Virus record (IMG/VR): IMGVR_UViG_3300025383_000015
Coordinates: 36,325-100,324 of that record
Source: a virus
Strand: one strand, 5' to 3'
Length of the DNA: 64,000 bases
Below are positions 1 through 64,000 of the stretch, one piece after another. A program made the translations under genes and the position numbers. The notes under the pieces are model-generated. The model worked only from the letters and a program-made list of their open reading frames with translations, ran no database searches and was not told where the DNA came from. Every line of letters begins with the position of its first letter. Within the stretch, counting starts at the first letter, position 1.

Positions 1-30
1 AAGAAAGCCCTACCAAAAGGTAGGGCTTCT
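1..30 (-). terminator. Rho-independent terminator-like hairpin after nrdH
   Basis: A perfect 10-bp stem (AAGCCCTACC paired with GGTAGGGCTT) with a four-base loop begins a few bases past the nrdH stop codon. On the minus strand the stem runs into a T-rich stretch at the window edge. It probably ends the leftward transcript carrying nrdJ and nrdH. The sequence outside the window is not visible, so the full T-tract cannot be checked. Confidence 0.65.
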
Positions 31-32
31 TG

Positions 33-254
33 TTATTTAATTAACTCGTTAAGTTTATCTAGCCTAAAGCCTGACCACGAGTCGGTCTCAGTGACCACTA
101 CAGGTGCAGACCTGTAGCCTTTCTCTTCAATCAACGGCATGATTTCAGGAGAGTCTGCAATCATCTTTGCCTCAAACTCTATGCTCTTCATAGTAAGAAA
201 GCGCTTAGTACTTTCACACTGAGAGCAATTTGGATTACTGTAAACAGTGATCAT
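33..254 (-). CDS. nrdH: NrdH-like glutaredoxin/thioredoxin-type redoxin
   Basis: This 73-residue protein has the size of an NrdH redoxin and a CxxC active site (C10-S-Q-C13) right after the first beta strand. A later S-A-P-V turn supplies the cis-proline typical of the thioredoxin fold. NrdH-type redoxins reduce the C-terminal cysteine pair of ribonucleotide reductase. The start overlaps the stop of the reductase gene upstream (251-254), so the two are translationally coupled and work as a pair. The family call is strong; whether host thioredoxin reductase recharges it is inference. Confidence 0.9.
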   Translation of the reverse strand: MITVYSNPNCSQCESTKRFLTMKSIEFEAKMIADSPEIMPLIEEKGYRSAPVVVTETDSWSGFRLDKLNELIK

Positions 255-2266
255 TGATTATCCTTCACAAGTTTAATCTCACATGCATCAGTAGTGCAGT
301 AAGCCTCACCAATAGCATCAATAGCCATACCAGCATAGACACCAGCGAAGTCGATTGGGAAGAGAGCCTTACAAGCCTCCTCGTACTCTTCCTCTGTGAT
401 CTGTGTGTACGGCATTTGTGGGTAGACATCATTCATCATAGGCAAGAATGAGACAGTCTTTAGTTGTCCGTCATACATGTGCAAAGCCGTACCAATAGCA
501 GATGCCTCTGTCTCTGGGTCAAAAGATACAGTGACAGATACAGAGTTATCTGACCAGTATCGTTGAGCCGTAGCAGCAAGAGCCATCTTCTCGTAAATAG
601 ATACGTCCTTCTCAGAACGCTTGGCTTCGCTCTTGATTGGGAAGAACACAACAGAAGTTCCCTTTGGATCTTCATTGGCTGGCTCAATACGATAGTTAGC
701 CATAGTAAAGAGAGCAAGCATTGGGTCGTTATTACGGAAGCGGATTGCACGATTGAAGTACTGACCGCCAACAGTCCAGTGAACTCCTGGAGATTCACCT
801 GCGAGGATAGAGACTGTGCCTGATGGCTTTACAGTTGTAGTCTTAATTGACTCACGAATACCAAGCCATTCAGAGTAAGACTTGTCATAGCCCTGAATAA
901 CTTTGTAGCCCTCGTCCATCCATGAACGAAGAACTGGCAAGCCCTTGTTATCTGCAAAGTTAGCAACGCCAGAGATCGATGTACCGATACGGCGATTGCG
1001 TTGCATGATTGCGTTGGTCTCTTCCCAGTGGGTAGGGAGAAGAGTGACAGTCTTTGCATAGAGGTAAGCAAACTTAAGAGTGCGCTTGAAGTCCTCAAGA
1101 TCGGTATGACGATTGAGGTATGTCTCAACCAAAGTACAGCACTCATAAGACTCAAGAGATTGTTCGGCGCATGGGTTATAGCCTGAGATGCGCCAGTCTT
1201 TGTTGTTCTCTGGATCTGCAAGTCGTCCATACTTACGAGAGACATCCATCCAGATAACTCCAGGCTCTCCGTTACGGGAAATTCCCTCGATGATAGGGGA
1301 AAGATCCTGACCTACTGATACTTCTACAGAGTTGTTGGACATCCAGCCATAGGCAGCACGCTCTGGATACATCTCATAGTTCTTAAGGTTCAAGAACTTC
1401 TCATCATCAATACGACCCATAAGAAGTTCTGCAGAACGGCGAACGTTTCCAGAGACTACGCATACACCGATGCGGTTACCGATATCTGCAATATCCGTGC
1501 GAGTAAGTAACTCACCAGCACGGCCCGCAAACATAGAAGTTACTTCTTTGTGGAACTCGATGAGGGAGTCGGGGCCAGCCGCAGTTCCGCCAAATGTCTT
1601 GATCGGCTCTCCTGCTGGTCGGATTTGGCTGTAGTCAAAGACAGGCCTCTTCTGATCTGGCTTAAGGAAGGAATTGATGAGGGCGGCTGATGACTCGACC
1701 CAGCCCTCGCGTGTGTCGGGAATGATGTAGTCGTATTCGCCTTGTGGCTCATAGATTGTGAACTCCTTATCTGCGCCCTTATCATCGAAGCCAACGCCCA
1801 CACCGAGCATTGAGGCTTCCATAAGAAAGGCAAATGGTTTTGCTGGATCTGTCTTTGTCATCGAACCTGTCGAGACAAAGGCGCAGTTCTGCAACGCTGC
1901 AGAGTTACGTTGTTCGTTAACAATAGGTGTACCCATAACCCAGAGACCACGTCCTGGAGGTGTCCACTTCAATTCAAATAGGCGATCGAACGCTTCCTTA
2001 GCCGAGGCTGCAGCCTTGGCATCAGACCATGGCAGGCGGTTTAACTTGGCGTGATCTTTTTGAAGGGAGTACATGCCATTGATGACTCGCTCGCATACAT
2101 CTACCCATGTCTCCTTCGTACCATCTGCCTTGAGGCGTGAATAGGTGCGGAGATAGGTGATCTCACCGACTGAATTTCCTGCAGCATCTTGGTAGCCAAA
2201 TGGCGCCTTCTTCGTCCTGTACGGAGCGATGAAGTCGTCAGCCAACTTGAATGAAAATAACGACAT
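251..2266 (-). CDS. nrdJ: Adenosylcobalamin-dependent (class II) ribonucleoside-triphosphate reductase
   Basis: This 671-residue enzyme would reduce ribonucleotides to deoxyribonucleotides with B12 radical chemistry. The catalytic residues of the monomeric class II enzyme can be placed. C128 lies in QNCAF, C366 and E368 in NPCAE, and C377 eleven residues after C366, the spacing known for Lactobacillus RTPR. A PSGTVS motif follows. The C-terminal C657/C662 pair has the usual five-residue spacing and should be recharged by NrdH, encoded just downstream. The enzyme needs no oxygen but needs host or environmental cobalamin. Nothing looks truncated. Confidence 0.93.
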   Translation of the reverse strand: MSLFSFKLADDFIAPYRTKKAPFGYQDAAGNSVGEITYLRTYSRLKADGTKETWVDVCERVINGMYSLQKDHAKLNRLPWSDAKAAASAKEAFDRLFELKWTPPGRGLWVMGTPIVNEQRNSAALQNCAFVSTGSMTKTDPAKPFAFLMEASMLGVGVGFDDKGADKEFTIYEPQGEYDYIIPDTREGWVESSAALINSFLKPDQKRPVFDYSQIRPAGEPIKTFGGTAAGPDSLIEFHKEVTSMFAGRAGELLTRTDIADIGNRIGVCVVSGNVRRSAELLMGRIDDEKFLNLKNYEMYPERAAYGWMSNNSVEVSVGQDLSPIIEGISRNGEPGVIWMDVSRKYGRLADPENNKDWRISGYNPCAEQSLESYECCTLVETYLNRHTDLEDFKRTLKFAYLYAKTVTLLPTHWEETNAIMQRNRRIGTSISGVANFADNKGLPVLRSWMDEGYKVIQGYDKSYSEWLGIRESIKTTTVKPSGTVSILAGESPGVHWTVGGQYFNRAIRFRNNDPMLALFTMANYRIEPANEDPKGTSVVFFPIKSEAKRSEKDVSIYEKMALAATAQRYWSDNSVSVTVSFDPETEASAIGTALHMYDGQLKTVSFLPMMNDVYPQMPYTQITEEEYEEACKALFPIDFAGVYAGMAIDAIGEAYCTTDACEIKLVKDNQ

Positions 2267-2334
2267 TGATATACCCTATTTCTTTACTTGTATAAATACC
2301 CTGAACTTTTGGGGCTCTAATTGTGAGGCAACGA

Positions 2335-2362
2335 AACATACCATGCACCTGTTAAGAAGCAA
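2335..2362 (-). promoter_or_regulatory. Possible promoter in the gap upstream of nrdJ
   Basis: The 172-base gap between nrdJ and the next gene upstream is one of the longer gaps on this strand. On the minus strand it contains TTGCTT, a 16-base spacer and TATGTT, a moderate sigma-70-like match about 70 bases before the nrdJ start. No gene of credible coding character was seen in the gap. This is a pattern match by eye only. Confidence 0.3.
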
Positions 2363-2438
2363 GTTTGACAAGTGCTGGGACAAAAGGGTAAACGACTACC
2401 CAGTTTCATACCTGTTAGTATGCTGTTATCAGATACTA

Positions 2439-3956
2439 CTAATCTTCGATAGATGACTGAATAATCTTCGTGACTGACTCTTCCTTGAGAGTTTCAGGTA
2501 GTTCACGAAGTGCTTGAGCCCTATCTCCGAAGATTGCGGACAGCACTCCACCAGAAGATTGACGGCTTGCAGTGATCTGAATGAACTCTTTATTCTGATC
2601 CATCTCGTTGACATTGCCAACCAACTTGAGTAGTCGATCGATCTCTTGCGAGAGATTTGGATCTGCGTATCCACCATTCATTTCTTCAGCAAAACGCATA
2701 AAAGCCACTCTTTGCCCCTGCATTTCGATAATTGCAGTGAGTAACGCCTTGAGTTGATCTTTTGTTTTTACCTCAACTGGCAGGTTGAAGGCGCACTGAT
2801 TCTGGGGCTTAAAGGCTGGACAATTGCTTGCAACGAAGCAGGTGTCACACTGACGAAGGCTTGCCTGTTGGGTATGAACGACGGGGACATCTCGCAGAAC
2901 ATCCTTGCCGTCATCTCCTGTCTCTACGATTGTTTTGGTCTTGAAGCCAAACACTGGAAGATTTTGCATCTCTTCTGGGGCGCGTTCTACCACTTCGGAG
3001 CGTTCTTGTTTCCGCACTTCGGGAGCACTAATGTCAGATGGTGTACCCCCCATTTCCATCATTAGCCCCGTATACAGATCATCACTGTTATCAGATACTA
3101 TGTCCTTTTTTCCCCCATCAATGACGTGGAAGGTAGGCGGTTTCTTCTCCATAGCGGACTCCATCTGTAGGTATGACCAGACTGCAACTCTAGTCGATTC
3201 GAGGGTACTATCTTTAACAAACTCAGAATAGTCTAGCCCAGCACGCTCTACGACAGTCTTGTAACGGATGCGGGCTTGGTCTTTCATGCGCTTGGGATAG
3301 CGCTTGATCTGCTTGCCGTCCCAGACGATCGTCTCGCCTCTACGCATAGGTGAGAGCCACGACAATGTGCTGGCAGAGCCAAATGGTATCTGTCGAAGGT
3401 TGTCTGGCTTGGCACAGCCAAGGGCGTGGAAAGTGGTTCCTGTCTGCCGTGCAAGACCGCGTGTGACACCTGACAGGTTAGTTACCGACTCAATCTCAGA
3501 GTTAGGAATAAGTATGTTGGGATAACGGCCCGCAAGTTCTCGCAAGTTACTTATCCCGTAGGATTCATGCCAGACTACCCATAACTTTGGATCGTTCTCA
3601 AAGAAAGGACGCTGGGCTTCAATCCACTCTCTACCTAATACCTGTGAGTCAAACTCGTGGAAGGCTAGGGCGCGATCTGCGTTGTTGACAAGAAACTCTT
3701 GGTATTCAGAGGCTAGGGCGAGTAGTTCCTGCCTTGATAGCCCAGCCTTATCCGCTTGAGCAGCACCTGACTCAATGATGACTTGAGTCTCAGGAGTGAA
3801 ATGTTCGCTAATCAGCCAGATCTTAGTCTTAGGCAACCCACGCTTACGAAGACCCCAGAAGTTGAGTCCCATCGCCTCAACTTTCATACCTTCTAAGAGC
3901 GTGCGGTTAGAGCCTACTTCGGCTCCTGAGAATACGATCTTAGTCAGAGTACTCAC
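2439..3956 (-). CDS. TGT/DpdA-like (tRNA-guanine transglycosylase superfamily) protein with C-terminal Cys cluster
   Basis: The N-terminal ~280 of 505 residues resemble the TIM barrel of phage DpdA/TGT-like enzymes, which insert 7-deazaguanines into DNA or tRNA. Visible cues are an ESGAAQ motif where the family has DSG-A, a following EYQEF...F-D segment, and FHALGCAKPDNLR...STLSWL, matching the family's GVTK...R...STSWL block. The residue at the nucleophile position is Glu, not Asp. A C-terminal cluster near residues 390-410 (CDTC, then two more Cys) could bind zinc or an Fe-S cluster. The start is GTG, overlapping the HAD-like gene by 17 bases, with no clear Shine-Dalgarno. No preQ0 synthesis genes are in the window. 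The family call is moderate and activity is unproven. Confidence 0.5.
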   Translation of the reverse strand: MSTLTKIVFSGAEVGSNRTLLEGMKVEAMGLNFWGLRKRGLPKTKIWLISEHFTPETQVIIESGAAQADKAGLSRQELLALASEYQEFLVNNADRALAFHEFDSQVLGREWIEAQRPFFENDPKLWVVWHESYGISNLRELAGRYPNILIPNSEIESVTNLSGVTRGLARQTGTTFHALGCAKPDNLRQIPFGSASTLSWLSPMRRGETIVWDGKQIKRYPKRMKDQARIRYKTVVERAGLDYSEFVKDSTLESTRVAVWSYLQMESAMEKKPPTFHVIDGGKKDIVSDNSDDLYTGLMMEMGGTPSDISAPEVRKQERSEVVERAPEEMQNLPVFGFKTKTIVETGDDGKDVLRDVPVVHTQQASLRQCDTCFVASNCPAFKPQNQCAFNLPVEVKTKDQLKALLTAIIEMQGQRVAFMRFAEEMNGGYADPNLSQEIDRLLKLVGNVNEMDQNKEFIQITASRQSSGGVLSAIFGDRAQALRELPETLKEESVTKIIQSSIED

Positions 3957-4431
3957 CTATATCGGTGGGTGGTCGAGACCTTTCCACAGAACGGGCAATG
4001 TTGGCTCTATTTACTGCTTCTTCAATCTCTGCCCATGTGCGATATGGCTTAGGAGCATCTGGGCGGTTTTCTACCTTGGCATATGAAGGATGAGAGAACA
4101 GAAGTGTGGCAACTCGTTGATTCTCAAACACCCATGCACACATGGCTGGGTCAGAGTCTACATAGAACTCTACAGGGGCTTGGCTACGGAGTAACTTGAA
4201 TTGGCGTTTTTTTAGGTCGTCACCTTCAAGATGTACCTCATCGCAAACAAGGTCGTCATAGCCAATAATTCCATGGCTAAACAGCCATTGTTCTGCATCA
4301 GCCTTGGTGCGGGAAGTTAGAAGTGCAACACGATTGCCGTTGTTGAGTGCGTAATACACCGCAACTCCTGCTCGTATTGGTTCTCCTGTATCAGAACTTA
4401 GTACCCCGTCTAGTGATAGTAGTATATTCAA
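3940..4431 (-). CDS. HAD-like phosphatase-type protein
   Basis: This 163-residue protein has a degenerate HAD motif I at its N-terminus (LLSLDGVL, with Ser where the nucleophilic Asp usually sits). It also has a TSRT motif II near residue 40 and a YVDSDP motif III-like segment near 110. Small HAD proteins in phages are often nucleotide phosphatases or polynucleotide kinase-phosphatase relatives. Loss of the first Asp argues against classical phosphatase chemistry. The start is TTG with a good AAGGA Shine-Dalgarno six bases upstream. Its end overlaps the start of the TGT-like gene. Confidence 0.5.
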   Translation of the reverse strand: MNILLSLDGVLSSDTGEPIRAGVAVYYALNNGNRVALLTSRTKADAEQWLFSHGIIGYDDLVCDEVHLEGDDLKKRQFKLLRSQAPVEFYVDSDPAMCAWVFENQRVATLLFSHPSYAKVENRPDAPKPYRTWAEIEEAVNRANIARSVERSRPPTDIGEYSD

Positions 4432-4444
4432 CGTTTATCCTTGT

Positions 4445-5476
4445 CTAAATGCCTGATTCTCTTCCATATAAATGCGCATTACTTCCTGAAGGATGTGGGT
4501 AATTAACAGAAGGCTTTTGTATTTGTGGTTTTGGTATGTTTGGTTTAGTGCCATCAAGGTATGTACGGTTACCTACACTGTCAATTAAGTGGCTAGGTCC
4601 TTCTACTTTAAAACCCTTAGGAGAAGTAAAAACAGAAGAACCTTCGTTTGTAACTGCAGAACTATCCAGTGGAGAAACTTTGTGAACTACTCCAAACAAC
4701 GACTGTTGTTGAGCATGTCCTGGAAGAGATCTCGTTCCGCTCATAGAGTCTTGAGCATACATTTCTGCAGTTTTAGGCTCTGAAGTAGAAAATGCTGTTC
4801 CTTGAGAAGTGGCGCCACCAGGCCTAATTACTTCTCCTGGTTTCATGGCTACATTGTTTCCATGGTACAACTGAGGTGTACTAGACGGTTTAAATTGTGC
4901 TGGGTTTGTAACTGTGTGCGAATCTGGAAGGATATTACTTGCAGGTTTAGACATTCTTTGAGCAGCACCGCCAAACATATCTAGTTGCTCTACGTGACCT
5001 GCACCAGATAGATGACCAGCATCAGAACTAATGCGAGCAACACTGCCTACAGAATCTGCACTCTTAAGCATGTCTCCGCCCTTAACAGCAGCATTTAGAC
5101 CAATATCTAATCCTTTAATTCCTTCACCAATTCCAGGAACAACCATCGCCGCTGTAGAGGCTGCGTTAATTCCTCCCATAATTGAGTGGCCAATACCACC
5201 AGCAATACCGCTAAATCCACCTCTAGAAAAGTCTTGTCCTGCTTGCCTAAAATCCGTGGCACCAGTTGTTGATGAAATGGCATTACCTAATGCGTTTGCT
5301 TTATAAGGGGAAAATGTGGTTCCACCCGAAGTGGTTGCAGGAGTTGATGTAGTCGCAGTTTGACTTGCCATTGAAGGTGCTGTTGGGAGTGTGAACCCTC
5401 CAGAAGAGCCCATAGATGAACCTGCTGAACCAGAAGTAGAGGGACCAAACTGACTACCACTTAATGATGAGGCCAT
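4445..5476 (-). CDS. Putative ADP-ribosyltransferase (Arr/ART-like C-terminal domain) with Gly/Ser-rich N-terminus
   Basis: The first ~90 of 343 residues are Ser/Thr/Gly-rich and look disordered. A hydrophobic Gly/Ala-rich stretch follows at about residues 90-150. The C-terminal domain, about residues 200-310, has the order seen in rifampin ADP-ribosyltransferase-like proteins: LYHGN, a GEVIRPG turn, a GTAFSTS block followed by A-x-x-Y-A, then a V-x-x-V-x-P strand and a late VEGPSHLID. In such folds the H-G pair holds NAD and the F-S-T strand lines the site. The target is unknown. Its stop lies just before the HAD-like gene, and its start overlaps the nucleotidyltransferase stop (TAATG). It could instead be a virion protein with an ejected toxin domain. 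Confidence 0.5.
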   Translation of the reverse strand: MASSLSGSQFGPSTSGSAGSSMGSSGGFTLPTAPSMASQTATTSTPATTSGGTTFSPYKANALGNAISSTTGATDFRQAGQDFSRGGFSGIAGGIGHSIMGGINAASTAAMVVPGIGEGIKGLDIGLNAAVKGGDMLKSADSVGSVARISSDAGHLSGAGHVEQLDMFGGAAQRMSKPASNILPDSHTVTNPAQFKPSSTPQLYHGNNVAMKPGEVIRPGGATSQGTAFSTSEPKTAEMYAQDSMSGTRSLPGHAQQQSLFGVVHKVSPLDSSAVTNEGSSVFTSPKGFKVEGPSHLIDSVGNRTYLDGTKPNIPKPQIQKPSVNYPHPSGSNAHLYGRESGI

Positions 5477-6414
5477 TATCGTGTACTCCTGTAAGTTGCT
5501 GCTCTTCTAATAAGGGTCTGAGTATCTGGTAACTGTACGCCGTAGTTCTCTTCGGCAGTTCCTTCTTTGTACGCTTGCAAGTAGTCGTGCATCTGGCGAA
5601 GTGCTGGAATGGTTCCGTATTTCTTTCCTGCTTGCCAACGATAATTGTAGAAATCTGAATAACCTTCGCCGTTTTGGTTAAAGGCGTATCTACGAGCATG
5701 GTGAATATCATCAAACAACGCTGAACCTTGAGATAACGATGCTTGCAAACGTGTTTCGGCATTTCTGCGTGCTGCATCGTTTTGAGCACCTTGTAAATCT
5801 GCAAGGGCTTTGGAGTAACGTCCGACAATATCTGAGGCTACATCACGATCACGTTGCGCTAACGCTTCCCATACAGGACGATAAGGTGCACTCTGTTGTT
5901 GTGGGTGTACAGTCCACTCGTTGTGCGTAAGATCGTATGCAGCGTATGGGTTGATTGACGTAATGTCTGTTGCGCCAGGATTAACGTAGAAAGTTACTTC
6001 AAACCCATTCCAGTTTTCTGTCTCTGGTTGTAGGTAGGTGCGAAAATCTTCGTTGAGCATTTGGCTGATTTCTGTATCGCCAAGTCCAAGGTATTCAGGG
6101 TTGGCTTTACGGAATTGAATATAGTTTACTCCGATAAGAACATCTAGATCTCCAGGCTCACGAGCAGCAGACCATTGGTATGAAACGCCAGAACCAGCAA
6201 TCCATACATGTGCCCATAGATCGGCATGACGATACTTTTCATGCAAGAAGTCAAACAGCAACTGCATCAAGCCAGAACGAACCCAACCTTTAAGTTGGTT
6301 GCCTGAAAATAAACGAGGATCTAAATCGTGTTCAGGGGTAGAAAAATAGGACGTGGCTCTGCCTTCTAAATTGATAGGTTGAACAAACCTATCGAGACCA
6401 TCAGAGCGATTCAT
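5476..6414 (-). CDS. Nucleotidyltransferase-fold protein
   Basis: In this 312-residue protein, residues 70-100 read as a polymerase-beta-type nucleotidyltransferase core: a GSGVSYQW helix start followed by PGDLDVLIG, giving the G-S and D-x-D signature. A third acidic strand may be the FEVTFYV segment near residue 140. The C-terminal half is helical with polar, Ala/Gln-rich stretches. Such enzymes transfer nucleotides to RNA, proteins or small molecules; the acceptor is unknown. It directly precedes the ADP-ribosyltransferase-like gene with a one-base TAATG overlap, so the two are probably coupled. Confidence 0.55.
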   Translation of the reverse strand: MNRSDGLDRFVQPINLEGRATSYFSTPEHDLDPRLFSGNQLKGWVRSGLMQLLFDFLHEKYRHADLWAHVWIAGSGVSYQWSAAREPGDLDVLIGVNYIQFRKANPEYLGLGDTEISQMLNEDFRTYLQPETENWNGFEVTFYVNPGATDITSINPYAAYDLTHNEWTVHPQQQSAPYRPVWEALAQRDRDVASDIVGRYSKALADLQGAQNDAARRNAETRLQASLSQGSALFDDIHHARRYAFNQNGEGYSDFYNYRWQAGKKYGTIPALRQMHDYLQAYKEGTAEENYGVQLPDTQTLIRRAATYRSTR

Positions 6415-6426
6415 GCCCTAAGTCTA

Positions 6427-6702
6427 TTAGTTTTGAGACGGTTCTATGCCTCTATCGCTTAATGCATCTATGATTTTTGCACGTATTTCTGCACTAGGAT
6501 CAGTGGGGCGCATACCATTTATTACCAATTTGGCAACGCGTTCAGCCAAAAGTTGGTTATCAATCTCTGAAACCAATTCTTTGCTGGACTGGTAAATATC
6601 AAAGGTAGTGGCTTGTCGAGAAACTCCTTCGCCAGCAGCCTGAGAAACAGTGGTAATTGAACTATCGTCATTAATAGTTACTGTGTAGATTGCTTGAGCC
6701 AT
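6427..6702 (-). CDS. Hypothetical protein
   Basis: I do not recognise this 91-residue protein. The N-terminus begins with two likely beta strands (IYTVTINDDSSITTVS). The rest is helical, with an acidic, polar surface. It lies between the nucleotidyltransferase gene and a cysteine-pair protein, abutting the latter with no gap, so it belongs to the same transcript. Confidence 0.6.
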   Translation of the reverse strand: MAQAIYTVTINDDSSITTVSQAAGEGVSRQATTFDIYQSSKELVSEIDNQLLAERVAKLVINGMRPTDPSAEIRAKIIDALSDRGIEPSQN

Positions 6703-7248
6703 TTACTTTCCCATCAACTTGCGTTTACGTTGGGCTACACCAACTGCTACAGGGCAAAAATCGCATAGGTAAGTTTTTGGTCCTGGTGCATCGAGGTAAC
6801 TGCCCATACCTTCTGCTTTTCTTTCTTTTTGTGTTTTAGGAATTAGCAAACGATCTTTTGCGTGCCAATCCAAGCAACCTTCTTTTGGCTTATTATGTTT
6901 GCTATAGCACTCCATTGCACCTTCCATGAAGGTAGAACGGGAGTCATAAAATGAGTCATCGAACTCTGCAAGACCAGCAGATCCTCCACCCTTAATCTGG
7001 CGAATGATCTCTCTCTTGGACTCTGTAGATGCCCAAACCCTAAGAGGAAGAACAAATAACTTGCCCTTGTGCGGTTCGCCTGAGGGAAACACATGTACTT
7101 CACACGCAACTGCAAGAAGATGATCTAATTCAACTGGGCCGTCATAAGGCGGTAACTCTTCTAAAGTTCCGCAGACAAGGCAATAAAGGAGCCGAAACAT
7201 TGGCTCATTTTCAGATTTGCGTTCTCCAAGTAGTGGTACGTTTGACAT
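6703..7248 (-). CDS. Hypothetical protein with two CxxC pairs (possible zinc binding)
   Basis: This 181-residue protein has CLVC near residue 25 and CDFC near residue 160, plus isolated Cys and His residues between them (ECYSKH, CLDWH). The spacing would suit a structural zinc or Fe-S site but matches no family I can name. A GGGAGCACT ribosome site precedes the ATG. It heads a run of genes leading down to the ADP-ribosyltransferase-like gene, after a 57-base gap. Confidence 0.6.
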   Translation of the reverse strand: MSNVPLLGERKSENEPMFRLLYCLVCGTLEELPPYDGPVELDHLLAVACEVHVFPSGEPHKGKLFVLPLRVWASTESKREIIRQIKGGGSAGLAEFDDSFYDSRSTFMEGAMECYSKHNKPKEGCLDWHAKDRLLIPKTQKERKAEGMGSYLDAPGPKTYLCDFCPVAVGVAQRKRKLMGK

Positions 7249-7305
7249 AGTGCTCCCTTGTTAGGGAACCAACCTACAAAACCCTAAACGGGCTGTGGGG
7301 TTAAA

Positions 7306-7530
7306 CTAGTTGTTTTTTGGCGCTTTAGGACTGTTGTCGTACTCAGGCATTGCCCATCCACCCATGTGAGGCATATGCTTTTTTAACTCTGAGCCGTGAG
7401 GTTGACCTGAACGATAACCTTTAGGACTTAACCAACGAACATCAGCAGTATGGCTGTAATCACCGTTTTCGTGATAAAAGTTTATTTTACGCTTTGGGTT
7501 GTCTCCACGATCAGGAACCATTGTTGGCAT
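7306..7530 (-). CDS. Hypothetical small protein
   Basis: This 74-residue protein is not recognised. It is rich in His, Pro, Gly and Lys, with little predicted secondary structure (for example HMPHMGGW near the middle). Composition resembles its neighbours at 7.5-11.2 kb, several of which look like small basic, Gly/Pro-rich proteins that could be virion-associated. It is followed by a 57-base gap before the next gene on the transcript. Confidence 0.55.
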   Translation of the reverse strand: MPTMVPDRGDNPKRKINFYHENGDYSHTADVRWLSPKGYRSGQPHGSELKKHMPHMGGWAMPEYDNSPKAPKNN

Positions 7531-7532
7531 GA

Positions 7533-7739
7533 TTACTTACCTGGGTTTACCTTATTAGGCATTTCAGAGGTAATAAACCCATAACCTGAGAATGGGTGAA
7601 GTGACTCGCGGTTACGCATGGTCTCTTCGTGACCTTGTCCTGGGATAACCTCTGTGTTAGGGCGAGCCTTGCGGTACTTGCCGTCAGTTGCACCCTCGTC
7701 AAGTGAACGGTTCATTGAACGTGAAGAGTTAACTGCCAT
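7533..7739 (-). CDS. Hypothetical small protein
   Basis: This 68-residue basic protein (many Arg, Asn, Ser, Gly) has no motif I recognise. It is tightly spaced with genes on both sides: two bases before the next start and two after the previous stop. The gene is supported mainly by this packing and an in-frame ATG (MAVNSSRSM). Confidence 0.55.
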   Translation of the reverse strand: MAVNSSRSMNRSLDEGATDGKYRKARPNTEVIPGQGHEETMRNRESLHPFSGYGFITSEMPNKVNPGK

Positions 7740-7741
7740 GA

Positions 7742-7921
7742 TTACTTCTTTCCCTTTAAGGTTGCGTCTAAGGCTTGTGCTGTTCGGGCATAACGCTCTT
7801 TACGAGAAGTGTTTTGCCACAAGACACTGTCTTTGGTATTGGCTACATTATGGACGATTGCTCGTTCTTTAGCACTCTGAACACGGGTTCGTCTGCGATC
7901 GTTGAACCAATTTGCAATCAT
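7742..7921 (-). CDS. Hypothetical basic small protein (59 aa)
   Basis: This reading frame starts MIANWFNDRR and ends LDATLKGKK. It fills what would otherwise be an unexplained 180-base gap. It is strongly basic and mostly helical, with Arg/Lys clusters at both ends. Its ATG overlaps the upstream stop as ATGA, and the next gene begins two bases after its stop, so it fits the operon perfectly. Function is unknown; nucleic-acid binding is possible from charge alone. Confidence 0.7.
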   Translation of the reverse strand: MIANWFNDRRRTRVQSAKERAIVHNVANTKDSVLWQNTSRKERYARTAQALDATLKGKK

Positions 7922-8118
7922 GCCATTTTTCCTTTAATTCGGCTTGCCTTTGCCTGACTTAGGCAGTTGAGGCATTTACCTTGGTTATACATAAATTCTA
8001 CTGGGTTCATAATGACTCCACAGGTTGGACATGGAGCAGATCCACGATAATGCATGGCATTTTGCATGACCTTTTTGGCTTGCAATTCCATTGTCTCAGC
8101 GCCGTCGCCATCAAACAT
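7918..8118 (-). CDS. Zinc-ribbon small protein
   Basis: This 66-residue protein has CPTC near residue 30 and CLNC near residue 50, a 20-residue spacing typical of a zinc ribbon. A basic helix (KASRIKGK) follows. Such proteins are often nucleic-acid-binding adaptors or transcription modulators; no partner can be named. It is coupled by ATGA to the next gene and shares a base with the previous stop. Confidence 0.6.
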   Translation of the reverse strand: MFDGDGAETMELQAKKVMQNAMHYRGSAPCPTCGVIMNPVEFMYNQGKCLNCLSQAKASRIKGKMA

Positions 8119-8480
8119 TAGTTAGTCCCCAAATCGTTACGGCTGCTACCAGTGTAGCCAGCAGGAGATCCTGAGTACCAAGAAACTCTAGGCTCATGAT
8201 AATTGCGATCTACGCTTACGACATCCTCAATTCCTGGCTGAACACTTGGGCCGTAACCATACCGATCAGGAAACAATCTAATCTGTGGAAGAGGTGGACG
8301 TACCATTGTTTGAATGTCTTTTCCTGGAATACCCATCACCATAAGTGCTTGAGATGTTAAACGTTCCATGTTGCTTGACCAAGGGCCGTTATACGACCAA
8401 CGTTTTGCTACTTGATCAGGCTGTACTGGTGCACGCCATGGTTTGGTGTAGTCGTAGTTGCCGTCAAATGTCTGTGTCAT
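8118..8480 (-). CDS. Hypothetical protein
   Basis: This 120-residue protein is Pro/Gly/Tyr/Arg-rich, aromatic and probably mostly unstructured at both ends. A short helix sits near residues 35-55 (MERLTSQALMVMGIPG). I recognise no family. It overlaps both neighbours by one base, showing tight co-translation. Confidence 0.6.
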   Translation of the reverse strand: MTQTFDGNYDYTKPWRAPVQPDQVAKRWSYNGPWSSNMERLTSQALMVMGIPGKDIQTMVRPPLPQIRLFPDRYGYGPSVQPGIEDVVSVDRNYHEPRVSWYSGSPAGYTGSSRNDLGTN

Positions 8481-8704
8481 TAGAACAACTCCCCTTTGTC
8501 ATGGTGCTTTTGCATGTGCTCTTTTGCAGCCCGCAGTGTTGGGTAGTACAGCCCAGTTGGGTGAGATGAGAACCACACTCTTCCTGTTGGAGTGTTAGAC
8601 GCATCTACTTGCAACCCACAACAACCCGTGTATGATCCTGCAAAGTTTTTCTTTACGCTAAATTTGTGACCACTACCATGATCAAATTCTTCAGATTTGG
8701 TCAT
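8480..8704 (-). CDS. Hypothetical small protein
   Basis: This 74-residue protein starts MTKSEEF at 8704, where the ATG overlaps the previous stop as ATGA. A longer reading from 8731 is possible but would run deep into the upstream gene. The middle (TGRVWFSSHPTGLYYPTLRAAKEHMQKHH) reads as a strand pair followed by an amphipathic helix with a His cluster. A CC pair sits near residue 28. Function is unknown. Confidence 0.6.
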   Translation of the reverse strand: MTKSEEFDHGSGHKFSVKKNFAGSYTGCCGLQVDASNTPTGRVWFSSHPTGLYYPTLRAAKEHMQKHHDKGELF

Positions 8705-9342
8705 CCGATTGCTCCTCGATGTTGTACCCACGTTGTGGCTTGTACCTTGTGCGGTAGTTCAATACCTAGTTCGTTTGATGCGTGCTTATACGCCTGCTCA
8801 AAATGCTTGTAACGACCCATAGCACTTAATCCAAGATCAACGTTTGCTTTTCCTGGCATGTTCTCTGGTGTGGCTGTGCCACGGAACGGAATACCTACCG
8901 CAATATCGTGAGCATGGCGATCAATCGTTACAGGGTTTGGATTGCTAGGATCAACAATGTTCTCGTAAAAACTACGGACTTTATGTCCACCAAGAACTGT
9001 GCGCGGATCTTCTCCTGCATGAATTCGTAATGCTTTGTTTAAGTTATCTTCTGTGTGTGATGCTGTACCGTGATGAAACAACTCGGTTGCTAAGTCAATG
9101 TTACGACCCCAACCAGTCTGGGGTGAAAGGGCTGCAATAACTCCTGCGCCTCTTTCTACATTTCCTTTTCCTAAAGTGTTTGCAATATCGTGAGCACGCT
9201 CGTACCACTCGTGTCCGCCTTTTAACATCTCTGGAGATGCTTGGCGATACTTGTCCATGATGTTACTTACATGGGCTTGAAACTGCTGTTGAGCAAGGTT
9301 CTTATCCCAACGACCGTGTGGATCTACGCCAAATTTAGCCAT
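8701..9342 (-). CDS. DUF7178-like protein, possible helix-hairpin-helix/DNA-glycosylase-like fold
   Basis: This 213-residue protein matches what I remember of a phage family annotated DUF7178. Its conserved order is WY..A, a G-A-G-V-I-A-A-L-S-P-Q block near residue 70, HKVRSFYENI near 120, TIDRHAHDIAVG near 140 and a C-terminal QATTWVQHR. The all-helical layout with a conserved Asp-Arg-His recalls HhH-GPD DNA glycosylases, but I see no firm catalytic Lys/Asp assignment. A role in DNA modification or host DNA processing is a guess. It is in the accessory block and is not obviously linked to replication genes. Confidence 0.45.
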   Translation of the reverse strand: MAKFGVDPHGRWDKNLAQQQFQAHVSNIMDKYRQASPEMLKGGHEWYERAHDIANTLGKGNVERGAGVIAALSPQTGWGRNIDLATELFHHGTASHTEDNLNKALRIHAGEDPRTVLGGHKVRSFYENIVDPSNPNPVTIDRHAHDIAVGIPFRGTATPENMPGKANVDLGLSAMGRYKHFEQAYKHASNELGIELPHKVQATTWVQHRGAIG

Positions 9343-9343
9343 G

Positions 9344-9877
9344 TTATGCCCACGCAGGTCTCAAGTAAGCAAGCATCGCTTGACGGCGTGCATTAATCTC
9401 TACAGGTTCGTTAGCCATTGTGTTGGCTTTACCATCGTTAACAAGGTGTGGAGCAGGAGCCAACTGGGTTTGTGGTGCAGCCCTTGGAACTTTAAATACC
9501 ATACCGCCATCAACATCAACCAACTTGGCTTTCATTTGACGCTTAAGACCGCTCTCCATGTTGACAGAGTCAGGCCAAAAATACATAGACGGCTCAATGC
9601 GCTCACCTTTGTGGACGCCACGTTGGTATGACTTCTGATTGACACGATTCTTGATTGAATCCAATAGGCGATCATCGCGACGTGAACGGATTGTGCCTAA
9701 ATAACCGTCAGGATATTCTGCTGATGGGATACGTCCAACACCAATACGAGACTGGTCTAAGGAATCGCGAGCAACAGGGGTACCAGCACCTGTTTGGTTG
9801 TTGTACCCATACATGCCACCAGCGCCAAGAGACTGCCAGTTCTGTTGCGGAGAAAAGTTGTTATAACCGCCAGCCAT
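9344..9877 (-). CDS. Hypothetical protein, Gly/Asn/Gln-rich N-terminus
   Basis: The first ~40 of 177 residues are low-complexity (Gly, Asn, Gln, Tyr). A basic helical stretch (RRDDRLLDSIKNRV) and a probable beta region near residues 115-130 (KLVDVDGGMVFKVP) follow. The C-terminus is helical (INARRQAMLAYLRP). No family is recognised. The Gly/Asn-rich lead resembles other proteins of this block and would fit a virion-associated protein. Confidence 0.55.
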   Translation of the reverse strand: MAGGYNNFSPQQNWQSLGAGGMYGYNNQTGAGTPVARDSLDQSRIGVGRIPSAEYPDGYLGTIRSRRDDRLLDSIKNRVNQKSYQRGVHKGERIEPSMYFWPDSVNMESGLKRQMKAKLVDVDGGMVFKVPRAAPQTQLAPAPHLVNDGKANTMANEPVEINARRQAMLAYLRPAWA

Positions 9878-10473
9878 TATTCACGACCGATCACTTTACG
9901 TTGCTTCATAGCGCGGTTTGTGTTGATTGTTTGAAGCACTTCACCAAACTTATGTCCAGAATCTGACGTCTTTTCCCAGTCTTTGTTCTGGTATTCAGAC
10001 TTGGTAAAACTTCCCTTGCCACCCTTCATATCAAGAGCGCCAGGACGGTAATTAGGATCTACATCGTTCTTACCAAATTGACCCATGTGAAGAAGAACTG
10101 CACCGCCGTTTGGTCCAACAGTTGCACCCTTTTTGTTTACTGGAGTGTGTGGCAATCCGTAGGATTCCATTTCACCAACAGTTGTACCCATGGAACGAGC
10201 AGCATTTGGCGTTGGAGCCTTTACTGAAATGTCTTGAGTACGTCCCCATGCTCCGTGAATTGCTCCAGGAACATTTGCTGCTACAGCAGCATTTTTATTG
10301 TGAAATGACCCAATGTCTTCACTCGTCAAATCGTGCTCTGAAGTATGTTCTGCTTCAGGAATTGCTGCAGTCATAAATCCACGACCAGTTACAGGCTCAC
10401 GGCTAAAATAGCCGATAGATCCGCCACCGTGCTCTTTAACGTGTGCAGCAAACTCATCGTTGCTTAGTGGCAT
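9877..10473 (-). CDS. Hypothetical protein
   Basis: This 198-residue protein is not recognised. Visible blocks are a Gly-rich turn (HGGGSIGYFS) near residue 15, a likely beta strand (RGFMTAAIP), and a central segment with VLLHMGQFG. The C-terminus is basic (NRAMKQRKVIGRE). It starts with a clear ATG preceded by a GGAGT-type ribosome site. Its stop overlaps the next start by one base. Confidence 0.55.
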   Translation of the reverse strand: MPLSNDEFAAHVKEHGGGSIGYFSREPVTGRGFMTAAIPEAEHTSEHDLTSEDIGSFHNKNAAVAANVPGAIHGAWGRTQDISVKAPTPNAARSMGTTVGEMESYGLPHTPVNKKGATVGPNGGAVLLHMGQFGKNDVDPNYRPGALDMKGGKGSFTKSEYQNKDWEKTSDSGHKFGEVLQTINTNRAMKQRKVIGRE

Positions 10474-10475
10474 GG

Positions 10476-10715
10476 TTACTCCTTGACGTCTGGCAATGAA
10501 GATTTATTATCTTCAAATTTGTAAACTGTACCTGCAGTCTTTGCTGAGTATGGCATAGTACGTCCTTGACCCAAGGAACGGTTAGACCACGCTGTGGCTG
10601 CTCCGCTGCTTGTGTTCGTTGATGAACTCAAGGAAAGTGGTGCAGGTGTTTCTTCATGGTGCTGAAACATCTGTCCGCTTTTCATGTTTTCACCGAACTC
10701 GGACATTGACAACAT
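10476..10715 (-). CDS. Hypothetical small protein
   Basis: This 79-residue protein starts MLSMSEFGEN. This start is chosen because the previous gene stops two bases before it; the longer open frame up to 10997 is antisense-free but lies wholly inside the preceding gene in another frame. The protein is polar, Ser/Thr-rich and probably unstructured, with no recognised motif. Confidence 0.55.
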   Translation of the reverse strand: MLSMSEFGENMKSGQMFQHHEETPAPLSLSSSTNTSSGAATAWSNRSLGQGRTMPYSAKTAGTVYKFEDNKSSLPDVKE

Positions 10716-10716
10716 A

Positions 10717-11175
10717 TTAGTAAGACTCACCCATTGCAGCGTTGAAATCAGGTGCTTGACGTCCCATGACTGATGGGATTGTCTTTGCATTACGCATTGT
10801 TGCAGATGCTTCGATTGAGTGCACTGCTGGGAACTTAGCGCCAATCTCGTAGCGAGCGCCCATGCGTTCTGATTGCGCTGCTGAACCAGCAAGTTTGTTC
10901 TTGCGGTTAGCCTTGCCACCAGCAGTTGGATCTGCTGCCTGTGTGTTCTTGCGTGGACGTGACATTGTGTTGCCAGGTTCCGCAGATACATTCTCAAACT
11001 TGTTTGCTTCCATGCCCATATAACGGCGTGGTGAGTTCTTGTGCTCTGCTGAAGAGATTACGTCTTCTGGAGTTGGGATGTGAGATTTCATTGAGGCACC
11101 TGTCGCTTCGAGATGAGATGAAGGAGCACCCATGCGACGGCGCATCGCGTGTCCTAGTGATGTCCAAGATGGCAT
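10717..11175 (-). CDS. Hypothetical basic protein
   Basis: This 152-residue protein is basic with Ala/Asn/Lys/Arg-rich low-complexity segments, such as SRPRKNTQAADPTAGGKANRK-type stretches near residues 70-90. The N-terminus (MPSWTSLGHAMRRRMGAPSSH) is also basic. I see no catalytic motif. It is the first gene of the block that ends at the HAD-like gene, following a 36-base gap after the SpoVS-like gene. Confidence 0.55.
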   Translation of the reverse strand: MPSWTSLGHAMRRRMGAPSSHLEATGASMKSHIPTPEDVISSAEHKNSPRRYMGMEANKFENVSAEPGNTMSRPRKNTQAADPTAGGKANRKNKLAGSAAQSERMGARYEIGAKFPAVHSIEASATMRNAKTIPSVMGRQAPDFNAAMGESY

Positions 11176-11211
11176 ATTGACTCCTTAGTTTGAGTCTATG
11201 ATACGGCGGTT

Positions 11212-11499
11212 TTAAGACGCTGTAATGTGAAATACGATGGCAGAAATTGCCCCATCACGAGAGTCGATGGTGGTAAATCCTGGCTTATCTGTTAGATCCA
11301 TGCCACGAGGTGCAACATAGCCACGAGCAATCGCAATTGCTTTTACTGCCTGATTTACGGCTCCAGCACCTACTGCACGAAGTTTTACTTCACGCTTGTC
11401 GTAGCATGCATGGGCGATCGCTGAGGCAACACTCTGAGGGTTGGAACTAGCGCTTACTTTGAGAAAATCTTCTCCAGATGGTGGAGTTGGTGTAGTCAA
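11212..11499 (-). CDS. SpoVS-family (Alba-like) protein
   Basis: This 95-residue protein matches the stage V sporulation protein S family closely. It has LKVSASSNPQSVASAI near residue 13, then the hallmark RAVGAGAVNQAVKAIAIARGYVAPRG, and a final FTTIDSRDGAISAIVFHI. SpoVS proteins have an Alba-like nucleic-acid-binding fold and affect septation and sporulation in Bacillus; the role in a phage is not known. The start is TTG with an AAAGGA ribosome site eight bases upstream. That site lies in a predicted hairpin (11509-11546), suggesting translational control. Confidence 0.85.
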   Translation of the reverse strand: MTTPTPPSGEDFLKVSASSNPQSVASAIAHACYDKREVKLRAVGAGAVNQAVKAIAIARGYVAPRGMDLTDKPGFTTIDSRDGAISAIVFHITAS

Positions 11500-11508
11500 T
11501 TTGTAGTC

Positions 11509-11546
11509 CTTTGTGTCGAGTTAGTGCGCCGCTCCCTACACAAAGG
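11509..11546 (-). promoter_or_regulatory. Hairpin covering the ribosome-binding site of the SpoVS-like gene
   Basis: CCTTTGTGT pairs perfectly with ACACAAAGG over nine bases with a 21-base loop. On the minus-strand RNA the 3' arm (ACACAAAGG) contains the Shine-Dalgarno of the TTG-initiated SpoVS-like gene. The hairpin could hide the ribosome site until it is opened by translation, by protein binding or by RNase. It has no T-tract, so a terminator is unlikely. Confidence 0.45.
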
Positions 11547-11554
11547 GTACATAC

Positions 11555-12142
11555 CTACAGTCTTGGTTGGTCCCTATACTTGGAATCTTCCATTTGTGTG
11601 ACTACTGCCTTTTCGACCGAATCAATTGAGATTTTTCCAACGAGCCTTGCTAAAGCGTACGAATCGGCTGCATTGTCGTCGTTGAATTCGATACCCCATC
11701 TTTTGTAGATTTGCAGCAGCATCTCTTGCTTTTTAGCGTTTCCTTTGCCTGATGCATACTTTTTCAATGTCATAGGAGGAACTTTTAGTGGGAACTTACG
11801 AGGGTCTTCTTCATCGTAATGGTCAAAAATAGTTAGACGGACAACAGCAGACAATTCTCCAAGAACAAGGGCTGCTTGACTTGCTAATACTGTTCCTTCT
11901 AATGCCAGGTCTTCAACATCCCAATGTTCATCCGCGTAGTAAAGGTTATCCGATAACCATTGACGAATATCTGCCAGTCTTTCAATCCCAAAATACGGGG
12001 ACTTGTATACCCATGTGATGTAATTGCTTGGAAGGGAAATGTCTAAAATCGTTAGGGCAAAACCCGTAAGGGACTGATCAATACCTATAGATACTTTTGA
12101 GCCTTTTGGTATTGGGTTACCTTCAATTAGTTTTGTTGGCAA
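11555..12142 (-). CDS. RuvC-like Holliday junction resolvase
   Basis: This 195-residue protein has the RuvC/RNase H-like layout. IGIDQSLTGFAL near residue 20 carries the first catalytic Asp. LEGTVL near 80 has the Glu. The C-terminal DDNAADSYALARL near 155-170 supplies the last acidic residues, preceded by a GKGNAKKQEML helix typical of the family. It would resolve branched recombination or replication intermediates before packaging. The start is TTG, overlapping the kinase gene by 20 bases, with a GGATGA ribosome site. A second nuclease of related role is at 15191-15511. Confidence 0.75.
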   Translation of the reverse strand: MPTKLIEGNPIPKGSKVSIGIDQSLTGFALTILDISLPSNYITWVYKSPYFGIERLADIRQWLSDNLYYADEHWDVEDLALEGTVLASQAALVLGELSAVVRLTIFDHYDEEDPRKFPLKVPPMTLKKYASGKGNAKKQEMLLQIYKRWGIEFNDDNAADSYALARLVGKISIDSVEKAVVTQMEDSKYRDQPRL

Positions 12143-12698
12143 TTAGGTCATCCATTCGTTGTCGGACTAGTAACTCTAGATCCTGCATGGTTCCCTCGTT
12201 GCTTAAAACTTGGTCTACATCGTAACCCTCTAAATCATGCTCAGATATGTGACCATTAATTGCTTTTACTCCTGGACGTTCTACACGCCACAGTTGTCCA
12301 TTCATTTGTTTCAACATAGTTGCTTCGTTTTTAAACCGAACGTCGGTAATAACGTAATCCGTGTCTACGTCATGTAATTCCTGAAGAACAGAGATTACCC
12401 AAATATCTTCACCTAAAACTTTACGAGCACCTACTCCTAAGTCTTGAAGAATTCGACGAAGTTCTGGCTCTTTTACTTTAGCCCTGTCCCAACCTTTTTC
12501 GTCTACCCATTCCCTTAAATACACGGGATTAAATACGTCGTCGTAGTCATAACCTTCAACAATTGGATTTAATTCGTAGGCTAACTCACGAATTTTGTCA
12601 GCAAACGCTACACGAGTAAACCCGTACTCACTGACAAGGATACTTGCGACAGTATCCTTGCCAGATTGTGCGTAGCCAGTTAAACCTATGATAGCCAT
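12123..12698 (-). CDS. Deoxynucleoside monophosphate kinase-like P-loop kinase
   Basis: This 191-residue protein begins with a P-loop (IGLTGYAQSGKDTVA). An AFADKIRELAY segment follows, then a DVRFKNEA block near residue 120, as in phage dNMP kinases of the T4 gene 1 type and related adenylate-kinase-like enzymes. It would phosphorylate dNMPs to feed the dNTP pool, which fits the class II reductase at the left end. Its start overlaps the protease gene by 13 bases. Confidence 0.75.
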   Translation of the reverse strand: MAIIGLTGYAQSGKDTVASILVSEYGFTRVAFADKIRELAYELNPIVEGYDYDDVFNPVYLREWVDEKGWDRAKVKEPELRRILQDLGVGARKVLGEDIWVISVLQELHDVDTDYVITDVRFKNEATMLKQMNGQLWRVERPGVKAINGHISEHDLEGYDVDQVLSNEGTMQDLELLVRQRMDDLIANKTN

Positions 12699-13582
12699 GG
12701 GAGAGAAATAAATTTTCCAGTCAAATAGGAATTATTTGTAGGTATAGATTTAGAAACCATCCAGTTGTAGGTTGATTGCCATGTTCCTTGATTGTTTAAC
12801 GCCCACCATGCAGACATTGCTGCTGTGGCATTTGATGTTCCTACCATGAACTTTGTAATACCTGTTGGCTCTTTTACATACCAACGAGCATTAAGATAAA
12901 AACTTGTTTGAGCGTTTCCATTGCTGTAATTAGCGATGGTTGGCTTGGCGTTAACATCGTAAGGCTTGCCTGATGATCCTGGATCTGGATTATCTGTTGC
13001 TCCTACAGAAACCACATCTGGCAAACATGCGATTGAGTTCATCATTGTTCTGTTGGAATTGTTACCTGTAGCAGCAATAACCGCCACGTTTGCAGCCTTA
13101 AGAGCCTCTACATCATCTGCTGTTCCAGTAGGAACCTGACAGCCAGCAAACAAGGCTCCTTGTGACACATTTACAACTGTAATGTTGTATTTTGCGTGGT
13201 TTGCAACCACCCAATCAAGTGCCATTTTTACGGCATTGTTTGTGTATAGGTACGGAACGTTAGGACTAACAATTCCAATAATACGAATAGGAATGATATT
13301 AACTGATGGATTTACTTTTTGGATAATAGAGACCATCTCATCTCCATGAACCAAGTTAGCGTTAGTTGCGGTGTTACCTGTATTTGCTGCGCCAATTCCA
13401 TCCATAAACTTTTGCCCATTAGGACATGTTCCATACTCAAGAATGCATACTTCGTCCACAATATGTGTGACTTGCGAGGTATTGATTCCTGAATCAATGA
13501 CTGCGATCGTTTGTGGTGCATCTGCATGTGCTGGGCTCATTAGCCCTAAAAGTAACGTTGATGCTAGTAATACTTTTTTCAT
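12686..13582 (-). CDS. Secreted subtilisin-like serine protease (S8 family)
   Basis: This 298-residue protein opens with a clear Sec signal peptide (MKKVLLASTLLLGLMSPAHA, probable cleavage after A20). The catalytic triad is placeable: D30 in VIDSG, H79 in VHGDEM and S250 in GTSNATAA, with an oxyanion Asn in ATGNNSN near 174. There is no propeptide-sized region between signal and catalytic core. A secreted protease is unusual in a phage replication region. It may act outside the membrane on host surface proteins, in lysis or in superinfection exclusion. All catalytic residues are present, so activity is likely. Confidence 0.85.
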   Translation of the reverse strand: MKKVLLASTLLLGLMSPAHADAPQTIAVIDSGINTSQVTHIVDEVCILEYGTCPNGQKFMDGIGAANTGNTATNANLVHGDEMVSIIQKVNPSVNIIPIRIIGIVSPNVPYLYTNNAVKMALDWVVANHAKYNITVVNVSQGALFAGCQVPTGTADDVEALKAANVAVIAATGNNSNRTMMNSIACLPDVVSVGATDNPDPGSSGKPYDVNAKPTIANYSNGNAQTSFYLNARWYVKEPTGITKFMVGTSNATAAMSAWWALNNQGTWQSTYNWMVSKSIPTNNSYLTGKFISLPWLS

Positions 13583-14025
13583 ATGTCCCGCCTCATTCTC
13601 TCGGATGTTCTCCGAGTTATTTCCCTCGAAACTAGAGTGATGTCCCGCTCTTGATTGTTTAACAGCATCTCTAGCAATTTACGATAAGCATACTTCTCAT
13701 CGGCCACATCACGCAAACTGTTGATTTCTGGGTCGATGTCTATTTGCGCCTTCATAAGGGTCACTGTCATGCCTTTAGGGGCGTTCGTTACCTTGGTGAC
13801 CATAGCCATGCTTTCGGCGTACTCAACCTCTCGTATAGCCTTTTTTTCGGCAATTTGAGCCTGGGCTAACTGAGCGGCTATGTAGTCTGCCCATCCTGTA
13901 AGCACTGTAAACATCTCAGCCAGTTGTTCTCCTGTGAGAACTGTGATATCGGGAGGCAAAACCGCCTGATTGTAGGCAGGCTTTGGAAGGTCTACGCTTG
14001 TGCTGAGAGTGGGATCGAGTTGCAT
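13579..14025 (-). CDS. Hypothetical coiled-coil-rich protein linked to a Cas4-like nuclease
   Basis: This 148-residue protein has an N-terminal Pro-rich lead, then long helices (LAEMFTVLTGWADYI, AQLAQAQIAEKKAIREVEYAES, a C-terminal ...TRRTSERMRRD) with coiled-coil character. It overlaps the Cas4-like nuclease gene by 34 bases and the protease start by four (ATGA). A recombination accessory role is inferred only from the neighbour. Confidence 0.55.
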   Translation of the reverse strand: MQLDPTLSTSVDLPKPAYNQAVLPPDITVLTGEQLAEMFTVLTGWADYIAAQLAQAQIAEKKAIREVEYAESMAMVTKVTNAPKGMTVTLMKAQIDIDPEINSLRDVADEKYAYRKLLEMLLNNQERDITLVSREITRRTSERMRRDI

Positions 14026-14849
14026 GACTTACAACCTTTCTTAGGATCTACGTTACATTCAGGCATAGTGCCATCTTCAATATACTTGAGAATCTTTCGT
14101 ACTTTGTTAAACACTGGCTCTACAACTTCATAGTTAGCCTTGACTGTGAACTCTTTATACGATTGATCGGCCTTTAGTTCATACAAAAATACAATCTCAT
14201 TAGGGGCTTCACTGCTGAACATGCGCTTGGCTAGTTCTAAATACATCTGTCCTTGAAGCATGTGACTGCGAAATGGTCGTCGAATACTCTTAAACGCCTG
14301 AGTTACATCGTTATCAGCATCCAGTAATAACTCTGGCGCTTCAAATCGAAATGTGCCTGCACCAATAGATTTAATTTCAATGAGGCAATCGTCTCCGATG
14401 CCTTTGATCCAGCCATCAGTGTGTCCAGCAATTCGTAGTTCTTCATCTTTAAGGGTAACTTCTCTATATTCCATTGTCTTAGAAGTACCGCACTCATCAC
14501 ACTCAGGGGAAGTAGCAGTTGTCACTGTATTGCAGGCTACACACTGAAACTTTCCATAAAGAACTCCCATATCCTGAAAGCGCTTTTGCCACTTAGCGTG
14601 GATGTAATGTCCTTCATCAAAGATGTTCTGTAGTCGTAGGTTTGGTTTATCGATAGTCTTTTCTCCCCCTGTCATAAGGTGGTAAGAATATCGGTGGCAA
14701 AAATCATGCTTGATGATTTCAGACGGATGAAAAACAGTTGAAGATCGAGGCTCTGGCTCACGCTTAAGCATGTACCGCTCAACGTCTCCAAGCAAACGGG
14801 TTGGAACTTTCTTAGCGTCTAAAAATTTATCAAGCATTGAAGATGTCAT
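13992..14849 (-). CDS. Cas4-like PD-(D/E)XK exonuclease with Fe-S cysteines
   Basis: This 285-residue nuclease has D145 in HTDGW and E158-x-K160 in LIEIKSIG, followed by a QMYLEL motif IV-like helix. C51 plus the C-terminal C265, C273 and C276 reproduce the one-plus-three cysteine pattern that holds the Fe-S cluster in Cas4/AddB-type exonucleases. A zinc-ribbon-like insertion (CVAC...CDEC, residues 103-120) lies between the N-terminal helix and the core. No CRISPR array or other Cas gene is present, so it is most likely a phage recombination exonuclease working with the RecA-like protein. Confidence 0.8.
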   Translation of the reverse strand: MTSSMLDKFLDAKKVPTRLLGDVERYMLKREPEPRSSTVFHPSEIIKHDFCHRYSYHLMTGGEKTIDKPNLRLQNIFDEGHYIHAKWQKRFQDMGVLYGKFQCVACNTVTTATSPECDECGTSKTMEYREVTLKDEELRIAGHTDGWIKGIGDDCLIEIKSIGAGTFRFEAPELLLDADNDVTQAFKSIRRPFRSHMLQGQMYLELAKRMFSSEAPNEIVFLYELKADQSYKEFTVKANYEVVEPVFNKVRKILKYIEDGTMPECNVDPKKGCKSCNSIPLSAQA

Positions 14850-14853
14850 GAGC

Positions 14854-15198
14854 CTATCTTTCCTGAGCGAATATGTAGTCCTTTAAAGTCAACGTAGTTT
14901 TACGAGACTTCTTATCTTTTCTGTACTTCCTGTGTAAGGCGTTTCGCTCACGATGGCTTAGGCCTCCCCAAATTCCGTGAGGTTCATCTCTACTTAATGC
15001 ATCCCACAAACAGTCGAGTCTAACAGGGCATGGATTCTTACCTGTTTCTCCAAAACAGTACACCTTTGCTTTTGCAGCAATTTCTTTGTACTTTTGTTTA
15101 TCTCTAGGGGGATAAAAAATATCTTCTTCTCCTTGAGATTTTGGAGCGGCTCCGTAACAACGAGCATTAGCCCACCAAGGTGTCTCGTCATCATTCAT
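14854..15198 (-). CDS. WhiB-family Fe-S transcription regulator
   Basis: This 114-residue protein carries the four WhiB cysteines (C14, C48, C57, C63), the GIWGG turn at residues 75-79 and a basic C-terminal tail (RKYRKDKKSRK). WhiB proteins bind a 4Fe-4S cluster and the host primary sigma factor and occur in actinobacteria and their phages. The second and third cysteines are eight residues apart rather than the usual two, through a GETGKNP insertion. It sits between two nuclease genes in the early region, where it could redirect host transcription. Confidence 0.9.
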   Translation of the reverse strand: MNDDETPWWANARCYGAAPKSQGEEDIFYPPRDKQKYKEIAAKAKVYCFGETGKNPCPVRLDCLWDALSRDEPHGIWGGLSHRERNALHRKYRKDKKSRKTTLTLKDYIFAQER

Positions 15199-15511
15199 GT
15201 GTCGTAAGTTTCTCCCGAAGTTCTAAGTAATCATCTTCGGTAAGAATGACGTAGTTTTTATCGTTCAAACTAAGACCGAAAACTGGCGTTCGACTTTCCA
15301 AGATTGCGTGAGTTACATTCTTTTCTAGGTCAATTGCTTTTAGTGTGTATGTTTTTTTACCTGTGTACTTGTGTTCGATAAGCAGATCGTCTGACCTAAC
15401 ATCTCCTTTTCGTGACCAAAAGGAACCTGAGCCAGCATTACGAGAACCGCCAATTGCTTTGGCTAATCTCTTTTCATGCTTTAACGATTGCTTTTGCCCT
15501 TCAGTCTTCAA
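15191..15511 (-). CDS. Hjc/RecB-type PD-(D/E)XK nuclease (putative Holliday junction resolvase)
   Basis: This 106-residue protein is small, as archaeal Hjc-type resolvases are. It has a Gly/Ser-rich lead (GGSRNAGSGSFWSRKGD), D-D-L-L-I-E-H-K giving the D...ExK core near residues 40-48, and a Lys-rich following strand. It would cleave branched or structured DNA. The start is TTG, behind a GGAAGG-type ribosome site; the eight-base end overlap couples it to the whiB-like gene. It may overlap in function with the RuvC-like protein. Confidence 0.6.
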   Translation of the reverse strand: MKTEGQKQSLKHEKRLAKAIGGSRNAGSGSFWSRKGDVRSDDLLIEHKYTGKKTYTLKAIDLEKNVTHAILESRTPVFGLSLNDKNYVILTEDDYLELREKLTTHE

Positions 15512-15746
15512 GTTCGATCTTGCCTTCCTCGTAACCCTTTAGCAGTTTAGGTACAAGGAAAAACAATGCTTCTCTCCAAAAACATTGAGAACATCCACAA
15601 AATGGTTCTCCTGATTTTGTTTCAATAATCTCATCATCAGAACTTTCCCAAACAGCCTCAAAAAGCATGTCTGTGTACTCTTCGACGCCCTTCTCAAGTT
15701 CATGAGCCCAGTCAGAGTCATTGACAACAAATTCCTGCTTACTCAT
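15501..15746 (-). CDS. Hypothetical acidic protein with CxCxxC
   Basis: This 81-residue protein starts MSKQEFV, chosen because a GGGAGA ribosome site lies nine bases before it; a longer frame to 15782 lacks one. It is acidic and helical, with a CGCSQC motif near residue 60 that could bind zinc or Fe-S. It lies directly downstream of the RecA-like gene and overlaps its stop by eight bases. Function unknown. Confidence 0.6.
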   Translation of the reverse strand: MSKQEFVVNDSDWAHELEKGVEEYTDMLFEAVWESSDDEIIETKSGEPFCGCSQCFWREALFFLVPKLLKGYEEGKIELED

Positions 15747-16785
15747 CGATTGATTCTCCCATAGGTAGGTCTGATGTTTCAAATACTTTCTTTTGGATTT
15801 CTTCCTTTAGGTCTACTTCTTCACGAATACTGGCGATAGCAGACTCAATACCTTGCCACTTGCGATCTCCGTAGTAGTACCATCCACCCTTACGAGTGAT
15901 GATGTCTTTTACCACTGCAAGTGAGGCTACTTCTTTTGCAAAGTCAAACTCTCCTGGAGCACATTCGCCACCTTCTGCAAAGTAAAAATCAAAGTAAGCA
16001 ACACGTTGTGGAGGGGCGCTCTTATTCTTGAGTGTTCTTACCTTAATACGTTGACCAACTCTAACTTTGTTGTTTCCTGAACCAACTTCAATCCACTCAT
16101 CACGCTTTACTTCGCAACGAGTAAAGAATGCGTAGTTCTTTCCTTCTCCACCAGGGGTAGTGCGAGGGTCACCGTGCATGACTCCGATCTTCATGCGGTA
16201 TTGGTTGATGATCAGACCAAGTACTGGTCGCTCATCTTCAACAAGTGAGCGCTTCATAGCAGTTCCTACAACGCGAAAAAACTTATTAGTGAGTAAAGCG
16301 CCCCGTCCCACAGTCGCTTCAGACATGTCCTTTTCCATTTCGGGTGCGGGAGACAGAGCAGGAAGAGAATCAATGACAATCGCATCAACAGATTTAGATT
16401 CCGCAAATTGAATAACGGCTTGATACGCCTCTTCCATGATTGAAGTTTCGACAACGATAACACGATCAGTATCTACCCCACACATCTCTGCGTATTCTGG
16501 AACCCATTGCTCTGCAGCAACCCATACTGTGGTGTGATCAGGATTTACTTGTTGATTTGCTGCAATCGTTTTAAGCGCAAGCGCTGTCTTGCCATGCGAC
16601 GGCTCACCAATGAGTTCGTTCCACTGGTTACCAGGAAAACCCCCTCCAAGAACATAATCAAGGGTAGTACTACCGCTAGTAATACGGGGAATAAGATCAG
16701 AGCGAATGTCACTTGCAAGAACAACAACGTTATCTCCAAACTTTTTGTTAAGAAGTGCGATAACTTTCTTTGCATCATCATTCAT
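15739..16785 (-). CDS. RecA/UvsX-like recombinase
   Basis: This 348-residue ATPase has a Walker A at residues 60-68 (GEPSHGKTA), preceded by a TLDYVLGGGFPGN segment typical of RecA. A Walker B-like AIVIDSLPAL is near 140, an L1/L2 region follows, and the Q-x-R-x-K-x-G motif near 200 (NQYRMKIGV) matches RecA's NQ segment. It would coat ssDNA and drive strand exchange for recombination-dependent replication and repair. It lies with the nucleases, polymerase and SSB-like gene. The C-terminus is more divergent than in host RecA, as expected of a phage form. Confidence 0.85.
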   Translation of the reverse strand: MNDDAKKVIALLNKKFGDNVVVLASDIRSDLIPRITSGSTTLDYVLGGGFPGNQWNELIGEPSHGKTALALKTIAANQQVNPDHTTVWVAAEQWVPEYAEMCGVDTDRVIVVETSIMEEAYQAVIQFAESKSVDAIVIDSLPALSPAPEMEKDMSEATVGRGALLTNKFFRVVGTAMKRSLVEDERPVLGLIINQYRMKIGVMHGDPRTTPGGEGKNYAFFTRCEVKRDEWIEVGSGNNKVRVGQRIKVRTLKNKSAPPQRVAYFDFYFAEGGECAPGEFDFAKEVASLAVVKDIITRKGGWYYYGDRKWQGIESAIASIREEVDLKEEIQKKVFETSDLPMGESIDE

Positions 16786-17159
16786 TAATTCACTCTTCCA
16801 ATAATGTTCTGTGGGTTGTAATTGTTTGTTGTGTCATTTCCTCGCGCTGCTTTAGCAGAGCCTTCAATATGTGCGCCTGCCAGTGATCCGTATTTACTAC
16901 CTGACTGTTCTACTGGATAACCACAATCCATGCAACGTGCTTTTGCACCCTGTACAGACATGTACTTATCTGAACCACAATCTGGACACGATCCCGTCTG
17001 TGTAGAACTTGGCAGTCGAGGACCTACAGGTGCTTGTGTTGGTTGAGGCATCTGTGTCATTGGCATCTGCGATGGGGCTATAGGCATATTTGCAGGACGT
17101 GGTTGAACTGCAGGCTGTTGTATTTGTGTACCTAACTTCTTGGCCCAAAAATCACTCAT
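16785..17159 (-). CDS. Zinc-ribbon protein with Pro/Gln-rich N-terminus
   Basis: The first ~55 of 124 residues are Pro/Gln/Met-rich (QPTQ, MPQP repeats) and look disordered. A zinc ribbon follows: CPDC near residue 58 and CMDC near 76, with an intervening strand pair. The tail is Gly/Ser/Asn-rich. It overlaps the polymerase gene by four bases and the RecA-like gene by one, so it is likely a replication accessory protein. Confidence 0.6.
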   Translation of the reverse strand: MSDFWAKKLGTQIQQPAVQPRPANMPIAPSQMPMTQMPQPTQAPVGPRLPSSTQTGSCPDCGSDKYMSVQGAKARCMDCGYPVEQSGSKYGSLAGAHIEGSAKAARGNDTTNNYNPQNIIGRVN

Positions 17160-19156
17160 TTGGCTTCACCCCATTTATCTACAATTTTTACATCTGCAAT
17201 AAGAGGAACTGTAATCTGTGGAAAAGAAATTCCTTCCATCGACACACGGATTGCCTCTGCTACCTCATCTGCAAGATGTTCTGGGGTAACAGTAACCAGT
17301 TCATCGTGCACAGTCAAGAGCACGTTTACCTCTGGTTCGTCTAAGAAGCATGAGTGTGCCCTAACAATGGCTAATTTCATGATGTCTGCAGCAGACCCTT
17401 GAATTACGGTGTTAAATGCCTGTCGTTCTGCCCTGGATCTAAGGCTTTTCTCATTACTACGTAACTCTGGAAGATAACGACGTCTTCCTAGGAGAGTTTC
17501 TACATATGGGGTTGGGCGCTTATTTTCGGCTAAACGCACAACTTTGGCCTTGTACCGAGCAATATCGTGGAATCTTCCTGTAAAATCCTCAAGAAGATCT
17601 TTGGCTTCTTTTAGACTTAAACCTAGTTGTTCAGCGATCTTATCTGGACCTACACCATACGACATGGCAAGAACCAATACCTTACCTGCTTTACGATTAA
17701 GTCCGACTGTGTCACCGATAGTGGTGTACACATCCCCACCTTCTAAGTAGTTCTTCATCAAAATAGGGTCGTTAGAAAATGCTGCAATAATCCGTGGCTC
17801 AATTTGAGAGTAGTCAGCAACAACTAACTTGTATCCCTTGGGTGCGATGAACAAGTTACGAATAAGTTTTCCGTACTCACCTCCGCTTGGAATGTTCTGC
17901 AGATTTGGTTCAGAGGAAGAGAACCGACCTGTTTCAGCACCATGCGCTTTGAAATTTGTATGAACTTTGCCTTTAACAAGGAGTGAGTCTTTCTTGATGA
18001 TCTTAGACTTTCCTAGATTAGTTCGGGTAATGTCTCCACCAAGATATGGCATCACATATGTTGTCATCAACTTATTTAAGTCCTGGTAATCCAAAAGAGC
18101 ATCTACGAGATCGTCTGTGCCACGAAACAACTCAAGAGCATCAGATGATACTGAGTAATGCTGAATTCCTAGCGGCTCTCCAGCGTTCTTTTGAGCGTAG
18201 CCTTTAGGAGTAAGTGCGATCTTCAAACGGGTATTTGGCTTTAATCCTCGTCCACCTTCGCTCTTTGGGCTAAACAACATCTTCTGTTTTTCAGGTATGG
18301 AGTTAAGAGAGAAGGCTTCACCCGTAATCTTCCACGCACGTGCCTTTGCATCATCTAAGTCTTTATCAATACGTGTTTTTAAAGTTGTTAATTGTTCTGT
18401 GTCGATCGTTGCTCCTGCTAATTCCATGTCGCAGAGAGCAGCAACTACGTCCATCTCCAACTTCCACACTGCTTGAAGACTGCCTTCAAGTCGTGGGTCT
18501 AACGCCTTGTACAACTTCCAAGTAACTTCAGCGTCAATTCCTGAGTATTTTGCAACGTCTTCAAACGAGTGAACTTCTACCTGTGCTCCAACACCTTTTT
18601 CAACGATGATACCTAGTTCCCGTTTGGAGCAGTCAGCAAGACCAAGTCCTAGACGATTGCGGTTATCAATAATGAATGAGGCCATCAAAGTGTCAAAAAA
18701 AGGTTTAGTAGGAACTATTCCTCGGTAGTACTTTGCAATCGACTTAAGGTCAAACTTGACGTTGTGACCGATCTTCAACTTATCACTAAAGAACAACGGC
18801 TTAAGAGCCTTAAAGACGTCACCAGGAAGAAGTTGTTTAGGTGCTGGACCAAAGACTGGTCTCCAGTTTGCTTTGTTCTTAGAGTAATCAGCATCGGTAA
18901 GTTCTTTACCTTTTGCAAGTTTGGCTTGACCGCCTTTAAGAAGGTCTTTATCCCAACGCAAAAACTCACCATTTGGATGTCCCATGGGAATGACATCAAC
19001 GCGACCTTCTGTCGCTAACGAAATCCACAAAACGTCGTTGACTACAGGTTGGATTCTATTTTCACCAACTGTTTCGACGTCAAATGCAAATGCATCTACC
19101 TTGGAGTAATACTCAACAAGGTCTTCTAACTGTTCTTTTGTTGTAATTATGTTCAT
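17156..19156 (-). CDS. polA: Family A DNA polymerase with 3'-5' exonuclease domain
   Basis: In this 666-residue protein the exonuclease motifs lie first: FAFDVETVG (D26, E28), HNVKFDL near 135, and YSGIDAEVTWKL near 205. The polymerase motifs follow: A (VVADYSQIEPRI), B (RQAFNTVIQGSAAD) and C (LLTVHDELV) toward the C-terminus. There is no 5'-3' flap nuclease domain, as in phage forms such as T7. This is the phage replicative polymerase. It is expressed just after the SSB-like gene and a hairpin, and overlaps the zinc-ribbon gene by four bases. Confidence 0.95.
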   Translation of the reverse strand: MNIITTKEQLEDLVEYYSKVDAFAFDVETVGENRIQPVVNDVLWISLATEGRVDVIPMGHPNGEFLRWDKDLLKGGQAKLAKGKELTDADYSKNKANWRPVFGPAPKQLLPGDVFKALKPLFFSDKLKIGHNVKFDLKSIAKYYRGIVPTKPFFDTLMASFIIDNRNRLGLGLADCSKRELGIIVEKGVGAQVEVHSFEDVAKYSGIDAEVTWKLYKALDPRLEGSLQAVWKLEMDVVAALCDMELAGATIDTEQLTTLKTRIDKDLDDAKARAWKITGEAFSLNSIPEKQKMLFSPKSEGGRGLKPNTRLKIALTPKGYAQKNAGEPLGIQHYSVSSDALELFRGTDDLVDALLDYQDLNKLMTTYVMPYLGGDITRTNLGKSKIIKKDSLLVKGKVHTNFKAHGAETGRFSSSEPNLQNIPSGGEYGKLIRNLFIAPKGYKLVVADYSQIEPRIIAAFSNDPILMKNYLEGGDVYTTIGDTVGLNRKAGKVLVLAMSYGVGPDKIAEQLGLSLKEAKDLLEDFTGRFHDIARYKAKVVRLAENKRPTPYVETLLGRRRYLPELRSNEKSLRSRAERQAFNTVIQGSAADIMKLAIVRAHSCFLDEPEVNVLLTVHDELVTVTPEHLADEVAEAIRVSMEGISFPQITVPLIADVKIVDKWGEAK

Positions 19157-19178
19157 TTATCCCTCAATAAATAGATGG

Positions 19179-19206
19179 AGAGAGCCAGTGATAGGGCTGG
19201 CTCTCT
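19179..19206 (-). promoter_or_regulatory. Strong hairpin between the SSB-like and polymerase genes
   Basis: A perfect 10-bp stem (AGAGAGCCAG with CTGGCTCTCT) has an 8-base loop. It lies in the 64-base gap between the two genes. On the minus strand the stem is followed by CCATCTATTT, not a run of Ts, so it is a weak terminator at best. It could instead attenuate polymerase expression or protect the end of the SSB-like mRNA after processing. Confidence 0.5.
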
Positions 19207-19220
19207 ACCGTGATTGGAAG

Positions 19221-19892
19221 TTACTCTGATTCGCGAGCGACTTCAAGTAGTTCTGAGCGAGGGGATTCTCGAACTACCTGTGCTGCTGTGTATGGCACAG
19301 CATTCGCTACTAGAGCATTGACCTGATCAAGGTCTAACTTCCAGTCCTCAGCAAGATCACGAGCGCGAACAAAGTTAAAACTGTATTGAGTTGTTCGGCC
19401 CATTCCCATGCGAGAAACTTCCCAGAACTCTCTTGTAAGAGGTCCTTTGCGCTCATCCTTGTGGGATGCAACGATTTGACGTGCTAGAACTGGAGGCGCA
19501 GTAAGTACTTGTACTGACTGTGTATCACCGCTAAGAACCAAGACGTTCCATGCGAACTTGCCGCGTGGCTTGTCTCCTAGGATGTCGCAGAGTGGGCAAC
19601 CATTTTCTGAGTTGGCACTGCAAACAAAGGATTTACGACCCTTTGGGCGTTCGATCCAGTGTTGCTCATATACTGCAAATGGCTCATCTTGCAGGAACTT
19701 GATGAGTTGAGATGACTCCGTAAACTTGAAGTCAGTTGGGTATTCGCTAGATGTTTCTGGCTTTAGCAACGCTTCAAGAGCGCTCATACCAGATTGGATT
19801 GTTGTTCCTACTTTTGGTGTAGCGTCTTCTTGATCTGGATCAAGTGCAGCGCTATACGCGTCAGCAGCAACTGTTGGTTGTGTGATAGGCAT
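19221..19892 (-). CDS. Putative ssDNA-binding protein
   Basis: The start chosen is MPITQ at 19892 (223 residues) because AGAAAG lies eight bases upstream; an in-frame GTG at 19916 has no better site. The core has a CSANSENGCPLC cysteine pattern near residue 100 within a beta-rich stretch (KFAWNVLVL), recalling the zinc-containing core of T4 gp32-type proteins. The C-terminus is acidic at the very end (EVARESE), as in ssDNA-binding proteins that recruit partners. Position next to polymerase and near RecA supports the role. The match is by resemblance, not by a definite motif. Confidence 0.45.
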   Translation of the reverse strand: MPITQPTVAADAYSAALDPDQEDATPKVGTTIQSGMSALEALLKPETSSEYPTDFKFTESSQLIKFLQDEPFAVYEQHWIERPKGRKSFVCSANSENGCPLCDILGDKPRGKFAWNVLVLSGDTQSVQVLTAPPVLARQIVASHKDERKGPLTREFWEVSRMGMGRTTQYSFNFVRARDLAEDWKLDLDQVNALVANAVPYTAAQVVRESPRSELLEVARESE

Positions 19893-19944
19893 GTGTTTTC
19901 TTTCTGTAAGGGGCACGGCATAGGCTGTTGTACATAGACGTTGC

Positions 19945-20415
19945 CTAAGTCTGGCTCTCGGTTGTTGTGATTTCCTTCCAACGCTCTACTAGAGCCTCTG
20001 TAAGGTCATCGTGTTCGTTCCACTCAATACGAGCGGAACCAAGTAAGCCACGCTTTGAGAATTCCTCAATAGCGGACTCGATGAGGGAGCGGGTATACAC
20101 CCGATTTCCTCCAGTCTTTTGACCTTTTAAAGTCTTAGACCGTAGTCGATACGGGGCACGTGGGATATACCCTTTGCGCTCCCACATTCGGATGGTAACA
20201 ATGGTTTTTTCTAATGCGTGTGCTAGTGCACCGATAGTAAAAACCTCTGTCTCTTTACCACCAAGCATTTTAATGATGGGATTTTCATCCCAGCCATTAC
20301 TCTCACCGCTTTTACGGCGAGAAACCTTTGGGTCTAACTCGCGACGCTTACGCTTTGATCCAGGAAGATATTCAAGGTCGGCAAAGGCTGCCTCGATCTC
20401 TTCGTCGCTGCGCAT
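19945..20415 (-). CDS. MerR-like winged helix DNA-binding protein
   Basis: In this 156-residue protein, a FTIGALAHALEKTIVTIRMWERKGYIPRAPYR segment near residues 58-90 is a MerR-type helix-turn-helix plus wing, including the W-E-x-x-G-x-x-P turn. A Lys/Gly-rich stretch and a recognition-like helix follow (TRSLIESAIEEFSKRG). There is no effector-binding domain, which suits a small phage regulator or excisionase-type protein. The N-terminus is highly charged and basic (KRKRRELDPKVSRRKSG). Confidence 0.65.
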   Translation of the reverse strand: MRSDEEIEAAFADLEYLPGSKRKRRELDPKVSRRKSGESNGWDENPIIKMLGGKETEVFTIGALAHALEKTIVTIRMWERKGYIPRAPYRLRSKTLKGQKTGGNRVYTRSLIESAIEEFSKRGLLGSARIEWNEHDDLTEALVERWKEITTTESQT

Positions 20416-20425
20416 GTATTAGTCC

Positions 20426-20608
20426 TTAATGATTGTGTGGGTTTGGAATTAACTTACAGAAAGTCTTTCCATCAAAAGCAGTTTTCCAATCGTGATGGAT
20501 TCCTTGTGGGTCAACACACACAAATCCAGAAAGATTAGGGGTTGTTGACGCGTGCGCTGGAACTACAGACGCTGCAAGAATAATTGCAGTAACAGTTAAA
20601 ATCTTCAT
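20426..20608 (-). CDS. Small secreted protein
   Basis: This 60-residue protein has a signal peptide (MKILTVTAIILAASVVPAHA, cleavage likely after A20). The short mature part of about 40 residues holds two cysteines that could form a disulfide, and ends with an His/Asn/Pro tail. It is the second secreted product of this phage region, after the subtilisin. Function is unknown; action at the host surface is possible. Confidence 0.6.
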   Translation of the reverse strand: MKILTVTAIILAASVVPAHASTTPNLSGFVCVDPQGIHHDWKTAFDGKTFCKLIPNPHNH

Positions 20609-20610
20609 CT

Positions 20611-21051
20611 TTATCCCTTATCCATTACTAGTGCCCATGATATTTGTTGTGGATACATCTCGTCAATTTCTTGTTCAGTAAGTTGGTCGCTGTACAAAGC
20701 AGCCATCAAAGCATCTTCGTCAATAACACGAATAGTCTTGTAGAGTTGATCGCCAAGATTCTTTGCTTCAATAATTTCTTCTGCTTTTGCTTCGTTAATT
20801 TTACGAGAAACACGGCGTTGCTTTTTAAAACCAACAACACCATCTACTTCATCAGGAAGTTCTAGGATTACATGACCATCAGTGTCTGTTTCGCCAACTT
20901 CATCAATCTTTTCAAACAACTTATCGCGTAGAGTTTTTACTTTAGACTCAAAATATTCAATCTGTTTTTTAGAAAATATGTACTCTTTTGCTTGAGTAGT
21001 CAACTCATCTTCAGATGCGATTCGTGGTTCTGTTGGCTTTACCCTCGCCAT
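20611..21051 (-). CDS. Hypothetical protein
   Basis: This 146-residue protein has a helical N-terminus (LTTQAKEYIFSKKQIEYFESKVKTLRDKLFEKI), a short Gly/Asp-rich beta turn, a basic KKQRRVSRKI stretch, and a C-terminal helix. It resembles proteins seen beside SNF2 helicases in actinophages, in my recollection, but I cannot name the family. Two bases separate it from the next gene downstream. Confidence 0.55.
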   Translation of the reverse strand: MARVKPTEPRIASEDELTTQAKEYIFSKKQIEYFESKVKTLRDKLFEKIDEVGETDTDGHVILELPDEVDGVVGFKKQRRVSRKINEAKAEEIIEAKNLGDQLYKTIRVIDEDALMAALYSDQLTEQEIDEMYPQQISWALVMDKG

Positions 21052-21059
21052 TGTGCCTC

Positions 21060-22610
21060 CTAGTTTCTTCCTGTAAGGAAACTTATCAAACTTCCAACTG
21101 TCATGTCAATTCCGCCTTTAGAATTGATTCCAGCCCCATCAAGGACTGCATCTGCTACGGCGTTCTTTTGTTGGAGCATGTCATGTTGTCTTACTTCTAT
21201 TGAGTTTTCCATGATCATGTCTTGAATAATCACAGTTGGCCACCTGCTAGATGCTCTTTTGATTCTTCCGTTTCGTTGTACAGATAGTCCTGCACTCCAT
21301 GGAAGGTCGTAGTTAATTAGTAGGTTGGCATTTGGCAAATCTACACCATAACCACCCGCATCAGAGGAAATGAACACGCGACACGCGGGATCAGTTAAAA
21401 ACTTCTCTTTACTAGCCTCTTTTTCTTTGGCATCCATAGACCCTGTGTAAAGGGTGCCACCCACTAACTCCTGAATTTTTACAAGCATTCCTACATAGGA
21501 GGTAAAAATAACAACTTTGGCATCTGGATCAGTATCTAAGTGGTCTTGGACATACTCTTTAAGAACCATCAATTTATGGGATTTTTTAGAGTTCAACAAC
21601 TCTCGTTCTTTTAGGCTATAGGCATAAGCACTGCCTTCCCCATTTTGCTCTTCAAACTTGGTGGCGCTATCTATGAGTAGTTCTGGATGATCACACAACA
21701 TTCTTAGTGCAGTAATTTTGCTCATGATAGAACCCCGCATAGCATCCGCTGGTCCACTTTGTTTGTTTTCGTGGCCATAGTGCGCCATCAACGAAAAGTT
21801 TGCTCCCAACAACTGCTGGGCCTCAATTAACTCGTTGCATAACTCTTCTGATATGTACTTGTAAAGTTTTTTGTTGTCACTATCAAACGGAACAACTATA
21901 GGATCTCTGTAAATAGTGTCAGGAAGATAAGGGGCTACATCTTCGTCTGTTTGTGTTTTTCTTACTGAAGCCTGCTGAACCTTTTGGTGAAATAAAGGTA
22001 AATTTCTATAGCGTTGTACACCTCCAAAATGATTTCGCACGATAAACGTCTGATCAAAAAGGTCAAATCTTCCAAGTAGATTAGGATCGACAAATTGCAT
22101 AATCGAGTACAGTTCTTCTGGGCGTCCGTTCTCAATAGGTGTACCAGTCAGCGCAAACCTAACCTTTACATCTTTTGAGAGTTGTTTGACCTTCTTGGCC
22201 CTTTGGGAACGGAAGCCTTTTATAGCGGTTGCTTCATCACATACGATTGCATCCCAGTTAATCTTGCTAACGATATCCCAGTCATTAACTATGGCTTCGT
22301 AGTTGCATATTAAGTAGTCAGTATTTTCAGACCATTGTTTTTCACGTTTGATTTTTGACCCGTCAACTACTGTTGAAGATGAATCAGAAAACTTTGCTAT
22401 TTCTTTTTGCCACTGGTATTTAAGACTTGATAAACAAATGATTAATGTTGGTCCTGTTATATCTTTGTTGTCTCGAAGTTGTTCTATCGCAGCAATAGAC
22501 ATCGCTGTTTTTCCAAGACCCATTTCATAGGCAACTAACATGGTTTTGCGATCAACCATCTTGGCTACTGCCTCAACTTGATATGGTTTTAAAGATTTTT
22601 TAAAAGACAT
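21060..22610 (-). CDS. SNF2-like superfamily II helicase
   Basis: This 516-residue protein carries the SF2 motifs in order: I (MLVAYEMGLGKTAMS, near 24-38), a DEAT box (motif II, VCDEATAIK) near 125, III (LTGTPIENGRPEELY) near 155, and V-VI at the C-terminus (FISSDAGGYGVDLPNA, QRNGRIKRASS). The spacing matches SNF2/Rad54-type DNA translocases found in large phages. It may remodel DNA-bound proteins or assist recombination. It overlaps the small zinc-ribbon gene upstream by 11 bases. Confidence 0.85.
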   Translation of the reverse strand: MSFKKSLKPYQVEAVAKMVDRKTMLVAYEMGLGKTAMSIAAIEQLRDNKDITGPTLIICLSSLKYQWQKEIAKFSDSSSTVVDGSKIKREKQWSENTDYLICNYEAIVNDWDIVSKINWDAIVCDEATAIKGFRSQRAKKVKQLSKDVKVRFALTGTPIENGRPEELYSIMQFVDPNLLGRFDLFDQTFIVRNHFGGVQRYRNLPLFHQKVQQASVRKTQTDEDVAPYLPDTIYRDPIVVPFDSDNKKLYKYISEELCNELIEAQQLLGANFSLMAHYGHENKQSGPADAMRGSIMSKITALRMLCDHPELLIDSATKFEEQNGEGSAYAYSLKERELLNSKKSHKLMVLKEYVQDHLDTDPDAKVVIFTSYVGMLVKIQELVGGTLYTGSMDAKEKEASKEKFLTDPACRVFISSDAGGYGVDLPNANLLINYDLPWSAGLSVQRNGRIKRASSRWPTVIIQDMIMENSIEVRQHDMLQQKNAVADAVLDGAGINSKGGIDMTVGSLISFLTGRN

Positions 22611-22788
22611 TATTGTCAGGATTATCTACGGGGGTAGGGGCAGTGAGTAAGGTTCCGCAGTCATCGCATTCAGCATCTGTAAACCATAATGCGATGTCAT
22701 AGTTTTCAAACATTGCTTTTATCTTCAATACTAAATGCCCACAGTTAGGACAGGCATGTGTAGGAACTCCTCGTGCGTCTAGCGTCAT
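22600..22788 (-). CDS. Zinc-ribbon small protein
   Basis: This 62-residue protein has CPNC near residue 13 and CDDC near 43, forming a zinc-ribbon pattern. The N-terminus has a basic/aromatic lead and the middle a charged helix. It starts within an ATGA overlap with the primase stop and overlaps the SNF2 gene by 11 bases. It is likely a replication or transcription accessory. Confidence 0.6.
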   Translation of the reverse strand: MTLDARGVPTHACPNCGHLVLKIKAMFENYDIALWFTDAECDDCGTLLTAPTPVDNPDNNVF

Positions 22789-23714
22789 GCGTAGGCTTCC
22801 TTACCGTAGATCATGTGTTTAGCAGTTTCTAAGCCACGCTGTATTTGCTTTTCAGACATGTCTCCGACGTCTTTTACGTCAATACCTGTGTAATTAAAGT
22901 ACCTAAGATCAAATCCATATTTGCGAGAAAATACTAACATCTGTTCTGATGCCTTTTTTCCTGCTTGGTCGTTGTCAAATGCAGAAATGATACTTATCGC
23001 TCTGCGCATTAACTTACCTTGTTCTTCACTAATGATTGCGCCATATGTGGCGATAGCGTTGTACCCCAAGCCAGTAAGACGAACAGCGTCCAAAGGAGAT
23101 TCGACAACCCATAATGGTTTAGACTCGTCAAGAATCTGTACGCCAAAGACTGTCTTAGACTTCTTTACTCCTGGTGGATAGTTTCTAAAAAACCTTCCTG
23201 TTGCGCCCTTTTCTTGCCATCCCCAAAGAGAAAAATCATCAGGCTCTCTAATCGGCAAAATCCAAGCGTTGTTTTTAGGATCCCAAAGAACTCCATGAGA
23301 ATTTACTGCCTCTCGTGTGAGGAACCTCTTCTTGAGTTCTATATCTGGAACATCAGTAAACACGGCTAAACGGGCTTCTGACATGCCAATAGGCTCTTCT
23401 GGGACAATGTACTGAGGAAGGTCTTTCAAGCGCTGTAACAGGGTGTCAAGGGGCAGTTCTGTCTTCTCTTTGAGGAAGTCCTGGATATCAAAATGATCCA
23501 GCCCTTTAAGATCTCGAACAAGGGTGTACATATTGCCCTTGTACCCACAAGAAAAGCAGAGATGAACACCTGTCTCTAAGTTAACCCACCATGAAGGGCT
23601 GTGATCATCGCTACCTGTGCGAGCCTTATGCATTGGGCATAGCCCGTTAACTTCGTTGCCTCGTTGAGCAACCATAGTCACATCAAGGTTTAGAAGAACC
23701 TTCTCAACGTCCAT
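22785..23714 (-). CDS. DnaG-type primase (CHC2 zinc finger and TOPRIM)
   Basis: In this 309-residue protein, the N-terminal zinc site CPMH...CFSC (about residues 26-58) and HSPSWW match the CHC2 primase domain. The TOPRIM core has VVESPLDAVRL near 210 with the catalytic Glu, and AFDNDQAG near 255 giving D-x-D. It would make RNA primers at the fork with the DnaB helicase, whose gene is next upstream with a one-base overlap. It is shorter than host DnaG because it lacks the helicase-binding C-terminal domain. Confidence 0.88.
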   Translation of the reverse strand: MDVEKVLLNLDVTMVAQRGNEVNGLCPMHKARTGSDDHSPSWWVNLETGVHLCFSCGYKGNMYTLVRDLKGLDHFDIQDFLKEKTELPLDTLLQRLKDLPQYIVPEEPIGMSEARLAVFTDVPDIELKKRFLTREAVNSHGVLWDPKNNAWILPIREPDDFSLWGWQEKGATGRFFRNYPPGVKKSKTVFGVQILDESKPLWVVESPLDAVRLTGLGYNAIATYGAIISEEQGKLMRRAISIISAFDNDQAGKKASEQMLVFSRKYGFDLRYFNYTGIDVKDVGDMSEKQIQRGLETAKHMIYGKEAYA

Positions 23715-24967
23715 TAGCGGTTCGCCATGTACTTAAGGCAGAACTGACATTTAGACATTTCGTCTTCATCGTGAAAGCACCCTGTTTCCCAGTTCCAGGT
23801 AATAGGAGTTTCTGTTGGAGGGCAGTTACGGCTAGAAACAATGCGAAGTTTTCTTACTTCTTCATCTTCTTCGACAGGCTCTAATCCCAAGATAACATCT
23901 GAGTCTTGGAAGAATGAGGATGAGTAACCAATAGAATCAGCAGTAACTTTTCCTCCACGCATTTTCCATAGCAAAGTCTGAGTAGTAATAATTACTGGCT
24001 TGTTAATCTTTTGCGCCAAGCGCTTTAGTCCTCGAGTAATGTTTGTAATTGCCTGTGGGGTGTTCATCTCTCCTGAGACTTCATCAAGCATCAAGTACAC
24101 ACCATCAACAAACACAACATCAGGTTTTGTTTGCTGAATCTTTGCTGCTAACGATGAGACTGTCAGACCATTTACAGCGTCAATCAAGTGAAAAGACTGC
24201 ATAGTTTCAATTCGATTAAGCGAGGTTACATAGCGAGCATCTTCTGCAGGCTGCAACTTTCCTCGACGCAAACGTGTATGGGATATGTTTGCTCTAATAG
24301 CGTCGTGACGTTGCTGTTGTTCGTGGTTGTTCATCTCGAAGGACTGAAACATTGGAACTTTGCCACTCTCGTGAACATTGATCGCAATCTTCAAAGCAAT
24401 TTGAGATTTACCAGTCTTTGGTGGGGCGATGATAGTGATGAGTTGTCCGCCTTGAAGTCCAGCAGTTGCTTCATCAATCTTTTCAAAACCTGTAGGTATA
24501 CCTAGAAATTCTTGGTTCTGAAGTGCTTGGTATTCCTTGTATCTTTCTTCTACGTTTTTAGAAAGATCAATCTCATGTGTACCAAGAACACCTTGCTCGC
24601 TTACCTTTGTAAGCGTTCCCTCCATAGCGATGAGGGCTGCTTCGTGGTTGTTTTCTTGCAAGTTCTCAATCGCAGACTCTAACCCTTGACGAGTTATTAG
24701 GTTGCGACGAAACGTCACCATCGTGTCTAATAGGTAATCAATGGTGTCTTCTACATCTAAGACTTTGTAATTTGGGTAGTGGTCTTTTACAACAACAGCA
24801 GTAGGCACTTCGTTGTACTCGTTGTAGTGCTGTACAACAAATTCCCACACTCTGCGGTTATCGTCATCAAGAAACCAATTAGGTTTTACATTTCGTTGGA
24901 GGGCTGGAGTTATATCTCTGTCTCGAACTACTTTACTTACTAAACGATGCTCATTATCTGCTGCCAT
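23714..24967 (-). CDS. DnaB-family replicative helicase
   Basis: This 417-residue protein has a helical N-terminal domain up to ~150. The RecA-like core follows: Walker A (APPKTGKSQIA) near 180, a Walker B-like VFVDGVYLM near 285, and a later TQTLLW motif. The C-terminal tail has two CxxC pairs (CPPTETP..., MSKCQFC), unusual for DnaB and possibly a zinc clip. It works with the primase downstream and the DnaC/IstB-type loader at 25696-26412. Confidence 0.85.
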   Translation of the reverse strand: MAADNEHRLVSKVVRDRDITPALQRNVKPNWFLDDDNRRVWEFVVQHYNEYNEVPTAVVVKDHYPNYKVLDVEDTIDYLLDTMVTFRRNLITRQGLESAIENLQENNHEAALIAMEGTLTKVSEQGVLGTHEIDLSKNVEERYKEYQALQNQEFLGIPTGFEKIDEATAGLQGGQLITIIAPPKTGKSQIALKIAINVHESGKVPMFQSFEMNNHEQQQRHDAIRANISHTRLRRGKLQPAEDARYVTSLNRIETMQSFHLIDAVNGLTVSSLAAKIQQTKPDVVFVDGVYLMLDEVSGEMNTPQAITNITRGLKRLAQKINKPVIITTQTLLWKMRGGKVTADSIGYSSSFFQDSDVILGLEPVEEDEEVRKLRIVSSRNCPPTETPITWNWETGCFHDEDEMSKCQFCLKYMANR

Positions 24968-24977
24968 TACGCCCCTC

Positions 24978-25394
24978 CTACAAGTTTTCTAGTTCTACTC
25001 CCCAAGATCCATACCGAGCGACTCTACCAGGTAAATCAATTACGCCTTTAAAGTTTGCTCTATACGGAAGATCATCAATAAAGTTATCGATGTCTGCGTA
25101 CAACTCAGCGTAGTTAAACGGGTTAGCACCACGCCTATCTAGCCTCGCCATAAAGTTATCTAAGTGTTCTTGAGTCCAGTCATCGGTCTCATACGCCGCT
25201 AGTTCAAGCGATAAACCGTACTTGTTTCCCAAATCCCACAATTGCTTTAACGCCAAAGCGTTAAGCCTTGTTATTTTTCTTTCTTGTGTTGTCCTAAGAA
25301 GTTTCTTTGTTTCCACCAACTCACTGACAGCAACAACGTCAATAAGGACAATAACACGAGGAGGCGTTTCGTTCGAGATGTCACCATTTTTCAT
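24978..25394 (-). CDS. Hypothetical protein, possibly degenerate HAD-like
   Basis: This 138-residue protein opens RVIVLIDVVAV, recalling motif I of HAD enzymes but without a second Asp. The late GRVARYGSWGVELENL stretch resembles the tail of phage HAD-like proteins I remember. Catalytic residues cannot be assigned, so a structural or lost-activity protein is equally possible. It lies between DnaB and a SWIM protein gene. Confidence 0.35.
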   Translation of the reverse strand: MKNGDISNETPPRVIVLIDVVAVSELVETKKLLRTTQERKITRLNALALKQLWDLGNKYGLSLELAAYETDDWTQEHLDNFMARLDRRGANPFNYAELYADIDNFIDDLPYRANFKGVIDLPGRVARYGSWGVELENL

Positions 25395-25684
25395 ATAACC
25401 TCAATAGTAGAGTACTTCAAAACCAGTTCTCTAAACTTTACAGGATCTTCTATTGCATCAGCAACAGCCTCTTCACTAACCCCTTTAGGAATGCTGATGG
25501 CGTAACGTCCATTGTTGATTTTGCTTTTTACATTTACGTACTGAGTGTGCTTGCATGACCCACGCTTACCCCATACAGGGCATGTGCATCGTGTGTCTTT
25601 GGTTTCAGTATCGATCTCAACCTCAAACACACCCGCACCTTGATCAGAGATGAACATTTGGATAGTACGCCAGGTAGTCTCCAT
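25391..25684 (-). CDS. SWIM zinc-finger protein
   Basis: This 97-residue protein starts at the ATG at 25684, with AAAGGG six bases before it; an in-frame GTG at 25699 overlaps the previous gene. The centre has the SWIM signature CxCx(n)CxH (CTCPVWGKRGSCKH), a zinc motif known in recombination factors and transposases. It probably binds DNA or protein partners in the replication/recombination region. Confidence 0.7.
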   Translation of the reverse strand: METTWRTIQMFISDQGAGVFEVEIDTETKDTRCTCPVWGKRGSCKHTQYVNVKSKINNGRYAISIPKGVSEEAVADAIEDPVKFRELVLKYSTIEVI

Positions 25685-25695
25685 GCTCATCCCTT

Positions 25696-26412
25696 TCACT
25701 GTTGGCCTCGCAAATCTGAACCAATGATAGGAACCTGTACAAAGGCTTCTTGAGCAAAACTTGCCATAGCCTCAGAGTACTTGGCTTCCCAGTTCTCAAG
25801 TTTAACATTTGTAGTCACGATTGTTGGTAAAGCCTTGTCGTATCTTAGGCGAAGAATCTCATCAAAAGATGCGTCATCGTACTTAGATCCGTACTCTTTA
25901 CCTAGATCGTCAATCACAAGGATGCGAACATTTAACCAGTCAAACTTAGAACGACCATGAAATCCGTCTAGTTCATCAAGAACTTTTTGATCTGGATCAT
26001 TGCCAAAAGTAGATTTCTTTAGTGAAAGAAACTCTGGATAAGTTAGGTAATGGATAGGGCGAAAACTCATACCAAAGTCTGAGTTTTTAATCCCTAAGAT
26101 TTTGCAGACTAGTTCATCGTCATCAGGTAAGCGCCTAATAACCTCCATAGCAGCAACAACTGCATGGGTTGTCTTACCGATTCCTGGACCTCCGTCGAAC
26201 AACAGACCGACTCCGTTAGTTCCAAGGTTGCCGATGTTCTTTACGGCATGACCTTCTACAACAGAGTCGATCCAATCCTTAATCTCATCAGGAAAGTATC
26301 CAGTCTTTTGAACTATGTCAGATGGCTCTAACCCAAGAAGTCTGCGTGGGATATTCGAAGTGCGAAGTAGCCAGTGTCTCTTAAGAGAAGATAGTTGGTT
26401 GATGTCGTACAT
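25696..26412 (-). CDS. DnaC/IstB-like AAA+ ATPase (helicase loader)
   Basis: This 238-residue protein has a Walker A (LLFDGGPGIGKTTHAV) near residues 68-84 and a Walker B (ILVIDDLGKEY) near 155. The R-x-x-x-x-P-T-I-V-T-T-N motif (sensor-1 type) follows near 185. This is the pattern of DnaC and IstB helicase loaders. Next to the winged-helix initiator (26795-27787) and DnaB, it probably loads the helicase at the origin, as lambda P or DnaC do. Confidence 0.8.
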   Translation of the reverse strand: MYDINQLSSLKRHWLLRTSNIPRRLLGLEPSDIVQKTGYFPDEIKDWIDSVVEGHAVKNIGNLGTNGVGLLFDGGPGIGKTTHAVVAAMEVIRRLPDDDELVCKILGIKNSDFGMSFRPIHYLTYPEFLSLKKSTFGNDPDQKVLDELDGFHGRSKFDWLNVRILVIDDLGKEYGSKYDDASFDEILRLRYDKALPTIVTTNVKLENWEAKYSEAMASFAQEAFVQVPIIGSDLRGQQ

Positions 26413-26721
26413 CTAGGCCTTGAAGTTTAGTTCGCCGTAAAATGAAACAGGCTTTCCTTTGGCGTCTAGTTCTTCACCAGCAACCATTTTGACACTCTTA
26501 CGAGGAGTCATCTCAATCACCTTTGCTTTGATCCAACGCTTACCTGCTGATGCGTTCTTCCATGCGGTTTCAAAGGAGGCTGCTTCTGAATCAGGAATTG
26601 AGTTAAGATTTTGAAAACCCTGCAGTGGAGTAACGAGACTGACATTTGCCAACCATGCACCACCCTGTTCAGTGTTGAGTTTTAATGTTGCTGTAAATGT
26701 CTTTGTTACTTTCTTAGCCAT
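26413..26721 (-). CDS. Hypothetical protein
   Basis: This 102-residue protein is basic (MAKKVTKTFTATLKL start) and beta-rich at first, with a VEMTPRKSVKM-type Lys-rich middle. No family is recognised. It lies between the helicase loader and initiator genes, one base from the loader start. Confidence 0.55.
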   Translation of the reverse strand: MAKKVTKTFTATLKLNTEQGGAWLANVSLVTPLQGFQNLNSIPDSEAASFETAWKNASAGKRWIKAKVIEMTPRKSVKMVAGEELDAKGKPVSFYGELNFKA

Positions 26722-26798
26722 GGTGCTCCTCGTGTGATTAGGTGAATCGATAATGCTGTGGTTAGTACTACCAAAATATATCCAAAGATATCTTTCAT
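26706..26798 (-). CDS. Small single-span membrane peptide (30 aa)
   Basis: The frame begins MKDIFGYILVVLTTALSIHL and ends RGAPWLRK. It has one hydrophobic segment of about 15-18 residues flanked by charge, as in small phage membrane peptides. Its ATG forms an ATGA overlap with the initiator stop at 26795 and its end overlaps the next start by 16 bases, which supports translation. A role is unknown. It is too short for routine gene calling. Confidence 0.45.
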   Translation of the reverse strand: MKDIFGYILVVLTTALSIHLITRGAPWLRK

Positions 26799-27787
26799 GT
26801 GTTTGCCCCTCTTAAACGCTTTTCATGACGTTCATACTGTGCACGACCTGCCATTGTGTTTTGGAATACACGACCGTCGCTTGCAGTGAGGACACTAGCA
26901 GACGGTTTCTTACTTTCGTCAAACTCGTTGCTGGAGATGCGTGGTAGACCAAGGTTCTGCCGTGCTTGGTTCATTTTAGTGCGGAACGATGCAAGGAAGC
27001 GCTTGTATAAAAACGGCGCTTCATCTCCAACATCTCTAAAGTTCTGCTCATCCGCCATGAACAGGCGCAAGAGTTCTAACTCTAGGAGTGGGGTGGTTTG
27101 ATACTGACTTCTGAATTTGGCAAGTGCTCCTGAGAGTTGTTTGACGTTAACGGTTCCTGGTAGGAGCGGGAACTTGCGGCCAACTCTGTAAGAGAACTCA
27201 GCAGCAACGTCCATCGCAGTCCACTCATGCTCTGGTCGCTTTCCACGGGTTCGTGGATCTGTTTTTCTGATCTTAGGCTGTGGCGTATCTCGACTTTCAA
27301 CGAGGCCAAAACCTGCGAGATCTTCACCGTCGTCATAGCCTTTCATAGGAATTAAGATTTCCCTTCGAATCGTAGATTCAAAATCTTTTAATTTATTACT
27401 ACTTGTAGTACTGCTATCTTGTATATCTACAGTATTACTATCTGTCACCATATCAGGTGAGAATGGGTAATCTACCGTCAGTTGGGAAACTTCAGATGGG
27501 TAGTTTACCGTCACCTTAGATGGGTAATCTGACGTTAGTTGGTAAATGTTTTTTCCCTTGTAGCCATTTGCCCGCTTGGTGTTGGTGACTGTGAAGAACC
27601 CCTTGGCTTCTAGGGCCTTAAGGGCATCTCTGACGGTTCGGTCAGATGCTTTGCCAGTCTGACTACCCAACTCGGCTACAGAGGCCTGTAAACGGCCGTC
27701 AGAGCCCGAATTTAAGCACATATAGGCAAGCAGTCTGAACTGATAATCGGTGATATCAGCAGAAAAGGCGCCCTCAGGGATGTTCAC
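26795..27787 (-). CDS. Winged-helix replication initiator (lambda O-like role)
   Basis: This 330-residue protein begins with a helix-turn-helix/winged region (residues ~10-75: QFRLLAYMC, SVAELGSQTGKASDRTVRDALKALEAKGFF). A repetitive low-complexity stretch follows at residues 82-108 (SDYPSKVTVNYPSEVSQLTV, V-T-V-D/N-Y-P-S units), encoded by the iteron-like DNA repeats. The C-terminal ~150 residues are helical and basic. With a DnaC/IstB-like loader and DnaB nearby, it probably opens the origin. The start is GTG, with a GAGGAG site overlapping the upstream stop. Confidence 0.65.
   Translation of the reverse strand: MNIPEGAFSADITDYQFRLLAYMCLNSGSDGRLQASVAELGSQTGKASDRTVRDALKALEAKGFFTVTNTKRANGYKGKNIYQLTSDYPSKVTVNYPSEVSQLTVDYPFSPDMVTDSNTVDIQDSSTTSSNKLKDFESTIRREILIPMKGYDDGEDLAGFGLVESRDTPQPKIRKTDPRTRGKRPEHEWTAMDVAAEFSYRVGRKFPLLPGTVNVKQLSGALAKFRSQYQTTPLLELELLRLFMADEQNFRDVGDEAPFLYKRFLASFRTKMNQARQNLGLPRISSNEFDESKKPSASVLTASDGRVFQNTMAGRAQYERHEKRLRGANT
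27360..27545. repeat. Iteron-like direct repeats plus AT-rich stretch (candidate origin)
   Basis: Inside the initiator gene, three direct copies of ATGGGTAATCTACCGTCAG-like sequence start at 27463, 27496 and 27520. The middle copy is the most diverged. On their left is an A/T-rich stretch (27360-27450) containing the palindrome TACTACTTGTAGTA. Iterons beside an AT-rich region inside the initiator gene is how lambda builds its origin. The repeats also code for YPS-type peptide repeats, so coding constraint alone is not excluded. Confidence 0.55.
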
Positions 27788-27796
27788 GGGCGAAAC

Positions 27797-28378
27797 CTAC
27801 TCCTCAAAAGGGTCGATGTCATCGCGACCCTCCACCTCGTTAAGATGGGCGTTGACCTCCTCAGAGATCAATCGGACAACCTTGTTGGCTATGTAGCCAG
27901 CCATCAGTTCGACCAATCCCATGAAAGTATCTTCGATTGCATCGAGGATCTCATCTTCTTCAAGGTCGCCGCCATGGTCTATCTCGATTACGTCCAGACC
28001 ATCCATGATGTTCCACGTCTCTACGCCGTAGTCCTCGACCGAGTGCAGGGCTGTGTGAGCCTCAGGACTGTCGTCCCAAGCAATTGCTAGGACGTCATCG
28101 GGAATGTTGATCATCTTGATCACTTCCTTGATTGGGTTTCCTACCTTGGTAAAGTTCTTTGAACCTTTAAGGATTGAATCTGTAAAGTCGCTGGACTCTG
28201 AGAAGTAGGCGTGAAAATCTAGGCCGTGTTTCTTGATGACGTTCCAAACGCTTTCGACAAAGACACGATTGCTTGTTACAGGAAAAAGTATAAACGGATC
28301 CTCATACATGGATACCAGTTCATCTAACCCTGTAGACACATCAATGTCCTTAAAGCACACTACAGAAATACGTTTCAT
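27797..28378 (-). CDS. Hypothetical protein
   Basis: This 193-residue protein starts MKRISVVCF at 28378 in an ATGA overlap; a longer frame to 28492 lies within the upstream gene. It alternates strands and helices, with an acidic Asp/Glu-rich region (EIDHGGDLEEDEILDAIEDTF) and an acidic C-terminus (EGRDDIDPFEE). The layout recalls a Rossmann-like nucleotide-binding protein, but no motif is definitive. It lies directly upstream of the initiator gene. Confidence 0.5.
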   Translation of the reverse strand: MKRISVVCFKDIDVSTGLDELVSMYEDPFILFPVTSNRVFVESVWNVIKKHGLDFHAYFSESSDFTDSILKGSKNFTKVGNPIKEVIKMINIPDDVLAIAWDDSPEAHTALHSVEDYGVETWNIMDGLDVIEIDHGGDLEEDEILDAIEDTFMGLVELMAGYIANKVVRLISEEVNAHLNEVEGRDDIDPFEE

Positions 28379-28650
28379 AGACGAGGCAACTTTCTGCGTG
28401 CATCCACAATGACTGGCGTATTTAGCCACTTGAGGATTACAGCAGAAACGAATGTGGCCGCTGGAACAGCGACATATGACTCTTTGTTCCAATACCCAAA
28501 AAGGTAAAGACCAAGAGTGCTTAGAGGAAGTGTTAGAAACTTATGACCAAAGTTACTGCCCCAGTAATCAAATGTTAAAAGCCCAAAGAACTCAACAGCG
28601 TAAGAGACCGCTAGTCCTGTAATTCCGACTGCTATAAGAAGGTTAACCAT
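28375..28650 (-). CDS. Small membrane protein
   Basis: This 91-residue protein has two to three hydrophobic spans: residues 3-25, 40-53 and 58-75. It ends in a basic tail (DARRKLPRL), suggesting a cytoplasmic C-terminus. It could be a holin or another host membrane modifier; sequence alone does not decide. It lies between the replication region and the gpI-like tail gene, the junction of two modules. Confidence 0.55.
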   Translation of the reverse strand: MVNLLIAVGITGLAVSYAVEFFGLLTFDYWGSNFGHKFLTLPLSTLGLYLFGYWNKESYVAVPAATFVSAVILKWLNTPVIVDARRKLPRL

Positions 28651-28659
28651 GGCCGCATA

Positions 28660-30882
28660 CTACACGGTCAGGTTGTTGTACTCCACTGCTGCGTAGGTAC
28701 GGACACGCCAGAAAACATTTTCTGGTAGCCAGTCACTAATGGTTTGGGCCAAAGCCAATACCTTAAGGTCTTTGTTTACGTACAAATAGGACGGGGAGTT
28801 GTGCTCTGTACCTGACCACACGCATCCAAAAGACGAAGGGATAGAGCCGTCGATGTAGTCTGTAGGGGAAAAGTTTGGAGACTGTGTTGGGTTGAATCTA
28901 AAGGTGTTCTCGAACTGAACACAATCAATATAGAAAGTTCCAGCACCTCCTGAAAACACTACTTCGTAAGTGTCTGTAAGTGCATCTGACGCGTCTGTTA
29001 GATCGGTTGCGTAAACACGAGTCCAGTTTGCAAACGTTCCTTGTGGGTATGGGTCGTTGTCAATGACATTACCACTTGAATCTCTTCCAATGAACGTCAT
29101 TGTAATATCTGAAGAGGATTTTACATAAGCAGATCCTGTGTAATACTTTCCAGGAAGTATGTTTGCTTTGTTGGATGTGAGCGTCCAATCACCAGTTGCA
29201 ATTATTTTTGCACTCTTACTACCTGAGTAAACTTCTGCAGGTACATCGGATACAGTTGAGATCGATGCTGAACCAGATAAAGTCCAATTATCTGTTGCGT
29301 TATTTTCAAATGATGGGTTATAAATAAGATTAGATTTATTTGGGTTTAAAAGAACGTCAACAGCACGAGCCTCATCATACGATGCGGTTGCCCCTGCTTG
29401 TAGTGAGATGCAGTCGATGTAATACGTTCCAGCGGCTGACCATGAGAAAGTGATTCCTGCATATGTAGCATCAGAGTTGTTAGCAGAAGGAACAGCAACA
29501 CCTGACTCAGTATCGGTAGATGTTCCTGTGTAAGAGTTGGTTATTGTAAATGTGGTGGATGTAACGGATGTTATAGCGACGTTAGTTACATTAAACCCTG
29601 AAGTCGTAAAACCAGTAACTGTAACGTGTTGACCCACTGTCAATGTGTGTGCTGCGGGTGTTGTGTACACGATTGATCCAGATGATCCAACCGCACTAGA
29701 TACAACTGTGCTGTAATGAGAGTATGCGGTGGCGGTGTATGTGATATGACCCCAAGTACCTGTGGCGTTTGTACCTGATGCAGGAGTTAAATCAGAACCA
29801 ATCTGAAAACCATTTCGATCATAAAACTTTAACGCAGGTTTTATTGATCCAGCACTTGATGGTGAAATGATTTGAGCAGACAAGGTGTACTGAGTTCCAG
29901 GAACAATGGGAACACCTTTTAAGATTGGGGAATCAGCACCCAAGGTCATAGAGCCAGCACCTGATGCAACGATTTTGCATGAGTAATCTAAGTCTATGTA
30001 ATTGGAAGTCAGTTGAGGTACAGGAGCCTCATCAGTACTAGAACTGATAGTGGCATTGGTAGCAATCCAATTGCCAGTTCCGTTGTAAAACGTAGAATCT
30101 TGAACACTAAGAAGTAAGTTACTTGAGACGGTAATTGTTGGAGAGTAGTTAGTTAAAGACTCTACATAAGTAGAAAGGCCGTTTAACGTGCCTTTGTTAG
30201 CGTACATGTAAAACGCTTCACGAACTAACTGCTTTTGGCTTTTGATAGACATTCCAGGCTCTGGTGTGAGTCCAAAGTTTTGCGTTTCCAAAGGAAGCAA
30301 AGTTACTGGGGTGCTTAAGCGAGTATGGTCTGGCAAAAGCAGGTCTAAGAAAGTCAAAGATTCATCTAATGTAAAGCCAATACCATCAACAAACGAATAC
30401 AGGTTTGAAGAAGTGTCTGGTTCCCCTAGAGGAGTTTGTTCTTTGCTTGTGAAAACTCGAGGCAGATAGTTAATTAAAGATTTAGTACTTCCATGCATAG
30501 AAGGCACAACGTCAAATACGGCACCAGCAGGAACCCATACATTGTCTGACGTAAATAAAAACATTGCATAGTAGATAGGTTTTCCAGGAACTATTGGTAT
30601 GCCTGCGGTGTCTTCGATTCCTCCACCGTCGTTAAACGTAGTTTTTGTAACTGATGAAGAAAGTTGTTGCCAAACTATTACACCATCTTCTGCAGTTTCA
30701 GGAAGACTGTTTTGATTTCGGACAAGGCGAATAGCAGAATAGGTTCCTGAAGGAGGTTGCCAGTTTACAAACACCTCTGTTGGATACACCACAGTAAGTG
30801 ACATGGGTGATACGGAGTTAGGTACTTGGGTTGTTTGACCATAAATACTTTCTCCATATACTGCTACATCATAATTAGCCAC
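28660..30882 (-). CDS. gpI-like baseplate protein with carbohydrate-binding-type domains
   Basis: In this 740-residue protein, residues ~140-260 match the P2 gpI type: L-P-R-V-F, FLDLLLPDHTRL, a R-E-A-F-Y-M-Y-A-N-K-G-T-L-N-G-L segment. Two beta-rich domains follow at ~270-500 and ~510-690 (NPSFENNATDNW, SGSKSAKI, GTFYIDCVQFENTF). These have the look of CBM4/9-type jelly rolls that bind cell-surface sugars. The last ~40 residues return to a helical tail. It likely links baseplate to fibres. The start is GTG behind AAGGA. Confidence 0.65.
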   Translation of the reverse strand: MANYDVAVYGESIYGQTTQVPNSVSPMSLTVVYPTEVFVNWQPPSGTYSAIRLVRNQNSLPETAEDGVIVWQQLSSSVTKTTFNDGGGIEDTAGIPIVPGKPIYYAMFLFTSDNVWVPAGAVFDVVPSMHGSTKSLINYLPRVFTSKEQTPLGEPDTSSNLYSFVDGIGFTLDESLTFLDLLLPDHTRLSTPVTLLPLETQNFGLTPEPGMSIKSQKQLVREAFYMYANKGTLNGLSTYVESLTNYSPTITVSSNLLLSVQDSTFYNGTGNWIATNATISSSTDEAPVPQLTSNYIDLDYSCKIVASGAGSMTLGADSPILKGVPIVPGTQYTLSAQIISPSSAGSIKPALKFYDRNGFQIGSDLTPASGTNATGTWGHITYTATAYSHYSTVVSSAVGSSGSIVYTTPAAHTLTVGQHVTVTGFTTSGFNVTNVAITSVTSTTFTITNSYTGTSTDTESGVAVPSANNSDATYAGITFSWSAAGTYYIDCISLQAGATASYDEARAVDVLLNPNKSNLIYNPSFENNATDNWTLSGSASISTVSDVPAEVYSGSKSAKIIATGDWTLTSNKANILPGKYYTGSAYVKSSSDITMTFIGRDSSGNVIDNDPYPQGTFANWTRVYATDLTDASDALTDTYEVVFSGGAGTFYIDCVQFENTFRFNPTQSPNFSPTDYIDGSIPSSFGCVWSGTEHNSPSYLYVNKDLKVLALAQTISDWLPENVFWRVRTYAAVEYNNLTV

Positions 30883-30892
30883 TACTTAGTCC

Positions 30893-31339
30893 TTATGCTC
30901 CGATGAGTAGAAGTGGGTTAATGCTTGCCTCTGGAGTTGCCCAGGAAGCAGAAGTTCCATCTGTGGTTAGGTAGTTGCCAGCCTGACCCGATTGACTTGG
31001 AAGAGCATTGATAGTTGACCATGTATAGTCATAATCTGTTCCTGAAGATTTGGTAAGAACTTGACCAGTTGTTCCACCTGTTGGAGCACCTGCAAGCAAC
31101 GCTTCATTAATTCCGTACTCAATATTGGCAAGACGAGCCTTGAGAGTAGGCCAGTTAGTTGTGGTTTTATCAAAGACACCAATCCAACCAGATCCCGTTG
31201 CAATGTTGGTTCCAAGGTTAGACTCAACGGCGCTTACTTCATTTTGTAGGTCATTAACGTCTGCAGCCTGAACTGTAGTGATGAAGTTCAGTTTAGTGCT
31301 GAAATCGTTCTTAACGTTACTTGGGTAATACGCAGTCAT
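30893..31339 (-). CDS. Short fibre-type structural protein
   Basis: This 148-residue protein has an N-terminal coiled-coil-like stretch (DVNDLQNEVSAVESNL). A Gly/Thr/Ser-rich beta part follows (GTTGQVLTKSSGTDYDYTW, GNYLTTDGTSASW), as in trimeric tail fibre stalks. It lies between the gpI-like gene and the collagen-tailed spike, so it is probably a baseplate-attached fibre or spike component. Confidence 0.5.
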   Translation of the reverse strand: MTAYYPSNVKNDFSTKLNFITTVQAADVNDLQNEVSAVESNLGTNIATGSGWIGVFDKTTTNWPTLKARLANIEYGINEALLAGAPTGGTTGQVLTKSSGTDYDYTWSTINALPSQSGQAGNYLTTDGTSASWATPEASINPLLLIGA

Positions 31340-31413
31340 GAGTCTGCCTTTCTTGCTCTAGAATTCTATTTTCTCGTTTTTGTTCTTGGTTTACTGCATG
31401 AACCGTGTTCGTA

Positions 31414-32490
31414 TTATGCGCCCATAACTAAAAATAACCCTGAAAAAAGGTCACCAATATCCACAGATGCTGTTCCAACAGATCCTTGTACACCTTGTGT
31501 TCCAATTCCTGTAGCGCCTTGTAAGCCTTGAACTCCTTGTACTCCTTGAGTTCCTTGAATTGCAGACCCTTGTACTCCCTGAGTTCCTTGGGGGCCAGTT
31601 GTTCCATCTGTTCCCTGTGTACCTGTAGAACCAGCAGTTCCCTGTACACCCTGTGTACCTGTTCCGATTACACCTTGAGTACCTTGGACACCCTGTAATC
31701 CTTGTGTTCCTTGGTAACCTTGCAATCCTGTTGCGCCTAATGTTCCTTGGGTACCTTGTGCACCTACCGAACCCGTTGCACCAACAGCACCCTGTACGCC
31801 TTGCGTACCTGAGTAACCTTGTAATCCGTAAGGTCCTTGAGTTCCAATTGCTCCCTGCAAACCTTGTACACCTTGAACACCCTGTGTTCCAGATCCCATA
31901 GATCCCTGAGTTCCCAAAGAACCCTGTACACCTTGGGTTCCTTGAGTACCAGACCCAGTAGACCCCTGTATACCTTGGCTACCCGATGAGCCTTGCGCTC
32001 CTGAACTTCCTTGTGTTCCTTGAATGCCGTGACCAGCAATAATTCCTTGAACAGTGTTTTGTAACGAGTATAAAGTTGTTTGTAATGAGTATTCTTTTTG
32101 CGCCAAAGCAATCAAGGTTGCTGTTATGTCAACCTCTTGAGTTCCGTCATTTTTTGTTACTAAAACTATTTCGTGATTTATGTTGTTTAAACTGGTTGCA
32201 TTAGATAGTGCTTTTAAATATAATTTTTTATTACTTCCTTGGTTTTGTCCAAAGGTACCTAACCAAATAGGATACTCAGGATCTCCGCCAATGTAAGCAA
32301 CCCACACACCCTGACCAATAACAGGAACATCAGGTGAGGTACTTGCAGGATCAATAGGCCAAGCCCAGTCAGTTACCTCTGACCCTGTAGTTTGTGGGAT
32401 AGACAGACGTAATCTACGTTGATGTTGTGGATCGTTGTTGTCCTGAACAACACCTCTATAGATTCCGTAATGTCTTTTAATATCATCCAC
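31414..32490 (-). CDS. Baseplate spike (gp5/gpV-like OB domain) with collagen-like C-terminal stalk
   Basis: In this 358-residue protein, residues 1-95 match the OB-fold domain of phage spike proteins (GIYRGVVQDNNDPQHQRRLRLSIP, then VWVAYIGGDPEYPIWLGTFG). Residues ~100-150 form a coiled helix. From ~155 on it is a collagen-like Gly-X-Gln/Ser run ending ...GLFLVMGA. Spikes normally end in a beta-helix, so a collagen-like stalk is unusual. The start is GTG, overlapping the gpJ-like stop by one base. Confidence 0.65.
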   Translation of the reverse strand: MDDIKRHYGIYRGVVQDNNDPQHQRRLRLSIPQTTGSEVTDWAWPIDPASTSPDVPVIGQGVWVAYIGGDPEYPIWLGTFGQNQGSNKKLYLKALSNATSLNNINHEIVLVTKNDGTQEVDITATLIALAQKEYSLQTTLYSLQNTVQGIIAGHGIQGTQGSSGAQGSSGSQGIQGSTGSGTQGTQGVQGSLGTQGSMGSGTQGVQGVQGLQGAIGTQGPYGLQGYSGTQGVQGAVGATGSVGAQGTQGTLGATGLQGYQGTQGLQGVQGTQGVIGTGTQGVQGTAGSTGTQGTDGTTGPQGTQGVQGSAIQGTQGVQGVQGLQGATGIGTQGVQGSVGTASVDIGDLFSGLFLVMGA

Positions 32491-34244
32491 TACATCGTTC
32501 CAATATTGATATTACTTACTTGGAATCTAAAGATCTCATTTGGAGAACCAATAAGAGTTGAATAGGCTGTAAATGCTCCAGTACCTGTTGCAGTTCCACT
32601 GGACTGAGTACTGGCAACTGTGAAATGAGTTGAATCTGCAACTGTTGTTACTGGGACTGCTGTCACGTTATACCCACTAGGACTAAAGCCAGTAACTGTA
32701 ACCGTTGATCCAGCACTTAAACCATGTGGAGCGCTGGTTGTGTAGGTTATTGATGTCCCAGAAGCAGCAGCAGATGTAATAGGTACACCATAACGGTATA
32801 GCCCTGTTACTCGTGCAGTCTTTACTCCAGGTAACGAATTTACTACTGCCTCAATATCTTGAGGGTAGATGGTTTGTTGAAATGACAATCCGTTATAACC
32901 GTAAACTACAGATAGCGTTGAAAGGATTAAAGAAGTTACATCTGAGGCTTTGTACTTGGGATCAAGAGCATATGTTAAAGAAAGAACAACATCTACATAC
33001 GTTGGTGGTTGAACACTAAGAGAACTGCCAATTAGTAGTTTGTCTGCCATGTATGCAGATACGTTACTTGCCAATGTAGTGTATTCAGAAGAAGTAGTTC
33101 CATCAGGATTTAATCCTGGCTGTAGATCTGTAGTTCCAGCATTTCGTGTGGGTGCAATGTACAGAGTTACTGATGACCATACCGCAGCATTTGCGTTTGC
33201 TTTTCCTACGTTGTTTACGCTTAAAGCAAGGTCAGCATAATCTTTTTTGGTAACAGCACGGTTAGCAGCACGCAAAGATGCTGGTGCAGAGATGCGAATT
33301 TGGTCTGTGCTTTCTGGATCTGAACCAGCAATAGCAGCAGATGTGTTGGTTACTGTGATAGTTCCCTTAAGTGCAGTGACTTGTGTGTCTGTAAGTCCAG
33401 GAACATAACTAATATTTGTAGCAATATTTGTACCAATGTTTCCAATATCTCCCCCACCAACTGTATACGCGGCTCTGATTTGAGAGTAAGGAACAGGAAT
33501 AGCGCCCGCTACACCGTCACCAAAACTTACAATGATGTTGTTGTTTTGATCAAAAGAAGTTGTGTATACAAGATCTGATGACCCGTAGTCAGTAATATGT
33601 TGTACCTCAGTCCACTGAGAGTAAATGTCTCCATCCTGTACAAACACTGTAATACTTCCATCAACAACTGGTGAGTGTAAAAGCATGTACGATTGATTTG
33701 GAGAACCATCTGAAGTACCGATAAGTTCTCCATATGTAGGTACGGCAGATGGAGAAACTAGAGTTATTAATTGACCTTCTTTTGCAAGAACAGTATTTGA
33801 AGTTCCACTTACTACAGTTACATCTGCAGTAGTTGTAAAGTAAAGTGTTTGTACAACATCTCCTGTTGTAACTTGACCTGATACCACTGTTCCTTGACCC
33901 AATAGTTGGTCTGTGCTTCCAGAGTTAGTAAATGTAAGGTTAACCAAAGCCTGACGATAGCCCGCTGGGTTGTACCCAAAAGTTTGAGCAATGTTAAGAA
34001 CACTATTTCGTTGAGTCGCAGTGTAAATAGAGTTTTCGTTAGCGTTACGGTCAATGTAATAAGAAATAAGATCGCCCATATAAGCCATGGCTTCTACAAA
34101 AGCAACACCAAAATCAGCAGGATCAGCAGCAGTCCAATTTGGGATACGGGCTTGAATTCGTGCAATTAACTTCTCTCTAATAGAGTAGTAATCTCTCGAG
34201 GTGTAGTCAACGGATACTGGTATGGTAGAAATTTGTGTGGTCAC
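32490..34244 (-). CDS. Baseplate J-like (gpJ/gp47-type) wedge protein
   Basis: This 584-residue protein opens VDYTSRDYYSIREKLIARIQARIPNWTAADPADFGVAFVEAMAYMGD-type sequence (the first ~70 residues), classic for gpJ/gp47 baseplate wedge proteins. Later parts are beta-rich. Near 440-560 there are Ser/Thr/Gly-rich stretches (GLSAGSTVTVTGFSPSGY). It assembles the inner wedge with the gp25-like protein. The start is GTG with a GAGGAG site. Confidence 0.85.
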   Translation of the reverse strand: MTTQISTIPVSVDYTSRDYYSIREKLIARIQARIPNWTAADPADFGVAFVEAMAYMGDLISYYIDRNANENSIYTATQRNSVLNIAQTFGYNPAGYRQALVNLTFTNSGSTDQLLGQGTVVSGQVTTGDVVQTLYFTTTADVTVVSGTSNTVLAKEGQLITLVSPSAVPTYGELIGTSDGSPNQSYMLLHSPVVDGSITVFVQDGDIYSQWTEVQHITDYGSSDLVYTTSFDQNNNIIVSFGDGVAGAIPVPYSQIRAAYTVGGGDIGNIGTNIATNISYVPGLTDTQVTALKGTITVTNTSAAIAGSDPESTDQIRISAPASLRAANRAVTKKDYADLALSVNNVGKANANAAVWSSVTLYIAPTRNAGTTDLQPGLNPDGTTSSEYTTLASNVSAYMADKLLIGSSLSVQPPTYVDVVLSLTYALDPKYKASDVTSLILSTLSVVYGYNGLSFQQTIYPQDIEAVVNSLPGVKTARVTGLYRYGVPITSAAASGTSITYTTSAPHGLSAGSTVTVTGFSPSGYNVTAVPVTTVADSTHFTVASTQSSGTATGTGAFTAYSTLIGSPNEIFRFQVSNINIGTM

Positions 34245-34645
34245 AATATCTCCTCGTATGGTGGGTTAGATCCTGCTAATGAGAGAACGCCAAGAGTAGT
34301 TGTTACTGGTGTGCTATTTGGTAATTGATAACTGATATTTGCTGTAACAACATTTGTGTAGGTATCTACATCTATAGTTACGTCAGTTAGTAGCAAAGTT
34401 GGCAATTGAGAATTAAAAGCCTTTTCAATCTCAATCTTAATTTCTGATGCAGCATCGTCTTCAGCATCAAACAACGCATAAGGAATTAATGTTCCAAACG
34501 TAGGGCGCATCACTCTTTCACGAACCGCTGTCCCAACAACCGACTTAACTCTATCTGCCCACATAACTTCTTGACTTTGGGTAAAAGCAACCCGTCCAGA
34601 GTAATCAATCGTAAAAGGAAGGGTTACGGCAACTTCATTAGCCAT
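34241..34645 (-). CDS. gp25/gpW-like baseplate wedge protein
   Basis: This 134-residue protein has the GPW/gp25 layout: a beta start (VAVTLPFTIDYSGRVAFTQSQEVMWADRVKSVV), RVMRPTFGTLIPYALFD near residue 45, and EIKIEIEKAF...P near 70. It nucleates sheath polymerisation from the baseplate. It sits in conserved order between the gpJ and hub genes. Confidence 0.85.
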   Translation of the reverse strand: MANEVAVTLPFTIDYSGRVAFTQSQEVMWADRVKSVVGTAVRERVMRPTFGTLIPYALFDAEDDAASEIKIEIEKAFNSQLPTLLLTDVTIDVDTYTNVVTANISYQLPNSTPVTTTLGVLSLAGSNPPYEEIL

Positions 34646-35895
34646 TATTTACCTACCCATCTTCTTGGAACAATATTAAAACCAGTATTGGTCTGGTCAA
34701 TTAACGCGGTTGCGGTGCTCAGTGTATAGGAATTAGATGGGTTGGTTCCTGATGTAGGGTAATTAAGGTTTACTGCAGGAACAGTCCCTGCAGACGATGG
34801 GCGTGTAGCACTTGGCTGGTTTGTTCCCACTCCATCAGTAGCACAAGAAAATTCAACCGTGTATTTTCCATCGATAGTCATCTCATGTTTAGACGAAGTG
34901 ACTATCCAAAAACCATCAGAACTTGTGCCTGTGTATCTAACCTCAATAGTTCCCCATGGAGATACCCGTGGATCCCCTTGAGCAGAACCTTTTCCAGGAA
35001 TTGAAAGTCTAGATAAATGGGCTTTTCCATCTGCTAAAGCCTTAGCCATAGCATCGCTGTTAGCCACTACACCAGACTCAACTTTAGAGAACAAAGGAGC
35101 CTTTACGTTTTGGCGTATAGGCGCTCCCACCTGGTGTGGAGAGGATTTTGATGTGTATATTTTTCCTGTAACTGGGTCTACTCCAGAAACTATTTTATTA
35201 CTTCTGTTATTTGCTTTCTTTTCTACATAGTCTCCAAGTTTAGATTCAAAAGCGTCAAGGGTTTGAACGTCAAATACAGAGTTAGAGTTAGTAAATGGGT
35301 CTAGAAATGCCAGTATCGGGATAGTAGTCATGAACTGATCAATCATCGTGTCAATAGGGTGAAAGTGAAGTTCTGTACCTAATACTTGAACTCCATATCC
35401 AATTTTATTTGCAAGTTCTACAAGTTTTTCCCAATATGTATGGCCGCTCATTGAGATCTGGCTAAACTTAACTGTGCTTGGTGTTACTACAGGTTTTAAG
35501 TAAAACTTTTTAGCAATGTCTGTAGCAACTTGAGAAGCAGTTGTGTTTGTCCATATCTTTGTTGCCTCCTCTTTAAAAGGGTATGAACCACCTACACAAA
35601 CAATCTCTACATACCTATTTAAAACCTGTGTTGTTGGGTATTGAATGTGGGAAACATACCCTATAAAATTTTTATTTACTTTGTCGTTTCTCCAAGAAAC
35701 TTGAACTGGTGTTCCTGTTTTAAAAGACTCAACAATTAGCGTACTAAAGTATTGAAACCTAAGAACCATAACATCATGGCTATTGATGTTCTGTGTTAAA
35801 GTAATTTTACGAGGTTGAGTGTTAAAACTAGGGTAGTCAGGAAATGACACTGAATAGTTATTAGCAAATTTACCTTGACGTTGCGGATCACGCAC
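34645..35895 (-). CDS. Baseplate hub protein, gpD/gp27-like
   Basis: This 416-residue protein has a beta-rich N-terminus (NYSVSFPDYPSF), then VQVSWRNDK and a WTNTTASQVATDIAKKF helix near 130, followed by WEKLVELANKIGYGV, as in gpD/late control proteins. The C-terminus (~360-416) is low-complexity Thr/Pro/Asn-rich. It forms the central hub with the spike. It starts with GTG and overlaps the LysM gene by eight bases. Confidence 0.75.
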   Translation of the reverse strand: MRDPQRQGKFANNYSVSFPDYPSFNTQPRKITLTQNINSHDVMVLRFQYFSTLIVESFKTGTPVQVSWRNDKVNKNFIGYVSHIQYPTTQVLNRYVEIVCVGGSYPFKEEATKIWTNTTASQVATDIAKKFYLKPVVTPSTVKFSQISMSGHTYWEKLVELANKIGYGVQVLGTELHFHPIDTMIDQFMTTIPILAFLDPFTNSNSVFDVQTLDAFESKLGDYVEKKANNRSNKIVSGVDPVTGKIYTSKSSPHQVGAPIRQNVKAPLFSKVESGVVANSDAMAKALADGKAHLSRLSIPGKGSAQGDPRVSPWGTIEVRYTGTSSDGFWIVTSSKHEMTIDGKYTVEFSCATDGVGTNQPSATRPSSAGTVPAVNLNYPTSGTNPSNSYTLSTATALIDQTNTGFNIVPRRWVGK

Positions 35896-36184
35896 TTGGC
35901 AACCTCAACAAAGTTCCTGGAGCAATAGATGTTGGGTCAATTATTTCTGGATTTAAATCCATAATTTTCCACCACAACTGTGGATTTCCTAAGAACTTAT
36001 TAGCCAGAGTATCTAAGCGATCTCCATCTACCCATTCATATGTATAAAACTTAGTAGCGTACACTGGCCAATTACGCAAGATCATTACATGGTATGCCTG
36101 TCGATGTTCATCCCATGCTTTAGGTATAGTTCCATCAGCGTTTGTTACAGGGTTGGCGTATCGGCTATCTGCGTAAATTGTCAT
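35888..36184 (-). CDS. LysM-domain tail protein (gpX-like)
   Basis: In this 98-residue protein the C-terminal half is a LysM motif (YEWVDGDRLDTLANKFLGN, then PQLWWKIMDLNPEI, ending PGTLLRLPSA). In contractile tails such proteins clamp hub and tube. The N-terminal ~35 residues are polar. It overlaps both neighbours by a few bases, in the usual gene order for baseplate. Confidence 0.8.
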   Translation of the reverse strand: MTIYADSRYANPVTNADGTIPKAWDEHRQAYHVMILRNWPVYATKFYTYEWVDGDRLDTLANKFLGNPQLWWKIMDLNPEIIDPTSIAPGTLLRLPSA

Positions 36185-37566
36185 TTTCCACCTGCTGCTG
36201 CTGTAGATGCTGCGTTATAAAGTACTGAGTTGTCGTAGTAACGAGTGCATGTAATGTTTACAGTAGTAAATATTGGAACCATTCTCTCGTTAAAGATAGC
36301 ATGGTTTATGTCCAAAGAAGATACTCGAACAAGGTAACGAAGGTTTGCTCCCAAGTGTAACTCTACTGGAATTGGCATTAACCAACCTTTGTCCGCTGTA
36401 ATGATGTTGCCTACACTCGATTTGTATTGTGAGTTATATCCTCCTGTAGCCTTAAATAAATACTCAAGGTCATACATAGTTCCACGCTCATAGATCAGAC
36501 CTCGTTCAGAAGCCGACACAGTTTGTGGATACGGGGAAGTATTTCCAGTCAAAAACTCACCAGTTTTGTCTTTTATGTACATCATGTCTTCGATACGGTT
36601 GAGTATTAAAGAGAATGTAACTGTGCTGGCAAGAAGTCCATTACCAATTGCTGTAGCAATATCCGCACCAGACTGCTCAAACTGAGGAGAAAAACTTTCT
36701 ACAATTCCCCAAGACATTCCCACAGAGGTTGGGTTGTAAAGAAACTTAAATCCATACGGAGTTGTATCAGCAGGTAACCCAGATGCCGCAGTTCCTTTGG
36801 TAAGTACGCTGGCATCAGCAGCCAAATTTTGGCTCATTTGAATGACGCCTTTGGCTCCTTTGAACTTACCATCTTTGTCTGGTTGCCAGGCCAACTGTGC
36901 ATGGTCCCAGGCTCCTGGATTAGTGATAAGCATGTCATTTTTTGCGGACAATACTTGAGGTCCAAACTTCAAGTACGAAGATGAAGTCATTGGAGCGTTG
37001 TATGTGTAAGGCTTTGGATCACCCACAACTGCTGGTGGGGGCGTTCCTCCAGGTCCACCAGCCCCAGCACTAGTTACTGCGGGTGCAGGTTTTCCTGCAG
37101 CGTTTGCAGCCGTTGCTTTAGCCAATGCATCTTGATCTATTTTTAAAGTAGTTTTTGCAGTTTGTTCGGCTTGGTTAGCACTTGTTAAATCTGAGGTGGT
37201 TTGTTGTGCTTCTTTTACTACTGCTTGCCATTTGTTGTACGCTGCTTGTACTGATGTTTGGATACTGCTACTTAAAGTAGTTATATCTACAGTTCCTTTT
37301 GGATTGTTTACAGGTTCAGAGATGTTGTACTCGTGTAACAAACCAAGGTACAAGTTGTACTCTGTTTGTGCATACGTGTTTTCATCGTCTAGTTTGCTAA
37401 CTAAATCACTTACTTTTTTAACAGCAGCATCGTACGTAGTCTTTTGCGTTATGACTGCTTGAAAATCATTATTAAGGATTTGTTGATTTGCAGCAAGTTG
37501 AGCAGAAGATAACCCAGTATTTGCTCCTGGTCTTGTAGTGTTAGGACTTACTTTTTTAGTACCCAT
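36181..37566 (-). CDS. Baseplate/tube-initiator-type protein with N-terminal coiled coil
   Basis: This 461-residue protein has a long Ala/Lys/Gln-rich helical region (~20-165) that reads as coiled coil, then a Pro/Ala/Gly linker. The C-terminal domain (~180-461) has YKFLYNPTSVGMSWG near 285 and a final TRYYDN, resembling tube-initiator proteins of contractile systems (FNPT-type motif). It sits between the tape measure and LysM protein, as such proteins usually do. No enzymatic motif is seen. Confidence 0.55.
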   Translation of the reverse strand: MGTKKVSPNTTRPGANTGLSSAQLAANQQILNNDFQAVITQKTTYDAAVKKVSDLVSKLDDENTYAQTEYNLYLGLLHEYNISEPVNNPKGTVDITTLSSSIQTSVQAAYNKWQAVVKEAQQTTSDLTSANQAEQTAKTTLKIDQDALAKATAANAAGKPAPAVTSAGAGGPGGTPPPAVVGDPKPYTYNAPMTSSSYLKFGPQVLSAKNDMLITNPGAWDHAQLAWQPDKDGKFKGAKGVIQMSQNLAADASVLTKGTAASGLPADTTPYGFKFLYNPTSVGMSWGIVESFSPQFEQSGADIATAIGNGLLASTVTFSLILNRIEDMMYIKDKTGEFLTGNTSPYPQTVSASERGLIYERGTMYDLEYLFKATGGYNSQYKSSVGNIITADKGWLMPIPVELHLGANLRYLVRVSSLDINHAIFNERMVPIFTTVNITCTRYYDNSVLYNAASTAAAGGK

Positions 37567-40307
37567 TATCTACTTCCCATCATGGAGATGCTGTTATTCT
37601 CTTCAAGAATGCTCTGCACTTTTTTAGCAAACCTAACTGCTTCGTCTTGGGAAGCCTGTGCAATGTTCACTGTTATCTGAACATTAGTTGATCCTCCCCC
37701 TCCTCCAGAAGAAGGCATTGAAGCGCCAAATCCAGAAGTTCCACCGCCATAACCAGGTATTTGTGTTCCCCATGGAGAATGGTTAACTGCACTAAGAACT
37801 CCAGCAGTGTTGTTACCTGTAGATAGAGCACTTAAAATGGACTTGTAACGTCCATTGTTAATTGTGTCAATGGTTGCCTGCATTCCCTGATTAAAACTTA
37901 CGTACGATTCAACACCAACACTGTTGATAGGTACGGCCCCTGCTTCTGGTTGTGTTGTGTTTAGAGGATTGTAATGTGCAGAGTTATTCCACTGCCCACC
38001 TTCGTACGCCATCCACGTAGTAATAGCAGCAATATTTTGTTGTGTAACTGGTTTTCCTAGGTTAGTAAGAAATTGTTTTGCCCAATCTAATTTGCTGCCA
38101 GTAGCAAGGATTGTTCCTGGAGCGTTTACGCTACTTCCAGAAACTGTTTGTGGAGTTCCGCCTGTTCCTGTTAAAAATGCTGCTGGATCAACTGGGTTGT
38201 TGTGTCCTTTACGAACTTCAAAGTGAAGGTGAGGCCCAGTGACGTTACCCGATTGTCCAGACTTACCAATTTCTTGACCAGCAACTACTGTTTGTCCAAT
38301 TTTTACTGACTTACTTTGTAGGTGACCGTACAGTGTTTGGTAGCCGTTACCGTGATCAATTTGAACATACACACCAAAATCTGCGCCAGGAGAATCATCA
38401 AAGACAATTCCATCAGCAACAGCCTTTACAGACGTTCCTACAGGAACTGCATAGTCATCACCTGTGTGGTAGTTCTTTGCTCCATTCCACATGCCTGGAT
38501 CTTTTGCTCCATACATTGTGGTAGGTGCAACTCCAGGAATTGGAGAATTTAATGTTTGTTTTGTGCTTTGACCTGAGTATGGGTGAAGAGCACCCGTGTT
38601 TGCTGCTGGAGATGAGTATTGTCCTGGTGTTGCTTGCGCTTGAGAATACGCTCCACCTTTAGCACCAAACGATGCTCCAAATCCACCATAAGAACTTCCA
38701 CCAGAACCAAAAAATCCAGCAACTCCACCGATCACGGTACCGATAACAGCGCCAGGAGCAGCACCTACGCCAAAGAATCCAGCACCAATACTTGCACCAA
38801 TTAAAGCACCAGCACCAGCACTAGCGGCAATACTTCCCCCACGAACTACATCTCTACCAGTACTTGTTTTGTTTAACCCTGTTGCATTTCCAAGTTCTTT
38901 TCCGCCTTGGCCCATAAGGTATCCCGCACCAGCAGCCGTTGTTGCACCTCCCGCTACTCGCCCAAGAACGCCTGCACTAGTTGATGCTATTCTTCCAGCA
39001 CTAAGAACTGATGAACCACTGCTGCCTATTGGTATTCCTAGTTTCTCTGCAGCAGCAAGGGCAACCATACCTTCTGCAATATTTTTAATGCCCATCGTAA
39101 ATCCGCCAATAAGTGAGGTAAGGGCTGAGCCTAACCCAGTTTGACCCAATCCTTGAAGATAGGCTTTTGCTTCAATTACTGACTGGCCAAACTGCGCCAT
39201 CTTTTGATTTACATCTGTAATAGTAGTTGCAGCGGCTTGGTACCCCTTGATCATAGAGTCTTGAGAAGCCTGCATTAAGTTTGTTTGAGATGTTGTTATT
39301 TGTTGCCCTGCAGCGTTAGGGTTTCCTGCTCCAGATAGCGTTGCTAGATCTGCGTTCTTTCCTTGTGCTAATAGCAAGAACTGTGCTTTAAAAAGTTGTT
39401 GTTGGTCTGGGGATAAGTTAAGGGCGTTTAAATCTGCGCCAGCAAGACCGTATTGCAAAGACTGTTGAACGGCATTTACGTTGCCTTTTCCACGTCCTTG
39501 AAAGATGCGATTAAAAAGTTGACTTGCAATTTGAGATTCAGAAAGTGGATTTCCCTGTTGATCAAACTGGGATATTCCATACTGATAAAGGTTTGCTCCC
39601 ATAGCGCCAGTCTGTAATCCACCAATAGCGGTAGCAGCGGCTGCATTGCTCATATTAAATTGTCGGTATGCTCCACCAACTTCTCTTATGCTTTGTAGGT
39701 ATGGACTGCTTCCTGGAGCATACCCGTACTGCTGAGTAAGGATGGCAGCAGCGGCTGCATCATCCCCAATACCTGAAACACCTCTTCCAAATCCTCCGCT
39801 AATTGCGCTAAGGGTTGAGGTCTGTAATTGCTTATATCCAAGACCAGTGGTTGAGTATTGTGAGACGGCGTAGTAGTTAGACGCACGAGCAATTGTGGCA
39901 CCTAGATCAGGTCCTAGTGAATAAGCAGCACCTGCAACTCCTCCAGCAACTTGAGCAGCGCCACCAAGGATTGAGAACTTTGCCACAGTCGGAGACATCC
40001 ACGGCATAGCGGTAGCGCTTGCACGTTGCTGTTGTGCTGCAGATTGAGGTTGCGAGGCTGGAACCATGTTCTCAGCCACGCCATTACCTGCTGTTGTAAA
40101 GTTAGCACCGTCTGTACCAAGATTAACTTTTGTACCTTTGGTAAGATTCTTTTGACCATTTTTTGTAATGGTCTTACGCATTGTGTCAGCCGCTGTTTGG
40201 GCAGGTGCAGAGATGTGTTTGATCGTGTCATTGATCTCGCTAAGAGTTTTAAGCGTGTCCTTAAGGGCGTCATTAAGTGACTTAACGCTCGTCACCATAC
40301 TAGCCAT
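37566..40307 (-). CDS. Tape measure protein with M23 peptidase and lysozyme-like domains
   Basis: This 913-residue protein has a helical N-terminal ~400 residues and Gly/Ala-rich hydrophobic stretches near 410-530. An M23 peptidase domain follows (~600-720): H614xxxD618, H662 in YGHL, and H693-L-H695, the HxH zinc ligand. The next domain (~733-850) has WMAYEGG with likely catalytic E769 and NPLNTTQ, as in phage lysozyme-type tail domains. The last ~50 residues are helical. It would set tail length and degrade peptidoglycan during entry. It is short for a contractile tail, implying a short tail. Confidence 0.85.
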   Translation of the reverse strand: MASMVTSVKSLNDALKDTLKTLSEINDTIKHISAPAQTAADTMRKTITKNGQKNLTKGTKVNLGTDGANFTTAGNGVAENMVPASQPQSAAQQQRASATAMPWMSPTVAKFSILGGAAQVAGGVAGAAYSLGPDLGATIARASNYYAVSQYSTTGLGYKQLQTSTLSAISGGFGRGVSGIGDDAAAAAILTQQYGYAPGSSPYLQSIREVGGAYRQFNMSNAAAATAIGGLQTGAMGANLYQYGISQFDQQGNPLSESQIASQLFNRIFQGRGKGNVNAVQQSLQYGLAGADLNALNLSPDQQQLFKAQFLLLAQGKNADLATLSGAGNPNAAGQQITTSQTNLMQASQDSMIKGYQAAATTITDVNQKMAQFGQSVIEAKAYLQGLGQTGLGSALTSLIGGFTMGIKNIAEGMVALAAAEKLGIPIGSSGSSVLSAGRIASTSAGVLGRVAGGATTAAGAGYLMGQGGKELGNATGLNKTSTGRDVVRGGSIAASAGAGALIGASIGAGFFGVGAAPGAVIGTVIGGVAGFFGSGGSSYGGFGASFGAKGGAYSQAQATPGQYSSPAANTGALHPYSGQSTKQTLNSPIPGVAPTTMYGAKDPGMWNGAKNYHTGDDYAVPVGTSVKAVADGIVFDDSPGADFGVYVQIDHGNGYQTLYGHLQSKSVKIGQTVVAGQEIGKSGQSGNVTGPHLHFEVRKGHNNPVDPAAFLTGTGGTPQTVSGSSVNAPGTILATGSKLDWAKQFLTNLGKPVTQQNIAAITTWMAYEGGQWNNSAHYNPLNTTQPEAGAVPINSVGVESYVSFNQGMQATIDTINNGRYKSILSALSTGNNTAGVLSAVNHSPWGTQIPGYGGGTSGFGASMPSSGGGGGSTNVQITVNIAQASQDEAVRFAKKVQSILEENNSISMMGSR

Positions 40308-40468
40308 CTGGACTCCTTATCGCTTTTGCCTTGGCTAGTTCTAGCCAATTCTTTCTTTCTCTAGAGGACATCTCTTTTATCTCTGTGAGATTCCAACTTC
40401 CGTATATCTCTGATATAGCCGCCCATTCAGCGAATAACTGAACGTATGGAATGATATTAGAATTGAAA
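40300..40468 (-). CDS. Probable +1-frameshift C-terminal extension of the chaperone/T4-baseplate-type gene
   Basis: In the 150-base gap before the tape measure, an open frame in +1 relative to the upstream gene encodes NSNIIPYVQLFAEWAAISEI and continues through EMSSRERKNWLELA to a stop at 40300, overlapping the tape measure start by eight bases. No standard start codon precedes its conserved part. The shared sequence TTG TTT CAA TTC TAA just before the gene's stop allows a TTT-to-TTC slip of one base. The fused product would be about 321 residues. Such extended forms are known for tail assembly chaperones located before tape measure genes. Confidence 0.6.
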
Positions 40469-41266
40469 CAACGTACCCAAATTAATGGATATCGTTACCT
40501 CACTTCCGCAATCAGGGCATTCCATGGTTACATCATCAAACTGTGGACCAGGTACTCGTTTGTTAATTTCTGAAATGATCTTTTTACGATCTACAATTGG
40601 AAGATTTTGAACTTGGAGTTTGCTGTATACAGGTGAACCGTTAATCTTTAACACTGTCTTCTCAAGAAGAATCGTGTTCATTTCTGCAGGAGTTTTATCT
40701 GCATTATTGATCAATTCTTTTTGAGCAATACCAGTTGGAAGTTGTACTTCAATCTCTCCAGCCTTACCACTAACAGTAAAGACTCTGTCTCCCACAGGAT
40801 CTGTAAGAATCTTTGTCTTAATATCTTCGTTAATATCTACTGTTACATTTTTAAAGTCATTACAGCCTGAACAAAAGATAGACATATCTGTTGTTGAACC
40901 AAATGTTGCTTTCAAGATACCAAGAAGAATTGCATCTCGATCTCCTGTCAACATGTGATCAAGGATCTTATCGTCAGCCTTTAGGTCTCCAACTTTGACA
41001 GTTCCTCGTTCTAAGATAGTTAGAAGAGCCTTGCCAACATTTGCAGCCTTTGAAATAACTTCTTCATCTCGACCGTTCAACTCACGTACCTCTGCGGTCT
41101 GTAGCAACTCCCCAGCGGTTGAAATGTAACCGCCAGGAAGTTGTACAGTCGTATCTGAAGGAGCAATTATTGTTGGGTTGATATCTTTAGGAGACTCTTT
41201 AAGAGCATCCTTAATTAAGTTGTTTGCCAAGTCTGGGTTAGAGACTGCACTAATTGTGTTCGACAT
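40457..41266 (-). CDS. T4-baseplate-type (PF12322-like)/tail assembly chaperone-like protein, short form
   Basis: This 269-residue protein is alpha/beta with an N-terminal LPGGYISTAGELLQTAEVRELNGRDEE segment and a ILDHMLTGDRDAILLGILKAT helix near 110, resembling the T4 baseplate family. Two cysteine pairs, CSGC near 135 and CPDC near 250, could hold zinc. It ends ...GTLFQF then stop, but a +1 shift at the last Phe codons would add 54 residues (40300-40468). It precedes the tape measure gene and probably assists tail or baseplate assembly. Confidence 0.6.
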   Translation of the reverse strand: MSNTISAVSNPDLANNLIKDALKESPKDINPTIIAPSDTTVQLPGGYISTAGELLQTAEVRELNGRDEEVISKAANVGKALLTILERGTVKVGDLKADDKILDHMLTGDRDAILLGILKATFGSTTDMSIFCSGCNDFKNVTVDINEDIKTKILTDPVGDRVFTVSGKAGEIEVQLPTGIAQKELINNADKTPAEMNTILLEKTVLKINGSPVYSKLQVQNLPIVDRKKIISEINKRVPGPQFDDVTMECPDCGSEVTISINLGTLFQF

Positions 41267-41285
41267 TATGTTCCTTTGCTAGTTG

Positions 41286-41963
41286 TTAGTGTGCGCCAGT
41301 TGCTGCTGAAGAACCGCCCGCTGCAGTAAATGCAGGAGCGCTTGTTGCTACATCTGATCCCCATGAGATGTCAAATCCTTCGTGAACCAAAGACATCTGT
41401 TCTACGAGAAGGGCGTTGTCACCAGCGTTAAGGTCAGAGTATGAGACTGAGGTTGGCCATGCGTTGTAAACCATAAAGCGCATAGCAACTACGTCTGTGG
41501 ATGAGTCAGTAGCCGCAGCAGTTCCATCAGCGGTTTGAGCACCCTGTGGAATTGGGTGTGCAAGAACCTTAATCTCAACATCACAACGGAAGTTGTCTCC
41601 CGCAGCGCGTGAAGATCCACCACCTTGAACTGTTGCAAAAAGGGTCTTCATCCAATCCCAGTTTGTGCTTGTTCCAAGGATTACACCGCGTTGGAAGGTG
41701 ATTGGAGCAAACGTTGTTTGTCCAGGGATCTGGTGAACAGTGGTGTTGTATCCACCCTCACGGTAAGGAATGGAGTCTGTAGTGATTGACATTCCTGAGA
41801 TTGAGGTAAATCCAAATGTAACGGGAGGAGTAGCAAGGTGAGTCATAGCCGTATTAGCGTTTGCTCCACCAGCGTTTGGAAGTGGTGTGAAGGTAACGAG
41901 GTACCTAAAGTTGCGTAACGGATCAGTCGCAAGCGATGATCGGTTATTGTTGATTGTTGGCAT
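41286..41963 (-). CDS. Tail tube protein (gp19-like)
   Basis: This 225-residue protein has NFRYLVTFTPLPNAGG near residue 18 and F-T-S-I-S-G-M-S near 50. I-P-Y-R-E-G-G and an ITFQRGVILGTSTNWDWMK block near 90-105 follow, as in phage T4 gp19-type tube proteins. It forms the inner tube and is followed on the transcript by the chaperone-type gene. A GGAGATAAC ribosome site precedes it. Confidence 0.9.
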   Translation of the reverse strand: MPTINNNRSSLATDPLRNFRYLVTFTPLPNAGGANANTAMTHLATPPVTFGFTSISGMSITTDSIPYREGGYNTTVHQIPGQTTFAPITFQRGVILGTSTNWDWMKTLFATVQGGGSSRAAGDNFRCDVEIKVLAHPIPQGAQTADGTAAATDSSTDVVAMRFMVYNAWPTSVSYSDLNAGDNALLVEQMSLVHEGFDISWGSDVATSAPAFTAAGGSSAATGAH

Positions 41964-41980
41964 CTGTTATCTCCTTCGGA

Positions 41981-43498
41981 TTACGCCAGGGTCATTTGAC
42001 TGAGGTTAAGTACTACAAACTCAGCAGGGTACTCAAGGGCAACGCCAACTTGGATGTTGACAATGCCATTTTGAATTGACGATGCTGTGTTGTTTGTTGC
42101 ATCGCAGAGCACGTAAAAGGCTTGGGCTGGTGTTCCACCACGAAGTCCACCTTGGTTACGATAGTCGTTTAAGAATGAGGTAAACGCGTTTGTGATACGA
42201 GACCATAGGCGCTCATCGTTGTTCTCAAACAATGCGATTTGAGCAATACTCTTTAGGTTTTGCTCAATGTAAATAAGTGAACGGCGCATGTTTACATATC
42301 GGTTGGCTGTTCCATCTTGTAGGAGAGTACGAGCACCCATGACTACAACGCCAGCACCAGGAATTTGGCGAATAGCGTTTACTGGAGCAACTGAACCAGT
42401 TCCTGCTGATGGAAGTCCCAAGTTAAGGTTGTCAAGTTCAGTAGAGGTAAACGCACGCTCTAGTGAAATAACGCCAGTAAGTGGGAAGTTCAAACCTGCT
42501 GGAGCCTTAGATACACTCTTTGTGGCGTCTGTAGCAAGATACAGACCAGCAACTGCTGCTGATGGACCGACCAAACGGATTGCACCACTACCACGTCCAA
42601 CAGGATCGCTGATGTAGGTGTGTGGGTAGTACACTGCGGTATGGCTGCTTGCAGTCAATCCCTGTGAGTAGGTGATCGCAGCATCAACAGTCTCTCCTGC
42701 AGGAGTTTCTGCAACAAAGAAACCATTGTTTGCTGCTGCCCAAGCAATTGCGTCGTTGATTACGCTGACAACGCCAGAAGCAAGGATGTCATTGATGTTA
42801 GGGATAAACATGACAAGGGCACGGTTTAGAGATGAGAATTCGTTCCAAACAGATGCGCTTGTTGATGCATAAGAGGTGTAATCCCCACCAACAACTGCTG
42901 ATCCATCTGATCCACCTGTTAGTGGGTAAACTGCAAGAACAGGTGTTCCTGAAGCAAGATTACTAACTTTGATTACAGATGCAGCAGTGTTGTTGATAAC
43001 TGTTCCAGCATAACTAGATGATGTTGAGTCACCAAATACAAGGTTTTCATAGCGCTCAAGAAGAACGTCTCCTGATACACCTTCTTTGTAAACTTCCACT
43101 GTGTATGTGCTAGATACTGATCCAGCCTTAACGTTGATGCGTAGGTTGTTACCGTCAGCACCACGGTTCTTTGCTGTGAATGTAGCGACTACAACGTTTC
43201 CTGATGTCTCAACATCAACTGTTGCAGCGGCTGCGTCACTGTGAAGGATACGCTTTACGTAAAGTTCGCGTCCTCCGTTATTAAAGAATTGAGCGACGCC
43301 AAACACTGCAGGGAATGTAGTGCTGTAGCCACCAAACTTTGAAGTAAATTCTGTCCAAGATTGAACGCGAGTCACAATCTCAGGACCTTGTGCAAATGGG
43401 GCAGCGATTGCACCAGCAGCACTTGTAGCAACTCCTTGAGCGAGAGGTGCTGGAAGTAGTGTCTCTGTTAGGTAGACACCTGCACGACCGTAAGTCAT
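41981..43498 (-). CDS. Tail sheath protein
   Basis: This 505-residue protein opens YGRAGVYLTETLLPAPL and has PEIVTRVQSWTEFTSKFGG near 38-58, classic for contractile sheath. YLNFPLTG-type and INAIRQIPGAGVVVMGARTL segments in the C-terminal half match the sheath's conserved C-terminal domain. It contracts to drive tube penetration. It lies immediately upstream of the tube gene in the standard order. Confidence 0.93.
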   Translation of the reverse strand: MTYGRAGVYLTETLLPAPLAQGVATSAAGAIAAPFAQGPEIVTRVQSWTEFTSKFGGYSTTFPAVFGVAQFFNNGGRELYVKRILHSDAAAATVDVETSGNVVVATFTAKNRGADGNNLRINVKAGSVSSTYTVEVYKEGVSGDVLLERYENLVFGDSTSSSYAGTVINNTAASVIKVSNLASGTPVLAVYPLTGGSDGSAVVGGDYTSYASTSASVWNEFSSLNRALVMFIPNINDILASGVVSVINDAIAWAAANNGFFVAETPAGETVDAAITYSQGLTASSHTAVYYPHTYISDPVGRGSGAIRLVGPSAAVAGLYLATDATKSVSKAPAGLNFPLTGVISLERAFTSTELDNLNLGLPSAGTGSVAPVNAIRQIPGAGVVVMGARTLLQDGTANRYVNMRRSLIYIEQNLKSIAQIALFENNDERLWSRITNAFTSFLNDYRNQGGLRGGTPAQAFYVLCDATNNTASSIQNGIVNIQVGVALEYPAEFVVLNLSQMTLA

Positions 43499-43532
43499 TC
43501 TTTCTCCTGTCTTGTTGTTGGTAGGTTCCGTA

Positions 43533-44201
43533 TTATGAGGTTATTGTGATCGGATGAATAGGCGTAAAGTTAGGATGTGTTCCTCCTCGAACTTCATCCT
43601 GATAGCCTGTCATATTGACTTCAAGTGCCTTGTAGACTGCCGTATAGAGTTCTGGCACGATCTCACTGGAGATACGTACCGTGAATGCGTTTACAAATAA
43701 ACGCTTTCCTGCTTCTGTGATATCTCTCTTTGAGACATCCAGAACATCAAGACGACGAACTGTGTTGTCGTTAGGTTGTAGCACACCAAACCGCAGTGGT
43801 AGTCGGGTGTACATTAATTGCGCGATGATCTCGCGGTCATGGCGAGGTTCACGTGCATAGGTTGTGACTTGGTAGTCAATGTTTACTGGGATAGGTTCGT
43901 GGATATACCAGTCGTTTGTATCCGAGTTAAAATCTGTAGTTCCATCAGGAAGTTTTGTTGGATCCTGTAGGTATGTAGGCTTAACAAGACCACGCATAGC
44001 ACGACTAAAGTCTTCCGAGATATCTACCATATCGATAGTGATGTATGGGTAGTTTTGGTCTCTAATTTCCTGGGAAGGCTGACCAAACCACACGCCAACA
44101 TTTCTGGTTGAATCGCCGCTTGCGTTGGAGCGTTGGTCTGTTACCTTCATGCCCAAAAGAAGATTGCGAAGAGCCTCATCCTCTGAAAGAAGAAATGTCA
44201 T
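43533..44201 (-). CDS. Tail terminator/completion-like protein
   Basis: This 222-residue protein is alpha/beta, with VGVWFGQPSQEIRDQNYPYITID near 35-55, a YQVTTYAREPRHDREI block near 115-135, and a late VLDVSKRDITEAGKRLFV. The layout and position upstream of the sheath gene fit a tail terminator or head-tail completion protein. No exact family was named from sequence. Confidence 0.55.
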   Translation of the reverse strand: MTFLLSEDEALRNLLLGMKVTDQRSNASGDSTRNVGVWFGQPSQEIRDQNYPYITIDMVDISEDFSRAMRGLVKPTYLQDPTKLPDGTTDFNSDTNDWYIHEPIPVNIDYQVTTYAREPRHDREIIAQLMYTRLPLRFGVLQPNDNTVRRLDVLDVSKRDITEAGKRLFVNAFTVRISSEIVPELYTAVYKALEVNMTGYQDEVRGGTHPNFTPIHPITITS

Positions 44202-44515
44202 AGTCCGCCTCCTAGGTGTGCTAATAGGCGTCCAGTAAGAAACTCTTCGGCCTCACTCATGCGGTTTGAAAATCGGCGAATGGCGTAGGTTGGTCGAGTT
44301 CCTGGAGTACCGAACTCTAAGTCTTGCGCCTCATCAAAATGGGCTGGATGAACGTGGGTAGTAAAGCCACCTGTAGGGCTGTAGCGGACGTGTAGTCCAC
44401 GAACGATGTTATGAGGCCAGCCTGATGCTCGTGCCTCTGCACGAAGTTGTGCTGACATGTAGCGGGTTGTGTCGTGGGCTGAACGGTGAACTGCGATATG
44501 GTGTGGGCTGGTCAC
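44198..44515 (-). CDS. Neck/tail-completion protein (HK97 gp10-like)
   Basis: This 105-residue protein has a mid-segment LEFGTPGTRPTYAIRRFSNRM like the EFGT...P...RP motif of HK97 gp10-type tail-component proteins. The N-terminus is His/Arg/Ser-rich. The start is GTG, overlapping the upstream stop by four bases. It likely joins head and tail. Confidence 0.55.
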   Translation of the reverse strand: MTSPHHIAVHRSAHDTTRYMSAQLRAEARASGWPHNIVRGLHVRYSPTGGFTTHVHPAHFDEAQDLEFGTPGTRPTYAIRRFSNRMSEAEEFLTGRLLAHLGGGL

Positions 44516-44682
44516 TTCTTCTTGCCCTTCGCAACTTTACCGCCGATGTAGCCTGCGAGTAGTGCTGCGAAGATTGGCTGTTTTTCTTTAGGACGAAAGC
44601 CGAACACACCACGCATGAACTCTTCACGTTCATGCTGATTGTTCATTTCAGCAACTTGTGTATACCAAGGTACATGTGCCAT
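44512..44682 (-). CDS. Hypothetical small protein
   Basis: This 56-residue protein starts MAHVPWYTQV because AAAGGGG lies five bases before that ATG; a longer in-frame start at 44730 lacks one. The C-terminus is hydrophobic then basic (IFAALLAGYIGGKVAKGKKK), as in a membrane-anchored or capsid-associated peptide. Function unknown. Confidence 0.55.
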   Translation of the reverse strand: MAHVPWYTQVAEMNNQHEREEFMRGVFGFRPKEKQPIFAALLAGYIGGKVAKGKKK

Positions 44683-44749
44683 CACAACCCCTTTATCGCA
44701 ACCAGTGGGAACTGTAGTCAGGTTACGCATGTAAGCCTGATGCTCTAAG

Positions 44750-44780
44750 GATAAAGAAAAAGCCCCACTTTCGTGGGGCT
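44750..44780 (-). terminator. Rho-independent terminator
   Basis: AGCCCCAC pairs perfectly with GTGGGGCT (8 bp, TTTC loop) at 44761-44780. On the minus strand the stem is followed by TTTTTCTTTAT. This is the clearest intrinsic terminator in the window. It would end the transcript of the tiny-gene island before the tail module, so the tail genes probably have their own promoter. Confidence 0.75.
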
Positions 44781-44785
44781 AAGTC

Positions 44786-44965
44786 TTACTTCTTTTCTTT
44801 TTTGACTTTCTTGGCTAAAGCCTTGTCCATCTCTTTATCCTCTGCACGAGATGGTTTCTTCTTATCCATCTTCTTGTCAGCCTTTTTAAACGCCTTCTTT
44901 TGTTTTGGAGTCATGTCTTCCATAAGTTTGGCGTCTTGTTTTGCGTCAGACTCCTTCTTAGCCAT
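44786..44965 (-). CDS. Tiny Lys-rich protein (59 aa)
   Basis: The frame reads MAKKESDAKQ...AKKVKKEKK, about a third Lys, with alternating acidic residues and no hydrophobic core. It looks like a helical basic protein that could bind DNA or capsid interiors. TAATG overlap with the next gene supports it. It lies one residue under common length cut-offs. Confidence 0.7.
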   Translation of the reverse strand: MAKKESDAKQDAKLMEDMTPKQKKAFKKADKKMDKKKPSRAEDKEMDKALAKKVKKEKK

Positions 44966-45123
44966 TACATGCCCTTCTTACGGTTTGTAATGACCTTTGG
45001 GTTTTTAGCCGATGATGCTTTCTTACCCTTACGAAGGGCAGCAAAGTCTGCAGCATCGATCTTCTTTGGATTACCGCCCATGGCAGCAATCTTCTTTTGC
45101 TTAGGAGAGAGACCGTCAGCCAT
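44965..45123 (-). CDS. Tiny basic protein (52 aa)
   Basis: The frame runs MADGLSPKQKKIAAMGGNPK to ...VITNRKKGM. It is basic with one short helix (DAADFAALRKGKKAS). Stop and next start share bases (TAATG) at both ends, a strong sign of real genes in series. Function is unknown; similar small proteins occur in phage gene series. Confidence 0.7.
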   Translation of the reverse strand: MADGLSPKQKKIAAMGGNPKKIDAADFAALRKGKKASSAKNPKVITNRKKGM

Positions 45124-45227
45124 TACTTGGCCTTCTTAGCACGAGCAGCCTTGCATGATGCACAGGTGCACTTACATCCTTTTGCTGGCTTTCCAGCCTT
45201 GCAACCACAACCACACTTAACGCACAT
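45123..45227 (-). CDS. Metallothionein-like Cys-rich peptide (34 aa)
   Basis: The 34-residue frame holds eight cysteines (C2, C5, C7, C9, C18, C20, C22, C25) in CxxCxCxC and CxCxCxxC groups, followed by a Lys/Ala/Arg tail. No other residues suggest a fold. Clustered CxC pairs with few hydrophobics are how metallothioneins bind Zn or Cu. It overlaps the next start by one base (TAATG). A single zinc-binding nucleic-acid peptide is the alternative. Confidence 0.6.
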   Translation of the reverse strand: MCVKCGCGCKAGKPAKGCKCTCASCKAARAKKAK

Positions 45228-45229
45228 AG

Positions 45230-45391
45230 TTACTTACCTTTCGATTGTTTTGAAGCCCACATGTTATCGATCAAGTTTGGGTATGGACGACCAGCCTTTG
45301 CTGCTCGTGCCTTTGCCGCACTCTTTGCCGATGATGACAGAGGTGTAGACTTTTTCTTTGGATTTTTGGTATTCCAAACTTCTTTAGCCAT
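45230..45391 (-). CDS. Tiny basic protein (53 aa)
   Basis: The frame reads MAKEVWNTKN...QSKGK, rich in Lys, Ala and Ser, with a central basic helix (KSAAKARAAKAGRPYP). Two bases separate it from the metallothionein-like gene downstream, and TAATG couples it to the gene upstream. Likely a nucleic-acid or capsid binder; unrecognised. Confidence 0.7.
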   Translation of the reverse strand: MAKEVWNTKNPKKKSTPLSSSAKSAAKARAAKAGRPYPNLIDNMWASKQSKGK

Positions 45392-45696
45392 TATTTCTTG
45401 CCTTTGTTTTTCTTGGAAATAGCGGCAGCCTTTTTCTTGGCATCAGCCTTTGAAGACGCACCCCATGCCTGAAGTGACAATAGCAATCTTGTTGGCTCAC
45501 CATTTGGCTTATGCTCAGGTCCTGGCATTCCACCCATTCGTGCAAGGAATGATGCACGACGAGGGTTGTCGCCCTTCTTTACTGGAGCCTTAAGATCAGA
45601 CCCAGGATGAGACTTTTCGTAGGACTTACGGCCTGTTTCATTGAGGCCACCTTTTTTGTTTTTACCTTTTGAGGTTTGCCATGCTTCTGATGCCAT
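45391..45696 (-). CDS. DUF6321-like conserved phage protein
   Basis: This 101-residue protein matches a conserved small phage protein I know as DUF6321. It has W-Q-x-x-x-G-K-N-K-K-G-G-L-N near residue 6, PVKKGDNPRRASFLARMGGM near 38 and EPTRLLLSLQAWGASSKADA near 66. The RRASFLARMGG core is its hallmark. It is basic and probably DNA- or capsid-linked. Function is not established. Confidence 0.65.
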   Translation of the reverse strand: MASEAWQTSKGKNKKGGLNETGRKSYEKSHPGSDLKAPVKKGDNPRRASFLARMGGMPGPEHKPNGEPTRLLLSLQAWGASSKADAKKKAAAISKKNKGKK

Positions 45697-45697
45697 G

Positions 45698-45862
45698 TTA
45701 TTTCTTCTTACCTGCTTGAGCCATCTTTTCCATCTTGGCTTTGCCGTACTTCTTCATACCAGCAGCCGCTGCAACTGCAGCAGGATTTTTAGCGCCAGAC
45801 TTCTTTGCTTCTTCTTCAACCTTCTTGAAGCGTGCTCCTGAACCTAACTTTGCTTTAGCCAT
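45698..45862 (-). CDS. Tiny basic protein (54 aa)
   Basis: The frame runs MAKAKLGSGARFKKVEEEAK, then NPAAVAAAAGMKKYGKAKME, ending QAGKKK. It is helical, Ala/Lys-rich and basic. It overlaps its upstream neighbour by eight bases and sits one base past the DUF6321-like start. Function unknown. Confidence 0.65.
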   Translation of the reverse strand: MAKAKLGSGARFKKVEEEAKKSGAKNPAAVAAAAGMKKYGKAKMEKMAQAGKKK

Positions 45863-46049
45863 TTTTCTTATGCCAATCTTTAGTGGCTTTTACGCCTTGG
45901 TCGATGGTCTTGACTTTTCCTTTTGTCTTCTTGGTTAAGTCAATCTTGTCGTACTTGCCCTTGTTGCCTGCATGGTCAACAATGACATCGCCCTTTTTGT
46001 TCTTCTTAATTGTATGGCCTTCGCCTTTAATCTTAATGGTCTTAGCCAT
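45855..46049 (-). CDS. Small basic protein
   Basis: This 64-residue protein is Lys/Gly/Asp-rich with several short strands (KTIKIKGEGHTIKKN, KGDVIVDHAGNKGKYDKIDL). No family recognised. It overlaps both neighbours by eight bases, as translationally coupled genes do. Confidence 0.65.
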   Translation of the reverse strand: MAKTIKIKGEGHTIKKNKKGDVIVDHAGNKGKYDKIDLTKKTKGKVKTIDQGVKATKDWHKKNG

Positions 46050-46176
46050 TCTTTTTCGCCCCCATAGGTGCAGTCATCTTAGCGTGCTTTTCTTTGAGTT
46101 TGGCCATCTCAGCCTCATGCTTTTTAGCAAGGGCTTCTACCTCTAACCTGTGAGATTCTGGCTGCTTACCTGCCAT
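46042..46176 (-). CDS. Small coiled-coil-like protein (44 aa)
   Basis: The start MAGKQPES at 46176 is chosen for its strong GGAGGTGG site ten bases upstream; a longer frame to 46239 uses GTG. The sequence is a single charged helix (RLEVEALAKKHEAEMAKLKEKHAKM) of coiled-coil type. Function unknown; oligomerisation is likely. Confidence 0.65.
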   Translation of the reverse strand: MAGKQPESHRLEVEALAKKHEAEMAKLKEKHAKMTAPMGAKKNG

Positions 46177-46239
46177 GGCTTTTAATCCACCTCCATTAGG
46201 GTAAATAAGTGGCGCTGGTTCTAGTTTGTGCAACGCCAC

Positions 46240-46401
46240 TTACTTATTGATTTTTCTTGCTTCGCTGATGCCGATCGCCAAGGCTTGCTTTCGAGATGTA
46301 ACTACTGGTCCAGTCTTTGATCCAGAGTGCAAAGTTCCAGCCTTGTATTCAGCCATAACTTTTTCCACCTTGCCCTTATTAGGGGCAGCCTTCTTAGCCA
46401 T
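46240..46401 (-). CDS. DUF6496-like small protein (53 aa)
   Basis: The frame (MAKKAAPNKG...SEARKINK) contains KVMAEYKAGTLHSGSKTGPV and SRKQALAIGISEA, matching a conserved small protein I know as DUF6496 (K-V-M-x-E-[YF]-K, G-T-L-H-S-G-S, S-R-K-Q-A-x-A-I). It occurs in phages and some bacteria; function is not established. The match is clear and the frame is well packed. Confidence 0.7.
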   Translation of the reverse strand: MAKKAAPNKGKVEKVMAEYKAGTLHSGSKTGPVVTSRKQALAIGISEARKINK

Positions 46402-46420
46402 GATCAGCCTTTCTGTTTAT

Positions 46421-46846
46421 TTATTCAGCGTCGTCTTCGTCGTCATCCTCGTCGTCTTCGTCATCGAAGTCGTCGAAGTCAAAATCGTCTTCATCATCTG
46501 AGGCATCAGCATCGTCTGCATCTGACTCATCTGCTGGTGCTGCATCTGCTGTTGCGTCTGCTGCTGGTGCATCGGCTGCAGGAGCAGTTGCATCTGCAGG
46601 TGCTGCATCGGTTACTGCAGGAGCGTCAGTTGTTACTGGTGCGGCTGCTGCTGAAGCATCAGTGGTTGTTGCATCTGCAGGTGCTGCATCGGTTGCTGCA
46701 GGAGCGTCAGTTGTTACTGGTGCGGCTGCTGCTGAAGCATCAGTGGTTGTTGCATCTGCTGGAGCAGTTGTTGCGTCTGTCGCAGTTGCATCCGCTGCTG
46801 GAGCGGCTGTTGTATCAACTGCAGGTGTTGTTGTGTCGTCTGACAT
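46421..46846 (-). CDS. Acidic Ala/Asp/Thr-rich repeat protein
   Basis: This 141-residue protein is low-complexity. The first ~110 residues are Ala/Asp/Thr with Pro, including two near-identical 27-residue repeats. The rest is a run of Asp/Glu (DDEDDFDFDDFDDEDDEDD). It is strongly acidic and probably disordered. An acidic tail can hold Mg or compete with DNA for basic proteins, such as the Lys-rich products encoded next to it; this pairing is inference. It resembles internal or scaffold-type capsid proteins in composition. Confidence 0.6.
   Translation of the reverse strand: MSDDTTTPAVDTTAAPAADATATDATTAPADATTTDASAAAAPVTTDAPAATDAAPADATTTDASAAAAPVTTDAPAVTDAAPADATAPAADAPAADATADAAPADESDADDADASDDEDDFDFDDFDDEDDEDDDEDDAE
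46590..46751. repeat. Two 81-bp tandem repeats (one mismatch)
   Basis: Bases 46590-46670 and 46671-46751 are the same 81-bp unit with one base difference. They lie in frame in the acidic protein gene and code for the two 27-residue repeats. Such repeats easily expand or contract by slippage, so copy number may vary between isolates. Confidence 0.85.
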
Positions 46847-46857
46847 GTCACGCCTTT

Positions 46858-47391
46858 CTAGTTTGCATAGTCTTGGAATTGAGGGTAGTTGACCAACTCC
46901 TCAGGGTTAATCTGATTGCAGTCGATCTGTACCACACTATACCGTTCGGCGTACCGTCCAAGAGGGTTAACTTGCATAGGGCGAAATACAATTTGGTTAA
47001 ACACTACGTGGTCTTTGACATGGTTGGTTGGGTTGGCAATCATGTCTGGGAGCATACGATTGAGATCGGCCACGGCTACCACGATCTTAAATGTGTCCGT
47101 GGTGTAGAAGCCTCGCTCGTTAGGAGAAGAGTCGCCACGAACGTGTTGAGCCATAATGACAGGCATATCAAATGGGTCGTTCCAACGAACGCCATGTCCT
47201 GGAGTTTGGCTTGAGACGTCGTAGATAGGGTCTACCCACGTGTCTAAGTTAGAGGCCAAGGCGTTAGGGTCAAATGTCCACCATTGAACCGTCGTTCCTA
47301 CAGGAGAACGTAGTTCATCTACAATTCCCTCATCGTTAGAGGCAATTTCAAATGGGATTTTGAATCGTCCCTGTACCTGGGTTCCACGCAT
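46858..47391 (-). CDS. Head-tail connector/structural protein (putative)
   Basis: This 177-residue protein is beta-rich, with W-W-T-F-D-P-N near 40, a HGVRWNDPFDMP segment near 70, and a VVQIDCNQINPEELVNYPQF tail. The position before the tiny-gene island and neck genes suggests a head-tail connector. No specific family identified. Confidence 0.45.
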   Translation of the reverse strand: MRGTQVQGRFKIPFEIASNDEGIVDELRSPVGTTVQWWTFDPNALASNLDTWVDPIYDVSSQTPGHGVRWNDPFDMPVIMAQHVRGDSSPNERGFYTTDTFKIVVAVADLNRMLPDMIANPTNHVKDHVVFNQIVFRPMQVNPLGRYAERYSVVQIDCNQINPEELVNYPQFQDYAN

Positions 47392-47444
47392 GGAACCTAT
47401 TATCCTTTATCTTACCCTGGAAAAAAGGATTTACTTGGGAGCCT

Positions 47445-48143
47445 TTAAATATACGTCTTCTTGTTCCAAAAGAATTTCTTATATCGATCAAATAAGACAC
47501 GGTTAAATTTACGCATATCAGCGTTGTATTTCTTTCGTTCTGCATCTCCCCCTAAAGAGGAAGACCAAGAATCACGCTTAAATGGAATAACCTGCAAAAA
47601 TGGTGTTCCAGCAGGAATCATTCCTTCAAAGTTAGGGTCACGTAATTTGAGAAACATATTAAATGGGATAGAAAAATCGTCAGTGTCTACAATTCCAGAC
47701 GCACAAACTATAGGAGAAGGCTCATGGTGTTGAGGCTCCATGACCATGATCGAATATCCTTTAGGTGTTTTGATAGACCAAGGTATGACGATTCTTACTG
47801 CGTAGTTAATATCTCGTGAGTACGGATGGTTTTGAAATTGCCCCATGCGTTGAAATGCAATTGCCTCATTATTGCCCCATTGAAAGTAAGGCCCATCAGA
47901 GGTTTGTCGCACGTAAATGTCATACGGAGTTTCCATGATGTATCCAGCCGTCATCATGTCCCACAGTGGCATGCAGCGTTTGATAGTGGCTGTAGGAGAT
48001 CCGTCTAGCATTGGTTCTTTTTTTCCACTAGCCGAGAGGTAAGACGCTGCTTCTTTATACCATTGAGGTATGTATTCAGTTGCTGGCTTAGGCTTCTCTA
48101 ATACGCCGTCTGGGTTGTGAGTGTCGGTAAAGATGATCTCCAT
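47445..48143 (-). CDS. DUF6065-like protein
   Basis: This 232-residue protein matches the DUF6065 pattern: KPATEYIPQWYKEAASYL near 17-35, TIKRCMPLWDMMTAGYIMET near 55, GYSIMVMEPQHHEPSP near 130, and a GIVDTDDFSIPFNMFLKL...GTPFLQVIPF tail. The family's role is unknown. An enzyme-like jelly-roll fold is suspected by others but not shown here. It is divergently transcribed from a similar gene at 48264. Confidence 0.6.
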   Translation of the reverse strand: MEIIFTDTHNPDGVLEKPKPATEYIPQWYKEAASYLSASGKKEPMLDGSPTATIKRCMPLWDMMTAGYIMETPYDIYVRQTSDGPYFQWGNNEAIAFQRMGQFQNHPYSRDINYAVRIVIPWSIKTPKGYSIMVMEPQHHEPSPIVCASGIVDTDDFSIPFNMFLKLRDPNFEGMIPAGTPFLQVIPFKRDSWSSSLGGDAERKKYNADMRKFNRVLFDRYKKFFWNKKTYI

Positions 48144-48263
48144 CTAATGCTCCTTAGTTAGGGCACCACTGTAGCATGGCTATGTACTCGAACGTGCACT
48201 TGCTTTTGAAAATAGCAGTGTGTAGAGTCTGACTATATCAGCCTGTTGAGAGGATCTCCTTTT
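48144..48263. promoter_or_regulatory. Divergent intergenic region
   Basis: About 120 bases separate the minus-strand DUF6065-like gene and the plus-strand relative. A TTGAAA and a TATAT stand in the plus orientation, but their spacing (21 bases) is long. Promoters in both directions are expected since the genes diverge. No clear operator repeats were seen. Confidence 0.35.
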
Positions 48264-49004
48264 ATGGCAAAATTGCCACCACTCGTAGTCTATTGGGCTC
48301 CCGTCATTTCTTCTTCTGAAGACGGGGAGTGGAATATGCTTTATCCAGAACCTACTCGATTATGGGAATCTATAATGAAGGATAAAAACCCAGCAAGAGG
48401 TTCTACTACTTACACCTCATGCCCTGCGGCAGTTCACCAATTTAAAAATACATTTGTATTTAAAAACGCTTTAGAGTCAATATATTCATACGACTTCACA
48501 CAGCCTGGTGCTGAATACATGCAGCCAACGTCGTCAACTTACCTATCATGTGAGTTGACTAGGCCTCCTGCCGTTCTTACTGGGCCAACCATTGACTTTA
48601 AATTAAAGTACGTGTTTTTTGCTGAAGAGCCAGTCACCGCAACTTTTACCCCACCTATTTTTAGCAAACCAAAGTATTTTCAATACGCTTCTGTAGTGCC
48701 TGGCAAAATGGATATAGGAAGTTGGTTTAGGCCTTACACATTGGAGATGCAACTATGGGATAGTAAGGGAACCCTTACTTTAGAAGATGACGAACCTTTG
48801 TTCTACATAGATGTCAATACAGATCGAGAAGTCACACTAAAGAGGTTTAAAATGACTTCAAACCTTATTGCCATCATAGACCACTGCACAAAGTCTACTG
48901 ATTGGATGGGTAGAGGAACACCTTTGGTAGACCGTTACAGAAAGTTTAGAGCCTCTAGAACTAATGACCTTGTGCTACAGGAGATAAAGAATAACCTTCT
49001 TTAG
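48264..49004 (+). CDS. DUF6065-related protein (divergent paralogue)
   Basis: This 246-residue protein starts at the ATG at 48264, behind AGGATCTCC; a TTG at 48246 is the alternative. It has the layout of the neighbour at 47445-48143: a CPAA...N-F-x-F block near 53-65, an F-x-P-x-I region, a IGSWFRPYTLEMQLW segment near 158 and a DDEPLFYIDVNTDREVTLKRF tail. The pair may be old paralogues. It is one of only five plus-strand genes in the window; function unknown. Confidence 0.55.
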   Translation: MAKLPPLVVYWAPVISSSEDGEWNMLYPEPTRLWESIMKDKNPARGSTTYTSCPAAVHQFKNTFVFKNALESIYSYDFTQPGAEYMQPTSSTYLSCELTRPPAVLTGPTIDFKLKYVFFAEEPVTATFTPPIFSKPKYFQYASVVPGKMDIGSWFRPYTLEMQLWDSKGTLTLEDDEPLFYIDVNTDREVTLKRFKMTSNLIAIIDHCTKSTDWMGRGTPLVDRYRKFRASRTNDLVLQEIKNNLL

Positions 49005-49192
49005 TTGCTACTAGCAGAAGCAGTAGGGGCACCAAAAGTATTTGTAGTCGCGTCATAAGGGCCTCCGATGTACACCAGAGTTCCATCAGGATACTCTACA
49101 CATGTTTGACCTGTTACTTCTTGTGCGATATCTAGAGAGTCTGCAACAATGATGTTTGTTACAACTCCACTTTCAATTACTGCAAAGTTCAT
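49001..49192 (-). CDS. Small fibre-accessory protein
   Basis: This 63-residue protein begins MNFAVIESGVVTNIIVADSL and ends with a Y-D-x-x-T-N-T-F motif, as in the N-terminal segments of tail fibre assembly proteins. It is the last of three small proteins each placed downstream of a Gly-rich gene. It overlaps the end of the plus-strand gene by four bases. Confidence 0.5.
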   Translation of the reverse strand: MNFAVIESGVVTNIIVADSLDIAQEVTGQTCVEYPDGTLVYIGGPYDATTNTFGAPTASASSN

Positions 49193-49201
49193 TGTTTCTC
49201 C

Positions 49202-50104
49202 TTAGATTAGAACGTAAAGTACGCCCTGTGTACCAGCGCCACCTGCTGTGCTAACTTGGCCACCGCCGCCGCCAGCACCATAACCAGAAGCAGAACCACC
49301 GTTTCCAGTTCCACCTGTTCCAATGCCACTACCGCCTCCACTACCGTTACCACTTCCGCCTGAGCCTGTGGTTCCCACAGTTAAACATGGAAAAATTGAG
49401 TTTGAGTTAATAGTAGTTTTACCAACAGTACCGTTACCGCAGGCTCCAGTTACTCCATTTGGACTACCAGCACCACCGCCTCCGCCCCAACCGCACTGAT
49501 AACCTGCTCCACCGCCAGTACCTCCTGAAGCACTGAGGCCACCAAAAGTTGTGGTTCCACCAGATCCACCGCCGCCATTAGGGTACGTTCCACCGCTAGA
49601 GCCGTTGCCGATAACTAACGGCATTGACCCAGTTAGAGTCATTGCTCCGCCTGTTATTCCGCCAGATCCACCGCCACCTCCGCCGTAGAACGATCCGTGA
49701 CCGCCGCCGCCACCGCCGCCACCTCCAACAAGTACTACCCAGGCGTATCCAGTCTGCGTAATTGTTTGCGATGAAGTGTAAGTAGTTAAAGTGCCTGTTG
49801 TATTGGCAACACTTTGACCTGTCAGAGTGATATTAATCAACACAGAAGAGCCTGATGTTACGTAATACTTTTGGCTTGTTGTGGTTGTTCCAATGTTGAC
49901 TGTAGTTGTTCCACTTGAAAAAGAAATTGTAGACAATAGCGTAGATCCGCTAAAAAGAAGTAGAGAACCAGGCTGAGTGGTAACAATACTGTATGTTCCT
50001 GGAGTAAGTACTAATGCTGACTCGTATAAAGTGTTTGCTGAAGCAGCAGTTAGAGTTTGGGCAATTGTGTTTGCTCCACCTAAAGAAGAATAACTAAGAG
50101 CCAT
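49202..50104 (-). CDS. Glycine-rich tail adhesin (putative receptor-binding)
   Basis: This 300-residue protein begins MALSYSSLGG at 50104, with GGAGAG nine bases before it. The first ~120 residues are beta-rich Ser/Thr (TLTAASANTLYESALVLTP). The rest is a run of glycine blocks such as GGGGGGGGHGSFYGGGG separated by short variable loops. Such glycine-rich tips form polyglycine-type adhesins in T-even-like phages, with loops setting host range. Confidence 0.6.
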   Translation of the reverse strand: MALSYSSLGGANTIAQTLTAASANTLYESALVLTPGTYSIVTTQPGSLLLFSGSTLLSTISFSSGTTTVNIGTTTTSQKYYVTSGSSVLINITLTGQSVANTTGTLTTYTSSQTITQTGYAWVVLVGGGGGGGGGHGSFYGGGGGGSGGITGGAMTLTGSMPLVIGNGSSGGTYPNGGGGSGGTTTFGGLSASGGTGGGAGYQCGWGGGGGAGSPNGVTGACGNGTVGKTTINSNSIFPCLTVGTTGSGGSGNGSGGGSGIGTGGTGNGGSASGYGAGGGGGQVSTAGGAGTQGVLYVLI

Positions 50105-50556
50105 TATGACACTCTCCATCCGTAGGACGCACCTACATAAACTAGAACTGCTCCTGCATAGTTTTTATCTATTGACAAGTTCTGAGATACACCATTGATG
50201 TTTGTTCCACCGTTGTTAACGGTAATATTATTAGTTGCCGCTGATCCTGTGGCGTCAAAAATATGAATTTCATTTCCTAGTGTAGGAGATGAAGGAAGAG
50301 TCAATGTGCGGGCTGCTGTTGTATCCACCATGTAGGCGTTAAATGCGGCCAAAGTAATATTTGATGAAACTGCAGTAGCAGGAAATTGGCCCGATGCTCC
50401 TGTGGTTCCTTGAGTACCGTTAGATCCAGCAGTACCCTGAACACCCTGAGTACCTTGAATAGCGGTACCCTGGGTACCTTGTACACCCTGAACACCTTGC
50501 AGACCAGCGCCTGCATAGATGTCCCACCCAGTGCCGTTCCATCTCTTTACTGACAT
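50104..50556 (-). CDS. Short collagen-like fibre protein with conserved C-terminal module
   Basis: This 150-residue protein has a W-x-G-T-G-W lead, a collagen-like Gly-X-Gln run (~20-55), then a beta module (TLPSSPTLGNEIHIFDATGS...) that closely matches the C-terminal module of 53407-54207. The module probably anchors or caps the trimer. It overlaps the Gly-rich adhesin start by one base. Confidence 0.55.
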   Translation of the reverse strand: MSVKRWNGTGWDIYAGAGLQGVQGVQGTQGTAIQGTQGVQGTAGSNGTQGTTGASGQFPATAVSSNITLAAFNAYMVDTTAARTLTLPSSPTLGNEIHIFDATGSAATNNITVNNGGTNINGVSQNLSIDKNYAGAVLVYVGASYGWRVS

Positions 50557-50594
50557 ATTGTTATTCTCTCAGTTCTTTGAATGTTTGGGGCGCT

Positions 50595-50903
50595 TTACTC
50601 TGCAGAAGGTACTGTGAATTCATCCTTAACTGGGTCGTAGATCATTCCTACGCCAGCAAAGCGACCACGAAACTTTCCATTGTATGAAGTTTGCTTCCAA
50701 GTTCCTTCAAAGCCAGACTCTGCTAGTACTGCTTGACCTAGCGCTTCTTGTTCTGGAAAGTCTGTATTTCCTGTATGTTCAGAGTGATACTCTTCTTGAT
50801 AATCCCAATGGTCTGGACCAATGCAGGAACCAATAGCGCAATTAGAGATCACTGTTACTTGTTCAACAATGTTATCTGAGTTTACTTTTGCAAAATGTGC
50901 CAT
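50595..50903 (-). CDS. Small fibre-accessory protein
   Basis: This 102-residue protein starts MAHFAKVNSDNIVEQVTVIS and ends YDPVKDEFTVPSAE, like the accessory proteins at 49001 and 52304. The middle is Gly/Asp/His-rich (QEEYHSEHTGNTDFPEQEALG). It follows a Gly-rich gene and is presumably its chaperone or cap. Confidence 0.5.
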   Translation of the reverse strand: MAHFAKVNSDNIVEQVTVISNCAIGSCIGPDHWDYQEEYHSEHTGNTDFPEQEALGQAVLAESGFEGTWKQTSYNGKFRGRFAGVGMIYDPVKDEFTVPSAE

Positions 50904-50906
50904 GTT

Positions 50907-51755
50907 TTATCCAATCACCACTACAACGTATCCAGAACCGCCAGTGCCGCCTTGAGCGCCACCACCACCACCACCGCCGCCAGTATTAGCGGTAGCAGGA
51001 GAAGGAATTGAGCCGCCTGTGGCATTTCCAGCAGCCCCACCGCCATTACCTCCAGAGTTTCCAGTTCCACCAGTAACTGCACCACCACCACCGCCACCGC
51101 CTGCATAAAATACTGCTGAACCGCCTACTATTGTGTTTGACAATCCAACCCCGCCAACACCAGCAGTTGTTCCAGAATAGTTTCCTCCAACTGCTCCAGC
51201 GCCGCCACCGCCGCCTGAACCAGTACCAGATGCTCCACCAGTTCCGCCAGCATTTCCCTGATTTGTTATTCCAGAACCTGCTCCAATTCCACTTGCAGAA
51301 CCTCCTCCACCTGAACCACCAGTAGCGCCATCATCTCTACCAGCAGTCGCGGCGTTACCCTGAGCGCCACCTCCGCCACCAAGTGCAATAACATTTGCAA
51401 GAATTGAGGAACTGCCGTTTCTTTGATAAGGATAGCCAGAGTTACTACCGCCACCTCCAACAGTTACGGTTTGAGTTCCTGCGGCAAGATAAAAAGATGT
51501 GTTGTAAATATATCCACCAGCGCCGCCACCTCCTCCACCATAAGTTGAGTTTGTGCCATATCCGCCACCGCCACCGCCACCTACCATCAAGATTTCGCAA
51601 GTTCCACCAACACCAATGGTGATAGATCCAGAACCAGTAAACTTGTAAATAGTCTTACCAGCACGAGAAGTTGTATCAATGGTAGGAGAACCAGTGGTAG
51701 CGGTAACTGTTGCTTTACCGATTCCACCAGCAGATACGGGCGCAAAAAATGGCAT
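50907..51755 (-). CDS. Glycine-rich tail adhesin (putative)
   Basis: In this 282-residue protein, a Ser/Thr beta lead (~1-60) is followed by long Gly blocks (YGTNSTYGGGGGGAGG and similar) to the end. The composition resembles 49202-50104 and 52627-53406. It probably forms part of an adhesin tip. Confidence 0.6.
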   Translation of the reverse strand: MPFFAPVSAGGIGKATVTATTGSPTIDTTSRAGKTIYKFTGSGSITIGVGGTCEILMVGGGGGGGYGTNSTYGGGGGGAGGYIYNTSFYLAAGTQTVTVGGGGSNSGYPYQRNGSSSILANVIALGGGGGAQGNAATAGRDDGATGGSGGGGSASGIGAGSGITNQGNAGGTGGASGTGSGGGGGAGAVGGNYSGTTAGVGGVGLSNTIVGGSAVFYAGGGGGGGAVTGGTGNSGGNGGGAAGNATGGSIPSPATANTGGGGGGGGAQGGTGGSGYVVVVIG

Positions 51756-51770
51756 TAGATAGTCTCCAGA

Positions 51771-52292
51771 CTACGCATACTTAATTGGGCCAGCAGCAAA
51801 TACTGTGAATGCTGCAGAGCCAGTCTTAAGGACTGTAAATTGATAGATATCAACGGCAGATGCGTTACCTGCTGAAGGGGCAGTTCCACCTGACCACTTA
51901 ACAGTGACACCTGATGTAGTTCCATCTACTTGATATGCGTTTGCATAATAAGCAGTTGTATTTGTGATCAGGAGCGAGAATGTAATTGCTTGGCCTGTTG
52001 TCATTACTGAGTTAAGCGTTGTTCCAGAGGCCGCTGTAATGTTGAGTGTACCGTTGCTTGTTGATGCAGTTGTAAGGTAATGCACAGCGCCGTTTGTTTG
52101 TAGGTAGGCTGTGTATCCAGCAAATGCTGTTGAGTTAATGTACCAAGACTCTACAGGCCAGTTAAAAACGGCGCCGTTTAATGATGGAGAAGAAAGAGTA
52201 AGACCAGATACAGATGTGGTAGTAGAGCCCAAAGCAAGGGCTGTAGAACCAAGGGTAGTAGTACCGTAGGCGTTAGTTCTGGCTCTTGTCAT
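51771..52292 (-). CDS. Fibre-type structural protein
   Basis: This 173-residue protein is Thr/Ser/Ala-rich and beta-sheet rich, with VSGLTLSSPSLNG, ITNTTAYYAN and VTVKWSGGTAPSAGNASAVD stretches. No family identified. It starts the second of the three units: fibre-type, Gly-rich, accessory. Confidence 0.5.
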   Translation of the reverse strand: MTRARTNAYGTTTLGSTALALGSTTTSVSGLTLSSPSLNGAVFNWPVESWYINSTAFAGYTAYLQTNGAVHYLTTASTSNGTLNITAASGTTLNSVMTTGQAITFSLLITNTTAYYANAYQVDGTTSGVTVKWSGGTAPSAGNASAVDIYQFTVLKTGSAAFTVFAAGPIKYA

Positions 52293-52303
52293 TTATGCTT
52301 CCT

Positions 52304-52615
52304 TTACTTAGCGGCTTCTTCAGCGGCAATACGCGCATCGTACATTGCTTGGTTTTCTCTAGAAACACCGATGCTGTACAAGTAATCAAGAGTAGGTGCT
52401 GTAAAACTCGTTCCATCCCATGTGGAGTACCGATGAGGAACTGATCCGTGATCGCAAAGGCAGACTACTGTATCTGATTGCTTATCAGCCTTTACTAGAT
52501 CAAGGATCTCTTGACCATGGTCATCTTCTTTAAAAGTAGCAATATCTGTTACCACTCCGTTTTTAATAAAAGCGTGAGGACAGTATTCAATGTGAGTAGT
52601 TGGATTACATGCCAT
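52304..52615 (-). CDS. Small fibre-accessory protein
   Basis: This 103-residue protein has FIKNGVVTDIATFKEDDHG near residue 16, the same pattern as the accessory at 49001. The rest is polar, with CNPTT and CLCDHG cysteines. It follows a Gly-rich gene and is presumed an assembly partner. Confidence 0.5.
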   Translation of the reverse strand: MACNPTTHIEYCPHAFIKNGVVTDIATFKEDDHGQEILDLVKADKQSDTVVCLCDHGSVPHRYSTWDGTSFTAPTLDYLYSIGVSRENQAMYDARIAAEEAAK

Positions 52616-52626
52616 TTAAAATCTCC

Positions 52627-53406
52627 TTAAGACCAGTAAGTAACACGAGCGTAGCCAGTTCCACCACCACCGCCAGCAGAAGCGGCAGATGCACCTGTAC
52701 CTGCACCTCCACCACCACCAGAGCCTGTATTAGCGGTTGCAGTTCCACCAGCAGTTCCATATGGGCCACCAGCACCACCACCGCTAGAGCCAGGGCTTGC
52801 AAGGCCTTGGTAGCCAATACCGCCTCCACCACCGCCACCAAATCCATTAATTCCTATTCCGCCACCGCCCATCCAAGATGTTGCTGAGCCGTTGTATGTA
52901 GTGCCAGGACTTGCTAAAGGAATTCCTCCTGCGCCTCCTCCGCCTCCACCGCCTTGATACCAACCTTCTACACCTGAACCACCTTGAGAGCCTAAACCAG
53001 GAAACGCAGAGCCACCAGCACCGCCTCCTGAACCACCATTACCGCCAGTGACGTTGTTTCCTCCACCACCGTAACCTCCTCCGTATGCAGTTGCTAATGA
53101 ACCAAAAGTGGTATTTGATCCCGCACTTCCATTTGAAGAGGCCGCACCTCCAGAGCCGCCATTACCTACTGTTACAGCATAAGCCTGTCCAGGAGTTACG
53201 GAAATAGTTTTCCAAACTACTCCTCCTCCACCGCCTCCGCCTCCACCAACAGGGCCTGCGTAGTACCCACCTCCGCCACCTCCGCCTCCGCCTACCATAA
53301 ATACTTCAACAGTTTGGCAGTTAGAAGGTACGGTAAAAGTACCAGTAGATAAAAACTCCTGAACATACTGGGATTTTGATCCCAAAGAAGATAATGTGAC
53401 TGTCAT
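52627..53406 (-). CDS. Glycine-rich tail adhesin (putative)
   Basis: This 259-residue protein has a short strand-rich lead with a hydrophobic MVGGGGGGGGGYYAG start to the Gly region (~30). Gly blocks continue to the end with Phe/Tyr/Trp and Ala insertions. The layout is as in the other two Gly-rich genes, and it carries the longest Gly blocks. Confidence 0.6.
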   Translation of the reverse strand: MTVTLSSLGSKSQYVQEFLSTGTFTVPSNCQTVEVFMVGGGGGGGGGYYAGPVGGGGGGGGGVVWKTISVTPGQAYAVTVGNGGSGGAASSNGSAGSNTTFGSLATAYGGGYGGGGNNVTGGNGGSGGGAGGSAFPGLGSQGGSGVEGWYQGGGGGGGAGGIPLASPGTTYNGSATSWMGGGGIGINGFGGGGGGGIGYQGLASPGSSGGGAGGPYGTAGGTATANTGSGGGGGAGTGASAASAGGGGGTGYARVTYWS

Positions 53407-54207
53407 TTAAGCGACCTTCCATCCATAAGTGGTGCCAGTAAAAACAAGAGTGGCAGAGCCATAGTTTACGTTAACTACAAAGTTTTGGTTAGAGCCTTGG
53501 ATGTAGTTATATCCAGTAGTTCCTGCTGGAGCAACTGTAATGTTGTTTGTAGCAGCGCTTCCCTTAGCATCAAATACGCGAATCTCATCACCTTGGTTAG
53601 GGGACGAAGGCAGTGTTAAGGTAAATGCTGCAGAAGTAGTATCACAGAAATACTGGTACCGAGTTGCTGCAGTAGTTGCCCCTGAGATTGCTGAAGATGT
53701 CCATGGGGAAGTTGAGATTGTTGCCCATGTAGCGGTTGTGCCGTTTGATTGAAGCAACTGTCCATTTGTTCCAATGCCCAAACGACTTACTGTACTAGCG
53801 CCTGTGCCGACGATTAAATCACCAGCAGTTGTTACTGTTGACAGTGGCAATGAGCCATTAACTAAGAAAGAAGTAAACCAAACAACCTCTACGATATCTC
53901 CTGCAGATAGCGCAGTGAGTCCTGTGATGGCTGTTCCTGAGGTAGCAACATAGTCTGTTCCACGAAGGAGTTTAGTTCCGTTGAGGAATACGCTTTCAGT
54001 TCCTACTGTGTAGGTGACTGATACAGATGTTTCTCCACCTGTTGCTGTGTATGAGAAGAAGGTCTGGTTAGGGGCAGATCCTGCGGTGTTGTCAATCCAA
54101 AGGTCACCAGTGGTTGGGTAAGACGGTGTGGTGTTACCTACGAATACGCGGGTACCAACGGCACCGTCAGTGACGATGTGTGTACCGACTGGGTTATTTT
54201 GGGCCAT
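53407..54207 (-). CDS. Tail fibre protein
   Basis: This 266-residue protein starts MAQNNPVGTH at 54207; an in-frame upstream extension lies within the gene before. Residues ~10-40 form a NTTPSYPTTGDLWIDNTAG fibre lead. The C-terminal ~100 residues (LTLPSSPNQGDEIRVFDAKGS, ...FVVNVNYGSATLVFTG) closely match the module of 50104-50556. It starts the first of the three adhesin units. Confidence 0.6.
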   Translation of the reverse strand: MAQNNPVGTHIVTDGAVGTRVFVGNTTPSYPTTGDLWIDNTAGSAPNQTFFSYTATGGETSVSVTYTVGTESVFLNGTKLLRGTDYVATSGTAITGLTALSAGDIVEVVWFTSFLVNGSLPLSTVTTAGDLIVGTGASTVSRLGIGTNGQLLQSNGTTATWATISTSPWTSSAISGATTAATRYQYFCDTTSAAFTLTLPSSPNQGDEIRVFDAKGSAATNNITVAPAGTTGYNYIQGSNQNFVVNVNYGSATLVFTGTTYGWKVA

Positions 54208-54208
54208 C

Positions 54209-54547
54209 TTACTGGATCTGACTTCCGAATGCTGTTGCAGTAATGGCGTTGTTTGTGCCGCCTTGGACATACAAAGTATCGGCTGCTGTGCTGTACGCCA
54301 TTGTGATACCTAGAGTAAAGGTTTGGGTTGTGTACGCTGGGACTGTCATGTTGTAGACAAGGGCTGTAGCAGCAGTATTTGTTGTTCCTGCTTTGTTACA
54401 AAACACGCTGACTGTTGCCGCTGCGTTGGTTGTGTTGCAGAGCACGATGCTCGATACAACTGCAGAATATCCTGATGGTACGGCGTAGAGAAGAGTGGCA
54501 GATGTGCCTGCCTGCGCCTGTCCAAGTTGAAGGTAGGAAGTTGCCAA
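54209..54547 (-). CDS. Hypothetical structural protein
   Basis: This 112-residue protein is Ala/Thr/Val-rich and hydrophobic-alternating (SAVVSSIVLCNTTNAAATVSV), beta-strand prone. It begins with TTG behind a strong AAAGGAGT six bases upstream. It starts the minus-strand run that leads into the adhesin units. Function unknown. Confidence 0.5.
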   Translation of the reverse strand: MATSYLQLGQAQAGTSATLLYAVPSGYSAVVSSIVLCNTTNAAATVSVFCNKAGTTNTAATALVYNMTVPAYTTQTFTLGITMAYSTAADTLYVQGGTNNAITATAFGSQIQ

Positions 54548-54637
54548 GATGACTCCTTTAGAAGGTGATAAAGAAAGGGTAGAGAATAAGGGTTAGTTTG
54601 TACTGTTAAACTCTAAAAGGGTAAATAGAGTGACCCC
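54548..54637. promoter_or_regulatory. Divergent intergenic region
   Basis: The 90 bases between the minus-strand structural gene and the plus-strand cassette hold the AAAGGAGT ribosome site for the former. In plus orientation, TTGTAC and TAAATA lie 18 bases apart, a weak promoter match. Promoters in both directions are expected. Confidence 0.35.
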
Positions 54638-55642
54638 ATGAACTTGGTACAAAAGTCTATTTCTCAGGGCGGAAAACTGGCCCCAATTATCATCCCCAAT
54701 TTTTTGAGCAATGGTTTGGGCCTTATGAACCCATCTGTCTATATCGACGATGATGGAGACATCTTGGTCAACCTTCGCCAGGTGAACTATACTCTCTATA
54801 TCTCTGAAAATGATAAAAGATTCTTTAGTCCTTGGGGTCCTTTAACCTACCTTCATCCAGAAAAAGACCAACGTCTAGTCACTAATAACTTCCTCTGCCG
54901 TCTTGATAAAGACTATAACGTCATCAACTACACCAAGGTAGAGATGCTCAATCTTCATACTCCTATCTGGGAGTTTGTTGGCCTTGAAGATGCTCGCGTT
55001 GTTCAGTGGGATGGCGATTACTACATGATCGGTGTTCGTCGTGATACCACAACCAACGGCCAAGGTCGCATGGAATACAGTAAGGTAGAAATTGACAAAG
55101 AGAATTGGACTGTCAAAGAAGTTCAACGAGTTCGAGTACCTGCCCCACTACATGATGACACTTCGTACTGTGAAAAAAACTGGATGCCTATCCTAGATAA
55201 CCCTTATCACTTTGTTAAGTGGGCTATGCCTACCGAGGTAGTTTGGGCAAATCCTAATTCTCCTGAGTGTAAGCAGACCGTAATTAACGACAATGTTCCA
55301 CGGCCTCCAATTGATCAACGAGGAGGATCTCACGTTGTTTCTTGGGGCGATTACTACATCTGCATTACCCACGAGGTCAAACTCTGGAGAAATTACCTAA
55401 ACCAAAAAGACTCAACTTACCGCCATAGGTTGATTGTTTGGGACAAAGAGTTTAACTTTGTTGGTTTAAGCAAAGAGTTTGCTTTTATGAGCACTCCTAT
55501 TGAGTTCTGTGTTGGAGCCGCCATCATAAACGACAATCTATTGGTAAGTTTTGGCGTTCAAGATAACTCAGCATTTGTGTTAGAAGTTCCACACGCAATT
55601 GTAGATGAAATGATTGAAGAGGCAAAAACATATGTCAATTAA
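54638..55642 (+). CDS. Five-bladed beta-propeller glycosidase-like (GH130/GH43-type) protein
   Basis: This 334-residue protein has the repeating blades of GH43/GH130-like propellers: MNPSVYIDDDGDILVN near 30, FVGLEDARVVQWDGDYYMIGVRRD near 115, YCEKNWMPI near 180, and GGSHVVSWGDYYICITHEV near 232. The acidic residues in the LEDARVV segment are where such enzymes hold the substrate. It may trim or phosphorolyse glycans, or act as a sugar-binding partner. It heads a plus-strand cassette with a glycosyltransferase. Confidence 0.55.
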   Translation: MNLVQKSISQGGKLAPIIIPNFLSNGLGLMNPSVYIDDDGDILVNLRQVNYTLYISENDKRFFSPWGPLTYLHPEKDQRLVTNNFLCRLDKDYNVINYTKVEMLNLHTPIWEFVGLEDARVVQWDGDYYMIGVRRDTTTNGQGRMEYSKVEIDKENWTVKEVQRVRVPAPLHDDTSYCEKNWMPILDNPYHFVKWAMPTEVVWANPNSPECKQTVINDNVPRPPIDQRGGSHVVSWGDYYICITHEVKLWRNYLNQKDSTYRHRLIVWDKEFNFVGLSKEFAFMSTPIEFCVGAAIINDNLLVSFGVQDNSAFVLEVPHAIVDEMIEEAKTYVN

Positions 55643-56192
55643 CAAGTTAGCAACAGACGTTGCATTTGACTCTTTTAATCCTGAGAAGAACTTTGCTCTT
55701 GCTAACGCATACTATGATGCAGGTCAGTATGCCTCTGCTGCTGGGTTCTATCTACGTGCTGCAGATAGAGGGTACAAGACTCATCCTATAATTGCGTATT
55801 CTTCTCTTCTACGAATGTCTTTGTGCTTCAGTAAGCAGGAAGACAGAAATGCCACCGTCTATCAAAACACCTTGCAGGCTTTGACATTGATACCTGGTAG
55901 ACCAGAGGCATATTTCCTCTTAGCACGCATTCATGAGCGAAATAAAGAATGGCAAAAAGCCTACACGTTTGCAGAACTTGGGCTTGCACACACAATTGCT
56001 ACCTTCAATCAGCCTCTACCTGTGTATGTAGAGTACAACGGACCATATGTGCTAATGTTTGAAAAGGCTGTTGCAGGTTGGTGGTTGGGGCGCAAAGAAG
56101 AAAGCAAAGAACTATTCAACCACCTTTTAGATAACGTAGAAATGTCACAAGAGTACGTAAGCGGATGTATCAATAACTTAAGGTTGTTCTAA
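55632..56192 (+). CDS. TPR-type protein
   Basis: This 186-residue protein starts MSINKLA at 55632, overlapping the propeller gene by 11 bases, with GAGG nine bases before. It is all-helical, with a repeating A-x-x-Y-x-x-G-x-Y pattern (NAYYDAGQYASAAGFYLRAAD near 28; ARIHERNKEWQKAYTFAELGL near 103). It probably scaffolds the cassette's enzymes. No catalytic motif. Confidence 0.6.
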   Translation: MSINKLATDVAFDSFNPEKNFALANAYYDAGQYASAAGFYLRAADRGYKTHPIIAYSSLLRMSLCFSKQEDRNATVYQNTLQALTLIPGRPEAYFLLARIHERNKEWQKAYTFAELGLAHTIATFNQPLPVYVEYNGPYVLMFEKAVAGWWLGRKEESKELFNHLLDNVEMSQEYVSGCINNLRLF

Positions 56193-56728
56193 TGTTTCCT
56201 AATTGGTTTCAATATACCTCACCATTTTTTGATCGTAAATGTCCTGACGTTCCTTTAAGAGCGTTGCAGATTGGCACTTACACAGGAGACGCCACTGAAT
56301 GGTTGCTTATCAACCGTAATATCATTACTATTGATGATGTGGATACTTGGGCTGGAAGTGAAGAAGACCAGCATGATTCTTTAGACTTTTCGTCAGTTGA
56401 GCAATACTACGATTCTCGATTTAAAAACCAATCCAAAGTCATTAAAAACAAAATGACTAGTGATGAGTTTTTTAATCAAAACACAAAAACATTTAATTTT
56501 ATTTATATTGATGGTAGCCATACCGCTTTACAAACCGCACTTGATGGTCTAAATGCATTTAAAGTCTTAGAGCCAGGTGGGGTTATGGCGTTTGATGACT
56601 ACGAATGGCGTGAGGGTGGAAAGCCTTTTCTAGAGCCAAAAAGAGGAATTGATGCGTTTCTTTCTATCTGTGAGGGAGAGATTCAGATCCTAGAAACTGG
56701 ATATCAAATCTGGGTAACCAAATGCTAG
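56192..56728 (+). CDS. Class I SAM-dependent methyltransferase (Methyltransf_24-like)
   Basis: In this 178-residue protein, LQIGTYTGDATEWLL near residue 25 matches motif I of class I methyltransferases. Acidic strands at IDDVDTW and FNFIYIDGSHTALQTALDG near 110, then GGVMAFDDYEW, follow. Such enzymes methylate sugars or other small groups. It lies between the TPR and glycosyltransferase genes, sharing one base with the first and seven with the second. Confidence 0.7.
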   Translation: MFPNWFQYTSPFFDRKCPDVPLRALQIGTYTGDATEWLLINRNIITIDDVDTWAGSEEDQHDSLDFSSVEQYYDSRFKNQSKVIKNKMTSDEFFNQNTKTFNFIYIDGSHTALQTALDGLNAFKVLEPGGVMAFDDYEWREGGKPFLEPKRGIDAFLSICEGEIQILETGYQIWVTKC

Positions 56729-57456
56729 AAAATGCATGCTTTGAGGTATTCCACACAGATACGGGTAACCCACTTCGCAACAAATCTTATGAGTCAATCC
56801 TTAAGCAAATGTCATTTTTGCCTAGGCTTGGTTCTCTGACTATGTACCTAAATACTGCTGATAAGGTAGAAAACTTTGTCAACCTTCATCCAGAATTTAA
56901 AGTTAATACAGTAGAAGACTACTGCCAGCCAGGAGAAACCTTTCCTCCTAGTGCAGGAGTTGTAGGCGTTTGGGCAAGTAACTACATGGCTTACAAAAAG
57001 TTCTTACAGTCCGATTACGACACACTTATCTTTTTTGAGGATGACATTACTATCAGTAAAAACTTTCAACTAGTTATTGAGATGTACATGCGTCAACTTC
57101 CCGTTGATTGGGATTTCTTTTCTTTCTTTGTTCCTGATGATTCCCTGTTTGCGTACAACGAAGACCAGCACACTATTGGGGCGGAAAACGTTTGTATTTC
57201 GTATCAGCAGTGGTCATGTGCTGGCTACATGGTAAGCCGAGAAGGTGCACGAAAGGCTGTAGAGGACGTAGAGTCACGAGGAATTAACTGCCCAGTAGAT
57301 TGGTACATCTTTAACTTTCGAATGAAAAAAGAAGATAACCAAAAGACGTTCTATACCTACACACTTAAGCCAGGAAACTATCGCCCAGTAAACTTTCTAA
57401 AAGGCGCAGCAGAATACACACAGATTCATAACGGAACTACAGAACTACTAAACTAG
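56722..57456 (+). CDS. Glycosyltransferase family 25-like protein
   Basis: In this 244-residue protein, FPPSAGVVGVWASNYMAYKKF near 75-95 and YDTLIFFEDDITISKNFQ near 100-115, with the E-D-D motif, match family 25. This family includes LPS galactosyltransferases and procollagen galactosyltransferase. Later CAGYMVSREGARKAV near 168 and NCPVDWYIF near 195 fit the family's second half. It ends one base before the stop of the largest collagen-like gene on the other strand. The substrate is unknown. Confidence 0.7.
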   Translation: MLENACFEVFHTDTGNPLRNKSYESILKQMSFLPRLGSLTMYLNTADKVENFVNLHPEFKVNTVEDYCQPGETFPPSAGVVGVWASNYMAYKKFLQSDYDTLIFFEDDITISKNFQLVIEMYMRQLPVDWDFFSFFVPDDSLFAYNEDQHTIGAENVCISYQQWSCAGYMVSREGARKAVEDVESRGINCPVDWYIFNFRMKKEDNQKTFYTYTLKPGNYRPVNFLKGAAEYTQIHNGTTELLN

Positions 57457-60372
57457 TTACATTCCACCAAAAAGCAACGCTGTAACTGTTGGATCTGCTG
57501 AGACTTGTCCCATAACACCCTGCACACCCTGTGTTCCTTGGGTGCCCTGAACGCCCTGCGTACCCTGCGTACCCTGTACACCTTGCGTACCTTGAAGTCC
57601 TTGCGTGCCTTGAATAGATAGGCTCTGTACGCCTTGAGTACCCTGAACCCCCTGTGTACCCTGCGTACCTTGAAGTCCTTGAGTTCCTTGGATAGACAGG
57701 CTTTGTACACCCTGTGTTCCTTGAGCACCAGTCGTACCCTGTACACCTTGAGAACCTAACGTTCCTTGTGCACCTGTATTACCTTGAATACCAATTGCAC
57801 CATCAAGGTTAACGGTCCATGATGTAAAGGTTCCAGAACCTAGGCTGCGGGTGACGTTGACTGTCAATGAGCCTGTGCCAGAGTTATACGCAGTAACATC
57901 TCCGTAGATGATGTTAGAGATAGTGTTGGCAATAATTACTGACTGACCTACTGAGTAAGAAAGGTTAGTTGCAACTGTAAGACTTTGAGAACCAGACGCT
58001 GGAAGAGTAATCGAAGTTATAGAAGATGTTTGGTACTTATCTCCTGCTGTTCCTTGTGAACCAAATGTTCCTTGAAGACCTTGAGTACCCTGTGTTCCTT
58101 GGGCGCCTTGCGCACCAGTAGTGCCTTGAACGCCCTGCACACCCTGCGTGCCTTGTAAACCTTGTGTTCCTTGGATAGAAGGACTTTGCACACCCTGAAT
58201 ACCTTGAACGCCCTGGACACCCTGTGTGCCCTGTACGCCTTGTAGACCCTGTGTACCTTGAATAGATGGACTCTGTACACCTTGAATACCCTGAACACCC
58301 TGTACGCCTTGTACGCCCTGAGTTCCTTGAGATCCCTGCACACCTTGAGAACCAGTAGTTCCCTGAGAACCTTGAACTCCCTGCGTACCTTGCGCTCCAG
58401 TTGCACCAGTAAATCCTTGTGCACCAAGTGTTCCTTGGGCACCCTGCGCACCTAGCGTGCCTTGGACACCCTGTGTGCCTTGCAAACCTTGAACACCTTG
58501 GGCACCAGTTGCTCCTTGGCTACCAAGAGTTCCCTGAACACCCTGTACGCCTTGTACACCTTGTGTTCCTTGAACGCCCTGAGTGCCTTGGACGCCTTGG
58601 ACTCCTTGGACTCCTTGAACGCCCTGTGTACCTTGGATACCTTGGTAGTTAACTTGAGTGACGCGAACAAACGCTCCAGCAGACGCAGGAACTGGAGATG
58701 CTGCTGCTGCATAATTTAAATATACGCTCGTGGAATCTGCGTTCCAGTAAACTTCGTAGTAATCGCCAGCAGTTGCATTAACTTGCCACACCCAGTTAGT
58801 CAATGTTGGGTTGGTGTTAGTTACCTCAGAGTCAAAGGCTGTAGATGCTGCAGTGGCACCGTTCTTAACTAACCAAAAGTTTGCTGTGTGATTTCCTGGG
58901 CCAGTTAACGCAAGTTGACCAGCAAAGTCAATCATGTATGTGCCAGTTACAGGCATTGTTACACGAGTAAGGTGCGTTCCATTCGTAACAAGAGTTACAC
59001 CGTTATTGATATTGGTAGTGTCAAAAATAACTGCTGCTCCGCCAGTTGTGGCGCTTTGATCTGCAGTTGAGTAAAAAGAACCATAGTTAGAGATAACGCC
59101 ACCAGCACCAGTGGCACCAGTTGCTCCTTGTGCACCTACACCAGATGTTTGGGCAAAAACAATGCTATCTGTACCAATACGGATTGAACCATCTGAGTTT
59201 GATCCATTACCAATTTCAATCCATACAGTTTGTCCATATGTATTTCCATCAGTTACAAAGATGTAGTCGCCCTCTTCAACCTGACCAACAACATGGTTGT
59301 CATAGTCAGTGGCGCGGGTAATCTTCCAAGGTCTACCACCAGGGTTGTTCTTACCAGTATCAGTTACTGTGTAAACACCATTTTGCTTTTGGTCAGCCTG
59401 ACCTGCAATGAGGAGACGGTCACCAACAGCCAGATTTGGTGTTGTGTACCCGTCTACAGAAAGTACGGCGTTAGTTCCAGCCTGAATGTAAGCGCCTACA
59501 CCAGTTCCATTTTCGGCATCAGCAGATCCAGCATAGTATGTACAAGAGTTATCAAGGGGCGTTGTTTGAATTGCCTCTACAGATTGGTGAGCATTCTGTG
59601 AAGATACAGGTCCTACAGCACCTTGAATACCTTGTGTTCCCTGAACACCTTGCGTGCCCTGAACACCTTGTGTTCCCTGTACACCTTGAAGACCTTGTAC
59701 GCCTTGAAGACCCTGTACACCTTGTGCTCCTGTTGAACCAACCGTTCCTTGCACACCTTGTGTGCCTTGGGTTCCTTGTGCTCCTTGAGCACCGAGCGTT
59801 CCTTGTGAACCAGCGGTTCCTTGCGTACCCTGTAAACCTTGTACGCCTTGAACTCCTTGGACACCCTGAGTTCCTTGCGCTCCCTGAGCACCAAGTGTTC
59901 CCTGGACACCCTGAGTTCCTTGGGTACCTTGAACGCCTTGTGCACCATTATAGCCTTGAGTACCAAATACGCCTTGAGTACCCTGAACTCCCTGTGTACC
60001 TTGAATAGCAGTTCCTTGTGTACCCTGGGTACCTTGAACTGTAGGAACATCTACATCAATTGTCTTGTTTGTAGAGTGGTAAGTAAACGAAATGTTGGTT
60101 TGTGTTCCGCTTGTTATGGCGTTATACACATGTTCAGGAGTTGAATATAGATTTTGAACACCTTCTGGAAGATCGTCAGTAGACCCTAAAGCCGCCCCTG
60201 AAATAGCGGTAGAGACTTCCTCAGCAGATACACCAGAATCATTCCAGTTAGTTCCATCAAAAATACGAATCTTTTTAAAGACCGTGTTGTAGTAAGTGTC
60301 TCCAGCAGAATGGCCCGTAGGGTCGCTTGTTAGGTGCAAAAGACCTAGCGGTACGACGTAACTACGGGCCAT
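57457..60372 (-). CDS. Very large collagen-like tail fibre protein
   Basis: This 971-residue protein starts [20 protein letters not shown], then a W-x-D-S-G-V-S lead into a short coiled region. Blocks of Gly-X-Gln triplets (about residues 115-245, 575-780 and 870-955) alternate with beta domains: one of ~280 residues (~270-560) and one of ~85 residues (57789-58045 in DNA). The shape is a long triple-helical fibre with globular inserts. It probably is the main host-contacting fibre. A hairpin at 60384-60421 overlaps its ribosome site. Confidence 0.75.
57789..58045 (-). repeat. Inter-collagen beta module (copy in the 971-aa fibre)
   Basis: This ~85-residue module lies between collagen blocks: D-K-Y-Q-T-S-S start, [14 protein letters not shown] middle, [11 protein letters not shown] end. 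It matches the three modules of the next fibre gene at D/R-x-K/Y-x-x-[10 protein letters not shown] and NLDGATG. Copies are diverged at DNA level. Confidence 0.6.
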
Positions 60373-60383
60373 CTGTAAAACTC

Positions 60384-60421
60384 CTCACTTAGTACTGAAA
60401 TATTGCCTTACGTAAAGTGAG
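60384..60421 (-). promoter_or_regulatory. Hairpin near the start of the 971-aa fibre gene
   Basis: CTCACTT pairs with AAGTGAG (7 bp) with a 24-base loop that includes an AGTACT palindrome. On the minus strand the 3' arm overlaps the AGTGAGGAG ribosome site of the fibre gene. It could weaken translation until opened. The stem is modest, so confidence is low. Confidence 0.35.
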
Positions 60422-60423
60422 TA

Positions 60424-63156
60424 TTATGCCTTTACTACTACTCGGTAAGACTTAGATGTAACTGGTGCAACTGCAAATCCTACAGTTACTGATGATGTAG
60501 TTACATACGCTACGTCTGTAACAACTTCCATCTTGGTCGCTGTATCCCAGACTGTAACCATGATGTCTTCAGTTCCAAGGTTGTGGTTGATTGTGAACTG
60601 TGTAGTTCCAGTCATTCCACCATCGGTTGAATCACCTGTAATTGTTTCTGCGTAAGTTCCAAGTTGACCAGATGTACCTTGGATACCTTGGATACCGTCA
60701 AGACCTTGTACACCTTGTGTTCCCTGGGTACCTTGGGCACCAGTGGTTCCCTGTACACCAGTCGCACCGTCAAGGTTTACTGACCAGGACCCACCAGTAC
60801 CTCCGCCAATGTAATCCTTAATATCAACGTTAAGTTCATTTGTTCCGCTGTTATAAGAAACTACTCTAGCGTGGATAAGATTTGCAGTATCAGCAGCAAT
60901 AACTACATCTTGACCAACTGAGTAAGAAAGATTTGCATCATCAAGTACGAATGTGTGGTTTGAGTCAGAACCCAAAGTGTAAGAAGTTGTAGAGGTTGTG
61001 CGGTAACGGTCAGAGTGTCCATCAGTTCCTTGGGCGCCATCTACACCTTGTGTACCTTGAACTCCTTGAGTTCCATCGGTACCTTGGGTGCCTTGCGTTC
61101 CATCAGTTCCCTGTGTGCCTTGTGTGCCATCGGTACCTTGGGTTCCCTGTGTTCCTTGTGTGCCCTGCGTACCATCGGTACCCTGTGTACCGTGAGTACC
61201 TTGTGTACCCTGAGTTCCTTGTGTACCCTGGGTACCATCAGTTCCCTGTGTACCATCTGTGCCTTGGGTTCCTTGTTGACCATCTACACCTTGGGTACCT
61301 TGGGTACCTTGTGAACCTACAGTACCTTGTGCACCTTGTGTGCCATCAGTTCCTTGAGTTCCTTGGGTTCCTTGTGTGCCCTGTGCACCTTGGGTACCAT
61401 CTACACCTTGAGTGCCTTGTACGCCTTGTGTACCTTGGGTACCTTGAGCACCAGTTGTTCCTTGAACACCAGTTGCACCATCAAGGTTGATTGTCCAAGT
61501 TGAGTAATCTCCAGTACCTGTGTAATCCTTAACGATTACTGCGAGGTTTTCCCCATCAAAACTTGCGACTGTTGCGTGGATAAGGTTGCTGGAATCGTAG
61601 GCAATAACAACATCTTGTCCAACAGAGTAGGCTAGATCTCCATCGTTAACAGCAAAGACTGGTGTTGTTGAAGAACCTAGTACAAAGTCTGTGCTAGAAG
61701 TTGTCTTATAGCGATCAGAGTGTCCATCAGTACCCTGTGCACCAGTTGTACCTTGCTGACCGTCAACACCCTGAGTACCTTGTGTACCTTGTTGACCTTC
61801 TGTACCTTGAGCACCTTGTGTACCGTCAGTTCCTTGCGTACCCTGTGTACCCTGTGTACCCTGTGTGCCTTGGGTTCCATCGGTTCCTTGGGTACCTTGG
61901 GTACCTTGAGCACCGTCAACACCTTGGGTTCCCTGTTGTCCATCGGTTCCTTGTGTACCGTCTACACCTTGTGCAGCAAGAAGTGCCCAGAAGCCAGAGC
62001 CATAAGGTTGTTCTGCTTGGTTATCTGCTGTAGCGATGTATGAAGAGCCGTTGTATTGAACTACATCATTGACATTGTATAGAGGCGCTGAATCCCATGT
62101 ACCTTGCCATGTAAATGAGGTACCTGTTGTACCTTGGGTTCCATCAGTACCTTGGGTTCCCTGAGTACCTTGTTGTCCATCGGTACCCTGTGTTCCTTGT
62201 TGGCCGTCTGTACCTTGCGTTCCTTGAGTACCATCAGTACCTTGTGTGCCCTGGGTACCTTGAGAGCCAGTTGTACCTTGTACACCTGTTGCTCCATCAA
62301 GGTTAATTGTCCATGAAGAGTAGTTTCCAGAACCAACAATGGTATGAATATTTATTTGGATGTAATCAGATGGCACTGTCTCGTAGTAAGCAACAGTTCC
62401 AGTCATGTAATTATTAATGTCGTAAGCAACAACGACATCTTGACCTACTGAGTAAGAAAGATTTTCGTCATTTACATAGAAGACTACGCCATCTGCTACT
62501 GCAATATCATTTGCGGTATTAGAGGTTGTCTTATAGCGGTCAGAGTGACCGTCTGTACCTTGAGCACCATCGGTACCTTGTGTACCCTGTGCGCCATCAG
62601 TACCCTGAGTTCCTTGGGTACCATCTGTGCCTTGAGTTCCTTGTGTGCCATCGGTTCCCTGAGTTCCTTGCTGACCGTCTGTGCCTTGAGTACCTTGGGT
62701 GCCATCAGTTCCTTGGGTACCCTGAGTACCATCAGTTCCCTGTGTTCCCTGGGTACCGTCTGTTCCCTGTGTACCTTGGGTACCATCGGTGCCCTGTGTA
62801 CCCTGTGTGCCGTCAGTACCTTGTGTGCCCTGAGTTCCCTGTGTTCCCTGAGTGCCTTGAGTTCCGTGGGTTCCCTGAGTTCCCTGTGTACCTTGAGCAC
62901 CATCAGCACCTACATAACCTGCGGTTCCTTGTGTACCTTGAACACCATCAGTACCTTGTGTGCCTTGTGTACCTTGAGGACCAAATGCAATCCACGCAGT
63001 TCCATTCCATTGCTTAATGTACTTGTCGGTTGTGTCATAGTAAATCTGACCTTCGACAGGGTTTGTTGGTTGGCTGGCAGTTGAAAGGTTTTGAATGCGA
63101 GCATTCTGAAGTTCAAGTTTTCCAAGGTCTATTGGAGTCAAAAATTTTCTTGCCAT
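60424..63156 (-). CDS. Very large collagen-like tail fibre protein
   Basis: This 910-residue protein begins [20 protein letters not shown], with a [23 protein letters not shown] lead as in fibre attachment domains. Long Gly-Thr-Gln/Gly-X-Gln/Asp collagen blocks are broken by three ~85-residue beta modules (DNA 62286-62547, 61472-61724, 60762-61018). The C-terminal ~100 residues are beta-rich and end [16 protein letters not shown] precedes the start. It probably trimerises and caps a fibre. Confidence 0.75.
60762..61018 (-). repeat. Inter-collagen beta module, copy 3 of the 910-aa fibre
   Basis: The module starts [10 protein letters not shown], has [15 protein letters not shown] in the middle and ends [11 protein letters not shown]. 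It is the C-terminal-most copy, and the most diverged of the three in the centre. Confidence 0.6.
61472..61724 (-). repeat. Inter-collagen beta module, copy 2 of the 910-aa fibre
   Basis: The module starts [10 protein letters not shown], has [15 protein letters not shown] in the middle and ends [12 protein letters not shown]. It is flanked on both sides by Gly-X-Gln/Asp collagen blocks. Confidence 0.6.
62286..62547 (-). repeat. Inter-collagen beta module, copy 1 of the 910-aa fibre
   Basis: The module starts [10 protein letters not shown], has [15 protein letters not shown] in the middle and ends [12 protein letters not shown]. It is the N-terminal-most copy. Its centre has an insertion relative to the other copies. 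Confidence 0.6.
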
Positions 63157-63168
63157 TCGGTTATCTCC

Positions 63169-64000
63169 TTAAGATAAGTAGGCTTCGCCTGAAAACGCTG
63201 TTGCAAATGTGACTGTTAAGGAGTCCGAATTAGTGTATGTGATCTCGCCTTCGACTATATTACCAGCCGAATCTTGCACTGTAATGTTAGGGTAAAAATG
63301 CAAATTGTGGGTGATAACCCACGTACTATTTGCTACCCCTTGGGTGTGAACATATGCCACTCTTTGTGGAGTAAAGTATAGGTTTGTTACACCTTCAGAT
63401 AAGTCATCTGTAGTTCCTAGTGATGTTCCAGAGATACCTTGAGTACCAGGTTCTCCTTGGGCACCTTGTACACCCTGTGTTCCACTGCCTGTAGATCCCT
63501 GTACACCTTGGATACCTTGAGTACCACCAGCGCCTTGAGCACCAGTTGTTCCTTGTGTTCCTGATCCAGTGTGTCCTTGAAGACCTTGTGCGCCTTGTGT
63601 TCCAACAGAACCTTGAACACCTTGAGTACCTTGAGTACCAGCACCAGTTAAACCTTGTACACCCTGTACACCTTGTGTACCAGTGGCTCCCTGTGCACCA
63701 GTAGTTCCCTGAGTTCCTGACCCAGTAAGGCCTTGAGAACCCTGTACACCTTGAGGACCAACAATTGGACCTACATTTTCCCAAGAAGTAGAATTCCAAA
63801 CATAAAGATTAAGTCCAACAACATAAGCATCTCCTGGATTACCTGTTGGATGTGCTGCAATTAAGTCTGCTTCAGAAGCATAAGATCCAAGAATTGTTAC
63901 TGAAGTACCAGCAGGTCCTTGAACACCAAGTGTTCCTTGCGAACCTTGTAATCCTTGAGATCCTGATCCCTGAGTTCCTTGGGTACCTTGTGTACCGCGA
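63169..64000 (-). CDS. Large collagen-like tail fibre protein (partial, C-terminal part)
   Basis: The window edge cuts this gene; the visible ~277 codons are its C-terminal part. They begin with G-T-Q-G collagen triplets, then an insertion (SYASEADLIAAHPTGNPGDA, YVWNSTSWENVGP) that resembles sugar-binding fibre inserts. More collagen follows, then a beta C-terminal domain (DDLSEGVTNLYFTPQRV, ...FSGEAYLS). A shorter frame from GTG at 63360 is just its tail. It is a third large collagen-like fibre in series. Confidence 0.75.
   Translation of the reverse strand, partial: RGTQGTQGTQGSGSQGLQGSQGTLGVQGPAGTSVTILGSYASEADLIAAHPTGNPGDAYVVGLNLYVWNSTSWENVGPIVGPQGVQGSQGLTGSGTQGTTGAQGATGTQGVQGVQGLTGAGTQGTQGVQGSVGTQGAQGLQGHTGSGTQGTTGAQGAGGTQGIQGVQGSTGSGTQGVQGAQGEPGTQGISGTSLGTTDDLSEGVTNLYFTPQRVAYVHTQGVANSTWVITHNLHFYPNITVQDSAGNIVEGEITYTNSDSLTVTFATAFSGEAYLS

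What the first reader, a model, noticed from the sequence alone, without database searches (positions are those of the whole stretch)
54638..57456. Glycan cassette with a GT25 enzyme beside collagen-like fibres
Seen: four plus-strand genes (propeller glycosidase-like, TPR, methyltransferase, GT25-like) overlap or nearly touch and sit inside a minus-strand fibre region, with collagen-like genes on the far side. Known: family 25 includes procollagen galactosyltransferase, and bacterial collagen-like proteins such as BclA are glycosylated on Thr. Inference: the cassette may modify the Gly-Thr-Gln repeats of the phage's own fibres, with methylation of the sugars. The Gly-X-Gln repeats have Thr but almost no Lys, so Thr would be the site. 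This would be a phage-encoded fibre glycosylation system.
Basis: partly seen in the sequence, partly recalled or inferred. Interest (0 to 1): 0.8.

Follow-up and report, generated by a model that had tools for sequence, protein, structure and literature searches.

The report
Phage cassette likely glycosylating collagen-like fibres
A freshwater phage carries a compact four-gene set, found in hundreds of other aquatic phages and very often sitting directly beside genes for collagen-like tail fibres, that most likely builds a methylated sugar onto threonines of those fibres; the chemistry itself has not been shown.

Summary
At 54638-57456 (+), four translationally coupled genes encode a five-bladed propeller (GH130/GT108 fold), a TPR protein, a Methyltransf_24 enzyme and a GT25 enzyme. 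The GT25 stop codon abuts the stop of a 971-aa collagen-like fibre gene with 0 bp between. GT25 is not the heart of the system: it was gained once on the propeller tree, and the conserved core is propeller+TPR (at least about 590 propeller relatives in IMG/VR; no PHROGs match, only sub-threshold GH130 in Pfam). Around that core, decorators change (FkbM, GT2, GT11, GT17, GT25, ATP-grasp, sulfotransferase, radical SAM, DUF6445). The core recurs next to collagen-like genes in four orientations: 12 of 27 divergent representatives against 4.8 expected by local shuffling. All 16 long records with the propeller encode collagen repeats, against 3 of 15 control myophages. It also tracks Thr-rich G-X-Q repeats (22/98 loci against 2/129). 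Best reading: a phage-encoded, cytoplasmic fibre O-glycosylation cassette, working like C. difficile SgtA beside BclA3. No donor, linkage or modified peptide is shown, and some loci have other fibres instead of collagen nearby. Virion glycosylation by phages is known; this modular, collagen-linked version appears undescribed.

The parts
54638..55642 (+). Propeller enzyme, 334 aa; GH130/GT108-like fold; conserved core of the cassette; candidate initiating sugar transferase
   Evidence: Pfam PF04041 sub-threshold; AlphaFold pLDDT 85.8; Foldseek top hits GH130 phosphorylases and GT108 MPT-2; GLED motif with invariant D118 aligned to PDB GH130 'GVEDPR/GLEDPR'
55632..56192 (+). TPR protein, 186 aa from ATG 55632 (TTG at 55614 also possible); core partner, fused to methyltransferases in relatives
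56192..56728 (+). Class I methyltransferase (Methyltransf_24), 178 aa; decorator
   Evidence: PF13578 9.5e-12
56722..57456 (+). GT25 glycosyltransferase, 244 aa, invariant FEDD at 105-108; decorator
   Evidence: PF01755 2e-8; Foldseek to beta-1,4-GalT and COLGALT1; profile hits
57457..60372 (-). Collagen-like tail fibre, 971 aa, G-(T/V/A)-Q repeats, stop codon abuts GT25; prime candidate substrate
   Evidence: PF01391 2.8e-58; composition
60424..63156 (-). Collagen-like tail fibre, 910 aa, Thr at X in 116/162 triplets; candidate substrate
   Evidence: PF01391 4.9e-71; composition
63169..64000 (-). Further collagen-like ORF, runs off the window end
50104..50556 (-). Short fibre protein with 13 G-X-Y triplets
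53407..54547 (-). Two non-collagen fibre/tail-type genes on the near side; their start faces the cassette start across 90 bp

Best explanation
The cassette is a phage-encoded, soluble fibre-glycosylation module. During infection of an (inferred) actinobacterial host, the propeller enzyme, held near its protein substrate by the TPR partner, transfers a first sugar (probably mannose, from GDP-mannose or mannose-1-phosphate) to Thr hydroxyls in the G-T-Q repeats of the phage's own collagen-like tail fibres. GT25 extends that sugar, probably with galactose or a related hexose, and the methyltransferase caps it. Shown: gene set, order, overlaps, conservation, folds, and statistical linkage to collagen-like, Thr-rich fibres. 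Inferred: that the enzymes are active, the donors, the order of steps, the substrate, and the TPR role.
For: Overlapping genes and no transmembrane segment in any of the four proteins, so a cytoplasmic substrate is likely. Propeller fold and GLED motif match GH130/GT108 mannosyl enzymes; GT108 is a mannosyltransferase/phosphorylase family with a five-bladed propeller (PMC8476585). GT25 over cut-off with invariant FEDD. Minimal cassettes beside collagen (L073, L078) hold only propeller, TPR and an FkbM-type methyltransferase, leaving the propeller as the only candidate transferase there. Decorators in relatives are glycan enzymes: GT2, GT11, GT17, GT25, sulfotransferase, FkbM, mannose-6-phosphate isomerase/cytidylyltransferase. 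Collagen adjacency beats random placement within the same loci: 12 vs 4.8 expected at <70% identity, P=3e-4, with arrangements changing at least 18 times on a quick tree. Collagen repeats in 16/16 long propeller records vs 3/15 control myophages without it, P=3e-6. Propeller found with 22/98 Thr-rich vs 2/129 Thr-poor G-X-Q loci, P=2e-7. Precedent: C. difficile SgtA, encoded immediately upstream of bclA3, adds GlcNAc to Thr of its collagen repeats (PMC7157674).
Against: No direct evidence of a glycan. About half of the scorable non-redundant loci have no adjacent collagen gene, and some contigs of 30-64 kb have none at all, though other fibre genes are often there. Fibre regions collect cargo genes, so adjacency may partly be location. 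The Thr association is confounded with lineage and habitat. Thr here is at X, not at the Y position glycosylated in the G-P-T repeats of BclA3. The propeller match to GH130 is below Pfam's cut-off, and its donor is unknown.
Confidence: 0.58

Rival explanations
1. The cassette glycosylates virion fibres in general (any Ser/Thr-rich, low-complexity fibre), and collagen repeats are only the commonest target.
For: Propeller+TPR sits beside non-collagen fibres in L211, L202, L187 and others; collagen absent from the short contigs G011, G016, G017, G019.
Against: Collagen adjacency exceeds the local null and collagen is present in every long record examined.
Confidence: 0.22
2. The enzymes remodel host surface glycans or EPS, changing the receptor or excluding other phages.
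For: This is the usual proposal for phage glycosyltransferases in fibre regions, e.g. pelagimyophages (PMC7029224); GT25 also makes LPS sugars (Pfam description).
Against: No membrane segment in any of the four proteins; the record carries two WhiB genes and so probably infects actinobacteria, which lack LPS (host inferred); does not explain the tie to Thr-rich collagen repeats.
Confidence: 0.1
3. The cassette modifies phage DNA (glycosylated, hypermodified bases).
For: Proposed for glycosyltransferases of freshwater phages (PMC10202952, PMC10611076).
Against: No thymidylate-synthase-fold hydroxymethylase (PF00303) in the own record (record may be incomplete); genes lie with fibres, not with replication; GT25 and GH130/GT108 are not known DNA-modifying families (own knowledge).
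Confidence: 0.04
4. The cassette is fibre-region cargo with an unrelated metabolic role, adjacent to collagen by lineage history only.
For: Fibre regions are hypervariable and collect auxiliary genes (PMC7029224).
Against: Adjacency recurs through repeated rearrangements and in both cyanophage-like and actinophage-like lineages.
Confidence: 0.06

Closest known systems
C. difficile SgtA with BclA3 (PMC7157674)
   Same: Glycosyltransferase gene directly next to a collagen-like surface protein gene; Thr in collagen repeats is the site.
   Different: SgtA is a GT-A enzyme using UDP-GlcNAc, encoded upstream of bclA3; here the core is a propeller plus TPR, the organism is a phage, and the repeat is G-T-Q, not G-P-T.
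Mycobacteriophage virion glycosylation (Freeman et al. 2023, known here through PMC12619734; original not held)
   Same: Phage virion proteins carry glycans.
   Different: Capsid and tail tube C-termini, not collagen-like fibres; the enzymes of that system were not compared here.
GH130 mannoside phosphorylases and GT108 mannosyltransferase/phosphorylases (Leishmania MPT)
   Same: Five-bladed propeller fold, GLED motif.
   Different: Known members act on oligosaccharides; sequence match is below the Pfam cut-off.
GT25: beta-1,4-galactosyltransferases and COLGALT1
   Same: Pfam over cut-off, EDD motif, similar fold.
   Different: Shorter, N-terminal part not matched; acceptor unknown; COLGALT1 acts on hydroxylysine, and Lys is nearly absent here.
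Synechococcus phage DSL-LC02 locus (OR032571)
   Same: Propeller and TPR-FkbM genes on + between minus-strand collagen-like and tail fibre genes.
   Different: No GT25 or Methyltransf_24; radical SAM domain fused to the TPR-FkbM protein and a DUF6445 gene instead.

Membership tests
GH130 (Pfam PF04041) | Score over curated cut-off | tested here: not met
   18.2 bits vs 26; 11 of 22 relatives hit weakly, best 4.8e-5
GH130 / GT108 | Five-bladed propeller fold | tested here: met
   Foldseek E 1e-8 to 5b0p and 5e-8 to 6q4z, TM about 0.5
GH130 / GT108 | Conserved Asp of the ED-P/A-R motif | tested here: met
   E117 D118 invariant in 22 divergent members; aligned to GVEDPR/GLEDPR of 7fip and 9fj8
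GH130 | Phosphate-binding residues and phosphorolysis | not tested
   would separate phosphorylase from GT108-like transferase
GT108 | GDP-mannose-dependent transfer | not testable with these tools
   needs enzyme assay
GT25 (PF01755) | Score over curated cut-off | tested here: met
   34.8 bits vs 24
GT25 | EDD motif and GT-A type fold | tested here: met
   FEDD invariant; Foldseek to 8xgx, 9evk; model only pLDDT 65
Procollagen galactosyltransferase (COLGALT) | Lys (hydroxylysine) acceptor in collagen repeats | tested here: not met
   almost no Lys in the fibres
Phage virion glycosylation systems | Glycan on virion protein | not testable with these tools
   needs mass spectrometry

The most novel reading that the evidence does not exclude
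The propeller is a new kind of protein O-glycosyltransferase, from the GH130/GT108 superfamily, that initiates sugars on Thr of collagen-like repeats, guided by a TPR partner; together they are the universal core of a modular virion-glycan system spread across aquatic phages.
Probability: 0.3. Interest if true: 0.85.

Novelty: new variant of a known kind. Interest (0 to 1): 0.62.

Why it matters
If true, aquatic phages in large numbers decorate their collagen-like fibres with variable, methylated sugars. That would give a concrete substrate for many 'auxiliary' phage glycosyltransferases now assigned to DNA or host surface glycans, suggest how proline-free G-T-Q collagens might be stabilised or shielded, and offer a small soluble system for glycosylating collagen-like polymers.

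Tried and rejected
GT25 as the collagen-specific element: rejected, one gain on the tree and cassettes without it also abut collagen. Propeller as plain glycosidase: less likely, since minimal cassettes have no other transferase. DNA modification: no PF00303 in own record. Cellular origin of the core: only 6 hits in genome contigs, on contigs that look like misbinned phage (not checked further). Profile search of PDB with A1 gave only chance hits; A3 gave weak GH130 hits. No RNA element; promoter and terminator scans no better than shuffles. An earlier count said 17/17 long records; the correct count is 16/16 (12 IMG/VR, 3 named phages, own record).

Full report
What is there. Four plus-strand genes at 54638-57456 overlap by 11, 1 and 7 bp and look like one coupled unit. 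They encode a propeller enzyme, a TPR protein, a Methyltransf_24 enzyme and a GT25 enzyme. The unit lies in a minus-strand fibre region of a contractile-tailed phage (sheath, baseplate wedge and tape-measure-type proteins). The GT25 stop abuts the stop of a 971-aa collagen-like fibre gene with no base between, and two more collagen-like genes follow. The record is a 100,324-base IMG/VR virus contig. Two WhiB genes and a sheath closest to Streptomyces phage BRock point to an actinobacterial host (inference).

The propeller. Pfam GH130 is matched below cut-off and no PHROGs family matches any of 22 divergent members. The AlphaFold model (pLDDT 85.8) matches GH130 mannoside phosphorylases and the GT108 mannosyltransferase MPT-2. 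The GLED motif is invariant and aligns with GVEDPR/GLEDPR of solved GH130 enzymes.

Modularity. In the window's clade the order propeller-TPR-methyltransferase-GT25 holds in 56 of 57 distinct loci, sometimes with an ATP-grasp gene added. Elsewhere TPR is fused to FkbM or Methyltransf_24 domains, and GT2, GT11, GT17, another GT25, radical SAM, sulfotransferase, DUF6445 and a mannose-6-phosphate isomerase/cytidylyltransferase protein appear. Most of these are sugar-building functions. L073 and L078 carry only propeller, TPR and an FkbM-type methyltransferase beside a collagen-like gene (the FkbM call there rests on similarity to the cassette's own profiles). If a glycan is made there without host help, the propeller must be the transferase. 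DSL-LC02 also encodes GDP-mannose 4,6-dehydratase and a GDP-L-fucose gene (PMC10611076), which fits GDP-sugar chemistry but does not prove it.

Link to collagen. Within the fetched loci the cassette touches a collagen-like gene more often than random placement inside the same loci gives: 12 of 27 usable representatives against 4.8 expected at <70% identity (P=3e-4), 24 of 60 against 11.2 at <85%. Collagen lies downstream convergent, downstream same strand, upstream same strand or upstream divergent; a quick tree needs at least 18 changes of arrangement, while GT25 needs one. All 16 long records (76 kb or more) with the propeller encode collagen repeats against 3 of 15 sheath-bearing named myophages in which the propeller profile found nothing (Fisher 3e-6). 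The long records were the longest among my fetched loci, and the controls are mostly marine cyanophages, so sampling and habitat are confounders. In an independent test, loci were fetched by collagen DNA patterns: propeller genes occur in 22 of 98 loci with Thr at X in a quarter or more of triplets and 2 of 129 below that. Lineage is a confounder here too.

Limits. Many loci have no collagen within 300 bp, and four contigs of 30-64 kb have none; the neighbours there are often other fibre genes. So 'fibre glycosylation, collagen preferred' is safer than 'collagen only'. No sugar, donor, linkage or site is shown. Thr sits at X, whereas the G-P-T repeats glycosylated in BclA3 carry it at Y (PMC7157674).

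Verdict. A phage-encoded fibre-glycosylation cassette is the best reading (0.58 for collagen-like fibres as the main target, 0.22 for virion fibres in general). Virion glycosylation in phages is known (Freeman et al. 2023, through PMC12619734), and an adjacent transferase modifying collagen-repeat Thr is known in C. difficile. New here are the propeller-TPR core, its modular decorators, its scale in aquatic phages and its statistical tie to Thr-rich collagen-like fibres. The literature search was limited to openly licensed papers and ten searches, so earlier descriptions elsewhere cannot be excluded.

Noticed in passing
31414-32490 (-): Collagen-repeat matches (own-record 67819-68346) inside a 358-aa ORF in the baseplate/tail region, away from the fibre cluster.
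   Followed up: no
47445-48143 (-) and 48246-49004 (+): A DUF6065/phrog_7084 protein and a lone plus-strand phrog_17480 gene, both of unknown function, start back to back at the edge of the fibre region.
   Followed up: no
own record 51259-51501 (-) and 32609-32776 (+): Two WhiB-family genes, pointing to an actinobacterial host.
   Followed up: partly
L021:4052-4663: An ORF that reads like an HNH endonuclease (own impression, not tested) sits between the propeller and TPR genes, a possible homing element; L117 has a similar gap.
   Followed up: no
L063:2031-4341 and 10001-12251: Two propeller-TPR cassettes on opposite strands in one contig, with collagen-like genes nearby.
   Followed up: no
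L202:13640-14239, L216:14600-15241, L001:15109-15702: DUF6445 proteins recur in propeller cassettes and read like 2OG-Fe(II) oxygenases (own impression, not tested); they could hydroxylate the fibre or the sugar.
   Followed up: partly
L152-L157: GTDB contigs labelled as bacteria or archaea that carry propeller cassettes and look like misbinned phage.
   Followed up: no
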